A stretch of 64,000 bases of DNA. It comes from Siderastrea radians. Lineage: Eukaryota; Cnidaria; Anthozoa; Scleractinia; Rhizangiidae. A program made the position numbers and the translations under genes. Location: positions 8,366,001 through 8,430,000 of the forward strand of contig OZ024895.1 in the NCBI GenBank assembly GCA_964017195.1, read 5' to 3'. The notes beneath the pieces are model-generated. The model had not been told where the DNA came from. It did not search any database and saw only the letters and a program-made list of their open reading frames with translations. Shown here in pieces: positions 1 to 64,000 of the stretch (its first letter is position 1; each line of letters begins with the position of its first letter).

Positions 1-263
1 TCCATTAACCACATTTTAGAAAAAAGAATGCACGAAATTACCTCTTAATTTGTGTATTAAACATATTTAAGAATAAGCATCAGTTAACTTTCTTTTTAAA
101 CACAATATGCCATGTTCAGGACATATTTTGAAATCCAGAAAGTCCAGTTACTTAAGAAAACACACACACCTACAGGTTGCGTGCGTCCAATTGAATGCAC
201 GCACCTTGTGTGTAAATTAAACGACAATAATGCTCTCCATCTTTTACTTTGTTTGTCTAATAC

Positions 264-386
264 CTTAGTCTTCCTTTCGTAAATGCTTTCTTGTTGCACA
301 TCTCTAGCCATCCCAAAGTCCGTCACTTTGCACGTTTCTTTATCTCCTACCAGCACATTACGAGCAGCAAGGTCACGGTGAATGAT
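264..386 (-). CDS. RTK copy A: catalytic loop and DFG exon
   Basis: A 123-bp exon, phase 0 to 0, reading [14 protein letters not shown] (HRD catalytic loop of RTK type), then [10 protein letters not shown] (DFG) and SIYERKTK (activation-loop tyrosine). Donor AAG|GTATTA. The copy B exon is 37479-37601. Further 3' exons of copy A lie beyond the left edge of the window. Confidence 0.8.
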
Positions 387-543
387 CTACCGAAAAGGAG
401 AAAGGCGAACAGCACAGGCAATGCGAGAAGAAAGCCACTGGAAGTCACATAGCACGAAAGTGTTTAATTAAAATCAAGAAATTCAATTAAAATTAAAACT
501 TGAACGTTTTTCTTAATTATTGTTTTGCCATAAGGTGACTGTA

Positions 544-831
544 AAGTGTACAGTGGATCTAAGTTTGAAATCGGTGACTTACAAGGCGCTTCACGGTCTG
601 GGCCTCACATATCTATCGGAACTGCTCACTGTCTATAAGCCATCCCGCTGTCTACGCTCTGGAATCTCTAATCTACTCGTAGTCCCCAAATATAGAACAA
701 AATTGTACGGAGAAAGAGCCTTTGCAGTTGCAGCCCCTACATTGTGGAATAAACTGCCTACTGCGATCAAAAACTCTGAATCTGTAGCCGCTTTCAAAAC
801 GAGTTTGGAAACCTTCCTTTTTAAGAATTAA
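544..831 (+). mobile_element. LINE (CR1/L2-type) reverse transcriptase C-terminal fragment
   Basis: The frame reads VTYKALHGLGLTYLSELLT, YKPSRCLRS, LLVVPKYRTKLYGERAF and APTLWNKLPTAI, ending FKTSLETFLF. This is the characteristic C-terminal tail after the reverse transcriptase of CR1/L2-like non-LTR retrotransposons. The stop is followed by an (ATT)n microsatellite (833-852), the usual kind of 3' tail for such elements. A 5'-truncated copy in an intron of RTK copy A; not a host gene. Confidence 0.75.
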
Positions 832-1065
832 TCATTATTATTATTATTATTGTTATGTTTAGTTCCAGCTTTGAATAATTATTGCAAATTAGTATATTTC
901 TTTCGTTTTAAATTAGTATTAGTATTAGAGTGTTTTTAATTTGCATAATTGTAAGAGCGCTGCGAGCACTGAGACTCTGTTTAAGTGCTCCTAAGACTGA
1001 AACATTGATGATCCTAGCAGTATGCAGGACGCGTGTCACCACGAACTCAGTAAATGTGACCTATA

Positions 1066-1459
1066 CTCGCCCGTCTCCAGACGTGAGTGTCTCGATGCGC
1101 CCGCGATTCTCGCCACCTTCACGGCTGGGCGCACGGGTTTTGGTTATTGTTTAGACTGACCAATCAGAGACAAGCCCCCTGAAATTTGCGGGGCAGAATG
1201 CGCCACATAATTTAGCGGGACTTCGTCTTCCTCTTGAATTTTCACACTTATAGGAGGACGTTCCAGGCATACTTTTCGCATTTCGCTTTTTTTCAAGACG
1301 ATAAAAAAAGAGAGAAAATTTAAGCAAATGACGTGTGGATTGTCTGCATAATTATTAAAATTGTAATGAAGTCACGTACATGCAACCAAACCCGTGCGCC
1401 CAGCCGTGAAGGTGGCGAGAATCGCGGGTGCATCGAGACACTCACGGCTGGAGACTGAG
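1066..1459. mobile_element. Foldback MITE, arms about 75 bp
   Basis: The segment 1066-1147 reappears as its reverse complement at about 1384-1459 with few mismatches. The shared core contains GCGAGAATCGCGGG and CATCGAGACACTCACG. The about 240-bp centre has no coding signal. It is a non-autonomous inverted-repeat element directly abutted by the SINE at 1467. Confidence 0.7.
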
Positions 1460-1466
1460 CCTACGA

Positions 1467-1620
1467 GTCTCCCAGTAGCTCAGTGATTAGAGCGTCCGAC
1501 TGGTGTTAATGAAGGTCATGGGTTCGATTCCCGTCGGGGGACTCAGATTTTTTCTTTGTCCCACACTCGCGACATGTTGAATATTCCATATCTTCTTCTG
1601 AAATATTATTGTTATTATTA
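1467..1620 (+). mobile_element. tRNA-derived SINE
   Basis: Positions 1467-1542 form a tRNA-like head. The acceptor arms GTCTCCC and GGGGGAC pair, and A-box (TAGCTCAGTGATTAGAGCG) and B-box (GGTTCGATTCC) internal promoters are present. The anticodon stem does not pair, so a functional tRNA is unlikely. A non-tRNA body follows (TTTTTTCTTTGTCCCACAC) and it ends in an (ATT)n stretch, as SINEs do. Confidence 0.7.
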
Positions 1621-1753
1621 AAAATGATGTGGGAATAGGACATCACACTACAGTTTTTAATAAGACATCAACCTATGGTTTTGCGTTATTTTTGCACGGA
1701 ACGAATATATTCAATGTAGGGGCTACATTCTAGATTAAGATGCCTGAACTCAC

Positions 1754-1942
1754 AGATCTTGATGAGAGGTAACTCATCCCATCTGCGATTTGCCAAGCAA
1801 ACTTCATCAGCTGCTGTGACGTCAGACTGGTTTGTGGTTTGATATCTGGGTCTTTGTAATAAGTGTCATTCAATCCACGGCTCTTTCTCAGGTAACCCAA
1901 GATCTCCATAAGGCACATACTCGATCAACACCAACAGAGGCT
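1754..1942 (-). pseudogene. RTK copy A: kinase hinge exon with 2-bp deletion
   Basis: The exon starts after TTGTTAG in the frame [15 protein letters not shown]. It then loses the frame, because near 1907-1912 it lacks two bases present in copy B (38014-38204; 191 bp there, 189 bp here). Downstream of the deletion the original frame would read [19 protein letters not shown] to [11 protein letters not shown]. Donor TCT|GTGAGT is intact. This single change would abolish the kinase. Confidence 0.75.
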
Positions 1943-2502
1943 CTAACAAAGATATGACACACACGTGAACCTTCATGGTCTCAAAACGGAACATAGTTAA
2001 TCACCAATAACAAATACAAAGTTAAGACTGCTGTTCGAGGCGCAGCCGAGATAACCGTCGTTCACACAAAGCGCCGACGAGTGGTATAATTGTTTCAGTA
2101 AATTTCAGTAAAAATATGAAGGATTATATTGGCAGCACAAAAATATTTAGGACGTTTTTACCCAAATAAAAAAAAAACAAAGAAGAAAGCTTATAGACGA
2201 TAACAGTTAAGCCAATCAGACTTGCATATTTTCAATAGGCCACAGTGAATGTCTACTAAAAGCGCATAGACATTATGACGGTAGCTAGATTGAGCCCATC
2301 AGATGCGCGTATTCTTAAAAGACCACATTGAATGTGTGCTATTAGCCAACAGATAGTGACAGTTGAGCCAATCAGACTCACGTATTTCACAATAGATCAC
2401 GCTAAATGTTTACTAGTAGGGAATAGACAATGATAATTGAGGCAATCAGATATGTACCTGAGATATATGCTACGGTGAATGTCCATAATGTTAATGTCTT
2501 AC

Positions 2503-2613
2503 CAGATTCTGTGACACATCCCAGTAGTTTGATGACGTGTGGATGAGGATTAAGCGTCTTCACCACTTCAAGTTCTGATAACAAGTCTTTCTTGTCTGAC
2601 TCGGGAGCGTTAC
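2503..2613 (-). CDS. RTK copy A: kinase alpha-C helix exon
   Basis: A 111-bp exon, phase 1 to phase 1, reading [16 protein letters not shown] with the alpha-C glutamate, followed by [14 protein letters not shown]. Identical length to copy B 45633-45743. Confidence 0.8.
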
Positions 2614-3087
2614 CTGCAAAATTCCACAAAAAAGGATTTCACTCTTTTTTGAAAAATATTAAATTACTTAGCGATTATCGATTTTATGAGTCGTATAAGT
2701 AATTGTGAATTCTACATGTGCACTCACATTGGTGGAAATTTTTGTTTACGTGGCAGTATGGCATCATGAGTGCAATTTTTATACTTAGAATGGAACAAGA
2801 AAACTATTAGAGGACATACCTGACTTAAACCAAAGCTTTTCTTGTTCTTTCAAATTTGAAGAGGTTTTTCTTAACCATTGCGTTCAAAAATTCCCTAGAT
2901 CAAAAATTAGGAAAAATCAGCCATTTTTTTCTTCTGTTTTGTTAGTTGTTTTTTCGTTTATGCAAATCGAAAATCTCCAAGAAGTTCTACTGGAAAGGGT
3001 TTTCATTTGAATGTCACTTTATAAAATTTCTTCCACAGACTCAATTCAAGAATGCTACATAGCGGATTATATGGATGTAATTGCCAC

Positions 3088-3403
3088 CTTTCAACATTTT
3101 AACGGCCACAACTGTTTTCTCTGGTCTTCCTCGGAGTCCCATGGCTGTTCCCTTGGCAACCTGACCAAAAGCACCTTTACCAATGATCTTTTCAATAGTC
3201 ACGTGATGTCTAGGAATCTCCCAAGACAGTGTTGCTGGATGGAGAGGTTCAAATTGCTCACTGATTTGTGAAGTATTTCCTGAAGAGGCCACTGGCACGT
3301 CGTGCGAACGACGGGCTCCATCCAGTGGCATGTATTGGCTTCGAGGTGAAGTTTCAGGAGTTTGTTGTTTTGAGAGTGTACGATCCTCCATTTCAACAGC
3401 AGT
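3088..3403 (-). CDS. RTK copy A: kinase exon with glycine-rich loop and catalytic lysine
   Basis: A 316-bp exon, phase 0 to phase 1. It contains the juxtamembrane segment, the lead-in [15 protein letters not shown], the glycine loop GKGAFGQV and the lysine motif VAVKMLK. The copy B counterpart is 46321-46630 with the same motifs. Confidence 0.8.
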
Positions 3404-3770
3404 CTAATAGAAATAATTCCATAAAAAGATAAGTTGAGTAGTTTTGAATGGTCATGAATTTGACTACGCTAACCTATTTCTATTCCTGCACGTGCTTTTT
3501 TAAAAGAATGATTTTGCACTATGTATAACATTAGGGTATTTCCTAAACCGCTCCCTCACTTAATTGCTTGAACGTGGAGCCACTCCGTAACTTGGAGCAA
3601 CTCATTGTTGTTGGTCGGATCAGAAGAGTTGGAGACTAGCTGAGTCAACTCGAAGATAATCGAAGAACAGGTTTAAAGTTAAAATGTAGACAAGTTGCAC
3701 GGATCTAATGTGTTAAAGTCATTACGCTTCTTCCACACGGATTATAGCTACAGGAAAAGGTAAAACATAC

Positions 3771-3804
3771 GTTTTCCTTTTCGTCCACGTGCCCTTGATA
3801 TGAC
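3771..3804 (-). CDS. RTK copy A: 34-bp juxtamembrane exon
   Basis: Acceptor TATTTAG and donor AAC|GTATG flank 34 bp encoding a charged linker (SYQGHVDEKEN). It is 9 bp (three codons) shorter than the copy B exon at 47081-47123 but keeps the same phases. Confidence 0.6.
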
Positions 3805-4665
3805 CTAAATAATAAAGAAAACAAAAAAGTAACAAAACAAATAACTAAGGAATGAATCAAGTGTGTCGTACAAATCAGGGTTTTACGCTTTTTCTTATAT
3901 GCATCGGCCAACATTTCGAGTAACAGAGAACTCGCTTTTTCTTACATTTCTGTTCCCCGTTAGTTATTGCTTCTTTTGGTTTTTTGACTTTTCCCAAGTC
4001 ATAGAAGAATTTCAAGTTGACAAACCAGGTGAACCAGTTGACGTAGTTTCATATTTGCAACTTACTTAATTTTTAGCTAACGCTTTATACAATCACCAAA
4101 TACCTTATTAAGTTTTCTTTTATGTTCTTTTTCACAATGACGTCACAAAGCAGCCATTTTGAATTTTGAACCGCCATCTTGAATCCCGAGAATGCAGTCA
4201 TACAGTTGACAATGACGACATCGAAAAATATATGAATTTGTTCTAAGAAACATACTTGATCAAAACAAGCGCAAAAAAGTACAGGATCATCTTTTTCTTA
4301 CAAGCGAAGGGCAAAAAACTGAAAAGAGCCTGAAAAAAGACAGAAAATAGTCAAAACACCTCCAAAGTAGACGGTTGCTATGGAAACGTCAATCACCATA
4401 GACACGTCATTGACACAGGAAAATTTGCTCCTATAAATTTCAGGAAAAGTTTTAAGATTTGGTGATTATTCGTCAAGCCGTTTAAAAGTTATAATTCGTT
4501 AAAGTCAGCGCCCCCCCCCCTCCCCAAGGCAGAATAGGGTTAAGGAAAACACGGCACCATCTCGAAAAGGTGTTAATTTGAAGGTCACAATTAATGCTGC
4601 CCAAACTTTAAGTGTCCAAGCTGTCTAGCAACCTAAAATAACATTATCTGCAAGCATGAACACAC

Positions 4666-4684
4666 CTTTTTCTTCTTCCTGTTC
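4666..4684 (-). CDS. RTK copy A: 19-bp juxtamembrane micro-exon
   Basis: Between TTTCTAG and GTGTGT lies a 19-bp exon coding for G-T-G-R-R-K plus a split codon. It is accepted because copy B has an exon of exactly 19 bp in the same place and phase (47562-47580). It connects the transmembrane exon to the 34-bp exon in frame. Confidence 0.6.
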
Positions 4685-7263
4685 CTAGAAACAAGAAAAG
4701 ATAATATATAGATTTAGCTGAGCCTAAAAGCGGAGCTCCACGTCTCTCTTTCATGCTAATTGGCCCGTAAAATACAGTAAATTTTAGTTGTGCAGTTATT
4801 CCCCAAGAGGTGAAAAACAGGAAAGGAAAACATGCGAACCGCTGAGGAAACTGTGAGCTGGCTTATTTTTCATCAAAGAGAAGACTTCAGTACGACTTTC
4901 ACCGACAGCTCTTCTTGTAGCATTCTTTCGAAAGCTAGCTTATAGAGTTCAAGAAGAGTACCTATAAGACTACAATTGCTAAAGAAAACCCACTTAAAGA
5001 CTTTTCCATGCAAATACACATTTCTCACTGATTCCAATGCATCCCTCTGGCTGCTTAGTTCTGTTAACCATGAAACATTTCTCGAAATCTATCTTGCTAA
5101 AATAAATAATATTTTCCCGGCATCAAACCGTTTACTGGCAAAAATTCTCCAAAAAATGTTTTCGGAAACTTTCAAGCACACGTATAATTATCAAGAGAAA
5201 ATGGCACAAGTTTTTCAACCGCGAAGTATTAATCGGGCGCTTTCAAGAATACACCCTGAACTATTAAATTTTAGGAAGGTTTTAGAGTCTCATTTTAGAC
5301 AAAATACATGTAGACTTAAACCGAGAAATGCTTTGCTTATAGTTACTTAAATAAAGATTTCATTTCGACCTGTAACTAAACACACACTGAAATGGCTTAG
5401 CGGTTTAACAAAAAACAAAACGATCACGAAAACATGCCACACTGAACTCACTCACTGAAACGGCGAGTCTAAGTTTAGTCGCTAAATTGGGACAGAAATG
5501 TCATTCACTTCATATGGAGAAGCTAAAAAATATAACAATATAAGGAAGATAAAATATTCCACAACTGAACAAAAAACATAAGGAGCTTTACACTAAGACT
5601 ATAAACTTAAAAATGACGACAGAGCGACTCTTCAGGTGTTGAATACTAAATAAATACGATAAATACGAATTAGTCAAAACAACCCAATACGCGTCGCCGA
5701 AGAAAAACAACCTACATTGAAAAAACAACACAGACTCAGTCTAGAACTAGTCACGATTTCCACTTTTCGAATAAAATACAGTAGAATTCCTCTAAGAAAA
5801 ATCTTGAAAATTACGCACTAAAGATCAAAAGGAAATTGAGCTTAATTAAGCTTAAGTTAACTGAAGCCTAAATATCAGATTGCTCACTAATGAAAATTCC
5901 TTTAATGCATAAACACAGAAAAAGGACAAGAAACCTTCAAAAACATGAAATGGCATTCACATACGAAGCATTCGTTTGCCTAGGAAAGCAAACTGCATTC
6001 AATTTTCCCCTCGAGTGAAGTTACTCGCAAGCCGGCAAACGGGAACTACGAGCTATTTTTAAACAAGTTTTTAAAACATTTCAAGAAAATTACCGTAATT
6101 TACTAAACATCTAAAGTCGCTCAATTAAACAATTTTTACAATGTAAATCCATACTCAAATCTATAATTTACTTTACCACTGAACTGAAAGAAGGCCTTGA
6201 AAATCTAAACAAAAGTCGCCGGGTCCTTTCCAGATCTCCGTAGCTTTGAAAAAAACAAGTATGTCCGCGAACAAGGATTTCTTGCCTTCAAGCTCTCCAG
6301 TATCTTCTATATGCGCCATTGAGATCATAGCAATCCTCTTCCTTTTCGTGATGAACTGCTACAAGTCTTCATTCCAAGAATGTATTACAATTATCGTATT
6401 GAAAGACGACCGTACGACGAACCAGCCGCCATGTTGTTTACTTCAGCTACAAGAAAAATTGTCATTCCATCTCCCCCGGTCAGGCTGTCTTGGGACTCCC
6501 GTCACCCTCCCTCAGAGTCTGTATGGACGGACGGACGTACGCTGACGTCAGAACCAAAATTTTTCGGATCAACGGGTTACCAAATTTTCTTACCCATGGT
6601 GCTCCGCGAGCTCCGCTAAAAAGCATCGGGAAAAAATAACATTCAGAGTCTGTAAATATAGTCAACTGAATGTCCTTTTAACTCTCTCGGCGAACCTTGA
6701 TTTTAATTAACAATATATCTGTTTCTAAGGCTAGCTCTTTTACGTGTTCCTGCATGCTCCTACAGTTTTCAAATCAATCACTATTGAATAAAGTGGTGAC
6801 GCCCGGCAAAACTAGAACAATGACTGTCCATGTGTATGTTACAGTAGCAAATTTGGTCATTGAATGAACAAACAGAGGAATACAGAAGAAGAAAGTGAGA
6901 GGTAATTTATGATGAGTTTTGATATCCCATAATTCAAATGGCCATTTTCACATGACCTATACGATAAGTCTTCTGGCCGCGTTTATTGCTTTCGAACTGA
7001 TTGTAACCTGTTCTCACAATGAGATAAAATGCCTTTTTCGGAAAAAGTCACATGTCCACTCACGTCATCAAATCAAGATTGATATAAGAGAAATTTTAGG
7101 GGAGGACTAAATACCATATGGTGTGGAATCCTTCTGGAGTTAAACTTCACAAAGTTATTTGGCATTGGAAATTTTCTGGTGAAAAGATTCTGGGAAGTGT
7201 ATTATAATTGTAATATTGTTTTTAATTACCAGAAAACAAGCATTTCTTTGACGTAATGCTTAC

Positions 7264-7377
7264 CTCTTTTGTGCAGCCAGATAATGTAGATAATAAGAGT
7301 AATGATGATTGCAACAAGTATGCAGACCACAGAGATTAATACGGTGTAGTTACATGAACATCCTCTGTATATTTCAA
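7264..7377 (-). CDS. RTK copy A: transmembrane exon
   Basis: A 114-bp exon, phase 1 to phase 1, with acceptor TTATTCCAG and donor GAG|GTAAGC. After GCSCNYT it encodes a single hydrophobic helix (VLISVVCILVAIIITLIIYI) followed by WLHKR. Copy B has a same-length, closely similar exon at 47662-47775. This fixes membrane topology: Ig/SEA outside, kinase inside. Confidence 0.75.
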
Positions 7378-7937
7378 CTGGAATAACAGAAAACGATATC
7401 AAACTAGCTTACTCTGAAATGAGGTTAATGATTCGTACTCGTGATAATATTCACCTGTTCACACCCAAGCGAGATTAATTTTCTCTCAGCGGATTCAAAG
7501 TATCCGGCCATTGGAATATGTACTGCAATCAACAAGCAGGTGAAATGTTGCTTGGTTACACAGAATCGACGTCAACAGCTCCGTCGCAGTTTATACAACT
7601 ATATAATTTTACCAATGAAATGGCAGTTTTTAGGCCTCTGAATTGATTATAACATTTTCTGGCATTGAAACACCTCTGTACCGACCCTTATTACCCATAG
7701 TCATACTCGGGACATGTCAGGACCTGGTGGAGAACATGCCGGGTGTTTAAAACCTGCTTACTGTTCTCTGGCTATGAATTAAGTGTTGGAAATTGATTAT
7801 TTAAGTTTTCAAGACAAGCAAAAGTACACAAAACATATTACGCAGCTATTCAAGCCTAGCGGGTAATTCGACCGGTAAATCAAGATTGCATGAGAAGTTG
7901 TAGCCTGAGCAACCTGAGAAAACAGCCGACGTTTCAC

Positions 7938-8167
7938 GAGGTCGCCACTTGAGCCCTCGCAAAACGACGTCTGAGTAAGAAGCGCAGAAATTCCATACTG
8001 ATGACGTGCACTACCCAGATCTTGGTAGAGCTTCCGATTGGTTGTACCGCGAGGGAATTTTCTTTCAACCAATCGGAAGCACTACGAAGATATGGGTAGT
8101 GCACGTCATCAGTATGGAATTTCTCCGCTCGTTACTCAGACGTCATTTTGCGTCAAGTGGCGACCTC
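7938..8167. mobile_element. Foldback MITE in RTK copy A intron, arms about 105 bp
   Basis: GAGGTCGCCACTTGA at 7938 and its reverse complement ending at 8167 bound two arms that match nearly throughout, including ATTCCATACTGATGACGTGC. Only a short centre separates them, so the transcript would fold into a long hairpin. It lies between the transmembrane and SEA exons of copy A. Confidence 0.8.
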
Positions 8168-8256
8168 ATATATCACCGACTGGTCCTGTTGTTTAGGTTT
8201 GAAGCGATGATCCAACAACATAAGTAGTCTGTTCAATGTAGATAGCGGAAACGTAC

Positions 8257-8459
8257 CCTGAGTCACTCTTGATGTAGTTTTGCTAGGCGTTGTGGTTGTG
8301 TCATCAATAAAAGATCGAGTTCCCACTATAGATGAAGCGTTCACACTAAATTCTCCAAGCTTCCCATCCTTTGTAGCTTCTTGAAGAATAGCGAGTACTG
8401 ATTTTTCTGTAATAATGGTGCTAAATGCCATTGTCAGGTCGGCAATCAAACTTCCACAC
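8257..8459 (-). CDS. RTK copy A: SEA domain exon, C-terminal part with threonine-rich stalk
   Basis: A 203-bp exon reading CGSLIADLTMAFSTI, then EATKDGKLGEFSVN, ending in a threonine/serine-rich stalk (DDTTTTPSKTTSR). The GSLIADLTMAF and GKLGxFSV patterns are typical of SEA domains. It ends in phase 1, matching the transmembrane exon at 7377. Its counterpart in relic C (29433-29606) shares GKLGNFSV and the same phase-1 end. Confidence 0.65.
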
Positions 8460-9698
8460 CTAAAGGTGAATAAGAAAAACAGTGGAATTTACAGAATACT
8501 CGTATTCTAGGACGATGGGAGTTGCTGAAAATAACGTCGAACCTCAGGGTCAGTCCGACCATCACTTACAGGTTACAACCAATGATGGCCGTCTTGCAAG
8601 AAGGGACGCCGTAATATACTTGCCAAAGTTCTCTGAGACAAATGTGTAGGATTTCCTGGAGGTGTAGGATTTCTGAGGGTATCCTTAAAAGGTTCGGAAG
8701 GAGTCCCAGGATTTCGAATTATAGACTACGAATACAGTCTTTGGATGCTTTGGGAGATTTCATCACTACAGGCCAGATATCGCAGCTTAGCTAGTCGTGT
8801 GCGCAGAAGAATTGTGAACTTTATTATGTCATATCTACCTCTACAGCTAACCTTTAAAGTAGCTTGCATACCTGATATTTCTCAATGTTGTGCTCCGATA
8901 GATACTTTCATTAAATATCTTGCTCATCTAAACATGACATCATGAAAGGAAAGAGAGAAGAAAAGACCGTTGACTTGGTTCATGAGCAACAAAAAAGCAA
9001 TCAAGTATGATCGTTGTGAGCTATCTCCTGATGGAGCACAATCTAAACAGACGTGCATAGAGTAATGCTCCCCAGCTTCGTATCTCATACACTTCTGAGG
9101 TGGGCATAGATAGCTCCTACAGAGTGCGTCCATGCATTTTTGGCGATGTTTTGTCTACAGCATTCTAAAGGATTGGTAAGTTTTTTTTGCTCAAGCGAAG
9201 TCATCGTAAATTCAGGCTTTAGATCAGCACTTCACCTAGTTCTATTTAGGTGGACCTTTCTCTTAAGGTGGATAATCAAAGGTGGTGTAGAGTGTGACTA
9301 TTTTAGATTATGAACACCGTAAAACATTCAAAAGTACTTAAATTATTTAAAGTGGGAATTTCAGGCTTGTTAACAGTAATCTTTTTTTTTTGTAGTTTTA
9401 GCTAACCTTGCATGCACAGTTCTACGGCTTTTTTAATACACGTACAAACATATAGCAACTTATAGCTTCGATGCATCTTAATCTAGGTACTCTGGGTTTG
9501 AACCCGAGGTGTGTACTAAACATGATTTCTTATTTTCGCTTGACCAGTTTTGTTTCTTCACAATGGCCTATTGCTATTGGCATTTACTTTGCAGCTTTGC
9601 CAGCAGGTGATTTAAACCCCTGGCCAAATATTAAATACAGAATAATCCCTTCACAAAACGCCACAACACGAAAACAAAGTGTACATTGTACCCTTTAC

Positions 9699-9805
9699 CG
9701 TTTCAGTTAGTTTGCTCGACAACGTCAAAAGCTGATCGTATTTTCCACCAGTACAGCTTTCACTTGTGATAACCACTGTCACGTTGATCAACTTGCTTGC
9801 TATGA
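9699..9805 (-). CDS. RTK copy A: SEA domain exon, N-terminal part
   Basis: A 107-bp exon with acceptor TCTTCAG and donor ACG|GTAAAG. It reads VTVVITSESC, then GGKYDQLLTLSSKLTET, a typical SEA-domain first strand and helix. It starts in phase 1 and ends in phase 0. The next recognised SEA exon (8257-8459) needs phase 2, so an intervening exon is missing or was not recognised. Confidence 0.5.
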
Positions 9806-9933
9806 CTGAAGAAAGAGAATCATCTTTAATTTAGTGGAAAGCGCCCTGTGTACTACAAATAACAGCAACTGCCAGCAATTTATTAATCAATTTCAATGAA
9901 AATAAACAAAAACAGTTTTCATATTCAAAACTA

Positions 9934-10127
9934 TATATGACTTCTGTTGATGTTTGTAATGTTCCAACTGGGCTGGCTGTGCAGTGCTTCACTCTCACTG
10001 CCATTCCTAAATACTCTGGTCCAGGTGATGTTTGGAGTTGGTTTACCAGATGCTTCACAGACCAAGTGCAGAGTTGAACCTTCAAGTACCTTCTGGTCAG
10101 GACTTAGCTTGGTAAGTTTGGCTGGAA
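9934..10127 (-). pseudogene. RTK copy A: second Ig domain exon, 3' part lost
   Basis: From the acceptor at 10128 the frame reads an I-set Ig N-terminal half: the segment DQKVLEGSTLHLVCEASG, then PTPNITW with the tryptophan, then WNITNINRSH. The reading then hits TAG at 9931-9933, before the F-strand YxC motif that should follow. No good donor is seen. In relic C the corresponding exon continues to a phase-1 donor. The exon therefore appears truncated or disrupted, supporting loss of function of copy A. Confidence 0.55.
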
Positions 10128-10833
10128 CTTAATGATTAGTAATTAAGTAAAACCTTTGAGTAAACACGATAGTTATAAAAGCATCGAGTTTATGTAGGGT
10201 CAGGTAGGCGTTATTTTAAATCAGTGAAACTCAAGTGTCCAGCTTCTTGCTCATTGTAGTAGACAGTGTTCCACAGGACAGAGCTTCGTTCTTTAAGTGA
10301 GTCTTTCATTTACCTACTTTCAAAAAGCCTGGGTATCAGTAAAACATGCAGTCTTGTCTCCTTAGAGAGTAGCCATTACAACGGGTGGTCAAGATGCTCC
10401 TAGACAGAGATTGGCAGGCAGACCATCGCAAAGATTGTATGCTTAAGATATCTTACTTATGATAAGCACGTCACTTGACGCCATGTCCTTGGGCCGGTAA
10501 GTTAAAAATACTTCTAGCTGTCCTACAATGTGTTAAATCTTTGTGTAGAATTAAGTATATCTGGATTACCGTACAAAACCCACAAACCTAAACCGTGGAA
10601 GAAACCCTTATCGTTTCAGTAAGTCCACCTTTTTAGCAAAGCCATCTTTTTGGTTCGGCTAGAGCGTGTGGTACCTAGTTAAGTTTATGGTCGACAGTCA
10701 CGCCCAACAAGCCTGTTTTCATTACCCATCTAAGAATTGACCTCCTTGATAACGCTGGAGCAATTGGTCCCACTGGGTTCCCTTGCTTACCAGCACGACC
10801 TCTCTTTTGCCTGGATGCGGTGTTAACCGATTG

Positions 10834-11232
10834 TTAAGGGACCATGTACGTGTTTACTTTTTGCAGTGCTTTATTCAACTCTGCAATAGCTAGATCTGCG
10901 TTTTCTCCAATGCAGTAGACAGTAGTATCGTCTGCGTGCATATAAAGCGAACCCGACGTAGCAAAAGATGGTAGGTCGTTCATAAATAGTGTAACAAGCG
11001 CCGGCCCTAGAACAGATCCCTGGGGTATGCCAAAGGACACCGATAGCAAGTCCGACTTTCCTCCATTTTGTAGAGTAAATTGTTGCCTTCCACTTGAATA
11101 ACTTTTTTTCATCCAGTTCGGGATATGCCAGTAATGGTAAAGTCTCGTTTGAACTTCATCTTCAGTATATCACGGGAAACACTGTCAAATGCATTTCTAA
11201 AATGGACAAAGTTTAACTGCCACCGCCTTCCC
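10834..11232 (-). mobile_element. LINE reverse transcriptase fragment
   Basis: The minus frame reads FRNAFDSVSRDIL (fingers/palm), then GIPQGSVLGPALVTLFMNDL (the RT motif with the invariant Q-G-S), then YMHADDTTVY (the catalytic box, with HADD in place of YADD or FADD), and ends in LNKALQKVNTYM. A frameshift near 11110 separates the first motif from the rest. A related 80-bp piece (NKALQNVNAYMV) lies at about 13975-14057 on the plus strand. Dead non-LTR element inside an intron of copy A. Confidence 0.75.
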
Positions 11233-11269
11233 TGAATCGAGAGCAAAACATCGGGGAACGAGCCCTTGC

Positions 11270-11720
11270 AACTTCTAGTTACAAACGAACACTACCACCC
11301 TGGCTATGGTACGTTGTCCACGCTACCTTTGCAGTACACAGAGACGAAATTGACGATTATCACGAACACCTCAACAGACAAAGCGTTTATGTATAGTTTA
11401 TTCACGGTGAATAATGGTGAAATACCTTTTCTAGACTGCTGAGTTTATCTGTGACAGCAACAAACTACGGACGACAATTTACAGAAAACCCACATATACC
11501 GACAGACTACTCGATCAATCACCTTCCAACCCTACTATACAATACAAAGCAGTGACTGTATGGACCTTGACAAGACGAGCGCAACTAGTTTGCAGACTAC
11601 GTTGGTTACACAAACCGGCACCTCTAAACCCCACGCTCTTCAACTGCGAAGCACCTGCTCTGTCTGAAAGGTTTTGTGTACTCCCCAACTTTAGAAACAA
11701 ATTTGTATGCCTAATTTACG
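11270..11720 (+). mobile_element. Penelope-like element reverse transcriptase fragment
   Basis: In successive frames one reads WYVVHATF (decayed form of the RT box normally RYVDDTF), then IPFLDC, then LRTTIYRKPTYTDRLLDQS and VWTLTRRAQLVC. This order and wording is diagnostic of the RT C-terminus of Penelope-like elements. At least two frameshifts and a stop are present and the GIY-YIG endonuclease is not seen. It abuts the LINE fragment, suggesting nested insertions. Confidence 0.75.
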
Positions 11721-12089
11721 AAATGATTCTTAACTTGTCGTCACTATAACAAATACGGGATATTGAGGGACACCTTAGAGTGTTCTACACATCTCACTGG
11801 CACCGTGAAAGCACAAATTTAAGAACAATCTTTATTTAGTTTTTGATTGCGTGATTTGTTGTAACAAACTGATTATTGACTTATATGGGAGCGTTTAGCT
11901 AAATTTCGTCCAAGACCCATTTTTGTTGTTGGATCAGGGTGTAGCTGTTTTTTAGAGCCGTCTCATATCAAAGGGCGGCGATCCTAATTGGTGTTGACAG
12001 TCAGTTTAGGCTTTACCTAGAGAGGTTTCATAATTCGGTGAAGTATGATCGTCCAAGTGAGTTTTTTCCTGAGAAGGACTGTTTGTGAT

Positions 12090-12440
12090 GTCATATGCAA
12101 TGACTGACGTTTCCACAACCTGAGCGGAAGACATTATCGGAGTGAAAGTTCATGTAGACAACTCTTGGTTGGGTTATTTAAACAGCGTGACGCTAGATGA
12201 AACATGGGCTGATAATGTGGTTATTCAAGCACTTGCAGTTTCTTTTAATTCATCAATTCGTGTAGTAGGCTCGAAAGAACTGTATGTATCAAGTGTTGGC
12301 GTGCTTGTCAGTACTGATACAGTCGATAGTTATCCAGTTAATGAGAAGAAAGGGCAAAAAGGTCTTTTTGTCCACTCCATTGTACTGAACGACCCAGTTG
12401 GCCGTACCAAGGCCAGGCTTATATCCGGTTTTTGCAGTAT
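12090..12440 (+). pseudogene. OTU-type cysteine protease domain fragment
   Basis: The open frame from 12142 reads WLGYLNSVTLDETWADNV, then VIQALAVSFNSSIRVVGS. This is the helix and strand block after the catalytic cysteine of OTU domains, with the W-x-D/G and ALA motifs, as seen in transposon-linked OTU proteases. The DGNCLF cysteine box and the C-terminal histidine box are not recognisable. It lies in an intron of RTK copy A, so a domain carried by a mobile element is the best reading. Confidence 0.5.
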
Positions 12441-12463
12441 GAAACGACTAGAAGCATTACTTC

Positions 12464-12800
12464 CCCCCCCCCCCTGGATAGGATGCTAGGCCATCACAGG
12501 ATACCCAGCAAAAATTGAGTAGGAGTATTACTTTACTTCTTGGATGGGATCACAAGATACGCAGCATAAAATAGTCCATTACAGGTTACCCAGCATAAAG
12601 TGACTAGGAGCATTACTTTCCTCTTGGATGGGATGTTTGTTCATTGCGTGGTAACCCCCAACATTTTGTTAGGATTCACCAAGCGCTCGTTGGTACCCAC
12701 GTATACACCTGGGCAGAGAGAGACATTCATTGCAGAGTTAAGTTTCTTGTACTTGCTCAGGTAACAATACGGCACAGTTCAGGGAGAGCTATCACGTTTT
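12464..12800 (+). repeat. Dispersed repeat with degenerate tandem block
   Basis: CTTGGATGGGAT and CATTACTTT(A/C)CTTCTTGG recur at about 100-bp spacing between 12470 and 12635. This leads into TACCCACGTATACACCTGGGC, a segment met repeatedly in cnidarian non-coding DNA. Frames through it are not conserved proteins. No further annotation is possible from sequence alone. Confidence 0.35.
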
Positions 12801-13345
12801 TTGAAGACTTCAGAAAGGCCGTCCGCCAATGTAACGTTTACATTGAAGCAGACCACGTTTTGTTGCAGTAATTTTACTGTATACGTTTTAATATTCTTTT
12901 GTACTCCTGTTTTGTTTTGTTTTTTCGTTTTGATTCTGTGTTTTTTTCTTGTTCTCGAAGATATTAGCTTTCTTAAGCTACTATGTAAATCCGAGATTAG
13001 ATAAAGTTTATGTATGTATATGTAGCGACCAGGCCTTGAACCACTGACGTTTCGACCTTCCGATCAAAAGTCTGATAGAAAGTCCAAAGACATGTCCACT
13101 ACAACACTGTTAACTGATATTGTAGCTCCTTCAGATGGGCAGGTTTAAATTAGTAGGCAAAGAAGAACCAAGCCAGACCACCCTACTAAGTACGAAGTGC
13201 CAGGCCAGAATAAACGGTAGGTGACGTTATGAGAGATGACGAATATCGTGAAATTACTTTGTATAGTTTATAATGGCACTGACAAGAAGCATATACTGCG
13301 GATTCGATTGAATTATAGAAATGTAATTATCATGAAAAGACTCAC

Positions 13346-13726
13346 CGCCAATTTTTAGTTGAATTTCATCAGCCCAGGTCCTTATGTTGCTCTCTACGAG
13401 ACACTTAAAAACTGCTTCATCAGCTTCAGTTACTTTGTGTATAATCAAAGTTGCTGGATCACTTGCACTGATGTTAAAATGCTCTTGAAAGTTGGATGTG
13501 GGCTCTATAAGAATAATCCCTGAAGATATTTTCCTGCCAATTGGAACTTCATCTATTTTCCAAGACACGCGATCAAGAATTTCTCCTGACAAGGTAAATT
13601 TCCATGTCAATTGCGCCTCAGTGGAACCATTTAAGAGTCGCTGGATTGTTCTTCTTGTTGACCCGTCATCTTGCTGAAGTGGGCCACGTTGAGGAGGAGG
13701 AGGAGCAGTCCATGTGATGGTAGCGC
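13346..13726 (-). CDS. RTK copy A exon 2: N-terminal Ig-like domain
   Basis: A 381-bp exon, phase 1 to phase 1, with acceptor TTTTTAATAG and donor GCG|GTGAGT. It encodes about 126 residues: a proline-rich start (ITWTAPPPPQRGP), strand-like segments (AQLTWKFTLSG, VSWKIDEVPIG) and an Ig C-terminal signature (ATLIIHKVTEADEAVFKC). Only the second Ig cysteine is obvious, which resembles the degenerate first Ig domain of coral RTK proteins. It joins in frame to exon 1 on the right and to the Ig exon at 10127 on the left. Confidence 0.7.
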
Positions 13727-13974
13727 CTATTAAAAATAAGTATTGTTGAAATACATGGAAAGATAAATGAAAATGTAGAAACGGGCAATGATAATGATAA
13801 CCATCAGATCAGACTGCAAGTACCTTATTTATTCGTAACAAATCCGAGTACCCGGCTATCCAATTTCACACCAGTCACGCTCCCAGAACCCTTTCTTCTC
13901 ATGTTGCCTAGACCGGTAGCCCGTTAGACCTACCATGTTTTGTCACACGGGGTTTGCTTTACATGTACTGACTA

Positions 13975-14057
13975 CTTCATGGGAGATAAAGCAGACAGAG
14001 CTATCGAAAATTTGAATAAGGCACTGCAAAACGTAAACGCGTACATGGTGCCCTAAC
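13975..14057 (+). mobile_element. LINE fragment related to 10834-11232
   Basis: The plus frame reads NLNKALQNVNAYMVP, nearly the same as the C-terminal end of the LINE piece at 10834 on the other strand. Only about 80 bp is preserved. Confidence 0.5.
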
Positions 14058-14059
14058 AA

Positions 14060-16310
14060 TTGCTTAACAACTCATCCAACAAAAGATTTTTGCGAGACGT
14101 CATATTCTAAAGCATGCAAACTATACGGTTAAAAAGTCATACCGATTTGAAGGTACCTTACATGTTAAAGAAACAAATTAGGGAATAGAATTGGGGGAAA
14201 GCGCACACAAAAATGGTAATTGGAGCAAAATATAAACGAGGATGGCAAACGATGAGAGCAGATTTAGGAAAAATAACGTGGAGAAGAGCAGCTCTATTGT
14301 CGATAGAATGAATGGTCAGATATTGCTACAAAGGTACAACGCCACCATCTTGCATAGCCCGACGAGTCCCCTGCAGCAACCTTTGAATACTAAACCATAT
14401 TATAAGTCGTATAGAACACAACAGCCTTTTTATCACCAATAAACGGCCTTTAAATTGTCATGAGCTGGCGTGAATTAAAAGAGCGGTACCATCCGTCTAC
14501 TCCAGCCGTTTGCACGACGGTCGTCCGTTTGTATAAAATGACAGAGCCGGTGGCATGCATTTAAATGTTACTCTGCAATAGTGCTGTTTGTTTTATTTTA
14601 TTTCAAACAAGAAAGCCGAATGGGCATTTTAACCGGCTGTTCTGACCCTCCCCACCCTTAGGTTTCACAAATGTTAGCGCGATCCTGTGTTTATACGAAC
14701 CGGCGTGACGAAAAGTGTGATTGTGTGACACAATATTTTGACTATAGCGTTACTGGATGACGTAATGTTTAAACTCTGATGACTCAGCTTATCTTTCTTA
14801 TCGCTGTTATTTCTGCTGAAAAACGCAAATTCACTCAAACGTTGAATGTCGGTATAAATTTGGCCACAACTGAGGAACTTTACGTTTGGGTAGCGATTCA
14901 ATCTGGAACCAAACTTCAGTGTCATAGTTCGATATACAGATGTTTTAAAACCGAGCTTCACCCCCGCGTACGAGTAATCAGTCGAACAAAACCGAACTAG
15001 AAATCAATCGAACTCAGTGGAACCCAGTCTGCTCGACTGATTTACGATTGGTTCCGTAATCGAACATAATTGAACTGGAACTTTGGGCTGACTTCGATAA
15101 CGGAACTAAGTCGATCTAATCGAACTGAATCGGCGTCATCAGTTATAATAATGATAATAATTTTGGTAGGTAAAATACACTAACCATCCCACGGACGGAG
15201 AGATCGCGTGGTTGTTGATGCTTTTTTGCTTGTTTGTTTGTTAGTTTTTTTTTAAATTTCTGCAAGAAGAATTTTGTATTTATTTCACCAATACGTTACT
15301 CTCCGTTAGTCATCAGTGAAGTTTGATCTCAGAGTCCATAACTTTCTTTCTCTTGACAATCTCTGTTCTCGCGATTTTTTTTTACGTACAAATGTCGGTT
15401 TTTCATCACTCGTATGTCTTGTCGGGCTGATAATTGAAAGCATCTTCTTTACCACTCACTCTTTAGTTTAAACCTATTATCTGGTCTACAGTTTCAAGAG
15501 GCACAAGCGAGATCAGTTCAATGATGACTTTTGTCTGGATGATCGATGTAGATAACAGTAGGATCTTGTAAACAACAGGCTTCATAAGAGTCAATGGAAC
15601 ATAGATTTCATTTGATTCTATACGTATATACGAATTAGCTGTGTAGACTTCTTAATAACACAGGCACTTTCTTTAGTTACCCAAGTTCCATAAACGTTAT
15701 CCTTCTGTGGTCAATCTTCGATTGCCACTTTCAACATTAGCGACATCAAAATAGAATATTAAAACGCCTTCTCTGATCTCCTCTTAGTTGACAAATTATT
15801 CCATTCGTGTTTCCTGTTTTCTCTCGTTAAAACAACCCCTTCTTCATGTATCTTTTAAATAACAATCGCCAACCGCAAAAGGTGCGAGTAATCCCTGTCA
15901 CCAGCAGGAATTCTATCACCCTAGTTATCTGATACATCGGCGCCTAAAAATAACAAAAACATCTCCGACAAGTCCCGAAAACACAGCGAACTTACTCTCT
16001 TGGGAATACCGAACATCACACGACCAGCGACACCTAATCTACACAACTGCTTATGGAAATTACCACAGGAATACATCAATGTGGCCACATAATCTCTTGG
16101 TTGCTATTACAACCACAAGATAAAAACGGCAAGCAAAAACCCCAAAGATGGCCCTCGATCTCCCCATTTCCTTCTGACCACGTATCTTTCTCCGACATTG
16201 ACATCGAAAGAGCACTCCTGATATTTCTGCCTTTACGCGAAATGCGCAAGCGTGTATCAGATCCTCCGACTCTTTAACCCCACCTCAGGCGATAAACAAT
16301 GAGGGTCCCT
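14060..16310. other. Intronic/non-coding stretch
   Basis: No recognisable exon. Between 14960 and 15130 the motif AATCGAAC recurs in a loose array. The rest is AT-rich sequence within the large first intron of RTK copy A. Confidence 0.4.
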
Positions 16311-16314
16311 CAAG

Positions 16315-16820
16315 GCGGCTGGATTGGATTTCTTGGTGGCAATACCTTCCAACTATGAAGGTTAATTACACTATCATAAGAAAAAACCAGGGTGATCAGA
16401 CCTCAGACCACATTTTTGCTAAAAAATAAATTGAAATCTCATCTGAGGTGAGTTTCATTGCAATTGACGTTACGGTAACAACGCAATGATGTCATTGTTT
16501 TCATTTTTACATGTAGGTCTTTTTTTTTAATTCTGGAGGTATTTGTAAACAACTGTTCTCAGTACTTGTAGCTCGTAAAGTTGTCATATTTAGGTGGCTC
16601 GATTGGATTTCTTAGTGGTGATACCTTCAAAATTTGAACAGTAATAAAATAGGGCGATCATCTGCCACACCCTTGCTAGAAATAGATTAAAGTCTCAGCC
16701 ACATTGAGTTTTATTACGATCGGGGTTACCATGGCAACACAATGACGTCATTGACATTTTTACATAAAGTCGATTTTCTTGAATTCTTGAGGTTTTTGTT
16801 CAGAATGGTTCACGGTTCTT
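16315..16820. repeat. Two diverged direct copies of a about 230-bp sequence
   Basis: TGGATTGGATTTCTTGGTGG at 16319 recurs in altered form at about 16598. Both are followed in the same order by a shared block ending in AACACAATGACGTCATTG (second copy) or its equivalent (first copy). An old tandem duplication or two copies of one dispersed repeat. Confidence 0.5.
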
Positions 16821-18200
16821 GTAATTCCTATAGTTGTCTTAAATGTGTACCGAGTTTGAGGAAATCTATGGGAGAGTTTTCGAGAAATTCGCGGCTGAAG
16901 TTTTTAGCTATAAAAATGAAAGGAACTCATTTCAGTGGCCCCAACTAATGTTTACCGGACCTGAGGAAAATAAATTTTTAGCTTTTGTTATTGTACTGCA
17001 TATCAGTGAAAAACCGTGAAAAGCTAACAGAAATCGCTTCGTTTGATTTCGAACAATATGAACATGAATAAGTCGATAATATATAAGGCGATAATATGAA
17101 AACCAGTCGAAAGATTTCTTTTAAACTCCGTTGTTCTTTAATCCAATAAATATTTTGAATGACCTGCACGTTTCAAGTCCATTGAAATAATTTTAGGTGG
17201 TCAAGCATTGACGTCCAGTCTGAAAACTTTTCCATTCATATTTTCAACGCAGAGAACCTGTTTTTATTTGTTGCTTGTTTCTTTCATTATGCATGGCTAT
17301 TGTTAAAGAGTTTTCATAGCGGTTAGAATTCACGTGCACCTGGAGTTTAAGACGAGTCCAGTCGAGCTGCTCTAGCTTATTTTTATCGGATTTACAAAAA
17401 AAACACAACTTTCGCTGAATGTCCGAGAAAAAATGGCAGAAAGGACCCGATGAACCCTCTCCCCAATCAAGTCCCCAATCAAGTCCCCAAACAAGTCCCC
17501 CTTTTTCTTTCTTCCTTGACAGGCCCTAATAGGGGGGCCATTCTACAAACAAGAAAACAAACAGACAAAACAAAACGAAACAAAAAACAGCAACTATTTT
17601 ACAACTGAAGACGGCGCTCAAGGCCGCTAACGGCCTGGGCCAGTTTGAAAAGAGCGAAAGGGGTCACTTCGCTTATGATCAACCACAAGATTACGTGTCA
17701 ACCGGAAATGAAAGCTCGTTTGTAACGACAAAGGGCAATAACAAAACCCACAGTAAGGTATATCAGCGAAGTACTGCTGGTTATCATGTATGGTTCAGTT
17801 GAAAAAGCTTAAAACGTAGACATTCGTTTATTTTTAACTTTTTCGGTTAATCCACAAATGACGAGGTCGATCAGAGATAGAAAGAGAATTCTAATTAATA
17901 ACTGCGTCAAGGAAGCTTAAACCTACAACATGTATAGATCACGAATCATTAGTGCTTCTAGTAGAAGATTGCACGGGATATGACCAAGTCTGGACAGAAA
18001 TCTTTTGTTGGGCTGGAGTGACCAAGTTTAACTAAGTATTTTAATTTGTTGCCTCGGTATAGCCCGGGATCAGTCGGGTGAATTGTTTAGTGAAGGTCTT
18101 CGTTCCATTTTCCGTCCAAAAGTGTGATGTTAGTTTTGTGATGTTACATATCATGTTTCGAAATGCCCGATTGCACTGCTCGTTATAAGTGTACACTTAC

Positions 18201-18249
18201 CTGAGAAAGCTAAGTTAGTAATGAAGTACAAAAAGAGAATACCGACCAT
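18201..18249 (-). CDS. RTK copy A exon 1: signal peptide
   Basis: The ATG at 18249 opens 16 codons reading MVGILFLYFITNLAFS, a short hydrophobic signal peptide. A strong donor (CAG|GTAAGT) follows in phase 1, the phase in which the Ig exon at 13726 begins. The joined reading continues directly into the Ig-like exon, as expected for a secreted N-terminus. This makes the start choice convincing although the exon is only 49 bp. Confidence 0.65.
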
Positions 18250-20130
18250 TGTCAAGACGCAATTAATACTGCGGATACCATCCAGTTTATAAACTTCAAC
18301 AGCGTTGATAATTATTTATAATCGAAGTACGTATATAAAGATACTATCTTAATTCGCGTTGACGTGTGACAAGCGGAACAAAGGAAACTGAGACAAAATT
18401 ATCCCAGGCGGGCAGTGCCATCGTAAGAGAGGGAAGGGGGTACACTGTACCACAGAGTACAGAGGAGTTCTATTAGATAGTATAAGACACCGTTCCCTTC
18501 TTTCCCTTCGTCTTGGATGCGGACGGGAGGCTAGGGGTGAGGTGAAATGCGCATCCATTGCTATTGCCTTAGCGTAGCGGGTGATTATGGCCATCGTGAC
18601 GTCACAAGCAGGAAGTACAATTGGTTGACAAACAGTGAGCTCGCCAAAAGAGGAAAAGGATCTTGGAGCAAGCAATAATATCCTGGCTAAAAAGGAAGTT
18701 ACCACCCAGCGTCTGAGTGTGAGAGAATTTGCACCATTAAGCATTAATTAACAATTATTCACCGAAGTGGAGCTGAAAACTGGAGGATATTTGCCGAGCC
18801 GCGAAGCGGCGAGGTAAACGTCTACCTCTCGTCATCGACCCTTTTGAAGAATTTCGAGGAAGTTATAAACATGGCAGGGAAATCCATCTGTATTACGGTA
18901 CTTGATTAACGGTAAATTTCATTTACGGAATTCTGCAACTTTCGAATCGTTTTGATGGATTTTGCTTGCTTTTTTAGTATGCTTCCTTGTATTGGTTTGA
19001 CTTAAACCTTCCGCTTTTTCCGCCTTAGAACTGCGACAGTGATGTGAAAATGAAACTCTGGTGACTAACTGTGGTGTCAGTATTTGGCGGTGACTGTATT
19101 CCACATCATTGTCATTATTATGGCTAAATCAACAAAAGAAAATTCACGGTGCTATTTAAAGGCCGATAGGCCTCACACGAAGCGACCGACAATTTTGTAT
19201 CGAGATCGCCTTGACATTACCCACAGATGTTGTATAAAAAAAATTCGTGGAGTAACTAAATCAGTACGTTATATTAGTCTCTGCTAAAAACTACAAATCA
19301 TGACAAGCGGCAAGTAATTAAGTACGTTCCATCGTATCACTTAATAATTCCTGGTTCTATTACAAAATGTCACATCGACTGCGTTTTACTCACTGTTTTA
19401 TAACCATCTTTCAAAAAATGGTTCTGTTATCTTCTGTAGAGTAATACCACAGTACTAGCCTTTCGCCGCGGTTGGAAGTCACTCCGTGCAAAGTAGAGAA
19501 GGAAAGGGAAAATCTGGGCTACAAAAAAACCGAACGTCATTTTCGTTAGTGTTCCGCCATATAATGACAGGAACCATAAGCTACGTACAGGATTTTAGTC
19601 AGCTCGAACGTGTGTTAACTTTTGGTTTCCTGTTTCGAGGGACATTCAGAAAGTTACTTCGCTTAAAAACGTGTAACCTTTATTGTGCCTCGTAATTTAG
19701 GTTTCGCAATTAATCAATTTAAATGCGACGGTTATGTAATTTTCATTGCTATTTTCAGTCATTTCAGGCCAAGGAATAATATTCCCTTCAACAGCAACTT
19801 CTTATGTAATTAGCGGTTATGATAAAAGCGGAGTTTCCGGTTCAAGTATATTTACTGCTGATTGCTATTTTTGTGAACATTATTCCAGTAAGTAAGAGCT
19901 GTTGTTTCAATTAAAGAATCACGACTTGAGACAAGATTGAGATATTTAAAGTTCTTTTAGATGTCTAAACGGTGGTTTTTTACGTTTTTGGATCAAACTG
20001 AAAAGATTTTAAACCAAAACGCCTTAATAAAACGGAAAAGTGTTTACGTGTAACTTTGTCCCATTACACTGTCGATGTTTCGTGTCCCCAGATAAAATTA
20101 TGATATGCTTTGACAACTTCCCTGTTGCTG
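18250..20130. other. Intergenic stretch upstream of RTK copy A
   Basis: No gene recognised. A 131-codon minus frame at 18349-18744 has biased composition and no family resemblance. This interval should contain the copy A promoter; a TATA-like TTTATATA lies at about 18330 on the minus strand, but I cannot assign it with confidence. Confidence 0.35.
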
Positions 20131-20134
20131 CCCT

Positions 20135-21670
20135 TGTCCAATACGCCCAAACTGACTCGATTCGTCTAAGGTAGTGACGACTCGTCTCGATTCGACTCGA
20201 ATCGTCCGTTGTGTAGTCGATTCGACTAACTGGAAAGTCGATTTGCGAGACACTTAGAAAAAATCATACAAGAAAGCGAGCAGGGAGGGTAGAAAAAGTG
20301 GTCGAATCGACTCGATTCGAGTCGAATCGTCCGTTGTGTAGTCGATTCGACTAACTGGATAGTCGATTTGCAAGACACTTAGAAAAAAATCACACAAGAG
20401 GCGAACAGGGAGGGTAGAAAAAGCGATCGAATCGACTCGAATCGTCCGTTGTGTAGTCGGTTCGACTAACTGGAAAGTCGATTTGCAAGACACTTAGAAA
20501 AAAAATCACACAAGAAGGCGAACAGGGAGGGTAGAAAAAGTGGTCGAATCGACTCGATTCGAGTCGATTCGACTCGAATCGTCCGTTGTGTAGTCGGTTC
20601 GACTAACTGGAAAGTCGATTTGCAAGACACTTAGAAAAAAAATCACACAAGAAGGCGAACAGGGAGGGTAGAAAAAGTGGTCGAATCGACTCGATTCGAG
20701 TCGATTCGACTCGAATCGTCCGTTGTGTAGTCGGTTCGACTAACTGGAAAGTCGATTTGCAAGACACTTAGAAAAAAAATCACACAAGAAGGCGAACAGG
20801 GAGGGTAGAAAAAGTGGTCGAATCGACTCGATTCGAGTCGATTCGACTCGAATCGTCCGTTGTGTAGTCGGTTCGACTAACTGGAAAGTCGATTTGCAAG
20901 ACACTTAGAAAAAAAATCACACAAGAAGGCGAACAGGGAGGGTAGAAAAAGTGGTCGAATCGACTCGATTCGAGTCGATTCGACTCGAATCGTCCGTTGT
21001 GTAGTCGGTTCGACTAACTGGAAAGTCGATTTGCAAGACACTTAGAAAAAAAATCACACAAGAAGGCGAACAGGGAGGGTAGAAAAAGTGGTCGAATCGA
21101 CTCGATTCGAGTCGATTCGACTCGAATCGTCCGTTGTGTAGTCGGTTCGACCAACTGGATAGTCGATTTGCGAGACACTTAGAAAAAAAATTACACAAGA
21201 AATCGAACAGGGAGGGTAGGAAAAGTGGCCGAATCGACTCGCTTTAAGAACGAGGAAGGTTCATGTTATCTTCTTGTCGTTCCGTGTGCAAATTCTTCAG
21301 ATCGACAACACAAGCGAGGAAGAAGGTTCATTACAATGTTCCTGTTTAGTGTCGCATCAGTGACGCTTTAAGAACGAGAAAGGTCCATGTTATGCGTTGC
21401 TTGTTATGTCTTATTGTGTCACGCGCACATACTTGAAGGACTTTACGACCTGATTTCCGTTAAGTCGAATCGACTTTTAGGAATACGAATCTCGATTCGA
21501 GTCGATTCGTCAAAATTTTTCACCTCCCTGCGCATTTATTCGCGACCTGACTTCCGGTAAGTCGAGTTCCGCTAAACGGACTTCCGGTGAGTCGGAAGTC
21601 TTTGATCCTCGAGCTGACTCGAATCGTCTTTGCTTTAAGACGATTCGATTTAGTTTGGGTGTATTGGACA
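20135..21670. mobile_element. TIR-bounded element filled by a satellite array
   Basis: The left end, from TGTCCAATACGCCCAAACTG at 20135, matches the reverse complement of the right end, finishing at 21670, over about 33 bp with few mismatches. Between them lies the 137-bp satellite (20160-21240), then a short duplicated block. No transposase frame is present, so it is non-autonomous. The internal TCGA-rich palindromes (GATTCGAGTCGATTCGACTC) would fold strongly. Confidence 0.7.
20160..21240. repeat. 137-bp satellite array, about 8 units
   Basis: The block TCCGTTGTGTAGTCG recurs at 20205, 20330, 20445, 20582, 20719, 20856, 20993 and 21130. Spacings are 125 and 115, then 137 bp five times. Each unit holds a palindromic GATTCGAGTCGATTCGACTC core, a TTAGAAAAAA tract and GGGAGGGTAGAAAAAG. 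The last five units are almost identical, indicating recent expansion. Long minus-strand frames through the array are artefacts. Confidence 0.9.
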
Positions 21671-22353
21671 TGAGTGAGTAGTCATGTTACTAACTTTGTG
21701 CTTTACATCGATACTGCTTGAAATTCTACTGTTTTCTCATGAGGCAGGTGAGTTTGAAGTTTGATGATGTTAGATTCGCCTTGTTAATTAGTTTGACGTT
21801 ATGTTGACTTCTAAGAAGCTTAAGCTTGCCTTATAGAAAGTAACAGTGGAGTGAGTTTAAGCTTACGCAAAAATTATAAGCTTGAGGTTTTTTAAACGTT
21901 GGGTAAGTGAATATTATTTGTTAGAGGAATTTAGCTTGTTTGGATATGACTAACTACGTAAAAAAAGAAGCTTAATTAAACTCGCCCTTTTAGGGTACAA
22001 GCTTACGTGAGCTGCACTAGTCAATTGAGAGTCTCCCCCCCCCCCCCACCCCCGCCGACTCCGGGAAACAGCGGGAAATTTAACATTTGCACGGTGTCAA
22101 ATTTAATATTTCACCCACTCACCGGGGAACATTGGCTGTTTTAAATTTCCCGCTTCTGTAGCCCTGGTGAAAATTGCACATTTCCGTTAAGTTACTTGTT
22201 CCACTCACTTAAAAGAAAGATTAGGTCGGGATTCCTTGGAGTTAGTAACCGATACATCTATCTTCTCCTTCTTCCGAGTATTTAATCACTCTGTTATCTA
22301 TTGCACGAAAAACTTTACAATACCCGGCCACTCTGAAACAGTTAGTTACCCAG

Positions 22354-22630
22354 CATGGTCCGCGGTCCCACATTTTGAAGAATGGATGAAATTATAATGA
22401 AAGTATATCGAAAATAATGAACATAAATTTCCGTGCCACTGCGGTCCGCGGTCCCATAGTCGCTTCCATAGTAAATGAATACTAATGAAATAATTTTCTG
22501 CCAACGCGGCTCCGTAGTGGATGAAAAATAGTGAAGTATTCTTTTTCCTGCCACTCTGGTTCGCAGTCCCAGAGTTGATGGATGATAATGAAGTATTAGT
22601 TTTTTCTTCCACGGGGTTCCGCGGTCCTGA
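22354..22630. repeat. Degenerate tandem repeat, about 4 units of 70-90 bp
   Basis: Variants of GGTCCGCGGTCCCA, then ATGGATGA, then AATGAA recur four times. No coding potential. Confidence 0.5.
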
Positions 22631-22639
22631 CGATGAATA

Positions 22640-24440
22640 ACATATAGATTAAGCCAAGCGTAAAAAGCCGAGCTCCATATTTTTTTTCCGCTGGTACTAA
22701 TTAACTTCTGAAAATACTGTCATTGAAGTCATTAAATATGGCGTAAATGGTCGTCAAAAGCGTGAAAAAAGACAAAATTTATATCAAGCGCTGATAATCG
22801 AAATCCCGCACCACCCGCTACGCAGAAATTTGCCATGCCCGTTGTGCTGCACTAGCAACGACTGTAAGGCTGGTGTTAGTTATTGCACCTACTTTTCTTC
22901 ATGTGAAAAGATGCCAGCTGTTAGATCATGAACACAGTTGTTTTCCTGGGAAAATGTGTTCGTACCGCCACAAAAACCATGGCTACCGGACAGAACAAAT
23001 CCAGAAGGCACAAACTCTGCTATATTTGGCGTCGGGACCGCTGCCAAATGCTGCGAACTCAAGTGGTTGTTCCCTTGTTTCCGTTTATGGTAATTTTCTT
23101 GTGTTCTTATCTCCCCGCAGTTTTTCCTTAATTTTTTTTCGCATTTTATCCATATCCCATCCCCATTCCGTACAAGGTTAGCGGACAAACAATTTTTTGC
23201 TTGTGTATATAATTGCTTTGATCTTTAGCTACTTACCATTGGATGGTATAATTTGTTTAGATTTTTAAATATAAACAGGCCTGTTAGACTGTAGTTGACG
23301 CTGTTGATGGTGCAAAGTGCATAATGTTTAGAGGAATTTAGAGAGGCTAGCTGAAGGATCTATAAATGACCTTGCTAGATAGCTGGAGTTCGTCAACAGA
23401 CAGCACCTGCATTCATCGGCTGATCCATGTACACATGACGTCAAGCAAAGAACTTTTTCCTGCCAAAAGTTTTGAGTGGGTAGCAATGTAATGTTGCCTG
23501 CGTGTTGCCGCCCGTTATATGTTTGTCTTTGTGAAAGTGGCAATTGAGCTATTAACTTTTTTTCTTCCTCTGTTTTTTAATGATGTGAAGGGAAAGTGGT
23601 AGCCCGTTAAGCAAACTCGTTCTGCTTATATGTCTCGGAAACAAAACTCGAATTATATAGGCGATAAGGGTTCAAAGGACACATAAGAAAAGTCCGGAAT
23701 TTTGAAGCATGTTATTTGAGTGCGTTCTTGGTAAGTCTTTAACTTCTTGTCCTGACTACAGAATAGCACTATAATAGCGTATAACATATAATTGCATATT
23801 TAGGCAGGTAGTTTAGAATATAAATTGAGAAGGCAGGAAAGTGGGTAGTTAGGCAAGCAGGCAGGTAGGTAGGTAGAAAGGTAGGTATGTTAATAACTAG
23901 ATAATGAGGTTGGGTTAATGGGTTAATGGAAAGTGGGTTGGTAAGTAGTTAGGTGACGATCTGTCATTTTGGTTACATGCTTAACACATTACATCACTGA
24001 AATACTAATTGGTCAGATTTTATTTGTAGTGACTAAAATCTTTCATTAAATTAGATGTAGGTTGTTATGGTTCCATGTAAACTAGCATTTGACTATATTA
24101 TAGTGTGTACTTTTTGTAAGGAATCTGAAATTATGTCATGAGGTAATCTTCTCTGGTTTGATATCTATTGTGTCAAATTTTGATTAGTATTTCATTTATT
24201 AATAACAGTAAAATAGAACAAGGCGAAACGAAAGAATCAAAATAGAAATCAAGCCAAAGATAAATTTAAACCGCCGCAATTATTCCAGCGAATGGTTATT
24301 AGCAACAGGCCGATTACAGACTAAGCCAAGCCTAGAATGGGTTATTTTTCCTAAAAGAATACTTTGAAGTTTAGTTATTTTTATTCTGATCTTATGCAAG
24401 CTAGATGTACAATACTTGTTCCTTTTTTTCTTTTCCCCTT
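22640..24440. other. Non-coding stretch with GGTA microsatellite
   Basis: Frames near 22873-23188 are cysteine-containing on both strands but match no family I know. A (GGTA)-rich tract lies at 23845-23890. Nothing else is supported. Confidence 0.35.
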
Positions 24441-24447
24441 TGTCAGT

Positions 24448-24668
24448 CGCTCCCAGGGTAAATTTTCAAGATACGTATTACGTTGACAGAGAACAAGCTG
24501 TATCCCTTCACTGTCAAGTGGAAAGAATCTACCTCCAACAATTACTTGGACTCCTTGCAAAATGTGTGTGATAATAGCTTCCTAAACATTTCAAAAGTGC
24601 ATACGGGTGCTGAATATACCTGTGGAGCGGAGAATAGTTTGAACAAGACATCTGCAACTACCAGGCTT
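24448..24668 (+). pseudogene. RTK relic C: Ig domain exon with two frameshifts
   Basis: After acceptor TTTGTCAG the frame reads APRVNFQDTYYVD, then AVSLHCQVE (first Ig cysteine). A second frame carries the PPTITWTPC tryptophan segment, and a third carries NVCDNSFLNISKVHTGAEYT with the YTC cysteine and ATTRL. Two small indels therefore break one Ig domain. The end, CTTG|GCAAGT, is a consensus GC-type donor in phase 1, like the other Ig exons. It is in opposite orientation to copies A and B. Confidence 0.65.
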
Positions 24669-25174
24669 GGCAAGTGGCACCAGCTACGTGTACTTGTAAT
24701 TATGTATTGGCAGATCTGGTCCACGTTAAAAGGAGTATTCTGATTGGCTCACTGAACAGTCTGAATGTTTCTACATGGACTGCACTAAAAACATGCCTTT
24801 TCTACCCAAACTACTCACAAGTTCCACATAAACCAACAGGGCTGTTAAGAAAGACCACTTGCTGGGATCTTCCTCGGCTGTGACAATGATTTTGAGACCT
24901 GGCTTCTCTTATATAGATGATCAAGGTATTGCTGGTCAAACAACTGTCCCTTTTCCTTTTCCCTCAATGCTCTTTACTTGATCCTGACGAGAATCACGAG
25001 GGTAGAGTATCGATAACTTTCATTTACATGGTCTGATGAAATAATGGAAGTAAAACCTTGGAGAGTGAATTTACATGGATTTGCAGACTGTGACCGATGG
25101 AAAGAGATTAACCATCCACAAGTGGAGGTTCAACTTTAACAGTGTTTGAGCATATTGGTTTTGCCTTAAATTAA

Positions 25175-28125
25175 AGTGTATATGACACGAATTTTTTTTC
25201 TTCGGTTTTTGAGAGTCTGATGTGTATAAAAAACGATACTTAACTTAAAACCTGCCTAAAATTTTCAAAAACCTCTTTTTTTGCGGGCAAAAGACCCTAT
25301 TTTTCACTTCAAAACTGTCCCGGGGACTAGGACCGAATTTACGCGTAGTGACGTCAATCGACTTGATTGCGTTCCCGCGAACGCAGTGTTTTTGTTACAA
25401 ATCGCCTCAAAATGTTGACATTGCTCAGCAGTATCGGGGATCTTTTCGAAACTTCCAAGACCTACAGTGAGAAAGAACAAGTAGGAGAAAAAATAGAGCT
25501 GTTTTAGGTCTCAACAAGCCAGACAACGACGAACATTTGCGATGTCTTCTCTTCTTTCGATCGTACTGTGGTGAGGATGTTGATCTCAAAGTCGAAGACT
25601 TATCCTGACTGTACATCAGTAGAAGACCTCAGTTGTGAGATTTCTTTCTTGAGTTCTTTTAGGGTTTATCGAGAACATCAAGGCCCTTGTGTTCACATAA
25701 ACAGCTTACTATTTCCATCAACTTAAGGAGAACCGAAAGTGCTGATTGTTTTGATATGTTTTAATACCGCAAAAATGTCGTTGTTGTTGTAGAGGGTGCG
25801 CTGGATTCTCGATTTATTTCGATTTAAGAACGAGTTCCCAGAGTTTATTCCCATCCTGGCTTAGTTTCAGTGGTTTCTGCAGCAAGCAAAAGTGTTTTTA
25901 CAGAGTGTAGAGAAAAGCCAATGACGAAATCGTTTTGTTGATACTATGGCCGTACGCGACTGACTCCAGGCCAGAAAAGACATTTATTTCCACTGTCGCG
26001 TTATCCTGCAATTAGAATCTATATACGCTTTACTTTAAAAACGGCACTGAAACTGACTTCGGCTCGCATGCTACTTGCCACATCACTGGCTGATTCAGCA
26101 AATATAGCAGCTTAAGACTGTTGCTATCTAGAGTGTCAATGTTAGGGTATTAATACTAATCATGGCTCAGTAATTTTTCAAACAACTTAGTACCATGAAG
26201 GCAATGTCACATTTCGCATTAAAATACAGTTCATTTTGTTTTGTTTTGCTGTGGGTATGGTTTTCCAATGTTGTAGAACTGTTATTGAATCATAACCATG
26301 TTCATAAGCTTTTAAAATAACTGGTGTCCTTGAGCTTCTTAAATAGCTTTTGGTGCTTCTAATACCACAGGAGGGGAGCGCAGCACATCAAACTCTTCTA
26401 AAACTAACAGCTAATCATAAATAAACCAACAGGAATTGACAATTGACGAGTAAATTTGCAAATCAACAGTGGGTCTCCATATTGACTCCTTCTCAAACAA
26501 TTTTCCTATCAACAGTGGAAATCAACGTCAACCTTCATCGATAATAATCATTATCTTTATCCATAATAACTGGTCGATTACCAAAGCATATGTATCACTC
26601 CGACACAGTGATGAGGATACATACATCCCTTGTAACATCATGTCATAGTGTACCTGTTTTGTCACAGCCAACAAAGAGTGGCAGTACAACAACAACAACA
26701 ACAATTTATCTAAGTATTCCTATATGGGAAGTTTCTAAAATAGTAAATTAAATACAATGTAATGTATCGTTCTTGTTGACAATAGGTCACAATCATTGCA
26801 ACAGAAGGAGCGTCCTTCTGTCATCATCACTTGATCTTCAATTCTGATAGTTGATACTTATTGATTTATCAGAATCACCACCAAACATAAACCAACAAGA
26901 GATAATGATTCCATGTTTACTTCATCTGACCAAAAAGCAAGGGGGGGGGGGTCTGAATGCCCTGTGTCAGTATCAACAACCACCCAATCTAGATCTTGCA
27001 AGGCCTGGATGGATCTAGCTTAATTACAGCTGTTGGTATTAACAGGGGTTTTTGTTGTTGGCAAGCTGATGTAAATCAGGTCAGGTCAGGTCATGGTCAT
27101 CAGTGAAAAGGCAAGGAATTTATTTCAGCCTGATTGGTAATAACCTTGATATGTTGACATAGGATTAAACAAACTCCTAGAAAATGTTTGTCTTCATAAA
27201 CAAATATAACCGAGTGAGACATTTTCCTGGAATTCTTTCAGCGACCTCTTGATTTTCTTTCTGTTTTCACTCTCCAACAACGAGGCATTTACAGACTCCT
27301 CACAGGAAGAGTCAAACAAAATCCTGAACTCTTGTCTTGCTAAAAAGGTGATTTATTTAAGTTAAAATCCTTCATCCAGTGCTGTCAGGTTAAGACAGTG
27401 TATGCACAGTCCGGTGTAAAAATGTTATGAGTAGGCGATCGTCGTTGAAATTATATTGATATCATAATGTCTTACTAAAGTCCAGAGAAGAATAAAAACA
27501 AATTTCATTTAAGACCGTACTGGTAGCTCTGTGCGCCTGTACAATCGAAAGTCAGAACACGCTATCGTACCTGTCCTGATTTGCGAATGAAAAGCATCCC
27601 TAGGCTTTGCAGTAAAACGTCTTTGCTTACCAAGACAGATCCTTATAAAACAATGCTCGTTCGTAACCATATCTTCAAGTTAAAAACATGGCAAACATCA
27701 AAATCTCGAGTTGCCTGAGTGCTTCGATCTTGCATCTCCGTCACAACACAATTATTTCGATTCCCTTGTCCCAAAATGCTGGATCCGAGGAATACTGAGT
27801 ACTTTCCCTCCATATCGCCAAAAGGAATACGCAAACCGCTGCTTATTAGGCGCTTCAGCTACGAGAAACCTTTCCCAACTCTGCCAAGTTCCTTCCACTT
27901 TGAAGCCATGTTGGTTTTGTTATCAAGTCGATTGACGTCACATTAGCTAATCACGTGTTATTTTGGCCGCGCGAGACGGCGATACTTTTGAAGTCAAATT
28001 TGCGCTATTTTCACCGCGAAAAAAGTACGTTTGAAAAGTTTGATGCCGTTTTAAAGCTTAGAATCGTTTTTTATACACATAAAACAATCAAAAACCGAAG
28101 AAAAAATTTTCGTGTCATATACACT
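25175..28125. mobile_element. TTAA-flanked DNA transposon, about 2.95 kb, about 240-bp imperfect TIRs
   Basis: TTAA at 25171-25174 and 28126-28129 flank ends beginning AGTGTATATGACACGAA. The inverted match continues with gaps as far as TGACGTCAATCGACTTGAT (about 25350 and 27930). TTAA target duplication is typical of piggyBac and Kolobok superfamilies. No intact transposase was found; short frames near both ends are broken. The superfamily is inferred from the target site only. Confidence 0.7.
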
Positions 28126-28194
28126 TTAAACTACCTTAATACTTTAGCTCATGGATTGTATTTTAGTTCGTTATTTAGTAAAGATTCAATAAGG

Positions 28195-28829
28195 TCCGGG
28201 GGGGAAGGTACTCCGGATTTCAAGTGTCGGATCGACTGGGGGCAAAAATCAAAACCCAAAAAAATCCCAAGGGCTTCCAACAAAACCCCCAAAAAATCCC
28301 TGGACCAAAAATTATCCCCAAAAAATCCCATGCCGAATTTCCGAGCCTTGAAAATTTCCAGAGATTAACCAACAAGTCACAAGCGAAAGAGATCGAGTAT
28401 TCACTACAGCAAAAGGGAATTGCAGTGAAGAATAAAGCCAGGAAATAAAAACGATGGATGAGAAGTCAATGGAATGAATTGACGTCTTGTTGTATACACC
28501 CCGGGACACTTTGCGGACTATTGTATAACCGGTTGTATGAAACAGATGCAATGTAATGCGACACTATCGTTAAATATTATACAACAACCGCAAAACAAGC
28601 TTGGTTGTACCTTATTCGCTGAACTACGCGGCTGGGATACGCAGGCACTGTCTCGAATCTTGAGATTGTTTTGAAACCCCAAAAATCGCTACTTAAACCA
28701 AGGCATCCAAAAAACTACTTATCAAATTTTCTTACCCCCAAAAAAAGAAAGAATCGAAAATTTCAAACCCTCAAAAAAATCCTTCGACCATCCCCGTCAC
28801 TTGAAATTCAGAGTACCCCCCCCCCGGGA
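28195..28829. mobile_element. MITE with about 38-bp TIRs
   Basis: The left end (G-run, GGTACTCCGGATTTCAAGTG) and right end (CACTTGAAATTCAGAGTACC, C-run) are inverted copies. The interior is rich in A-tract/C-tract runs (AAAAAATCCC) and codes for nothing. Confidence 0.7.
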
Positions 28830-28959
28830 ATAAGGTAACAGGGTGTGTAACAAAAGTGGTCAGTTAAAATGAAAAAACAATGTTGAAACCAAGTATCCAC
28901 ACTTTGGGGAGAAATTGATCACCAAGAACCAAAAAGGGTTTGTTTAAGTAAATCAACAC

Positions 28960-29090
28960 AAGGTAACACAACACAATACAACACAACGAAATGCAACACA
29001 ACGCAACAGAACAAAACAGAACGCAACACAACGCACAACGCAACAACTCAACACAACGGAACGCAACACAACACAACAGGAAATCAAAAC
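28960..29090. repeat. Degenerate ACAACGCA microsatellite
   Basis: ACACAACGCAACA-type units repeat irregularly over about 130 bp. Frames here are compositional artefacts. Confidence 0.8.
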
Positions 29091-29432
29091 CACAGATATA
29101 TATGCAAAACAAACCAGTCGTGGTAACGTCAAGCTCCATCAAAACATCCACGGAAAAAAATTGGGCAAAAAACGCCGCAGGTATAATCAATTCAACAAAC
29201 TCCTTGACTCAGTTAACACTTGAAGTGTAAGAATTTCGGTATTCGGTAGCTATGAACATTTGATTTTGGACATCAATTAATTGTATTTCAATAACTGACG
29301 ATTTGAGGAATAAGCATTTATTTGTGTCTTGGATGATCATATCATTTCTGATTCCACACATTAAGCCATAAGTTGTTGTAAATTAAGATATTATTTACAT
29401 GTCGTAAATGTTTTCTGTTTATTTTGTCACAG

Positions 29433-29606
29433 TCGGTGGAGGCGAGAAGCCTCCGGGAGATCAGGTGTTTTCTGTATTTCGTACTGCTGTCCAGAGTGGA
29501 AAACTAGGAAATTTTTCTGTAGATCCTTTATCCATAGTGGGAATTGAACCAGTCATCCCAAGCACAACCAAGCCACCAAAAAGCAGAACTACACCAAGAC
29601 CTGATG
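29433..29606 (+). pseudogene. RTK relic C: SEA domain C-terminal exon
   Basis: Acceptor TTTTGTCACAG, 174 bp, donor GATG|GTACGT, phase 1 to 1. It reads VFSVFRTAVQSGKLGNFSVD, then PLSIVG and a Thr/Pro-rich stalk. GKLGxFSV matches the copy A SEA exon. The exon itself is open, but the neighbouring Ig exon is broken and no kinase exons follow on this strand, so I treat it as part of a relic. Confidence 0.65.
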
Positions 29607-29909
29607 GTACGTGGAGAGATGACTGATTGAACTAAAGTAAACGGAACTTATTCGTCTACTTTATTGCGAAAGCCCCAGATGCTCCGCCGCCCGGGGGACT
29701 GAGAACTGTAAAATTCATTACAGTATGTGACGAATGAAAAGTGCTGGGTAAGCACATGGAAAAAATGGCGTCGTGTTTTGATTCTTCTTTTAAAGTTTGA
29801 TAGATTCTTTCCCCTTACCTCACCCGAAAAAGTATCCATAGTGGTCTTTCGAGCACCGGATACAGGAGAATAGAATCGGCGTTGACTTATAGGAGCGTGG
29901 AATCGAAAC

Positions 29910-30540
29910 ATGGTGGAGAAGTCGTCGAAATCGCACGTTGAAGTATCGGCCGAAGACGATGAAAACGCACTCGCGACTCGTAAACGGAGCTTGCCAAGCT
30001 ATTTGAGCAATTACGTCGACGTTCCCCGTCAAAACAAGCTCCAAACTTTGTGAAGCGATGACAAAGAATTGCAGGATCAAACTGATAATGCTTCAGTCAC
30101 TAGTGTTGGTCGTCAGAGTAGTGAAAAAAAGTGGTAGTAGAATGAGCAACACAACCTCATTCTCATCCAGAGAACGTACAAGAGCAGCTGCAAGGGAAAC
30201 TGATCAAGCAAAGCTGAAAGTTAAACAGCTTATGGAAAAAGCCGATTTGGAGGCTACGACTGCAGCACTGAAAGCAAAAAGAGGCATTGCTTCTAAAGGA
30301 AGAGGTGGATGAAGGTGGTAGATGGGAAATAGGGAAGAAGTTTGGTTTATGCTTTCGATGCCTTAAGAGGAACTATCGGATTGGACGTTGTTCATTGAAA
30401 GGGACAAGTCCGGTGGAAGGATGTGAGCGGAGATACCTCCCTCAACTACGCACAGCCATGCATAGGAACACCTGGCGGCTGAGACGTTCCATCCCGCGCA
30501 AGCTGTAGCAGAAGAAACCCAACAACTGAAACGCTTACTA
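29910..30540 (+). pseudogene. BEL/Pao-type Gag fragment (degenerate)
   Basis: From ATG 29910 the frame reads VEKSSKSHVEVSAEDDEN. After frame changes it gives a charged coiled-coil (AREKDQAK-like, RTRAAARETDQAKLKVKQL). Next comes a decayed zinc knuckle, LCFRCLKRNYRIGRCSL, followed by a GCERRYLPQL segment resembling the CxxxGCxxxHHPLLH motif of BEL/Pao Gag. Several frameshifts. Without LTRs or pol, the family assignment rests on the knuckle context only. Confidence 0.5.
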
Positions 30541-30599
30541 CCTATGCAACGTGTGGAGTGATCGATGACCCTTAAGCGTGCGACGCCCTGGAGAGGTAG

Positions 30600-31195
30600 A
30601 TAGTACTTGTAATCCTGGAAGGGAGAAAAGGAATTAAGATTAAAGCAAATGCCTTCATTGGACCACCCCGAACATATGTGAGATGAAAGCAGTAGACTGG
30701 TTCCACTGCGAAGTTTAAAATCATCTTGAATTAATACTTTTCGAGATCTATAGGGGGGCGCAAAGTGTTCCCCCCCAGGCTCAGAAATTCAAAAAAGCCC
30801 AGGCCAAGTAGGGTTAAACTGATATCAAATCATTTCAAGTGAGCCGTGCTACTTTAGTTACTACAGGAGGTCAAAAAGGGCCAAAAACGAATATTTAGGG
30901 TTAATAGTGAATTATTAACATCCAGTTTACTGACAACTGTCAAATGACCACAAAGGGCCCAAAATTTAACTGACAACTGACAAATGACCTTAATTATAAC
31001 TGAGAACTGTCATTTGAAGCCCCCCCCCCCCCCCCCGCCATCTTGACCATCTTGTCAGCGGTCGTGATGCCTTTTTGTTCTTAGGCAACTACGTACACGT
31101 CGACCTCCACAAGCGATCAACGGGCGATCCCACGCGAGAAACTCGAAATCTGCTCGAGGTAAATCGGGACAATAATAATGTAATTAGTAACAATT
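30600..31195. other. Non-coding stretch with poly-C tract
   Basis: Contains repeated AACTGACAACTG(A/T)CAAATGACC phrases (30920-31015) and a 17-base C run near 31021. No gene seen. Confidence 0.4.
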
Positions 31196-31199
31196 GTTA

Positions 31200-31496
31200 C
31201 TAATAATGATTTATAAACCATAAAAGGAATACGTAATGAATAAGTCTCCTTCCAGTGACATCAAACACTGTGGGTTTTGAGGGAACATCATTTATTTGCA
31301 TTGGAAAATCTGGGTATTTACCACGTTTCAAACTTTTATCACATATTTTGCAAATCCACTCCTTATTGTCGATACTGTTTACCCCAGTTACACAACAATC
31401 AACAATATCCTTCGTCATGAAAAGATTTGGTACATAAACTAAGTGATGATCTATACCATAACTGATCACAACACGGGCATACATATTCTGGGCCAC
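31200..31496 (-). pseudogene. DUF6570-like (Helitron/PIF1-helicase-associated) fragment
   Basis: The frame reads HLVYVPNLFMTKDIVDCC, then KEWICKICDKSLKRGKYP. The WICxxCxxxLxRGKxP motif is typical of the cysteine-rich domain (DUF6570) in front of Helitron/PIF1 helicase proteins. It loses similarity after about residue 75. No helicase motifs nearby; a decayed remnant. Confidence 0.5.
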
Positions 31497-31899
31497 TTGT
31501 TTTTCCTATCATAGTAACTTTCAATCAGCAATGAAATTTGATGATAATTTAATTCAGTGACGTCCTTTGTCCTTCGTTATTTCGCGACGTTTTCTCATAA
31601 TTATAAACTTATATGCATTTTTTTTATTTATTTGATCTTAGGCCACCTTCAGCGTTAACATCTGGATATTGATGTGCGGTAAGCAAAGCAAGACAAACTG
31701 ACCTTTCGACATCTATAATTACTTTCAGCCAGGGAGACGCAAGGGTTAGGTAACAGTGGGGTCGGCCGGTTTGACTGGACGGAAATCGAAGACCAGTGGA
31801 AAACAATTCCCAACTCCACTAGACACATCTCATCAATTAAGTATTTACAGCAGTAACCAAGGTTACATGAAACTTTTTCCACAAGGAACTACAGTATAA

Positions 31900-32640
31900 T
31901 TATATATATTACATCATAGAACAGCATGTGAAAAAATCACACTTGTAATATTACGCTTGTGGCTTGTTTCCTTCTTAAAATTTCATATTCTTAGTCATTT
32001 TAAAACGCCAATGATAATTAAAAAAACATTGGACAAAAAACTAAATCTGTAAAACTGTGCCATGTTCTTTGTTTTTTACGGCAACTGTGATTACCTCTTT
32101 GTAATTGCCCTCTGAACTTCCCTGACTATTCTGCTTGTTTTCATTTCAAAAATAACACTTTGACTGGCCCGCCTACACTAACAACTGTTAAATATTTAAG
32201 TGATGTGATTCGTGTGAAACCGGTTACTGGTGTCCGTATTTAGACGCAGTTCGAATGTACTCTTACCGTAACTACGAAAAGTAATTGCTAAATATTTTTT
32301 AAGTTACCATTCATTTGCCAATAACCTTGACATTGCCACTACCTAAATCACCGACGGCCTTACACACTAGCAGTAGAACTGTTTAGTTCAGCCTTAAATT
32401 TGCGGTCAAATGCGAGTTATTGTAAGTAAGTAATTAAGTAAGTAAATCCTTCATTTAAAGAGGGTAACACTAAACAGTGCACAACACTAATAAACTTGTG
32501 GCCCTCTGTCTAAGCTAAATTAAAAATGATAGAAAGAGTTAAAAACTATGTACAAGATATAAACAAGATAAAAGATACATGTCATTTAGCTACACCTCAG
32601 ATACACCTCCAGCTACACCTCGGGACTTCCAAATGATCTT
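31900..32640. other. Non-coding stretch 3' of RTK copy B
   Basis: Probably the 3' untranslated and intergenic region of copy B. (AAGT)n-like sequence with a short dispersed repeat lies at 32418-32520. No gene is recognised. Confidence 0.4.
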
Positions 32641-32647
32641 TGGTTCT

Positions 32648-32713
32648 CTACACGACCGAGTCGTCAACGTTTGCATAAAGCTGCTTGTCAAACATTTTCA
32701 TGTTGATTAACCT
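32648..32713 (-). CDS. RTK copy B: terminal exon
   Basis: After CTCTATGCAG it reads [20 protein letters not shown], one further valine, then TAG at 32648-32650. The YANVDD phrase gives a possible tyrosine docking site near the C-terminus. Confidence 0.75.
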   Translation of the reverse strand, partial: RLINMKMFDKQLYANVDDSVV

Positions 32714-35700
32714 CTGCATAGAGAAAAAAATTAAATGAACAAAAAATACTAGTTACGTTATAGCGTCTGTAGCGAATAATCACAACAAACATACAACCGA
32801 ACCAAACGTTGGGAAAACGCTAGCAAGCCATGCTATGATTAGCAACTAGGTATTACTCAGGCTACTACCCAGGCGTTATCTTCTCGCTCACTCGACCTTG
32901 CGCGTTATGTGTGACGTCACCGATTGGGACGGCCCCGGTATGCCATTCGGCGAGGTGACGAAATTTCGCGCCAAGTCGAATGAGCGAGAAGAGAACCCCT
33001 GGGTACTAGGCTGGGTATTGCTTGTGATCAACTTGTTTCAATTGGTCTCTTTGTTCTCTTTGAAAAAATAGGTTATTTCTGAGTTGCCTTATTTATTTAG
33101 ATTACCTCACTTAGCCGCGATTTGAAAAGGAGGCTAAATGTAATTTGATTTTTGATTGTTATCAATTAATGTACTTCAAATACAAAAATAAAGTAAACTA
33201 CGTTTGACATTCCCTTTTATCACATCACGGACGAGAATGTATCTGGGGTAGTTGTAGCAAAGGAGTTTCAAACTTTAGAAATCACCTTAAGTCCCTCTGG
33301 ACTTTGTCCCTTGAAATTTAACTAGACACGTTTCGTATGACATGCTTTTTTGGACAATTGTCATGATGATTCCAAGGCAACAAGGTTTTTACAGGCCTAA
33401 ATTAAAACGTTAACGCAAGTAACGAACGACGTTTCGACCGTTCAACGGTCATTTTCAAGTTCGGTGTTAGAATAAAATTACATGTGTAAATATAGTAAAA
33501 GCGCTAGAAATATGTACATACAAACAATAGACAATAAGAATAAAAGGCTAAAAGTGGCTAAAAAAAATAACTTTGTGCAAGTGGCACAAAGTTGCACAAA
33601 GTTACTTGCGTTAACTTTTATTGCAAAATCAACTTCAAAGAACTTGTTGATTCTAAATTAAAAAATTCCTTTTATTGCTCTTAATTTCTTTTAAGTCAAT
33701 TTTGGCCATGGTGGTAGGTATACACCTGTGGCATCATATACTTCATGTTACTGAAGTAAACATTTTCTCTTCACGTTTCAAGAGAGAAGTCGGTTACCCA
33801 GGCCACAAGACAAAAGGCACTACGTCTGAATAAGGATTTTTCATTGAAATTTTACATATATCTTAGATGCAACATGCGACCAGGCTTTTTTGTTCGTGGG
33901 TTGTGTTAGATGTTACTATGACTAGAAAAATAAATCCTATTTCTGAAACTTTCACCTCTCATCTTAAGAAATTAAAATTTTCACTGTTTTCCGGGATCTT
34001 TTCCGAGGTTAAGAATATTTAAAATCGACGTTTCGATCAGTTTCACTGATCTTCTTCAGGCTGTTGTTAAAAATGACAATATGGCGGATTGTTTCTCATG
34101 TTCAGCTTGGTAACCGCACCAATAAATCCTCGTTACATTTTCCCGCCCTTTTTTCACATACGTCGTATAGTAGTCACGATTTATTGGTGCGGTTACCAAG
34201 CTGAACATGAGAAACAATCCGCCATATTGTCATTTTTAACAACAGCCTGAAGAAGATCAGTGAAACTGATCGAAACGTCGATTTTAAATATTCTTAACCT
34301 CGGAAAAGATCCCGGAAAACAGTGAAAATTTTAATTTTTAGAAAAATAAACATTTCAACGCTTCCTTTGTATCAATTAAAAAATTGATAGACAGACATCC
34401 TTATCCAATGAAGGTTTTAGGTTAAAAGACACACCTTATGGTGGTTTTCCATTTCCATCAGTTTGTTTCTCAGATGTGCAAATGTTGGTCTCGCATCAGG
34501 ATCATTCTGCCAACATATCATCATTATTTCAAACCTGTAGAAAACAAGACCTTGTTATTACTGCTTGCACGCTTATCACCTTTTTTGACTTTATTTGTTT
34601 GAGTTTTTTTGCTTTTGTGTTATTTTTCTGGTGGTTATGTCCCAACCCTGCTCTGAATGTCACACCTGAGACAGACGTGCTACGATTTAAAACCAGTCAC
34701 AGAAATAGAGCTTTTTTAATTTTACTTTTGTTTATTTCACGGCTGCTAACTGGCCTATGTTCTTAGAAAAAGAACTCAGTTCAGTTCTGTGACTGTTTTT
34801 AATTTAAAGCACGTCTTTCTCAGGCCGTGTGACATTCAGAACAGGGTTGGGACAAGATTAAAAACAAAAAGTTATTTACAGTTCATCGTCCACGTGTTGT
34901 GGCTTAGGCATCCTGTATCCTTCCTGAAGCATGTTTGCAATTTTCCTGCCATCCGTCCGTGGATATGGTGAACCACCTGAAATAGATTTTGAAATCTTAG
35001 ACCACAGGCTGACCAAATTGGCAGTATGTGTACTAAAAGATTTTATTGACAGTCTAAATGTAATAAGCGAACAAGTTGAAATGAAAGCACAAATAAAGAA
35101 TGTAAACTTCTAAATAAAACAATGCTTACGTTATATTTGTTGTTGCTTGATGTGTCTTGACTGACCTGGAAGCTATTTACACAAGTTTTAAATTTCGTTG
35201 ATTACCGTATGTTCTGTTTAGATACATCAAGCAGCAACAAATATAACTTAAGCACTGTTTTATTTAGACGTTTACATTCTTTATTTGTGTTTTCATTCCA
35301 ACTTGTACAGTTATCTCATTTAGACTGTCAATGAAATCCTCTAGTACACATACTGTTTATTTAGGCTGCCTTTGCTTAGACCTAAGATTTTGAAATCCAC
35401 CCGAATTAAGATTTTGAACTCTAATTATAAATTCTAAAGTGGGTACCTTTCTAGGCGACAAGAAAAGAAATCAAGAAATCCAAGATGGCGGAGCCAGGAG
35501 TGCAGATGTTCAGCAATCATGACGTGACGTCAGAAATCTTTTGTTATTATCATTATTTTTGTTAATTCTGTCATATTACCGACTTTGAAGTAATTTTTTA
35601 GATGAGCATTGAAAAAAAAAAGAACACTCTAAATGCTTTGAGATTTTTTTCGTTTCCCGCCCGACTCCCAAACTTCCTGAAATAGCAAAATTAAGAGTTT

Positions 35701-38700
35701 TTCTTCATAACAGGCGACGAAAAGCATCAATCTATCTCACGCATAAGCTTACCTATTGTGAAAACCTCATAAAGGAGAACACCATAACTCCACCTGTGCA
35801 AAGAAAGAGCACGCACCTTAAAATTACAAATTGGTGCCTTCACCTCTGGTCCCGGGTGTTCAAATTAGCGTTAACTAACCCGGTACTAGCGTCAATTTTG
35901 AATGCAAAACAGTTTGATAGCTAACGATGTACATTCCTATCAATTACTTCTCTCCTATCAATTACTTCCCTCCTACGTTTTGCTTTGTTTCGTTTTGTTT
36001 TGTTTGTTTTGCCGCCTTCAGACTGAAACAGAAACCTTGGTTAGCTTTCCAGCCTGCATTAGGGATAATCTCCATCTGAACAACTGAGCCCTGATGCAAT
36101 TTTATTTTTGCGGTGGTTTGGATGTATATTATTGACAGTATGGCATTCAGAACATTAGACGTTCGGTAAACTCCAGGCACCGCGACATGACATAACTGGG
36201 AGAAGTCCTATTCACCCGCTTTTGTCCAACACCGTAATGTCCAACACCGGGCTTACGTACCCCTGTTATTTCTTCGGTACCCCCACTGTTTGCTGGGTGC
36301 AGATTAGGGTCATCAATGGGAGTTTAAATGCAAAGTGTCATGTATTTTGAAAAAAAAAAACAAAGGAGAGGACAAAAGGTAGACATTGAATTTCAGGCAA
36401 AACGAAGGTAGACTCTACATTTCTAGTTCGGAACTAGACACAAAAAAGCAAAACCAACACAAAACGAAGACAGAGAACAAGATTTGGTCATCTACCTTCA
36501 AGATTTAAATTGGTTGGCTCCACCCAGGACCACTACGTCTACTCTCGTGGTATACATACAGATCCCTAGCAAACACCGTTTGCGTTTGCGCTCTTTAAAA
36601 CACTTACACGTCACTCTTGGTGGTATACGTTCCATACACCAATGCTTCATAAGCGGTCCACTTAACGGGCAGACGGCCCTAGCAAATAGGATAAAAGAAA
36701 TTTCTTTTAAATACTTTTGGCAGGCAAACGTGAGACGAAGAAAACAGAGTGAAATATAAACCCTCGGGCGTCCAAGAGCGGGGGTGCCACCCCCTCGAAG
36801 GTTTTTCTTACATTTTTCCAAGACGAATAACAATCCAGACCTGCGGTTTTCAGTAGCTGTGTGCATTTCTCTTAGACACATTTTGATACAAGTATGGTGA
36901 GAATCGGTTGTTATGGTTCCTAGATATGACGTCATAAGTAGCAGGTAGTCAAGCCATTTTTGAAGATAAATTCGAGTTTTCTTACCCTTTATAGGTGACA
37001 AATGCACAAAATGTCAACAAAAAGCGGCATAATGTTTAATTATGTCATATTCTACATGTTCCACATCAAAAATGTCCAATTTTAAACGTTTTATGACAAT
37101 TTCTAGTTTTCGGTAAAATCCAAGATGGCGCCCAACATGGCGGCCATCTTGAATGACGTCACAGGCCCCCAGCAACGCGGCATCCCATAATTTGTACCTC
37201 ATCTTCCAGAGCAAGTCAGTGGCTTTCTACTAAAGGTGAAATCTTTTCAAAATATTGTAACATAACGAAAACTCAAGGGGACGTTCCATCAACACCCCCC
37301 CTTGTACCACGGTAGGGGTATGACTTTGCTTGGACGCCCGAGGGTTCAGGGCTAGGAAGTCCAGTTACTTAAAAAAAAAAACACATACAGGGTGCGTGCA
37401 TCCAATTGAATGCACGCACCTTGCGTGTAAATTAAACGACAATAATGCTCTCCATCTTTTATTTTGTTTGTCCAATACCTTAGTCTTCCTTTCGTAAATA
37501 CTTTCTTGTTGCACATCTCTGGCCATCCCAAAGTCTGTCACTTTGCACGTCTCTCTATCTCCCACAAGCACATTACGAGCAGCAAGGTCACGATGAATGA
37601 TCTATAACAGAAGCCAATGTAGGAGGTAGACTACGTCTATTACACTATTATTTATTTTTGTGTCACATACTTAGAAGAGAAGTGTTTGTTTAAATTTAGA
37701 TAAGGAAAAGTCGTTTGAAAAGACAAAGACGAACAGTACAGGCAATGCAAGATGAAATCCACTGCAACTTGCATAACACGAAATTTTGTAGAATTTTAAC
37801 CTAAACGTTTTCCCTGATTATTGCTTTGCAAAAAGGTGACTTTAGAGTGTACTATGAATCCATGTTGGGAACTGGCTGGCGAGATGTATATGTGGAAATA
37901 TGATATCACCCTTTGGTTTTACGTTATTCTAGCCCATTACTCTCAATCCATGGGCACAAAAGAAATAAATTTAATGCGAGGGTTACATTTTAGATTAAGA
38001 TGCCTGAACTCACAGATCTTGATGAGAGGTAACTCATCCCATCAGCGATTTGCCAAGCAAATCTCATCAGCTGCTGTGACGTCAGACTGGTTTGTGGTTT
38101 CATATCTGGGTCTTTGTAATAAGTGTCATTTAATCCACGGCTCTTCCTCAGGTAACCCAGTAGATCCCCATAAGGCACATACTCGATCAAGACCAAAAGA
38201 GGCTCTAAGAAAAAAAATTAAACACACGTGAAACTGCAAGGTCTCGAAACGGGACATACTTTATCATCAATAACAAATGGCGAAGTTAAGCCCGTTGTTC
38301 AAGGCGCAGCCGAAATGACCAACACTCACAGAAAGCTCCGACGAGTGGTGTAATTGTTTCAGTAGACATATGAAGGTGTGATAGACTGGGAACTAGTTCT
38401 GTAAATCCCCCATAAGCCCAAGCGGCCTTGTATTAAAAAAGCATATGGTCAGATCGATGGAAACTGTGTCATTGTTTTGTGTTGTTTTGATCGGTTCTTC
38501 GAGTTTACGAGGTCTGAGTGACGAGAGTCGAGTTACAAAATTGGTGTTTCCGGCCAGGCAGAGAAAGAGATGAGCAAAATCTGCACGAAAATCAACAGGT
38601 TTAACTGCTCGTGACACAAGAATCATCGCTGAGATCCAAGATGGCGGAGGAGCTTCAATTAACAATTCAGGTTGAACTTTGTAAAGCAACTGTAGAAAGT

Positions 38701-41700
38701 GCGAGGTCTGTAGCTAAACATCTGAAAATAGAAGAATCTGAGGTAAAAGACAAGTCGAAGATTTCGATAGTGAATAAGATTGGTCAGGTTATAGAGGAGA
38801 AATTGATCAGTATTTCCGAAGAGGAGAAGGTGAGTTTTCTTCAAGCTATTGTTCAGATTTGGTAGACATTCCACCGCCACTTGAGACTGTTGATAAAGAT
38901 AAGGATCAAAGCGAGTTGCTTAGTCTGAAAAAGGAGATTGAAGCCCTGAAACTCATGCATGAGCAGAAATTGAAAGAGACTGTGGGAAAGGTGGAAAGCA
39001 AGGTTAAACAAGAGACTGATAGCATGTCACCCCTCCATTCTTTGATTGAATCTACAAGTGTCTTGAGGCGTCAGTTTAAGATCATAGGTCAGATAGGAGA
39101 TCCAGGCCAGAAGGATAAGTTGGATTATACGTCCTTAAGAAGACAAATTGATACTGGTGTGGAGCAAAAGTATAAGGAACACGAGATTGTAGATGGAGTT
39201 ATTCGTGCCATCAGTCCGGGACTAGTATTAAGGAGCTATCTGGAATCATTCCAGGATCTCTCGACCGTCTTAAAAAGATCCTTCGTAGCCATTATGGGGA
39301 TAAGAACACAACAGAGCTGTACCAGGGCCTAGCAATCATTTGCCAAAGTGGGACAGAAACACCACAAGCATTTCGAATGCGTGCTCTTGACCTGAGACAG
39401 AAAATTCTCTCGGCTAGTCAAGAAGGGGAGGATTGCCTAAAGTATGATGCTGAACACATCAAACAGCTCTTTTGTCGAACTGTTGAGACTGGTCTCCAAG
39501 ATGAGGGTATCCGGAGCAAGCTCCGTCCATACCTGAGTAACGCACAAATTGCAGATGAAGAACTTATACACCAGCTTAATGTTGCAGGATCCGCTGAAGA
39601 GGAAAGGGGTCGCAAACTTAAGGGGCAATCGAAAGTAAAGCCAACGTATGTTACTCAGATTGGTCAAGAAGTAGAGCCACCCAGTGAATCTCCTAGGAAA
39701 ACAACCTCTCAGAAACAAGAACCAAGCCAACAGAAAGCTAAGGCAGATTTGCAGGAACTCAAGGCAGAAATAGAAGCATTGAAGACTGAGATGAAAAGTA
39801 GGCCTAGAGAAAGCTCCCTGCAAGGCTCAGAGGGAAGGGGCAGGTGGACAGGACGTGGAAGACGAGATTCGAGACCCCGACCTGTTAAGTGCAGAACATG
39901 TACTGAAAAGGGTGCGGAATGGTGTAACCATTGTTTTAAATGTGGGAGTGACAACCATTACGCTGTTGGTTGCCGTTAGGGTGAGTCCGCTGGACCAAAG
40001 CCGTTAAACGGGAACCGGTTACTCACGCGGGACCAAAAGTAGTCGACAACCCTCAAGTGTCCCACCGATGTAACGGCTGCGCCAAGGTAGAAAGTCAAGT
40101 TCCATTTCGACGCTGCTCCCAGTGCCAGGTGTTATGGTATTGCTCCCGACGATGTCAGAAGGAACAGTGGCCTGATCACATGAAGATATGCCAAGCGATA
40201 AAAGAACTATCACAAAGGGTACCCGCCCCACAGACAGCATTCGTGAGCCACTTGACACCTACACAGCATGCAAAAGTTGTTAATCTTGGAGGAAGAAAAT
40301 GTACTGTTAAGTGTCTGTTGAATGATAGTGAAGTAACTGCTCTTTGGGACACTGGTGCCCAAGTGTCAATAATAACAAAAGGCACGTTGAAGGAAAAACT
40401 TCCAGGGACAGTAGTCAGAGACATATCAGAATTGATCAATGTAGGACTTGACTTGATGGCGGCTAATGGGACTAAGATTCCTTTCATTGGATGGGCAGAT
40501 GTGAGGGTGCAACTTCCCTCTTCTACTGAGGAGAAGCTAGAAGTACATGTTCCGTTCCTGATTGCACTTGATCGTTTGGAAATGCCAATATTAGGCTACA
40601 ATGTCATCGAAGAATTAGTTAGGATGGATAGCTGGGAAGGAGAGTCTTCCCTAGGATCCAGTCTCCTGAATTCCCTCAAAGCGGGATTCGTAGACAGTGA
40701 CGAGAGTCAGTTAGAAGCGTTGATTAACCTGATCAAAGCGTCAGGCAAAGACTACCTTTGTGCCTTGAGAACATCAAAGAAAGCTACTATCATCCCGCGG
40801 GGCCAAACAACTAAGGTGCCCTGTAGGGCGAATACCGGGCCTGTGACATCTAATACGCCCGTACTATTTGAACCGGACGAACTGTCGCCATGGCCAGCAG
40901 GTTTGGAGATCTATGAAACACTGAAGACTGTGAGGAAGGGATCTGTGTCACGAATTGAGATCGAAGTTCACAATACCAGCCAACATGACATTATAATCCC
41001 TTGCCGTACCCAACTAGGAAGATTGCAGTTGGTTAAGTCTGTCACGCCTATGGAAGTCAAATTGGCAGAAACGGACAGTGATAGGGTAGCAAACCCTGAG
41101 TGTACTGATAACTTGGATACGGTTGCTGGAGCAGAAAAAGAAGAATCACCACAGGAGTCAAATGATGTCATACCTGAAGTTGATATGTCTGGCCTAACAA
41201 GTGAACAGCAGGAAGTAGTCCGGAAGATGTTGAAAGAGGAAGCAGCATCCTTTGCAAAGAACGAGGATGATATAGGGTGCCTAGAAGGTCTTCATATGGG
41301 CATTGACTTGTCAGACAGTACACCTGTCCAGCGAAATTATGTGTCGATCCCCCGACCTCTTTATCAAGAAGTTAAGAGCTATATTGAGGACATATTAAAC
41401 AAACAGTTCATAACCAGGTCATGATCGTCCTACTCCTCTCCGTTGGTGTGTGTTAGAAAGAAGGACGGAACATTGCGTCTATGTGTGGACTATAGAGAGT
41501 TAAATCGTCGCACTGTTCCTGATCGACACCCCATTCCACGTATCCAAGAAACCCTTGATAGCTTAGGTGGCAATTCGTGGTTTAGCGTATTAGACCAAGA
41601 AAAAGCGTACCACCAAAGTTTTATTGCACCTAAAAGTCGACCCTACACGGCATTCATCACGCCATGGGGATTATACGAATGGATACGCATACCGTTTGGC

Positions 41701-44700
41701 TTGACCAACGCACCTGCCAATTTCCAAAGGTATGTGGAACATTGTGCTGGTGAATTACGAGACGAAATTGCCATCCCTTACTTGGACGACGTCATTGTTT
41801 TTAGCCGGTCCTTTGAGGAACATGTAGAACACGAGCGGACGGTACTCCGTCGCCTTCGACAACAAGGCATTAAACTAAAGCCAGCTAAATGTAAACTGTT
41901 TCGGAAGGAAGTTTGTTTCCTCGGAAGGATTGTGTCGAAAGTCGATCCTAGTGGAATAACTGGAATAACTGCAGTTACAAGCCTTGCACAGGAAACCCCA
42001 AAAACTGTTGGCTAGGTGAGACAACTAATGGGTTTTCTCGGCTATTACCGTTGTTATATTCCAAACTTTGCCCACATCGCCAAGCCTATATATGAATTGT
42101 TAAACAAATCAAAAACGGGAAGACCACCCAAAGTGTCCAGCCAAATGACTGCAGTTTCAAGAGAAAGGCAGTTGCCATCAGCATCGCCGATTAAGTGGAC
42201 GGATATTCATCAACAATCGCTGGAAACTTTCATCGGACACCTCACTAATCCTCCACTCATGGCTTACCCAGATTACGGAAAACCATTCATAGTTCAGACA
42301 GATGCTTCCAAAGACGGTTTAGGCGCAGTACTCTATCAGCGACAAAACGGTAAAACTAGAGTCATCGCATATGCATCCCGTGCCCTCACACCTGCAGAGA
42401 GGAACTATAATTTGCATGCCAGAAAACTGGAGTTCCTTGCCTTGAAATGGGCGGTGACTGAACAATTTTGAGACTATCGTTATTATGCTCCTGACTTCAC
42501 TGTGTATATCGATAACAACCCACTGACGTACATACTGACTTCTGCGAAGCTAAATGCAACCACCTTACGCTGGGTTGGAGAACTTGCAGACTTCCGATTT
42601 CAGGTGAAATAACGCCCAGGGAAAGCCAATGTTGACGCGGACACGTTGTCGCGAAGACCCTTGAACATTGAAGACTATATGAAAACATGTTGTGAAGAAA
42701 GTAGCTCGGAGGTTGTGCAGGTTGCTATATGTTCTGTACAGTATCAAAGCCAAGAGGATCTTCCATGGTTAACAGCGCTGACCGACTCACTCACAGCACT
42801 TGATGACTATGACAGCGTTCCAGGTGTAGAACAACACGTCGACCTGTGTGAAGCCCAAGGGCAGGACCCAGTAATTAGCAGAGTGGTGCAATTCATGAAG
42901 ACGGGGACACGACCTTCGGTAAAAGAAAGTAAAGTTGAGCCAAGAGGCGACCAAAGGTTACTGTTGGAGTGGAACAAACTTCACTTAGGAAGCAACGGCA
43001 TCCTGTACCGCAAAACCTGCCAGAGAGAGCAAGTTGTACTGCCCCTGCACCTACGAAAGACCATTTTTAAAGAACTGCACGAAGAAATGGGTCACCTTGG
43101 AGCCGAACGAGTGTACGATCTAGCTAGTGCACGCTTTTACTGGCCAAGCATGAAGAATGATATCACGCATTATGTCACTAAGGCCTGCAGATGCCTAAAG
43201 CAGAAATCACCGGCAGTCAAACAGAGGGAACCAATACACCCAATTATCATCACAGCACCCTTCCAAATGGTATCAGTCGACTTCCTCCATCTTGAACCAA
43301 GTGCAGGAGGTTACCAGTACATTTTGGTAGTGATGGATCACTTTACCCGATACGCCCAGGCGTATGCAACCAAAGACAAATCTGCGAAGACGGCAGCGGA
43401 AAAACTATACTGATGATTTCATTCTGCGGTTCGGGCTTCCTGAGACAATACACCACGACCAAGGAGGTGAATTGGAGAATAAGCTGTTTTACCATCTAGA
43501 TAAACTCATTGGAACCTGCCACTCTAGAACAACTCCTTACCATCCCCAGGGCAATGGACAAGTAGAAATGTTTAATAGAACACTGCTGTCAATGCTTAGA
43601 ACCCTGCCGGAGAAGCACAACTCCAGGTGGCGCGATCACCTCAACAAAATGGTCCATGCGTACAACTGTACAAGAAACGACTCTACGGGTTACGCGCCTT
43701 TCTTCCTGTTATTTGGCAGACACCCGCGTCTTCCGATCGACCTATTGTTTAATCTCAAGTCTCCTCCTGGATTTAGTTCTTACCCTGACTATGTAAAGAA
43801 ATGGCGCAGTGCAATGTCAGAAGCTTACAAAGTAGCCTCAGAAACTGCTCAGAGAAATGCTCAGCGAGGGGAAAAGCAGTGTGACAAGAAAGTCCGCAAT
43901 ATTGTTTTAATGCCTGGTGATCGAGTGCTGGTCCGAAACATGAGCGAACGGGGTGGTCCAGGAAAGCTGAGGGCTTACTGGGAAGATAAGGTACACATTG
44001 TGGTCGAGCAGAAGGATAAAAATATCCCAGTGTACAAAGTCAGACCAGAATCAGGAGCAAAGAAATCCCGAGTGTTACACCGAAACTTGCTGTTGCCCTG
44101 TACGTACTTACCTGTGGATGAATCTAGCTTAAAAGAGCCATGTTCTGATAGGGGCAGCAGCAGACAACAGAAGCAGACGAGTACACCTCTTAAACAACAG
44201 TTGCCTAACCCAGAAGAATCTAAGGATGAACCGGAAAGCCTTGATGAAGACGTACCATCATTCGCCCCAAGCCAGTTACAGTACTGCAATCAAGCCGACA
44301 CTTCTAAACACTCCCTCACACAGTTAGACGCACAAGGTGGAGATTCTGGTCATGACGCTGTTGAGGAAGTCGCCGCGCAACCCTGTGGTAATACGCGACT
44401 GGAAGATACCCATCAGGCCAACTCTGAACCAGTTAATGAGGAGACTGAACAGTACCAGGTTCCTGAAACATGTAACACTGCTGCTAGTCGGCCACAGAGA
44501 ATTCGAAGAGCCCCAGTCCTTATGACGTATGATGTTCCAGATCAAACTGCATATTATCCTGGTGTGACTACTAACCTACACACTGCTTTAGTTGCACCAA
44601 ACCCAGTTCCAGCGTGGCTCGGGATAACACCACCGTACCAACCAGTATGGTATTGACCACAGTGTACAGTGCCCTTCCAACCAATGTACAGTCCGTTCCT

Positions 44701-47700
44701 GAGTAATCAGTAAAGAGACGCTAGAGAACCCAAAGATCAGGACATTTGAAGATATGAACACTGTGCATGTTTTTTCCCTTCCAACCGTGTCAGTAAAAAA
44801 AAAAAAACCTTTTGGCCACGTGAATATGTTACGCCTTAACATAGCTATAGCAAGCACTAGAGGTTTATTCTTTTCAAACAAAGCAGGCATTATTTCAGCC
44901 AATATTCAAATCAGAGTACAGGAATAAGTTTCAACATTGTGGGCCTGCGCAACCCAGAGATGTGGACAGTAGTAGTAGCAGTGAAATCGAGTGTATGTTA
45001 GAAGAAGAAAGTGTAAAGTACACGCAGAAATTTTAGTTAAGTCGAACATTTTTTAGGGGGGAGAGTGTGATAGACTGGGAACTAGTTCTGTAAATCCCCC
45101 CTAAGCCCAAGCGGCCTTGTATTAAAAAAGCACATGGTCAGATCGATGGAAACTGTGTCATTTTTTTCTGTTGTTTTGACCGGTTCTTCGAGTTTACGAG
45201 GACTGAGTGACGAGAGTCGAGTTACAAAGGATTATAACGGAAACACAAAAATATTCAGCAAAAGTAACAAAGAAGAAAGCTGATAAACAGTAACAATTGA
45301 GCCAGATTTGCACATTTTCTGTAGGCCACAATGATTGTCTACTTAAATAGCACACAGACAATTGCCATAGTCCAGTTTTTATTCAGCGGTCAAGGTGAAC
45401 TCGGAAACTGGTCTATTGAGCCAATTAGATGCGCGTATTCTCAATAGACCACAGTTAATGTCTGGTAACAGTGAAAAGATAGCGACAACTGAGCCAATCA
45501 GATTCACGTATTCACCAAAGATCACGGTGAGAGCTTACTAGTAGGGAATATGCAATGATAGTTGAGACAATCACATTTGCCCTTATGATATATGCTACGG
45601 TAAATGTCCACAATTTTCTGTTAACGCCTTACCAGTTTTAGTAACGCATCCCAGTAGTTTGATGACGTGTGGATGAGGTTTAAGTGTCTTCATCACTTCC
45701 AGCTCTGATAACAAGTCTTTCTTGTCTGACTCGGAAGCGTTACCTGTATAATTCCGCAAGAAAGGTTAAACCTCTTTTTGCAAAGCGTGCATTTACTCAG
45801 CAATTATTTATTTTGTGAGTCCTTTATGTTTGAGAGGTATGGGCAACTGATTCATCAATAACTAGTGAGATGAGCTGAAAAGTATTGAAAATAACGCACG
45901 TGCTCCCATCTTTGCTGAAACTGTTTCTGTTGAAAAGATAATTTCTGAGTTTTTACTATTAGATATACTATTGGATCTTTACCTATAATCCTGCAACGAT
46001 ACTTAAGTTTCCTGCAACAATCCTTAAGGACCTTATAAAGATCATCAGGGATCCATAGTAGGATCCTGTCAAACATGATGAGGATTATTGCCACTTAAGA
46101 TCCTCTAGGATCCTACAGGATCTCAGAAAATCCTGGAGAATCTTTATAGGATTTCTAACAGGGATCGATCTTTTCTGCCGAGGAGCATTCATTTTAATAT
46201 CGAACTCAAGGTGTTCTTCCACAGACTGAAAAGATAGAACAACATTTTATGACATGACGTAAGGTTTGGCTTTGAAAGTAAAAGGTTAAATATAGCGATA
46301 TCTGTAGGTATAATTGGCACCTTTCAACATTTTCACCGCTACAGGTGTTTTCTTTGGTCTTCCTCGGAGACCTGTGGCTGTTCCTTTGGCAACCCGACCA
46401 AAAGCACCTTTACCAATGATCTTTTCAATAGTCACGTTCTCTCTAGGAATCTCCCAAGAGGGTGTTAATTGAAGGAGAGATGCATATTGGCTGATTGATG
46501 AAGTATTCGTACTGGAGAGTTTTGGCAAGTCATGTGAACGGCGTGCCTCATCCAGTTGAGGAGAGACTTCAGACGTTTGCTGGTTTGAAGAAAGACAATC
46601 CGGCTCACGAGCTTCCATTTCAAGTGCAAACTGATAAAAATAGTTTATAAACAGATAAACATTTTGCAAGTAGTTTTCAATAGTCTTGATTCTCTCTGTT
46701 ACAATGAGCTATTCCATGGAGCCTATGAAGTTAGGCTAACGTATCGATACATTGGTAGATATATATGGCAAAGGCGTTGTTGACGTCACCTGTTGATGAA
46801 TGTGTCAACCAAAGATCTATTGACTGTTGTAACAAAGAGTTCTTTTTTTAGTGGATGGCACATTTTAAAAGCAAAAACAATGTTTGTAAACAACTATCTT
46901 CCAGATATAGCTCAAGTGCGTGCTTGTTTACGTGTGATAGCGGCTAAAAAGGTAATTAAAATATTTGATAAATTAACCTTACTCTAAAATTGTTTGCTGA
47001 CGAAATTAGTCAATTTGAAGCTAATCGTTGATCTTCTGTAAAATTATTTTTTTCTTTTTACTATATTAGAAAAAACTTACGTTTTTGTTTCCCCTTGCTT
47101 CAATGGTTGTTCGTCGATGTGACCTTAAACAATAAGGATAACAAAACAAATTGCAAACATCACTGTTTTTTACTTAAGAACACAAACTCGGTTTTACTTG
47201 CAATATCTTTACTTTTAATTACTTGACGTTGTATCACTTTAGCTTCTTGTTGACTCTGTCGTTATAGAAGAATCATGAAATTGAACCCAACAAAGGTTTT
47301 TAACTTCCAATGGTTTCATCACATCATACTTCATTCTAAAAAGAAAGGAGTCTTACGCAGTTGATGAAGGCCCTTTAAATTTCGTTCTTCATTCTTTAAA
47401 TGAAGGTGACAAATTGAGAAAACCTGGGGAATTTTTAATTGCCAAGGTAAATTTCTTATCGAATTACTGACAAACCCGGATTTCACCAAGTGTGTCACAG
47501 AGGGGTGTACTAAAAAGAAGAATAAAAAAGGGAAAGAATTGGCAAGAATGAACTAGCTTACCTTTCGCCTCTCCCTGCACCTGTAAGACAAGTCAAGATT
47601 ACTAGTATTTAAAGAAATTACTTGCAAAGTCAGTCCGATTAACGCAATAAGCAATGCTTACCTTTTCTGTGCAGCCATATAATGTACATAATGAGAACAA

Positions 47701-47775
47701 TGATGATTGCAACAAGTATACCAACGATAGAAATCAATATGGTGCAGTTGCAGGAACATCCAGTGCAAATCTCAA
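32648..47775 (-). CDS. RTK copy B: receptor tyrosine kinase, transmembrane segment to stop, open reading
   Basis: Exons on the minus strand: 47662-47775 (transmembrane), 47562-47580 (19 bp), 47081-47123 (43 bp), 46321-46630, 45633-45743, 38014-38204, 37479-37601, 36608-36678, 35753-35793, 34880-34976, 34435-34534 and 32648-32713. All have GT/AG borders and every phase joins. Visible motifs are [15 protein letters not shown], the alpha-C glutamate, [34 protein letters not shown]-x6-RP and a conserved tail ([10 protein letters not shown]) ending in TAG. The kinase is therefore complete and plausibly active. No signal peptide, Ig or SEA exon was found between 47.8 kb and the virus-like cassette. 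The ectodomain is either far upstream beyond the cassette or lost. A Gypsy element lies antisense in the intron between 38204 and 45633, and a MITE and foldback elements lie in others. FGFR-like is the best description; RET or Cad96Ca-like names are also used for this family. Confidence 0.8.
33409..33615. mobile_element. MITE with perfect 15-bp TIRs
   Basis: GTTAACGCAAGTAAC at 33409-33423 is exactly inverted at 33601-33615. The interior carries GACGTTTCGACCGTTCAACG and has no coding content. It lies in the last intron of RTK copy B. Confidence 0.7.
33971..34335. mobile_element. Near-perfect 365-bp foldback element
   Basis: Arms of about 150 bp (33971-34124 and 34184-34335) are almost exact inverted copies around a 60-bp centre. 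They include the phrase GATCAGTGAAACTGATCGAAACGTCG. The high arm identity implies recent origin or gene conversion. Located in the last intron of RTK copy B, where pre-mRNA would form a long double-stranded hairpin. Confidence 0.85.
34435..34534 (-). CDS. RTK copy B: C-lobe exon with CW-x6-RP motif
   Basis: 100 bp reading [20 protein letters not shown], then a [13 protein letters not shown] helix. The RP arginine is the conserved subdomain XI residue. Phase 2 to 0. Confidence 0.8.
34880..34976 (-). CDS. RTK copy B: kinase C-lobe exon
   Basis: 97 bp reading [20 protein letters not shown], then [13 protein letters not shown]. Acceptor CTATTTCAG lies right at the edge of a foldback element (34982-35400). 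Donor GAACT|GTAAAT. Confidence 0.75.
34982..35400. mobile_element. Foldback element, arms about 165 bp, in RTK copy B intron
   Basis: From GATTTTGAAATCTTAG rightwards the sequence reappears inverted between 35212 and 35400. The shared text includes AATAAAGAATGTAAAC and TTATATTTGTTG. The left arm begins at the acceptor of exon 34880-34976. Frames inside are not conserved. Confidence 0.75.
35753..35793 (-). CDS. RTK copy B: alpha-F exon (41 bp)
   Basis: After TTTGCACAG it reads [13 protein letters not shown] and ends in phase 1 at donor ATAG|GTAAGC. This is the conserved DVWSYGV region; the first base completes the valine codon split from the previous exon. Confidence 0.75.
36608..36678 (-). 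CDS. RTK copy B: activation-loop/P+1 exon
   Basis: 71 bp, phase 0 to 2, acceptor TTGCTAG and donor GACGT|GTAAGT. It reads [20 protein letters not shown], then KSDV. PVKW and the AYEAL variant of APE mark the P+1 loop of tyrosine kinases. Confidence 0.8.
36759..37346. mobile_element. MITE with 18-bp perfect TIRs
   Basis: AACCCTCGGGCGTCCAAG at 36759-36776 is perfectly inverted at 37329-37346. The interior contains CAAGATGGCG and ATGACGTCAC segments but no gene. Inserted in the intron between kinase exons 36608 and 37479 of copy B; copy A lacks it at the equivalent place. Confidence 0.8.
37479..37601 (-). CDS. RTK copy B: catalytic loop and DFG exon
   Basis: 123 bp, phase 0 to 0: [25 protein letters not shown] and SIYERKTK. 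It differs from copy A by only a few bases. Confidence 0.85.
38014..38204 (-). CDS. RTK copy B: hinge and kinase-insert exon
   Basis: 191 bp, phase 1 to 0. It reads [15 protein letters not shown], then [19 protein letters not shown] (short kinase insert) and [11 protein letters not shown]. It has the two bases missing in copy A and stays open. Confidence 0.85.
38377..38537 (+). repeat. 5' LTR
   Basis: 161 bp, TG...CA ends, preceded by AAGG (38373-38376). Differs from the 3' LTR at about six positions. Confidence 0.95.
38542..38559 (+). promoter_or_regulatory. Primer binding site
   Basis: Four bases after the 5' LTR, TGGTGTTTCCGGCCAGG begins with TGG, complementary to the CCA end of a tRNA. 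I cannot name the tRNA. Confidence 0.55.
38641..39979 (+). pseudogene. gag: Gypsy gag with CCHC zinc knuckle, two frameshifts
   Basis: ATG 38641 starts an alpha-helical matrix/capsid-like protein. The frame changes near 38850-38865 and again near 39290-39335, so three frames together cover gag. Near the end is an arginine/glycine-rich stretch ([12 protein letters not shown]). Then a knuckle [14 protein letters not shown] (C-x2-C-x4-H-x4-C) follows an extra cysteine cluster (CRTC, then WCNHC). Gag packages element RNA in cytoplasmic particles. Stop TAG at 39977-39979; pol begins in a different frame about 78 bp later. Confidence 0.85.
40057..44656 (+). pseudogene. pol: Gypsy pol: MYND finger-protease-RT-RNase H-integrase, several nonsense codons
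   Basis: The first open segment (40057-41424) begins with a MYND-type finger (residues about 5-44, [24 protein letters not shown]) and retropepsin motif LWDTGAQ at about residue 96-102. RT follows ([18 protein letters not shown] near 41779), then RNase H ([16 protein letters not shown]). The integrase has H-x4-H near 43080, catalytic aspartates at 43279 and 43457 and the glutamate at 43565, giving D-x35-E. Premature stops are TGA 41422-41424, TAG 42013-42015, TGA 42469-42471 and TAA 42610-42612, all in one frame. One frameshift lies near 43390-43413. The C-terminal 200 residues are acidic and low-complexity. It would copy and integrate the element if intact; this copy cannot. Confidence 0.9.
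45052..45065 (+). promoter_or_regulatory. Polypurine tract
   Basis: AGGGGGGAGAG directly precedes the 3' LTR, the usual plus-strand priming site. Confidence 0.7.
45066..45226 (+). repeat. 3' LTR
   Basis: 161 bp, followed by AAGG (45227-45230). Immediately preceded by the polypurine tract. Confidence 0.95.
45633..45743 (-). CDS. RTK copy B: alpha-C helix exon
   Basis: 111 bp between ATACAG and GTAAGG, phase 1 to 1, encoding the [12 protein letters not shown] helix with the salt-bridge glutamate and the strand before the hinge. Confidence 0.8.
45880..46170. repeat. GGATCCT-rich dispersed repeat
   Basis: Forms of AGGATCCT or AGGATTCT recur at short intervals, in both orientations. Non-coding, in an intron of copy B. 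Confidence 0.4.
46321..46630 (-). CDS. RTK copy B: glycine-loop and catalytic-lysine exon
   Basis: 310 bp, phase 0 to 1: juxtamembrane segment, [23 protein letters not shown] and VAVKMLK. The splice donor is AAAG|GTGCCA. Confidence 0.85.
47081..47123 (-). CDS. RTK copy B: 43-bp juxtamembrane exon
   Basis: Acceptor TTGTTTAAG and donor AAC|GTAAGT. It reads [14 protein letters not shown], three residues longer than the copy A counterpart, with the same phases. Confidence 0.6.
47562..47580 (-). CDS. RTK copy B: 19-bp micro-exon
   Basis: Acceptor TCTTACAG and donor AAAG|GTAAGC enclose 19 bp coding for G-A-G-R-G-E plus a split codon. Length and phases match the copy A micro-exon, although the sequence differs. 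Confidence 0.6.
47662..47775 (-). CDS. RTK copy B: transmembrane exon
   Basis: 114 bp, phase 1 to 1, acceptor AAATTGCAG and donor AAG|GTAAGC. It reads [20 protein letters not shown], then [12 protein letters not shown]: a single-pass helix with a positive stop-transfer. Same length as copy A 7264-7377. Confidence 0.75.
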
Positions 47776-47779
47776 CTGC

Positions 47780-48570
47780 AATTTGATACGAAAGGATACC
47801 ATGCTAGTTAACTTCAGATTAACAAATCATGACTTGTATATTCATTTTCTTTTAACAAAACAATTTGTACTAGTCGTTTATTGCTCTCAAAGTAAACCGT
47901 TCATACTCTTCTTCCCACAGGGCGCCCAGGCTCACGAGCAGATCACTCGGTGGCAAGATAAAAGTAATGGTATAGACCTTGATGGCTGAATTAGTCAGGA
48001 GACGAAAAATGACAATAAATAGCCAATAACGTTTAATATACACCAGATCAAATATTGTGCATGTGTTGTTTCCTGATTGTCTCAAAGCCTTTAAATCAAA
48101 TCCTCTGAGACGGTCAAGAACCAAAGTAATACTTTGAGCTTAATTGAAACTCTGCTAATTGACACGGACTTAAACAAAATGCTGCAAAATATAGTGTCAT
48201 ACTATACTCGTACTTTTCAGGCCTTAGAATTGCATCGAAGCACTTTTTAGACTTAAAACCCTCTACGGAACCTGGAAACACGTTTTAAACCTTACAGAAG
48301 AGAATTGACCATGTGTAATGTCCTTAGCTATTAAAGACACTATACTGCAAGGGTATCAGGTGTATAAATCTCAAGCATGTCCAATACTCACCACTTGTTC
48401 AAGTCGTGGTGATTCAACTCGTACCAGTCGTACGAGTCGTAAAACAATGGTTACTAGTGGTTCGATTTATTCAAGTCGTGATATGGTATTTTTCAGTGAA
48501 ATAAAATGACGTGTTACTTGCATCTCATTAAGCATCTTATTAAGGCAGGGACCCATTCAACTCGCTGTAC
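47780..48570. other. Stretch upstream of RTK copy B transmembrane exon
   Basis: Expected to hold a SEA exon by comparison with copy A, but no such reading was found on the minus strand. CAAGTCGTG-type short repeats occur at 48390-48480. Confidence 0.4.
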
Positions 48571-50280
48571 CACAGGGTACAAAGGAGCGAAGTTCGAGCA
48601 GAACGTTTGGTTTTCCTTGCGAAAGACAACCGACATAACTTGGTGCGAACTTGCGTTACTCGCATTAAATTACTGTGGGCTCTTAGGATCACTGAGATCG
48701 ACTTACACTACGCGGTCGCCTAACACGTTGCCCTTCGGGTAACGGCTTTTCTTCGCAAAGCGAAGCTTTGCGAACGAGGCACGAAGTGCCAAGTAAAATA
48801 AGGACAAGGGAGGAAACCTATACCACGTGATCTCGATCGATGTGCACTGCAGCACATGGTGACGGAAGTTATCGTTACTGGAAACGGAAGAGCAGTGGAC
48901 CATTGCTAATTCAAAGTTCAAAACATCACCTGTGGAGGGAGTTTTAAAAACAGCGAGTTCGCCCTTGAAGAGGCCAGTCCCGTTACAAGAAAACCAGTCT
49001 GAGCGGAAGAAATCGAAACTATCGAACAGGGAAAGACATGTTTTCGTATCTAAATGGTAAGTGTTTCGACAATTTGCTTTTTAAACGCGGACATAAGAAT
49101 ACCATATTTCCGCGATCAAACGGCCCCTGAGACCAATTTTAAAATTGCGAAAAGTATTGCAGGCTATCGCTGAATTACCAGATAGACCACCACAATAACA
49201 CAACACTGAGTGGAATTCTTGAAGATTATAATTTGAGCGGCTGTGGAAAGGAAAAAAGATTTCGTTTTTATTGCCAAAGAAATGGGCATGATTTTGAGCG
49301 ATGTCTTTCCGGAGGCGACTCGAGTGCAGCGGAGAGAAAACGGCAACCGATCGTGGAAGTAAAATCGATCAAATCACCATATTTACGTCATTTCCGTCAC
49401 CGAGTGTTGCGGTGCACATATTACGAAAGCGAAGCGTGGAAGCCGTAAATTCCGCTCGGCGAAAACGTATGTTTTTGGTCGTTTTTAAACAACTGTTTTC
49501 CATATTTGTTGAGAATAGGCAAATTCTAGACCAGATTCTTAAAATAAGGCATTGTGGGGAATTTTCTTACGAGATAGAGGGATTCAAAAATCAGCCCAAA
49601 TCTGTTTCTTCCCTTGTCGTATTATTTAGTGTAAGGGGCCGATTGCATGAGCCGAGCTGGCTCGGTAGAAGGGCTGGCTCTGTCTGCCGAGATGACTCCT
49701 CAGCCTGGTATTACAAGAGGCGGGCCAGCCCGTCTGCGGCTAAATTTAGAAGCTGTCTTGTGAAAAGATGGCTACATCGAAGAGCATGAATCACGTGTTT
49801 TTATTTTCGCTAATCCATTATTTTGGCATATCATTTTCAGCTTTACGTAGCTTTATTGTCTGATAAACCTTTATGTGTTATGTAGAAAGAGAAATATCGA
49901 TCTTCTGGTGAGCCATTTTGCTCTGAAGCGAAATTTAGCGACGAGAAAGTGTTGGCCCGGCAATCGCGATTACATGGTAAATATTCATCACGGCTAGCCG
50001 GGATCCCAGCTAGCCGGGCTGAAATTTTTCCATGTAGTCGCGAAGTTGATTTTTAGTGCGTTTCCCAGACGTGACTTAGCCAGCCCGGCCAAGCGGGCCA
50101 GCCTGCCTCAAGTAATCGGCCCCTAAGTCGATCTCAGTGATAGTAACAGCCCACAGTAATTTGACCTGCGGTAAAATATAGGTAACGTGAGTAACGCAAG
50201 TTCGCAGCAAATTATGTCGGTTGTCTTTCGCAAGGAAAACTTAACGTTCTGCTCGAACTTCACTCCTCTGTACCCTGTGG
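48571..50280. mobile_element. Non-autonomous TIR element, arms about 135-155 bp, with nested MITE
   Basis: The left arm 48571-48708 (CACAGGGTAC to GATCGACTTA) reappears inverted at about 50126-50280, with shared text such as AACTTGCGTTACTC and GAGATCGACTTA. Frames in the interior (49233-49789) do not resemble proteins. A second element is inserted near its right arm. Confidence 0.7.
49632..50126. mobile_element. Nested MITE with about 20-bp TIRs
   Basis: TAAGGGGCCGATTGCATGAG at 49632 and the near-inverse CTCAAGTAATCGGCCCCTAA at 50107-50126. The interior has paired GGCTGGCTC and GGCCAGCC stretches. TA-flanked, as in Tc1/mariner-type MITEs. Confidence 0.65.
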
Positions 50281-51260
50281 TTGAACGACTCGTTCAAGTG
50301 GTGAAACTGCATGTCATTAAGAAAGGCAGGGGCCCCGTCAACTCGTTCAAGTGGTGAAATTGCATCTCATTAAGAAAGGCAGGGGACCCGGTCAACTAGA
50401 ACGAGTCGCGACTATGCCTCGTTCTTTAAGTGTATGACCCTAAAACATTCGTTGCATGAAACAAACCAAACACCGAGCTCATGTGCATACGCGGGTACAC
50501 GAGGTAGCAGACGGAAACACGTCTATTACTCGTTCTATAAGCGTTGCGCAAACTGATAATAGATTTCTAAAGGCAAACACGAAATAGAAGACGAAAACAT
50601 GTCTGTTACTCGTTCTATAAGCGTTGTGCAAACTGATTACAGAGTTCTAAAAGCGAACTGTTATGTGGATTACTCCTTCTATTGAAGCTTTGTGAAACTG
50701 TCCAAAAGAAGACAACTATAATTTTGCCTCGTTATTTAAGCTACGTACGAAGCGAGCGACATACACGAAAGACATACGTTCGAAGCGAGCGAGGTACGCG
50801 AAATAGAAGACGATAATATGTCTATAAATACTCGTTCTATAAGCGTCGCGCAAACTGATAATAGAGTTGTAAAAGCGAACTGTTATGTCGATTACTGCTT
50901 CTATTGAAGCCTTGTGAAACTGGGGCCTCGTTATTTAAGCGTACGTACGAAGCGAGCGAGATACACGAAAGACATACGTTCGAAGCGAGATAGAAGGCGG
51001 GGGTTTACCTCGGTGTAAGAACCTGACAAGATTTTCTTTGTTTGTTAACTTTTGTTTTGCTGTACGGTATTGTTTAAAATGTTTTTGTTTCCTTTGTTTT
51101 ACGTCATCCGTGAGTTTCACAGGCTCTTACACCGAGGTAAAGCCGAAGGCGGTAATATGTCTATTACTCGTTCTATAACCGTCGCACAAATTGATAATAG
51201 GTTCGAAGCGAGATAAAAGGCGGTAATACGTCTATTACTCGTTCTATAAGCGTCGCGCAA
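50280..51260. repeat. Degenerate tandem repeat region
   Basis: TACTCGTTCTATAAGCGT(C/T)G and AGCGAACTGTTATGT phrases recur about seven times between 50410 and 51260 at irregular spacing. Direct duplications CATTAAGAAAGGCAGGGG are at 50318 and 50370. Not coding. Confidence 0.65.
51004..51141. mobile_element. Short MITE with perfect 17-bp TIRs
   Basis: TTTACCTCGGTGTAAGA at 51004-51020 is exactly inverted at 51125-51141 around a 104-bp centre. It lies inside the tandem-repeat region. Confidence 0.6.
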
Positions 51261-51270
51261 ATTGATAATC

Positions 51271-51345
51271 AGTAGTTATAGAGTTGGCGGTTCTAGACCA
51301 CTTTCTTTGAAAGTGTTCTAAAACCAAGCCAACTCTATAACTACT
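51271..51345. repeat. 75-bp hairpin with 18-bp perfect outer arms
   Basis: AGTAGTTATAGAGTTGGC (51271-51288) is exactly inverted at 51328-51345, and pairing continues inwards with two or three mismatches to a tiny loop. Possible pre-miRNA-like hairpin, palindromic element end or MITE. Confidence 0.7.
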
Positions 51346-51510
51346 ACTCCATTAGATGGAAATAATTTTTTTGGTAAACTATATGCTGGTTCCATTTTAT
51401 GGGGAACTATATGTATTTTATTACATGGGCTGAATTGATTGGATTTGGATACTATATGTTGTATCTCATGATGCATCCAACGCATTATTCAATCACGTGA
51501 CTTCATACAA

Positions 51511-51720
51511 CAGGGACTTTCCCGAGGAAATGAGTCATTAAGTCTTTCAATTGTTTTTCTAACGCGTTAGACAGTTCTTTTTGTCTTGAAAACCACAGGG
51601 ACTTTCCCGAGGAAATGAGTCATTAAGTTTTTCAATTGTTTTTCTAACGCGTTAGACAGTTTTTTTTGTCTTGAAAACCACAGGGACTTCCCCGATGAGT
51701 CATCAGATTGTCATGTAATA
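51511..51720. repeat. 85-bp tandem repeat, about 2.4 copies
   Basis: CAGGGACTTTCCCGAGGAAA starts at 51511 and 51596, with a shorter version at 51682. The first two units are nearly identical. Confidence 0.85.
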
Positions 51721-51740
51721 TCAGATGAACTTGTATTTGA

Positions 51741-51843
51741 AGTAAAGTTTGTCAGTAAAGTTTGTCAGTAAAGTTTGTCAGTAAAGTTTGTCAGTAAAGT
51801 TTGTCAGTAAAGTTTGTCAGTAAAGTTTGTCAGTAAAGTTTGT
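51741..51843 (+). repeat. 13-bp minisatellite, about 8 perfect copies
   Basis: AGTAAAGTTTGTC is repeated seven times exactly plus 12 bases of an eighth copy. It ends 74 bp before the ATG of the VLTF3-like gene, so it may be a promoter element or simply an expanded repeat. Confidence 0.95.
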
Positions 51844-51917
51844 AGTGAACAGAAAAGCAGACTGTGTTTGCGGAACTTGTATTTACATAAAAATAATATC
51901 TTATATAATAGTATAGA

Positions 51918-52475
51918 ATGAATTGTAATAAAGATATACACGATGAACTGAAAGAATCAGAAGTTGTTTGTCCTTTTTGTGACCAGCAAATAGATTTTGT
52001 CAGAAAACCAAAAGATGATAAATGCTGTGATAATCAGTATATTATTAACGACGATGGGATGTTAGCATGTCTAAGTTGTGGTGTAGTACAAGGATATAAT
52101 TATGTGAAAGAATATGTTAATTTTTATGAAAATATACATAGATTTATAAGAAAATCTGTTTACCATCGAGAGTACCACATTAACAACATATTACTCGATA
52201 TTGAAGAAAATATAACATCAAAATATCAAACTGTCAGAAACAAAAAATTGATGCTATATATGTCGAGATAGGTAAGGTTCTTAATGAAGTTAATGGAACT
52301 CGGAAAAGGATGATTAGCGTTAATTTTATTATGAGAAAGATATTCAAGATGATGGGAATACCTTACAAAAATATCCCAATTAGTAAATCGAAAAAAAACT
52401 TTAGCTTTCTGCGATAAATATTGGAAGCACATCATGTTGTTGATAGGGGATGAAATAAAATCTATTATTGGATGA
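51918..52475 (+). pseudogene. VLTF3-like (poxvirus A2L family) late transcription factor, two homopolymer frameshifts
   Basis: The first open frame (117 codons) carries a zinc-ribbon: CPFC at residues 18-21 and CLSC at 51-54. The segment SVYHREYHINNIL follows at about 80-92, matching the Y-x-R-x2-H signature of viral late transcription factor 3 proteins of large DNA viruses and some Polinton-like elements. The coding continues in two further frames up to TGA at 52473-52475. The changes lie at an A6 run (52242-52247) and an A8 run (52391-52398). Such factors direct late viral promoters. Length is short compared with nucleocytoplasmic-virus homologues. The 3' end overlaps the convergent gene by 11 bp. 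Either decay or homopolymer sequencing errors could explain the breaks. Confidence 0.65.
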
Positions 52476-52953
52476 ATACCTTATTATATTTCTTTTCAAA
52501 TTTGTCAGTGATAGGACACATATCAATGATTATATCATCGAGAATTTTGATGAAATCAAGAAATTCTTTGTCATTATACTCCAGTCCTCTCATAAAGCAC
52601 CGTAAATGAGTTAAAACCTTTTCATACGTAGTGTACGCGAATTTAGACATTTCTATCTTCTTTTTGAAATTTTTAGTCTCTGAATATGTTTTAAGTAAGA
52701 GCCCAGTACCGGATATCACTCCAAGAGGAATAGGGTTTAGTGTTACACCACCAACTATTGTTCCTGTAGCTACCAATAAAGCGGATCCAATATTACATGC
52801 AAGTTCTGTTTTTTTGAAATATTTGTAATTCATTTTAGCAAGCCAGTATTTCTTATGATAGAATTTGTATAATGCTTTCAACTCAGATATTTGATTTTCC
52901 GTTAATTTTTCTGAAACATGGTTCCAATTGAATATGCTTTCACGGCTATCCAT
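52465..52953 (-). CDS. Virus-like cassette protein with paired hydrophobic segments (162 aa)
   Basis: Unknown family. A basic/aromatic helical N-terminus (1-50) leads to a hydrophobic, glycine-rich stretch at residues 51-88 (GSALLVATGTIVGGV, then proline hinge, then GVISGTGLLL) that could form a membrane hairpin. A charged helical C-terminus follows. By position, as last gene of the minus-strand set with fibre and ATPase, it may be a virion membrane or membrane-active protein. That is inference. Start ATG 52953 has an A/T-rich context. Confidence 0.7.
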   Translation of the reverse strand: MDSRESIFNWNHVSEKLTENQISELKALYKFYHKKYWLAKMNYKYFKKTELACNIGSALLVATGTIVGGVTLNPIPLGVISGTGLLLKTYSETKNFKKKIEMSKFAYTTYEKVLTHLRCFMRGLEYNDKEFLDFIKILDDIIIDMCPITDKFEKKYNKVFIQ

Positions 52954-52966
52954 ATATATTATATGG

Positions 52967-53080
52967 TTACATTTTTTCTTTTTTGAACGATTTCTTAATA
53001 CTGATGTATAATTTTCTAATGTTTCGAACTATTTTTTCTATATTCTCAATAATTTCGTTGATTAAAGTTGCTGTTTTCAT
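52967..53080 (-). CDS. Small basic amphipathic peptide (37 aa) in virus-like cassette
   Basis: ATG 53080 to TAA 52967. It reads MKTATLINEIIENIEKIVRN, then IRKLYISIKKSFKKEKM: a continuous predicted helix with a strongly basic C-terminal half, 13 bp upstream of the 162-aa gene. Small basic or amphipathic virion peptides are known in adenovirus- and adintovirus-type genomes, but no sequence match is claimed. It could be spurious given its length. A still shorter frame (24 codons) lies between it and the fibre gene. Confidence 0.4.
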   Translation of the reverse strand: MKTATLINEIIENIEKIVRNIRKLYISIKKSFKKEKM

Positions 53081-53237
53081 ATATATTATTATGTTGGATT
53101 ATTTATTATGTTTTTCATCGGAAACCTCAACGCTTATTTCTTTTGGGATAATATATTCTAAAAAGCATTCCATGCTCCAATCAGATGGATATCCTGAATT
53201 GTGCTATATTATAAATGAAAATTTTTGTGGAAAGTTA

Positions 53238-55025
53238 TCACGGACTTGTTTGATACTCGATACGAAGTATAATTGCGTTGTAACTTTTCCAAATATCATC
53301 ATTCATATTTAGTTCAAAAGCCAAAATCCCAGACGAAGGCATTTGGAAAGAATTTAGGTTTATTGTCTGATACCACCCACTTTTTTTTGAGGTAAAATTT
53401 CTTGAAGAGCTTAGAGTTCCAGTAAAAAAATTCCGTAAAGATGTTTTGAGTTTCAAAGATATTTTTTTGTGTCTATGTACAGTGACATGAGAATCCGAAG
53501 AAGTGATTGGACGCGTACAATATATATCAATATTTTTCAAAATCGCTTCACCTGGCAATGACATTATTTCAGCGCCATTTAAAACAAAATTTTTGTTCCC
53601 TTTTGTCGAATTTAAAAAACCGTTTATGTGGTGAATGGAAGAGCGTAGTTGGTGCCCGTTTAAAGACAAATCTGTTTGCATTACCATTTTACCATTTTCT
53701 ACAACGTACGCCGTATCATACACATCCGAGTCTACATTACTCTGTGATCCTTTGACTCCATATACAATCAAATAACCAACTCCTTGAGTGGAGCTACTTG
53801 CAGTGCCCTGACAATGCATGTCAATGTAAATGTATTCGGGAGGAGTTATGCTCCACTTATGTAAGTGAACAATCGATCTGCTGTAATTAACAAACAGCTT
53901 AGTTGATTGTTGACCAATATTTAGTGAAGTGGAAACGACACTCACTGACAAATTTGTTGTGCTTGGAGTGAAAAATTCAATAGCTAAAGTGTACTCGCCT
54001 TCTGGAAGTTTGAACATGTTAAAGCCAATGCGAGAAGAATACTCATTTTGAGCGTCTTTCCCCATTTTAAATTTATAAGCTTTTTTGTTGACGTTGTGGG
54101 GGGAACCAGAAAAGTCAACAATGCCATCAACTATTATGTTGTTTTCACTTGAAGATTCATCGGCATTTTCCATGAGATACCTGAAAACGTCTTTCTTGTT
54201 GGTTGAGCTGGTGATGTGAGACTCCTTGATTTTTGTGTCAAAGTAAGTTTTCAGCCCTACAGTCACATCACCTTTGGCGGCGTGTACCTTACTGCTGACA
54301 TAGCCGACATTAGCTGCTGATTTTATGTCTTTGTCATCGGTGTTCAAGTTGATTATTGTTTTTTCATTTAAATTCAAGTTTCCAGTCATATTGTTGGTGC
54401 CATCAACTTTGAGAAACTTTTTTTGTGTCATGTCATCAATTCTGTTGTTAACAAACTCGACACATGCGGCGTCTCTTTGGTTTGATGGAAGATCAAGATT
54501 GATAATTGAATTATTTTTCATATCAATATCAGATCCTTTATCCAGTTTTTTTTCAAGCTGATTTTCGACATACTTTTTATTAACACAATGGTCTGAATTA
54601 ACTGGATCTTTCACATTTGTGATGAAATTATTGTTCATGTCAATATGTTGCTCCATTCGACCTCCTTCCTTCTTTGACAAGAATATCTCTCTTTGCGATT
54701 CATAACTGATAACCTTGTTGAGATTACCATGAACTGGATAATTGTCTTTTGGGACAACGAGTGACCCTGTCATCGTATCACCAGATATTGCAACAAATTT
54801 AGATGTATCCACACTTGGAATCTTAGCTATTTCAGAATCAATATATTGTTTAGTAACCACATCATCATTATTAGTTCCTTGTTTTACATTCACTAATTTT
54901 TTATTCTGCATATCATAATCATTATTAGCATCTAATTTAAATCCAATACCAGGTAAACCTCTTAAACTTATCTGACCTTGTCCTTGAGAATCATCATGAT
55001 TAAGGATACCGTTAGTATAACTCAT
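53238..55025 (-). CDS. Phage-tail-fibre-like protein (595 aa) of virus-like cassette
   Basis: The N-terminal 30 residues are glycine/glutamine-rich. Four repeats follow at about 39-62, 129-153, 168-192 and 216-243 with the pattern M-x-N-N-x-I-x-N, then acidic residue, then K-x-Y-V. This is the repeat of trimeric tail-fibre shafts, together with the GDTMTGSL and NNMTGNLNL phrases. The C-terminal 300 residues are beta-rich, with conserved-looking ITPPEYIYIDMHCQG and YLIVYGVKG, likely a receptor-binding or knob-like domain. The start is 11 bp after the ATPase stop, so the two are probably co-transcribed. Related proteins are common as unannotated genes in cnidarian assemblies. Fully open. Confidence 0.75.
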   Translation of the reverse strand: MSYTNGILNHDDSQGQGQISLRGLPGIGFKLDANNDYDMQNKKLVNVKQGTNNDDVVTKQYIDSEIAKIPSVDTSKFVAISGDTMTGSLVVPKDNYPVHGNLNKVISYESQREIFLSKKEGGRMEQHIDMNNNFITNVKDPVNSDHCVNKKYVENQLEKKLDKGSDIDMKNNSIINLDLPSNQRDAACVEFVNNRIDDMTQKKFLKVDGTNNMTGNLNLNEKTIINLNTDDKDIKSAANVGYVSSKVHAAKGDVTVGLKTYFDTKIKESHITSSTNKKDVFRYLMENADESSSENNIIVDGIVDFSGSPHNVNKKAYKFKMGKDAQNEYSSRIGFNMFKLPEGEYTLAIEFFTPSTTNLSVSVVSTSLNIGQQSTKLFVNYSRSIVHLHKWSITPPEYIYIDMHCQGTASSSTQGVGYLIVYGVKGSQSNVDSDVYDTAYVVENGKMVMQTDLSLNGHQLRSSIHHINGFLNSTKGNKNFVLNGAEIMSLPGEAILKNIDIYCTRPITSSDSHVTVHRHKKISLKLKTSLRNFFTGTLSSSRNFTSKKSGWYQTINLNSFQMPSSGILAFELNMNDDIWKSYNAIILRIEYQTSP

Positions 55026-55036
55026 ATATTAATGGT

Positions 55037-55678
55037 TTAGATTCTTTCATCGAAATTTCGGGCTACCTTTTTTTTGACCTTATCAACATACAAAAAACTA
55101 TATGGATCCTTAGTAGCTTTCTGATAATCTGATTTATTTATGTTCAGTTCTCGGCAAATCATCGATTGCTCGTTTATAGAAGGAAAATCAAAAACACAAA
55201 AATGTGAACTATTCAGTCTTATTGTTTTATCGGTTCCGTAATAGCTTTGACTCAAATATATACAACAACAATTTTTATTTCTTGAATTGGTGAAGTAGTC
55301 TCGTATCCGTTCGTCACTTTTCTTACCTGTATTCAAATAGTCATCAAATATGATTAATTTTTGGTTTTCATCAGACAAATCTGTCAGAGGGATGATTTCA
55401 TCGTTACTTGCTTCTATCACGTCATAACCGACCTCTTTTGATATTGGTTCAAGAGATTTCAACAGATGCTTATATTTGCTTTGGGAGAGATTTCGAGCAT
55501 AAAGGTATATCTTATCAAAATAGAGAAGCCTATATATCATATCCAGCAGAAGATTTGTTTTACCACCACCAGAGGGAGCACAAATAAGCATCCTAAAACA
55601 TCGGTTTGGCATGAAACTCTTTAATTGAACAAAATCGTCATTGTCATCATCTTGGATGTCGTAATTTTGAATCTTCAT
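55037..55678 (-). CDS. A32/FtsK-HerA-type genome-packaging ATPase (213 aa)
   Basis: Walker A APSGGGKT at residues 34-41, Walker B LIIFDD at 107-112, and a sensor-like block NKNCCCIYLSQSYYGTDKTI at about 133-152 whose glutamine (143) is the usual sensor of this family. Length fits the small packaging ATPases of Polintons, virophages and adintoviruses, which pump DNA into capsids. First gene of the minus-strand set, divergent from the PPxY gene across a 129-bp spacer. Intact, with all motif residues present. Confidence 0.85.
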   Translation of the reverse strand: MKIQNYDIQDDDNDDFVQLKSFMPNRCFRMLICAPSGGGKTNLLLDMIYRLLYFDKIYLYARNLSQSKYKHLLKSLEPISKEVGYDVIEASNDEIIPLTDLSDENQKLIIFDDYLNTGKKSDERIRDYFTNSRNKNCCCIYLSQSYYGTDKTIRLNSSHFCVFDFPSINEQSMICRELNINKSDYQKATKDPYSFLYVDKVKKKVARNFDERI

Positions 55679-55807
55679 ATGATATTATGTTATACAATTT
55701 CACACGCTATGCGACACGCTATGCGACACGCTATGCGAGCGTTTTTATATATGATAACCCTAATTTTTCCGAACAAAATACGAAATTTTATGTAAACAAA
55801 TGATATA
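55679..55807. promoter_or_regulatory. Bidirectional control region with three 12-bp repeats
   Basis: The 129-bp gap between divergent start codons holds three exact copies of ACACGCTATGCG (55702-55713, 55714-55725, 55726-55737). A TATA-like TTTTATATATGAT follows near 55743. Its placement between the two gene sets suggests an operator or late-promoter element. Confidence 0.5.
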
Positions 55808-56815
55808 ATGAGTTTACTCAAATGGAAAGAAATGGCTGAGAAACGATCCGAGCTTGGTAAGAAGATTAACACAGTAAGAGATACAATAAAACAAAAAAAG
55901 ATATCTGATCAAATAGGTGAAGTCGAGGCAGAGAAACTTTTCAAACCTATAACATCTGAGTTAAAGGAACTTACAGCCCCAAAAGCACCGTTGAGAAGAT
56001 TGGTAAAGAAAAAGCGACCTGTTCCAGATTATGGAATAGCTATTGATGATGAAGTGCCTGATTATGGATTGGACGATTTGTTTGATCAACCTGTTTTACC
56101 TGAAAACGAGAAACAGATAGTTCCAAAACCTCCATCTTATGAAGATGTCCTTGAGGATTTAGCATCAGGTAAAAAACAAATGTATATAGATCCAGAATAC
56201 ATGTATGAACCTGAAGATCTTCCTCCAGAATACGAAGAAGAAGTACCAGTACCAGATTACGAAATTCTTGAAGAGGATAGAATAAATCAAGCTTTAGATC
56301 AACTTCAAATACCGAATTATGATGATATTGAATTACAACTTCAACAAGAAGATATGAATGACAAAAAGAGGAAATCTTATCTTACCAAAACCCTTAAAAA
56401 GGCTAAAGAGAAACGGCAACAACTAAATGGTTATTGGAGTGATATCACTAAAAAATTAAAAAGTGGTTTAATGACTGAAGCTGAGGCTCAACATCGAAGA
56501 AAAATTATTCAAGATACAAGAAAGGTTCTTACTGATTATATGAATTACCATCAACAAAAACTCCAAAAACTCAAATCTATTAAAGGATCTGGTTTGAAGA
56601 AAAAAACAAAAAGAGGTGGACAGGTAATGTTTTTCAACAATCCGACAGAAATGATTAAAAAACTTGAACTGATTATCGGATCGATGATTGCCGGAAATAA
56701 TAGCATCGAATTACGGAATACAGGCGTCGCTCTTCTCGACATCTTGTTGAGAAATTCAATACTCAATAAGCCACAATACAACAAAATATACAAAAACTAT
56801 TTTAGTCTAAACTAA
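55808..56815 (+). CDS. PPxY late-domain protein of virus-like cassette (335 aa)
   Basis: Helical N-terminus (1-60), then a proline/acidic middle with PPxY motifs PPSY (108-111) and PPEY (139-142). There are repeated VPDY units (72-75, 83-86, 148-151) and IPNY near 168. A basic segment and conserved-looking C-terminal domain (from about 270, VMFFNNPTEMIKKLELIIG) follow. PPxY binds WW domains of Nedd4-type ligases and serves as a budding signal in enveloped viruses and retroelements. At 258-262, IKGSG fits the adenovirus-protease consensus (M/I/L)-x-G-x-G, just before the C-terminal domain. Possibly a processed minor capsid or matrix-like protein; function not established. 8 bp separates it from the next gene. 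Confidence 0.7.
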   Translation: MSLLKWKEMAEKRSELGKKINTVRDTIKQKKISDQIGEVEAEKLFKPITSELKELTAPKAPLRRLVKKKRPVPDYGIAIDDEVPDYGLDDLFDQPVLPENEKQIVPKPPSYEDVLEDLASGKKQMYIDPEYMYEPEDLPPEYEEEVPVPDYEILEEDRINQALDQLQIPNYDDIELQLQQEDMNDKKRKSYLTKTLKKAKEKRQQLNGYWSDITKKLKSGLMTEAEAQHRRKIIQDTRKVLTDYMNYHQQKLQKLKSIKGSGLKKKTKRGGQVMFFNNPTEMIKKLELIIGSMIAGNNSIELRNTGVALLDILLRNSILNKPQYNKIYKNYFSLN

Positions 56816-56823
56816 TCATATAT

Positions 56824-57585
56824 ATGAATAGACAACTTGTATTATCATCCCATACAGTAAAAAACCAAAATGGTAATAAACCATCGGATTTCACAATCAA
56901 ATACCGTAATCCGATAATACTAGATTCAAACAGACAATATGAAATCGGCCTAGACCGAATCATTTCGATGTCATTCACTTGGTTTAATGTGACAAACGAA
57001 CTCAATAATCAGAAAATAAGATATTCGGCAGATAGTGGTACTAATTGGACGGAAATTATATTTAATCCTGGAGTCTGGAATTACGTTGATTTTGACAATT
57101 TAATCAAAGAAAAAACAAAAACAGGGACTTCATCAAACCCTCAATATCCAATCACTCTGGAGTTTAACGATACTGTATTCAGGACAATAATAACACTAGC
57201 CTCAAATTACAGATTAGATCTTACTCAAAGTAATTTTAATGATCTTATTGGTTTCAATAAAAAGATTCTAACAAGTAGTGTAAATGTCGGAGATTACATT
57301 CCTAATCTCTCACAAGACAGAGAAATATTGAATGTTCATTGTGATTTGATAAGTGACAGTCTTGTGGATGGTGAAGAGTCAGATATTATATATAGTTTCA
57401 GTACTTCAACTCTCACTCCGAGTTATAGTTTTACACAAGAGCCTCGACGAGTACAGTTCAATCCTGTCAATAAAAATACGATTAATAAAATTCGGATTTA
57501 TATCACCGACGGTAAACGAAGAATTATAGATCTTAATCATAGTGACACTTCATTCAGTTTGATTTTAAGAGAGAAGAGAGATTAA
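56824..57585 (+). CDS. Predicted jelly-roll capsid-type (penton-like) protein (253 aa)
   Basis: A beta-strand-rich protein of about the length of single jelly-roll minor capsid proteins. It begins with SHTVKNQNGN, and later has regularly spaced strands (ITLEFNDTVFRTIITL, IPNLSQDREILNVHCD). The ending, NTINKIRIYITDGKRRII, then FSLILREK, resembles the last strands of viral jelly rolls. Together with the ATPase and fibre it fits a penton or capsid role. The fold is inferred from strand pattern and context, not from a detectable signature. The gene is open and ends 21 bp before a GC-rich hairpin. Confidence 0.6.
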   Translation: MNRQLVLSSHTVKNQNGNKPSDFTIKYRNPIILDSNRQYEIGLDRIISMSFTWFNVTNELNNQKIRYSADSGTNWTEIIFNPGVWNYVDFDNLIKEKTKTGTSSNPQYPITLEFNDTVFRTIITLASNYRLDLTQSNFNDLIGFNKKILTSSVNVGDYIPNLSQDREILNVHCDLISDSLVDGEESDIIYSFSTSTLTPSYSFTQEPRRVQFNPVNKNTINKIRIYITDGKRRIIDLNHSDTSFSLILREKRD

Positions 57586-57603
57586 TCTAACTAATAGCGG
57601 AAC

Positions 57604-57632
57604 TCCTCCGCGGCCGTAGGCCGCGGGAGTGG
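57604..57632 (+). terminator. GC-rich hairpin after the cassette
   Basis: CCGCGGCC-GTA-GGCCGCGG forms an 8-bp perfect stem with a 3-base loop. It stands out in AT-rich DNA, 20 bp after the last gene. It may mark a transcript end or an element boundary. Confidence 0.4.
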
Positions 57633-57713
57633 AGCCCCATAGTCATACTTAAAGGCGTGCTGGTAATTTTTTATGGTCATGGCAAGCGGAATGGCTCGCG
57701 GGCGCGTGCGCCG

Positions 57714-57771
57714 TACATACATACATACATACATACATACATACATACATACATACGTACGTACGTACGTC
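57714..57771 (+). repeat. (ACAT)n/(ACGT)n microsatellite
   Basis: About 11 tandem TACA units followed by four GTAC units. Confidence 0.95.
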
Positions 57772-57794
57772 GCATTTCATGACATTCTTACATG

Positions 57795-58222
57795 AGGCAA
57801 TTTTCGCTGGAAGAGCAGAGACGAAGGAAAAGAGACGGAGATAGAGAACAACAACGGAAAAGAAGGAGAAACGCCACTGAAGAACAGCGTCAAGCACCCG
57901 GTCAAGCAGAGCAGAAACGAAAACGAAAAAGACGAAGGAACAGTACAGCAGAGAGATAAAAGCAACTAGAAATAAGACGGAACGGTACTGAAGAACAACG
58001 CCAGAGGAAAACTGAGAGACGCCGACATAGAACTGTAAACATGTCGGGTACAGTTTTCTTGATTTTTATCTATTTGTGATTGGAAATAATTTTGTACCAC
58101 CGAATAATTTACGTCTACGTTTTTGTATTTTATTCTACAGATCATCAAGGGGAAGGAAGTCGTAATCGAGAACGGAGAAGAAATTTACGCCAAGGACAGC
58201 ATGAAGTTACAAGGTGTTCAGT
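57795..58222 (+). pseudogene. Arginine-rich repeat fragment, Helitron-like N-terminus
   Basis: The frame repeats R-R-N-A/S/G-T-E-E-Q-R-Q three times (RRNATEEQRQ, RRNSTAER, RRNGTEEQRQ) with one in-frame stop. A GT...AG interval at 58049-58140 could join it to HQGEGSRNRERRRNLRQG. Such repeats precede the helicase in cnidarian Helitron-like proteins. No Rep or helicase motif is present. Confidence 0.4.
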
Positions 58223-58229
58223 TAAAATC

Positions 58230-59195
58230 AATCTCCGTGCTTTAGCAAAGTTTGTTTAACAAAAAAAAAATGCACTGTTACAAAAGTGAACTTTTCGTCA
58301 AAACTTAAACACCGCACCTTTTACGGTATGTCATTTAATACTACTCATAGAAAGTGAAAAAAAGAGGAAAAGAAACAAACCAAAACAAAACGAAAAAAGG
58401 GAACGCAATTTGAGGGGGTAGTGCAAAGGTGATGGTATCATGTTACAAGATTTCGCAATCTGGCCGCGCGCGTGGCTGAGAACGAGGACACAATACCTTT
58501 TCAACGTTAGAAATGAAAAGATAGGCTAAAGAAACTCGACTGCCGGTCCTAAATGCCTATTAAGTGGAATATGGATGTCTTTATTGAGAGGAGAAATATG
58601 GATTGCTTTGGCCCGATGCTTTAACTGAACCAGCGTGAAGACCTGCTTGCTGAGTTTCCCGGGTGAGTTTCTCGGAATTTTTCAATCATTTCACAGAATA
58701 TTACGGTATGGGAAATTCGCTTTTATTTATCTCAACTCAACTGGCTCATTTCCAATTCCCCGTTATCTCGAACAAAGAGAAAGTTGTCTTGGCTTTGGTC
58801 ATAAATATAATATTTCCAGTTATTTACTTTTACGACGATAACCCGCTTTTCTCAGCTTTGAAGAATACCAGTGTGTTTTGTTTTCACGGAGCAAAGTGTA
58901 GCCAGGCAAAGGAGAAAACAGCTTATGAAAGCATGCAGTGAAGTAAAAGGCGAAAACAAGTACCAACGCGAATCGTCAAGATGTTAACTCATTGACTAAA
59001 CAAAAGAATAACAAAACAGGACATCATTGATATATGCCTCGTTCTTTTTAACTCTGAATCCAGTCATTGTTTACAATATCCTCGGCAAAACCCCTACCAA
59101 AATCCATGCAAGTAACGAATCGATGAAAAAGCACATCCTCATTTGAGCTTATGTATCTACTGAAGTAGGTCTTAAATATTTTTTGACCCTTATTC
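58230..59195. other. Non-coding stretch
   Basis: AT-rich, with A-tract near 58260. Short frames at 58635-58941 do not resemble proteins. Confidence 0.4.
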
Positions 59196-59568
59196 TGATT
59201 TCTGAATTGTTTGCTTGAATTTCAATAATTTCATTTGGCTTCACTTAAGCTCAAGACCAATAAGCTTATGTGTGAATTAATTGTGTTTATCACTTCTGAA
59301 TTGTTTGCTTGAATTTCAATAATGTTATTGGGCTTCACTTAAGCTCAAGACTTAAGCTTATGTGTGAATTAATTGTGTTTATCACTTATGAATTGTTTGC
59401 TTGAATTTCAATAATTTTATTGGGCTCCACTTAAGCTCAAGACTTAAGCTTATGTGTGAATTAATTTTGTTTATCACTAATGAATTGTTTGCTTGAATTT
59501 CAATAATTTTATTTGGCTTCACTTAAGCTCAAGTTAAGCTTATGTGTGAATTAATTTTGTTTATCACT
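59196..59568 (+). repeat. 92-94-bp tandem repeat, 4 copies
   Basis: TGAATTGTTTGCTTGAATTT begins at 59203, 59297, 59389 and 59481. Units also share TTAAGCTCAAG and AAGCTTATGTGTGAATTAAT. Confidence 0.9.
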
Positions 59569-59575
59569 CAATATT

Positions 59576-60513
59576 ATGCATGGTTCAATTCTACCTGTTA
59601 CCATCCCCCCCTTCCCGGGCCTACCCCCGGGGATTTGCATTTTTTTTTTCTCACTTGGCAGTCTATTCCCCACCCCCGGGCACACAGAAAGAGACGATTC
59701 CCCAACCCCGGGACTCCTCATCGACCACAAATACGTTGTTTTGTGTACAAAACCTAAATGACGATATTGATTTCCATACAATAGCAAAACCAGACGTTTT
59801 GACAAGAACTTAAACGCTTTTCTAGAGTTTATTGAACGAAGGACACTACATGCATAATATAATAAAAACATGAACAGAAAACTGAAGAAAAAACTCTACC
59901 TGCACTGGCATACAGCTGGCAAGTAAAGAAATTTTCTTCGCCATGTTTTATTCTAAATATAGCGCATACGCACAAGAGGCCCATGAACAAATTGATGGCA
60001 GCATTTAAGGGAGTTTTTCTTAGCTTGTTTCATAAGAACACTGGACTGAGATCTCTGTTTAACATAAAGCTGTGCATCCGTTTTTATATAGAGTCTATTT
60101 AAGTCGTCTTATTATAAATATAAACACACTGAAGAAATATTTCTTTGTTTGTGATGACCACCATTCATTCGAGTACGCATCAAATGCACATTCGTCCAAC
60201 AATTTATGATAAACATACTGTCAAACACAGATTTTAATTTTGAGATATTATTCTTCTCTAAACAGTCTGCTACAAATACTAGAGATTTTCACTGGAAATA
60301 GGCAATCTTCTCCACGCGGTCTGGGGCTGTCATATCAACTGAGAAGTGACGTACTTTACAAGAACAACAAGAAGTTATTTTCGATTTGCCCCACTCTTCT
60401 ACCCCCAGGACAAGACCACTTCAAACAATTCCCCACCCCCGGACTCGAGGGCTGGACTTGTCCCCGGGGTTGCCCGGTGGGGGGATGGTAACAGGCAAAA
60501 TTGAACCATGCAT
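59576..60513. mobile_element. Non-autonomous TIR element, about 938 bp
   Basis: ATGCATGGTTCAATT at 59576 and its inverse ending at 60513 begin arms of about 60 bp. The inverted match continues through CCTGTTACCATCCCCCC. The interior near both ends is rich in CCCCGGG runs. No transposase. Confidence 0.75.
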
Positions 60514-60514
60514 T

Positions 60515-61755
60515 AGTTCAGAAGGCGACTGCAATTTGCCATTTTTTTCGATCTCAGTTAACCTACATGTATGAAATAAAAGCACTGCATTGTGGAAAGT
60601 GCTTCTTACTATTTGTCACTTATAATGGAATGTTCATGTTTTAGAAAGTTCAAATAAATACTGCATGCATTGTTTGGTTTTCTCAAAAACCACTGTATTC
60701 CCAAGGGGGGGGGGGGGGATCCAGATGTAAGCAAAGGATTTTTTTTATGCAATTGACATATTTGTACTGATGTGTTTTTGCTTCCTAAAGGCAATCTGGC
60801 TTGTTTAACTGACAATTGTCTGCTGGGATTAGTTAGAACATGTTTGATTAATTGCAACTGGCTTTTTACTGAGTTAAGCAAAGGAGACTGGAGATGATTG
60901 AACATCCAGTAAACTTAAATGAGGTCCTGCCATTTTGTTGCTCATTCAATCGATCGATGTTCAAGTGCTTTACCTTACCTGTATTATAGCAATGAACCGT
61001 GCAAAGGGTGGAAGACATAACCACTTTTTAGACAAATGGTTAAACGTGTTTGGATAGCTGCAAATGAGGGGTTCAGGCGATGATTTATTAATCATTTGTC
61101 AGGATTCCACAAAAGCTGGAAAGAAGAACACTTTCACGGGTGCCGGGATGCAAAAATTTCCAACAGTAGGCACTTGTACGTCTCATGAATCAGGTGGATC
61201 ACAAAAGTAAAGCAAAGTATAGCTTTGGCAACAACATTTCAAAGCTGGAAGTGACATTATGCTAGCAAAGTGAATGACGACTCCCTTAATAATTGACATT
61301 GAGTATAATTACTATTCTGTTCACCCATTCTTTCTGTTCATTAATGTCACATTGGTCAAAAATTGCGTTGTGAATGCTTTAATAATGTATGTTACATATT
61401 TGATGTTGTCAAAAGAAAAACAATAAAGTTAATATTATTTTAAGGATGAAAGTAATTTGCCAGGCGCTCGCTCTCACGAATTTGCACTCCAAGAACTGAA
61501 AATTTTCTTCAATTGATGAACTTAGAGTTGAGGAGGGGAAATAAAACAGAGATGCTCCAATGAAAGTCTAATTTATTTGAATTGTAACTACAGTGTAACT
61601 TTTATTTGCAGTCCTTTATCAGGCATTTAAGCCTTGACTTTTAGTGGCCCTGGTCAGTTTTAAATCGCCACTGGCGACTGGGCGACTGCCAATTTTTAGC
61701 CCTGAATTTGTTTTGTTTTGTGTTTTTTTTTTCACTGATCCTTTTTTTTCCGTTC
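60515..61755. other. Non-coding stretch
   Basis: Contains a 15-base G run near 60703 and an AATAAAG signal-like site near 61422. No exon or protein-like frame is recognised. Confidence 0.4.
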
Positions 61756-61758
61756 TAG

Positions 61759-61812
61759 GCATATATGCCAGCAGTAATCAGTGATGCAGCATTTTCTTAC
61801 AGTGAAGTTAAG
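61759..61812 (+). CDS. Candidate 54-bp exon of an unrecognised plus-strand gene
   Basis: A pyrimidine tract and TTCTAG acceptor precede 54 bp, open in one frame (AYMPAVISDAAFSYSEVK), followed by a consensus donor AAG|GTACGT. Length is a multiple of three. No neighbouring exon could be paired with it and I do not recognise the peptide. Confidence 0.3.
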
Positions 61813-62950
61813 GTACGTGGAAGATATCAGTTATATAATTAGCCCAGCTTACGTATCTAACTGTTCAGTAAATTGAACTGGATTGAATGCAGTCATTGGG
61901 TAAATTTGGGTTCGGTAATTGAACACAATAATTATTAACTAAAAATATGCCCATATATACAGCTGTGTTTGATTCCATTCAATTTCTGAACCCAGTCAAA
62001 CATAATTAAACAGTTTTAAAATCATTCAAATATATAGATTTAGAGGATGCAAAATTTGAAGCAACAGTTTCTAGAGATTTGCTTTATTATGAATATAAAA
62101 GTTATGATGGCCAAGCACATATCTTAGTTTATACATTTTTGTGCTGTACTTCTTCTATTCTTTGTAAAAACAGTAATTGCATGCTTCGGATTGTAAAGAA
62201 GGGTGGGGCGATTCGCCAAAAAATCGGAACTTACTAGTTTCCTCTTAGTTTTACTGATTTTCTTTTTAATGTGCGGTTGGGGACTGGCAGTAGCTATGCA
62301 CGCGCAATGTTCAGTTGTGGAATTCAGATGTTCTTCATTATTTCACCAATATAGCGGCACGAAATGCTGAAAACAGCGTATGACAGAATACCATCCACAA
62401 AAATCCCCTAGGAACAATGCGAGATCTGTAGTTAAGAATCTCCCTTCATCAAGTTACAAAATCCTTTTTCCATGGTGATGTGAGATTTATCTGGATGGCT
62501 ATATGGTTAATTAACTTAATGCAGAATGAATCAAATAGTTACACCATGTTAACATGATACCGGTATGAACTCACCCAGGTATGGCTCGCACTGTTATGAG
62601 ATTTTGTGCTGTAATCATGTAACAAATACAGCAATAGGGAACTGGGGTGAACTTGTATCAGAATGAAAAGCATACAATGAACTGGTGTCATGCAAACACC
62701 CCCTCAGACTAAAGTTGAGCAGCTCTCAAGAATGTTTAACAACATCCTCAGATACCCAGCGGCAGTAAAACCCTGATTTCATTAAAGCACTGTAAACTCA
62801 GACTGGTGCAATTTCTGGTGCAGTCTGAAATTCAGACTGGCATAAGTATTTACATGAGACCAACCATCTCTAAAAATACAGTTTACCTTTTGTCCACTTG
62901 GAATGTTTCAATGCCACTTGTTTAAATGCACATGCTTAAAACTCAAAACA
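61813..62950. other. Non-coding stretch
   Basis: AT-rich DNA with no coding signal. If 61759-61812 is an exon, this is intron. Confidence 0.35.
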
Positions 62951-62953
62951 AAT

Positions 62954-63422
62954 ACTGTAAACTGCCACTTATAAGCCCGCCTACTTACAAGCCCCCCCCC
63001 CCCCGGCTATAGGCCCATCCACCTGTAAACAAAAAATACATCCGGTAATAAGCCCCCCCCCCCCGGATATAAGCACTGCTCTAGTTTTCCCTGTTTCTTT
63101 AATATTAAGCACTCTCACAGAAAACTGCAAAGATTAACTCTGAGCTTCTGTTTTGTTATGTTCCGGTTATGTTCGTGTTGTTGCAGTTTTGATTTTGTTG
63201 TTAAAATGGAAATGAATTTGACTTATTATGACATTTCAAAGGTTAATTACAAACTGGTACATTAAAAATGTATTCCGATCAACACTGCTGTGGCTCATTT
63301 CGTAACGTTTTTCTTACTCCGCTTATAAGCCCCCCCGGATATAAGCCCCTCCATTTATAAGCCCACCCAAAACCCTTTACAAAGTTGTATCACCCTAGGG
63401 CTTATAAGCGGCAGTTTACAGT
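62954..63422. mobile_element. MITE with TIR ACTGTAAACTGCC and TATAAGCCCC repeats
   Basis: ACTGTAAACTGCC at 62954 is inverted at the right end (63422), extending through CCACTTATAAGCCC with one change. The interior repeats ATAAGCCCC with C-runs in three places near the ends. Confidence 0.8.
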
Positions 63423-63632
63423 GTCTTAAAACATTTGGGGTAGTTTTTCATGCGAGCGTGCATGCTCAGTGCATGACGCGGCATGACATAATGCCAATGT
63501 TGTGAATTGTGTGCGCAGTATTGATGCGCATAAAAAAATTGCGCAAATATCCTTAGAACCTCCCTAAAGCCATGGGCTTACTTTTGGCAACTGAGATAAT
63601 TAAACATTTACTCTGCTTTGTTTTCCATACAG

Positions 63633-63755
63633 GTTTTTATTCCATCAACCTGATGTCAGAAAAAATATGGCAGTTTATTGTAAGGATTTGGTTAATAAAT
63701 TTGTACTCTTAGCTACATGTATGTTCCCAGGCAGACATTATCAATTGAAATAAAA
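63633..63755 (+). other. Possible terminal exon
   Basis: After TTTTCCATACAG one frame stays open for 40 codons (LFHQPDVRKNMAVY, then KDLVNKFVLLATCMFPG) to a TAA. An AATAAA signal lies about 20 bp later. Weak evidence; it might belong with the 61759 exon. Confidence 0.2.
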
Positions 63756-63927
63756 AATTTTAAGAGCAGTTTTGAAATAAAGTTTTATATTTTTGGTTTT
63801 TTTTTGCAAATTTTGATGTTGGTGATTAGTTTGACTGTATCCACATACACTTTATGTTCCCTCAGTAATTAACACATCCATACACGAGTAGCATTTATTT
63901 GGGAGTAACCCTACTCCCCCCTCCCCC

Positions 63928-63957
63928 CTCACACACACACACACACGCACACACACA
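63928..63957 (+). repeat. (CA)n microsatellite
   Basis: Fifteen CA-type dinucleotides, interrupted once by CG. Confidence 0.95.
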
Positions 63958-64000
63958 ACTAACTTCCCAGGAATGATGATTCGGAGTTATCTGACTGAAT

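What the first reader, a model, noticed from the sequence alone, without database searches (positions are those of the whole stretch)
51918..57585. Endogenous virus-like morphogenesis cassette in a cnidarian genome
Six to seven compact intronless genes in divergent blocks encode a packaging ATPase, fibre-like protein, PPxY protein, predicted jelly-roll protein, membrane-hairpin protein, small basic peptide and VLTF3-like factor. Seen: Walker motifs, fibre repeats, zinc ribbon, spacing of 8-13 bp between co-oriented genes. Known: this set resembles Polinton/adintovirus/Polinton-like-virus particle genes. Inferred: a distinct animal-associated element group whose genes are widespread but unnamed in corals and Hydra.
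Basis: partly seen in the sequence, partly recalled or inferred. Interest (0 to 1): 0.9.

Follow-up and report, generated by a model that had tools for sequence, protein, structure and literature searches.

The report
Split virus-like transposon with swappable fibres
The genes are the left part of an ancient virus-turned-jumping-gene that is present in very many copies in this genome, and copies appear to exchange the tips of the fibre protein that would let a particle grip a cell.

Summary
The gene block is real, but it is the left part of a larger element. The window lies in an 804.8 Mb assembly. Other copies continue past the window's last gene with a capsid-protein candidate, protease-like region, PLA2-like gene, rve+chromodomain integrase, Bro-N and a PolB-type polymerase. 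One copy has matching ends and a 6-bp target duplication. It is a polinton/adintovirus-type endogenous element. The window copy is split by a ~7.9 kb insert of another repeat at ~57594; capsid-candidate, integrase and Bro genes resume beyond the window. Its VLTF3 frame is broken. The ATPase is A32-like. The 253-aa model, though poor, best matches pentons. Another copy's VLTF3 passes Pfam's cut-off. The capsid model is poorer; its first PDB rows are double-jelly-roll proteins led by vaccinia D13. Copies: 1895 and 1414 first-look candidates; 150 scored each. Penton, capsid candidate and integrase show purifying selection. New here: the fibre is modular, and two proximal and two distal head classes occur in all four combinations, implying recombination. 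Related chimeras are in print (PMC11071296, PMC11244446).

The parts
51271..51345 (.). left end of the element: terminal palindrome (AGTAGTTATAGAGTTGGC ... GCCAACTCTATAACTACT)
   Evidence: Inverted repeat in the window; exact motif found in 5 of 6 left-flank loci L015-L020, not in L019, and at both ends of the C5 copy L046/L009
51507..51860 (.). subterminal tandem repeats (85-bp x2, 13-bp x about 8), in part also present inverted near the right end of another copy
   Evidence: L009 8441-8546 matches window 51853-51696 in reverse
51918..52271 (+). VLTF3-like gene, N-terminal part with zinc ribbon; frame broken, remainder in other frames to about 52420
   Evidence: piece 52259-52411 hits PF04947 E 0.0084, below cut-off; a longer frame in L020 hits PF04947 E 8.3e-6, 26.1 bits, cut-off 25
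52465..52953 (-). 162-aa protein with hydrophobic Gly-rich hairpin; weak SLATT-like match
   Evidence: NF033632 E 0.011, 15.6 bits against cut-off 55
53238..55025 (-). 595-aa fibre: conserved N-terminal tail, repeat shaft, two-module head
   Evidence: PHROG head-decoration and tail-fibre/tail matches E 7.7e-7 to 2.6e-4; modularity
55037..55678 (-). 213-aa A32-type packaging ATPase
   Evidence: PF04665 E 8.5e-9, 35.7 bits over cut-off 22.8
55679..55807 (.). region between the two divergent gene blocks, presumably promoters
   Evidence: 88-100% identical over 66-100% of its length in 20 of 20 copies
55808..56815 (+). 335-aa protein with PPSY and PPEY motifs and one site (IKGSG) fitting the recalled adenain consensus
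56824..57585 (+). 253-aa penton-like protein
57594..64000 (.). foreign repeat inserted in the element; continues about 1.5 kb beyond the window; ends GCGGAACTCC / GGAGTTCCGC
   Evidence: 643 first-look candidates, 40 scored at 97-100%; starts at the same base in two other places; element resumes at about L045:1523

Best explanation
The block is the left part of one copy of a high-copy polinton/adintovirus-type endogenous DNA virus family. Shown: a gene order (terminal repeat, VLTF3, hairpin protein, fibre, ATPase | PPxY protein, penton, 122-aa basic protein, capsid candidate, protease-like region, DUF5679-like, PLA2-like, integrase with chromodomain, Bro-N, polymerase, terminal repeat) read from pieces of different copies; a 6-bp target duplication in one copy; purifying selection. 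Inferred: the integrase inserts the element, PolB copies it by protein priming, VLTF3 turns on late genes, a double-jelly-roll capsid and penton build an icosahedral shell filled by the A32 ATPase, the fibre plugs into the penton by its conserved N-terminal tail, PPxY motifs recruit host NEDD4/ESCRT factors, and the PLA2-like protein helps breach membranes at entry. Copies recombine in the fibre gene, so one genome carries many shaft and head combinations. The window copy is split by a ~7.9 kb insertion and has a broken VLTF3.
For: ATPase PF04665; penton structure matches; VLTF3 PF04947 above cut-off in L020; integrase PF00665 2.5e-11 plus PF00385 1.2e-7, PLA2-like PF08398 1.8e-7, Bro-N PF02498 1.8e-28; polymerase: EndoVII domain, hhalign to phi29 polymerase P 6e-4 but Prob only 28%, with NNSVFGK and DTDS stretches aligned, 37% identity over 877 columns to an ORF of an IMG/VR contig that also has integrase and A32 ATPase; capsid model matched by double-jelly-roll proteins; TSD CACTGT and matching ends, 14,546 bp copy; 26 of 26 ATPase-penton pairs within 5 kb are divergent, gap 1117-1152 bp, among 50 of 150 ATPase and 74 of 150 penton places compared; same order in 20 of 20 copies, 19 with penton; dN/dS medians: penton 0.166 (17 of 21 copies with a usable frame), PPxY 0.288 (15 of 21), ATPase 0.082 (20 of 21; biased, copies were picked by ATPase), capsid candidate 0.098 (7 of 7), integrase 0.117 (6 of 7).
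Confidence: 0.9

Rival explanations
1. Fossil of a giant virus (Nucleocytoviricota), not of a polinton-type element: VLTF3, A32 ATPase and a D13/p72-like capsid come from a large integrated genome.
For: VLTF3 is called diagnostic of Nucleocytoviricota in PMC11253617 (passages); capsid model rows are led by vaccinia D13, faustovirus and ASFV p72.
Against: Integrase with chromodomain, terminal repeats with 6-bp duplication and a 14.5 kb copy, polymerase that aligns with phi29 polymerase. No further large-virus hallmark gene was found among the ORFs scanned.
Confidence: 0.05
2. Pure transposon: the element now moves only inside cells, and virion genes are kept merely as passengers or host-tamed genes.
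For: Very high copy number; many copies damaged (broken VLTF3 here; 7 of 20 further copies lack a fibre frame of 450 aa or more with the tail); the 8 IMG/VR scans found one relative only, 49% identical in its best segment (none; one).
Against: Capsid candidate, penton and integrase are under strong purifying selection among copies, and fibre heads diversify; passengers would decay.
Confidence: 0.3
3. Satellite (virophage-like) virus: VLTF3 without any RNA polymerase gene seen implies late transcription by a co-infecting large virus.
For: A VLTF3-like frame with the same start lies next to the left end in 6 of 6 other copies, open to the end of each locus; no RNA polymerase match in the ORFs scanned; the best penton rows are virophage proteins, mavirus and Sputnik.
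Against: Only pieces were scanned; VLTF3 might work with host polymerase; no helper is known to me from this host.
Confidence: 0.15
4. Fibre differences among copies arose by rapid point mutation, not by exchange of modules.
For: Several head classes are partly alignable with each other, so some divergence is gradual.
Against: All four combinations of two proximal and two distal classes (4, 4, 3, 8 of 22 copies; 3, 2, 3, 7 without the six loci that are cut distally); abrupt changes within one gene: L032 is 99% identical to the window in the middle part but matches only 44% of the distal part (89%), and L036 shows the reverse (distal 92% over 90%, middle 73% over 78%).
Confidence: 0.05

Closest known systems
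Adintoviruses / animal polintons (Mavericks); a Stylophora coral adintovirus is named in PMC11071308 (passages)
   Same: rve integrase with C-terminal chromodomain, PolB-type polymerase, penton-like protein, A32-type ATPase, double-jelly-roll-like capsid candidate, 6-bp target duplication, terminal inverted repeats
   Different: carries VLTF3 and Bro-N; the capsid candidate's first PDB rows are poxvirus D13 and large-virus capsids; no OTU domain detected in the polymerase. No sequence of a reference adintovirus was compared.
MELD viruses with poxvirus-like virion genes (Meld23486, 'Hexonrif'), PMC11071296 (section 16 read; legend and other passages)
Adintovirus-like insertions of Amoebidium with VLTF3, PMC11244446 (passages)
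   Same: VLTF3 beside PolB and minor/major capsid genes, many copies, terminal repeats
   Different: host is a protist relative of animals; complete insertions about 30 kb there; Dam methyltransferase reported there, not seen among the ORFs scanned here
IMG/VR contig L048 (IMGVR_UViG_3300028392_002905)
   Same: polymerase with EndoVII-like domain (below cut-off there), rve integrase, A32 ATPase
   Different: polymerase only 37-49% identical; no tblastn match (E 0.01) of the penton, capsid candidate, PPxY, hairpin, VLTF3 or fibre in the 13.8 of 17.4 kb held

Membership tests
Polinton/Maverick-type element | retrovirus-like (rve) integrase | tested here: met
   PF00665 E 2.5e-11 in L010, and 1.2e-12 in L045, the right part of the window's own copy
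Polinton/Maverick-type element | protein-primed PolB | tested here: met
   hhalign to phi29 polymerase P 6e-4, Prob 28%, motif stretches aligned; homologous to the polymerase-like ORF of L048; no Pfam PolB hit, so the assignment rests on these and on recalled motifs, and protein priming itself is inferred
Polinton/Maverick-type element | terminal inverted repeats and 6-bp target duplication | tested here: met
   one copy, CACTGT on both sides; left terminal motif in 5 of 6 further copies
[quoted passage not shown]
   model pLDDT 41.9; BFVD matches E 3.5e-7 on, PDB first rows D13, faustovirus, p72, Z at or under 7.1
Polinton/Maverick-type element | single-jelly-roll penton | tested here: met
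Polinton/Maverick-type element | adenain-like cysteine protease | tested here: inconclusive
   PF00770 14.7 bits against cut-off 21.3
Adintovirus (definition in PMC11071296) | integrase with C-terminal chromodomain | tested here: met
   PF00385 E 1.2e-7 at residues 298-334 of 335
Adintovirus (definition in PMC11071296) | N-terminal OTU-like domain in PolB | tested here: inconclusive
   no OTU match in Pfam for L010, L013 or L014 N-parts; viral OTU domains may escape Pfam
Adintovirus (definition in PMC11071296) | hexon recognisable by BLASTp to reference adintoviruses | not tested
   no reference hexons at hand
Nucleocytoviricota | VLTF3 | tested here: met
   PF04947 26.1 bits, cut-off 25, in L020
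Nucleocytoviricota | A32-type packaging ATPase | tested here: met
   PF04665; PMC5294986 (passages) says these ATPases intertwine with those of polintons, so not discriminating
Nucleocytoviricota | genome of 100 kb or more (35-45 kb in mriyaviruses; abstract start of PMC11253617) | tested here: not met
   a copy with both ends is 14,546 bp, its polymerase shortened by about 2.5 kb
Nucleocytoviricota | D5 helicase-primase | tested here: inconclusive
   no match among the ORFs scanned; not every ORF was scanned

The most novel reading that the evidence does not exclude
A still-circulating animal virus lineage, a polinton chassis with a poxvirus-like morphogenesis module, that uses its many genomic copies as a library: recombination between copies shuffles fibre shafts (trimeric stalk or collagen) and head domains and so changes which cells particles bind.
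Probability: 0.3. Interest if true: 0.85.

Novelty: new variant of a known kind. Interest (0 to 1): 0.62.

Why it matters
Particles of Mavericks/polintons have not been observed (abstract start of PMC8097293). A family with very many copies, capsid-candidate genes open in 7 of 7 loci looked at and under purifying selection, and recombining fibre heads makes the question testable: heads need not diversify unless something binds cells. The gene mix (polinton integrase and polymerase with VLTF3 and a D13-like capsid candidate) also bears on how polinton-type and giant viruses are related; PMC11253617 (passages) states that VLTF3 homologs were not detectable outside Nucleocytoviricota. Lone VLTF3 genes reported in Exaiptasia (PMC5294986, passages) could be remains of such elements; that is inference.

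Tried and rejected
Rejected: (1) that the window copy is a truncated cassette. All six right-flank loci stop matching the window at 57597 and no right-half gene is in the window, so I noted it as truncated (note); L045 showed the right half resuming after a foreign repeat. The same note calls VLTF3 'intact' in L015-L020; in fact those frames are open up to the end of each locus, which cuts them. (2) Terminal repeats flanking the block within the window: none, because the right end lies outside. (3) Clean duplication at the 7.9 kb insert: the script printed no shared direct repeat of 6 bp or more, so the kind of insert is unsettled.

Led nowhere: viral-contig scans with penton, ATPase, fibre, capsid candidate and one polymerase query; PDB sequence searches (no credible match); a pattern search for the window copy's own right end and a count of capsid copies in the genome (not completed). 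Taxonomy of the host and of relatives: not available. Shared contig lengths among the three protein searches (17, 16 and 8 pairwise among the 120 rows listed of each) support linkage, not adjacency. In BFVD the capsid model also matches a 'Penton capsid protein [Adintovirus sp.]' (E 4.3e-5), a reminder that such a poor model does not separate jelly-roll proteins well.

Biases and dropped rows: copies L021-L040 were picked from the list ranked by ATPase similarity, so ATPase identity and its dN/dS are biased; the other genes were not selected on. One search kept frames within 12 aa of the window's length (ATPase 20, PPxY 15, penton 17 of 21 including the window) and dropped pairs with dS of 0.02 or less (6 ATPase, 0 PPxY, 2 penton). 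Copy counts are first-look candidates (1895, 1414), of which 150 each were scored; 5 of 150 ATPase and 8 of 150 penton places have an internal stop. In one search, 6 of 28 copies lack the linker and were left out; of the 22 counted, L002, L003 and L005-L008 are from loci cut at the distal end, and some come from broken fibre frames. Some of the 13 long fibre frames end early or in another frame (L035, L036, L039).
Full report
What is in the window. Six ORFs lie at 51918-57585 as described. The ATPase passes Pfam's cut-off for Pox_A32 (35.7 bits, cut-off 22.8). The 595-aa protein has head-decoration and tail-fibre matches (E 7.7e-7 to 2.6e-4). The VLTF3 reading frame is broken: its C-terminal part lies in other frames, and a 51-aa piece of it has PF04947 as its only match, below cut-off (E 0.0084). 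Two co-oriented gene pairs are 11 and 8 bp apart.

The genome. The window is G000:C9:8366001-8430000 of an 804,772,777-base assembly in 439 contigs. The ATPase had 1895 first-look candidates and the penton 1414; 150 were scored in each case, at 94-100% and 95-100% identity over full or almost full length, 5 of 150 and 8 of 150 with an internal stop. Among 50 of the 150 ATPase and 74 of the 150 penton places that I compared, 26 pairs lie within 5 kb, all divergent, 1117-1152 bp apart. In public proteins, 749 penton, 1017 ATPase and 1345 capsid-candidate relatives pass E 0.001 (the best 120 of each listed, no organism names); 17, 16 and 8 contig lengths are shared pairwise among the listed rows.

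The block is part of a larger element. I fetched right flanks of six copies and left flanks of six others. All six right flanks match the window up to 57597 and then continue: a 122-aa basic protein, a 429-aa capsid candidate, an ORF with a protease-like end (PF00770 below cut-off), a DUF5679-like small protein (E 0.013, below cut-off), a PLA2-like protein (PF08398 E 1.8e-7), an integrase with chromodomain (PF00665 E 2.5e-11, PF00385 E 1.2e-7), a Bro-N protein (PF02498 E 1.8e-28) and a long polymerase ORF with an endonuclease VII domain; not every copy has every frame open. The polymerase has no Pfam PolB match, but its profile aligns with phi29 polymerase (P 6e-4, Prob 28%), and it shares 37% identity over 877 columns with an ORF of an IMG/VR contig that also carries an A32 ATPase and an rve integrase. 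Each of the six left flanks holds a VLTF3-like frame with the same start beside the left end, open up to the cut end of the locus; the longest, L020, is the one tested and passes the Pfam cut-off (26.1 bits, cut-off 25).

Ends. The left end is a palindrome at 51271-51345. The copy at C5:40544201-40558746 has the same terminal motif at both ends and CACTGT on both sides, a 6-bp target duplication; it is 14,546 bp long. About 2.5 kb of its polymerase gene is missing relative to L010, leaving a 560-aa frame.

The window copy is split, not truncated. From 57594 the window holds another repeat (643 first-look candidates; 40 scored at 97-100%) that begins at the same base in two other places with different flanks. 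Beyond the window, in L045, the element resumes about 7.9 kb later with the 122-aa, capsid-candidate, protease-like, PLA2-like, integrase and Bro genes. The insert's ends read GCGGAACTCC and GGAGTTCCGC; no clean duplication was found.

Selection. Median dN/dS is 0.166 for penton (17 copies, 134 pairs), 0.288 for the PPxY protein (15, 105), 0.098 for the capsid candidate (7, 21) and 0.117 for the integrase (6, 15); every pair used is below 1. The 122-aa protein gives 0.163 (5 copies; 9 of 10 pairs below 1). The ATPase value (0.082; 20 copies, 184 pairs) is biased because copies were chosen by ATPase similarity. Only open frames were used.

The modular fibre. In 20 further copies the gene order is the same (fibre, ATPase and PPxY in 20, penton in 19), but the fibre varies. 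Thirteen of the 20 have a fibre frame of 450 aa or more with the tail, 545 to 684 aa long, at 47-97% identity to the window's in the best stretch. A conserved tail (MSYTNGILNH) is followed by a stalk that matches a trimeric-adhesin stalk (PF05662, below cut-off, L022 and L034) or a collagen repeat (PF01391, above cut-off, L025; similar GXY runs in L038), then by heads. Of 28 copies, the window included, 22 have a conserved linker; splitting there gives two proximal and four distal classes, and the two main classes of each occur in all four combinations (4, 4, 3 and 8 copies; 3, 2, 3 and 7 without the six loci cut distally). L022, L030 and L040 carry a further head unlike the rest (33% or less). 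DNA identity jumps inside the gene. Head classes also cut across the PPxY genes: window-type heads sit beside PPxY genes 96% (L035) and 86-87% (L031, L026, L038) identical to the window's, other heads beside 97% (L034) and 85% (L039). Exchange between copies is the simplest account.

How it probably works. The integrase inserts the element with a 6-bp duplication (shown for one copy); the polymerase copies it by protein priming (inferred from family); VLTF3 drives late transcription (inferred; by which polymerase is open, since no RNA polymerase gene was seen among the ORFs scanned); capsid, penton, ATPase and protease build and fill a particle (inferred); the fibre binds the penton by its tail and a cell by its head (inferred by analogy with adenovirus, recalled); PPxY motifs and the PLA2-like domain would serve release or assembly and entry (recalled roles).

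Verdict. A real, very abundant polinton-type endogenous virus family with a poxvirus-like morphogenesis module; the window copy is damaged and split. New variant of a known kind; the recombining fibre is the part most worth following.

Noticed in passing
window 57594-64000 and L045:1-1522: A ~7.9 kb repeat with ends GCGGAACTCC/GGAGTTCCGC, 643 first-look candidates in the genome, inserted in the virus-like element; it holds a stretch coding Arg/Lys-rich repeats (about 57800-58000) and a 92-bp tandem repeat at 59167-59568.
   Followed up: partly
window 38778-44656: Gypsy-type LTR retroelement remains: RVT_1 (E 7.8e-33), H2C2 and rve integrase domains, with a gag-like frame upstream.
   Followed up: partly
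window 46289-46708(-) and 3044-3403(-): Two similar kinase exons (PF07714; the second just under its cut-off) 43 kb apart and a weak Ig-like match at 13257-13808(-): perhaps pieces of receptor kinase genes of a local family.
   Followed up: partly
L016:8911-9441(-), L018:8994-9464(-): A further ORF of about 157-177 aa between the left end and VLTF3 in some copies, without a credible family match (L016 scanned); the window copy has tandem repeats there instead.
   Followed up: no
L009:3581-3732 and related loci: Cross-matches of about 150 bp some 0.3-0.4 kb apart suggest that part of the small DUF5679-like gene is duplicated in several copies.
   Followed up: no
L048 (IMGVR_UViG_3300028392_002905): A 17.4 kb viral contig with the only polymerase relative found in the viral collection (49% identity in the best segment), an rve integrase, an A32 ATPase and a 589-aa ORF at the place of a fibre.
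   Followed up: partly
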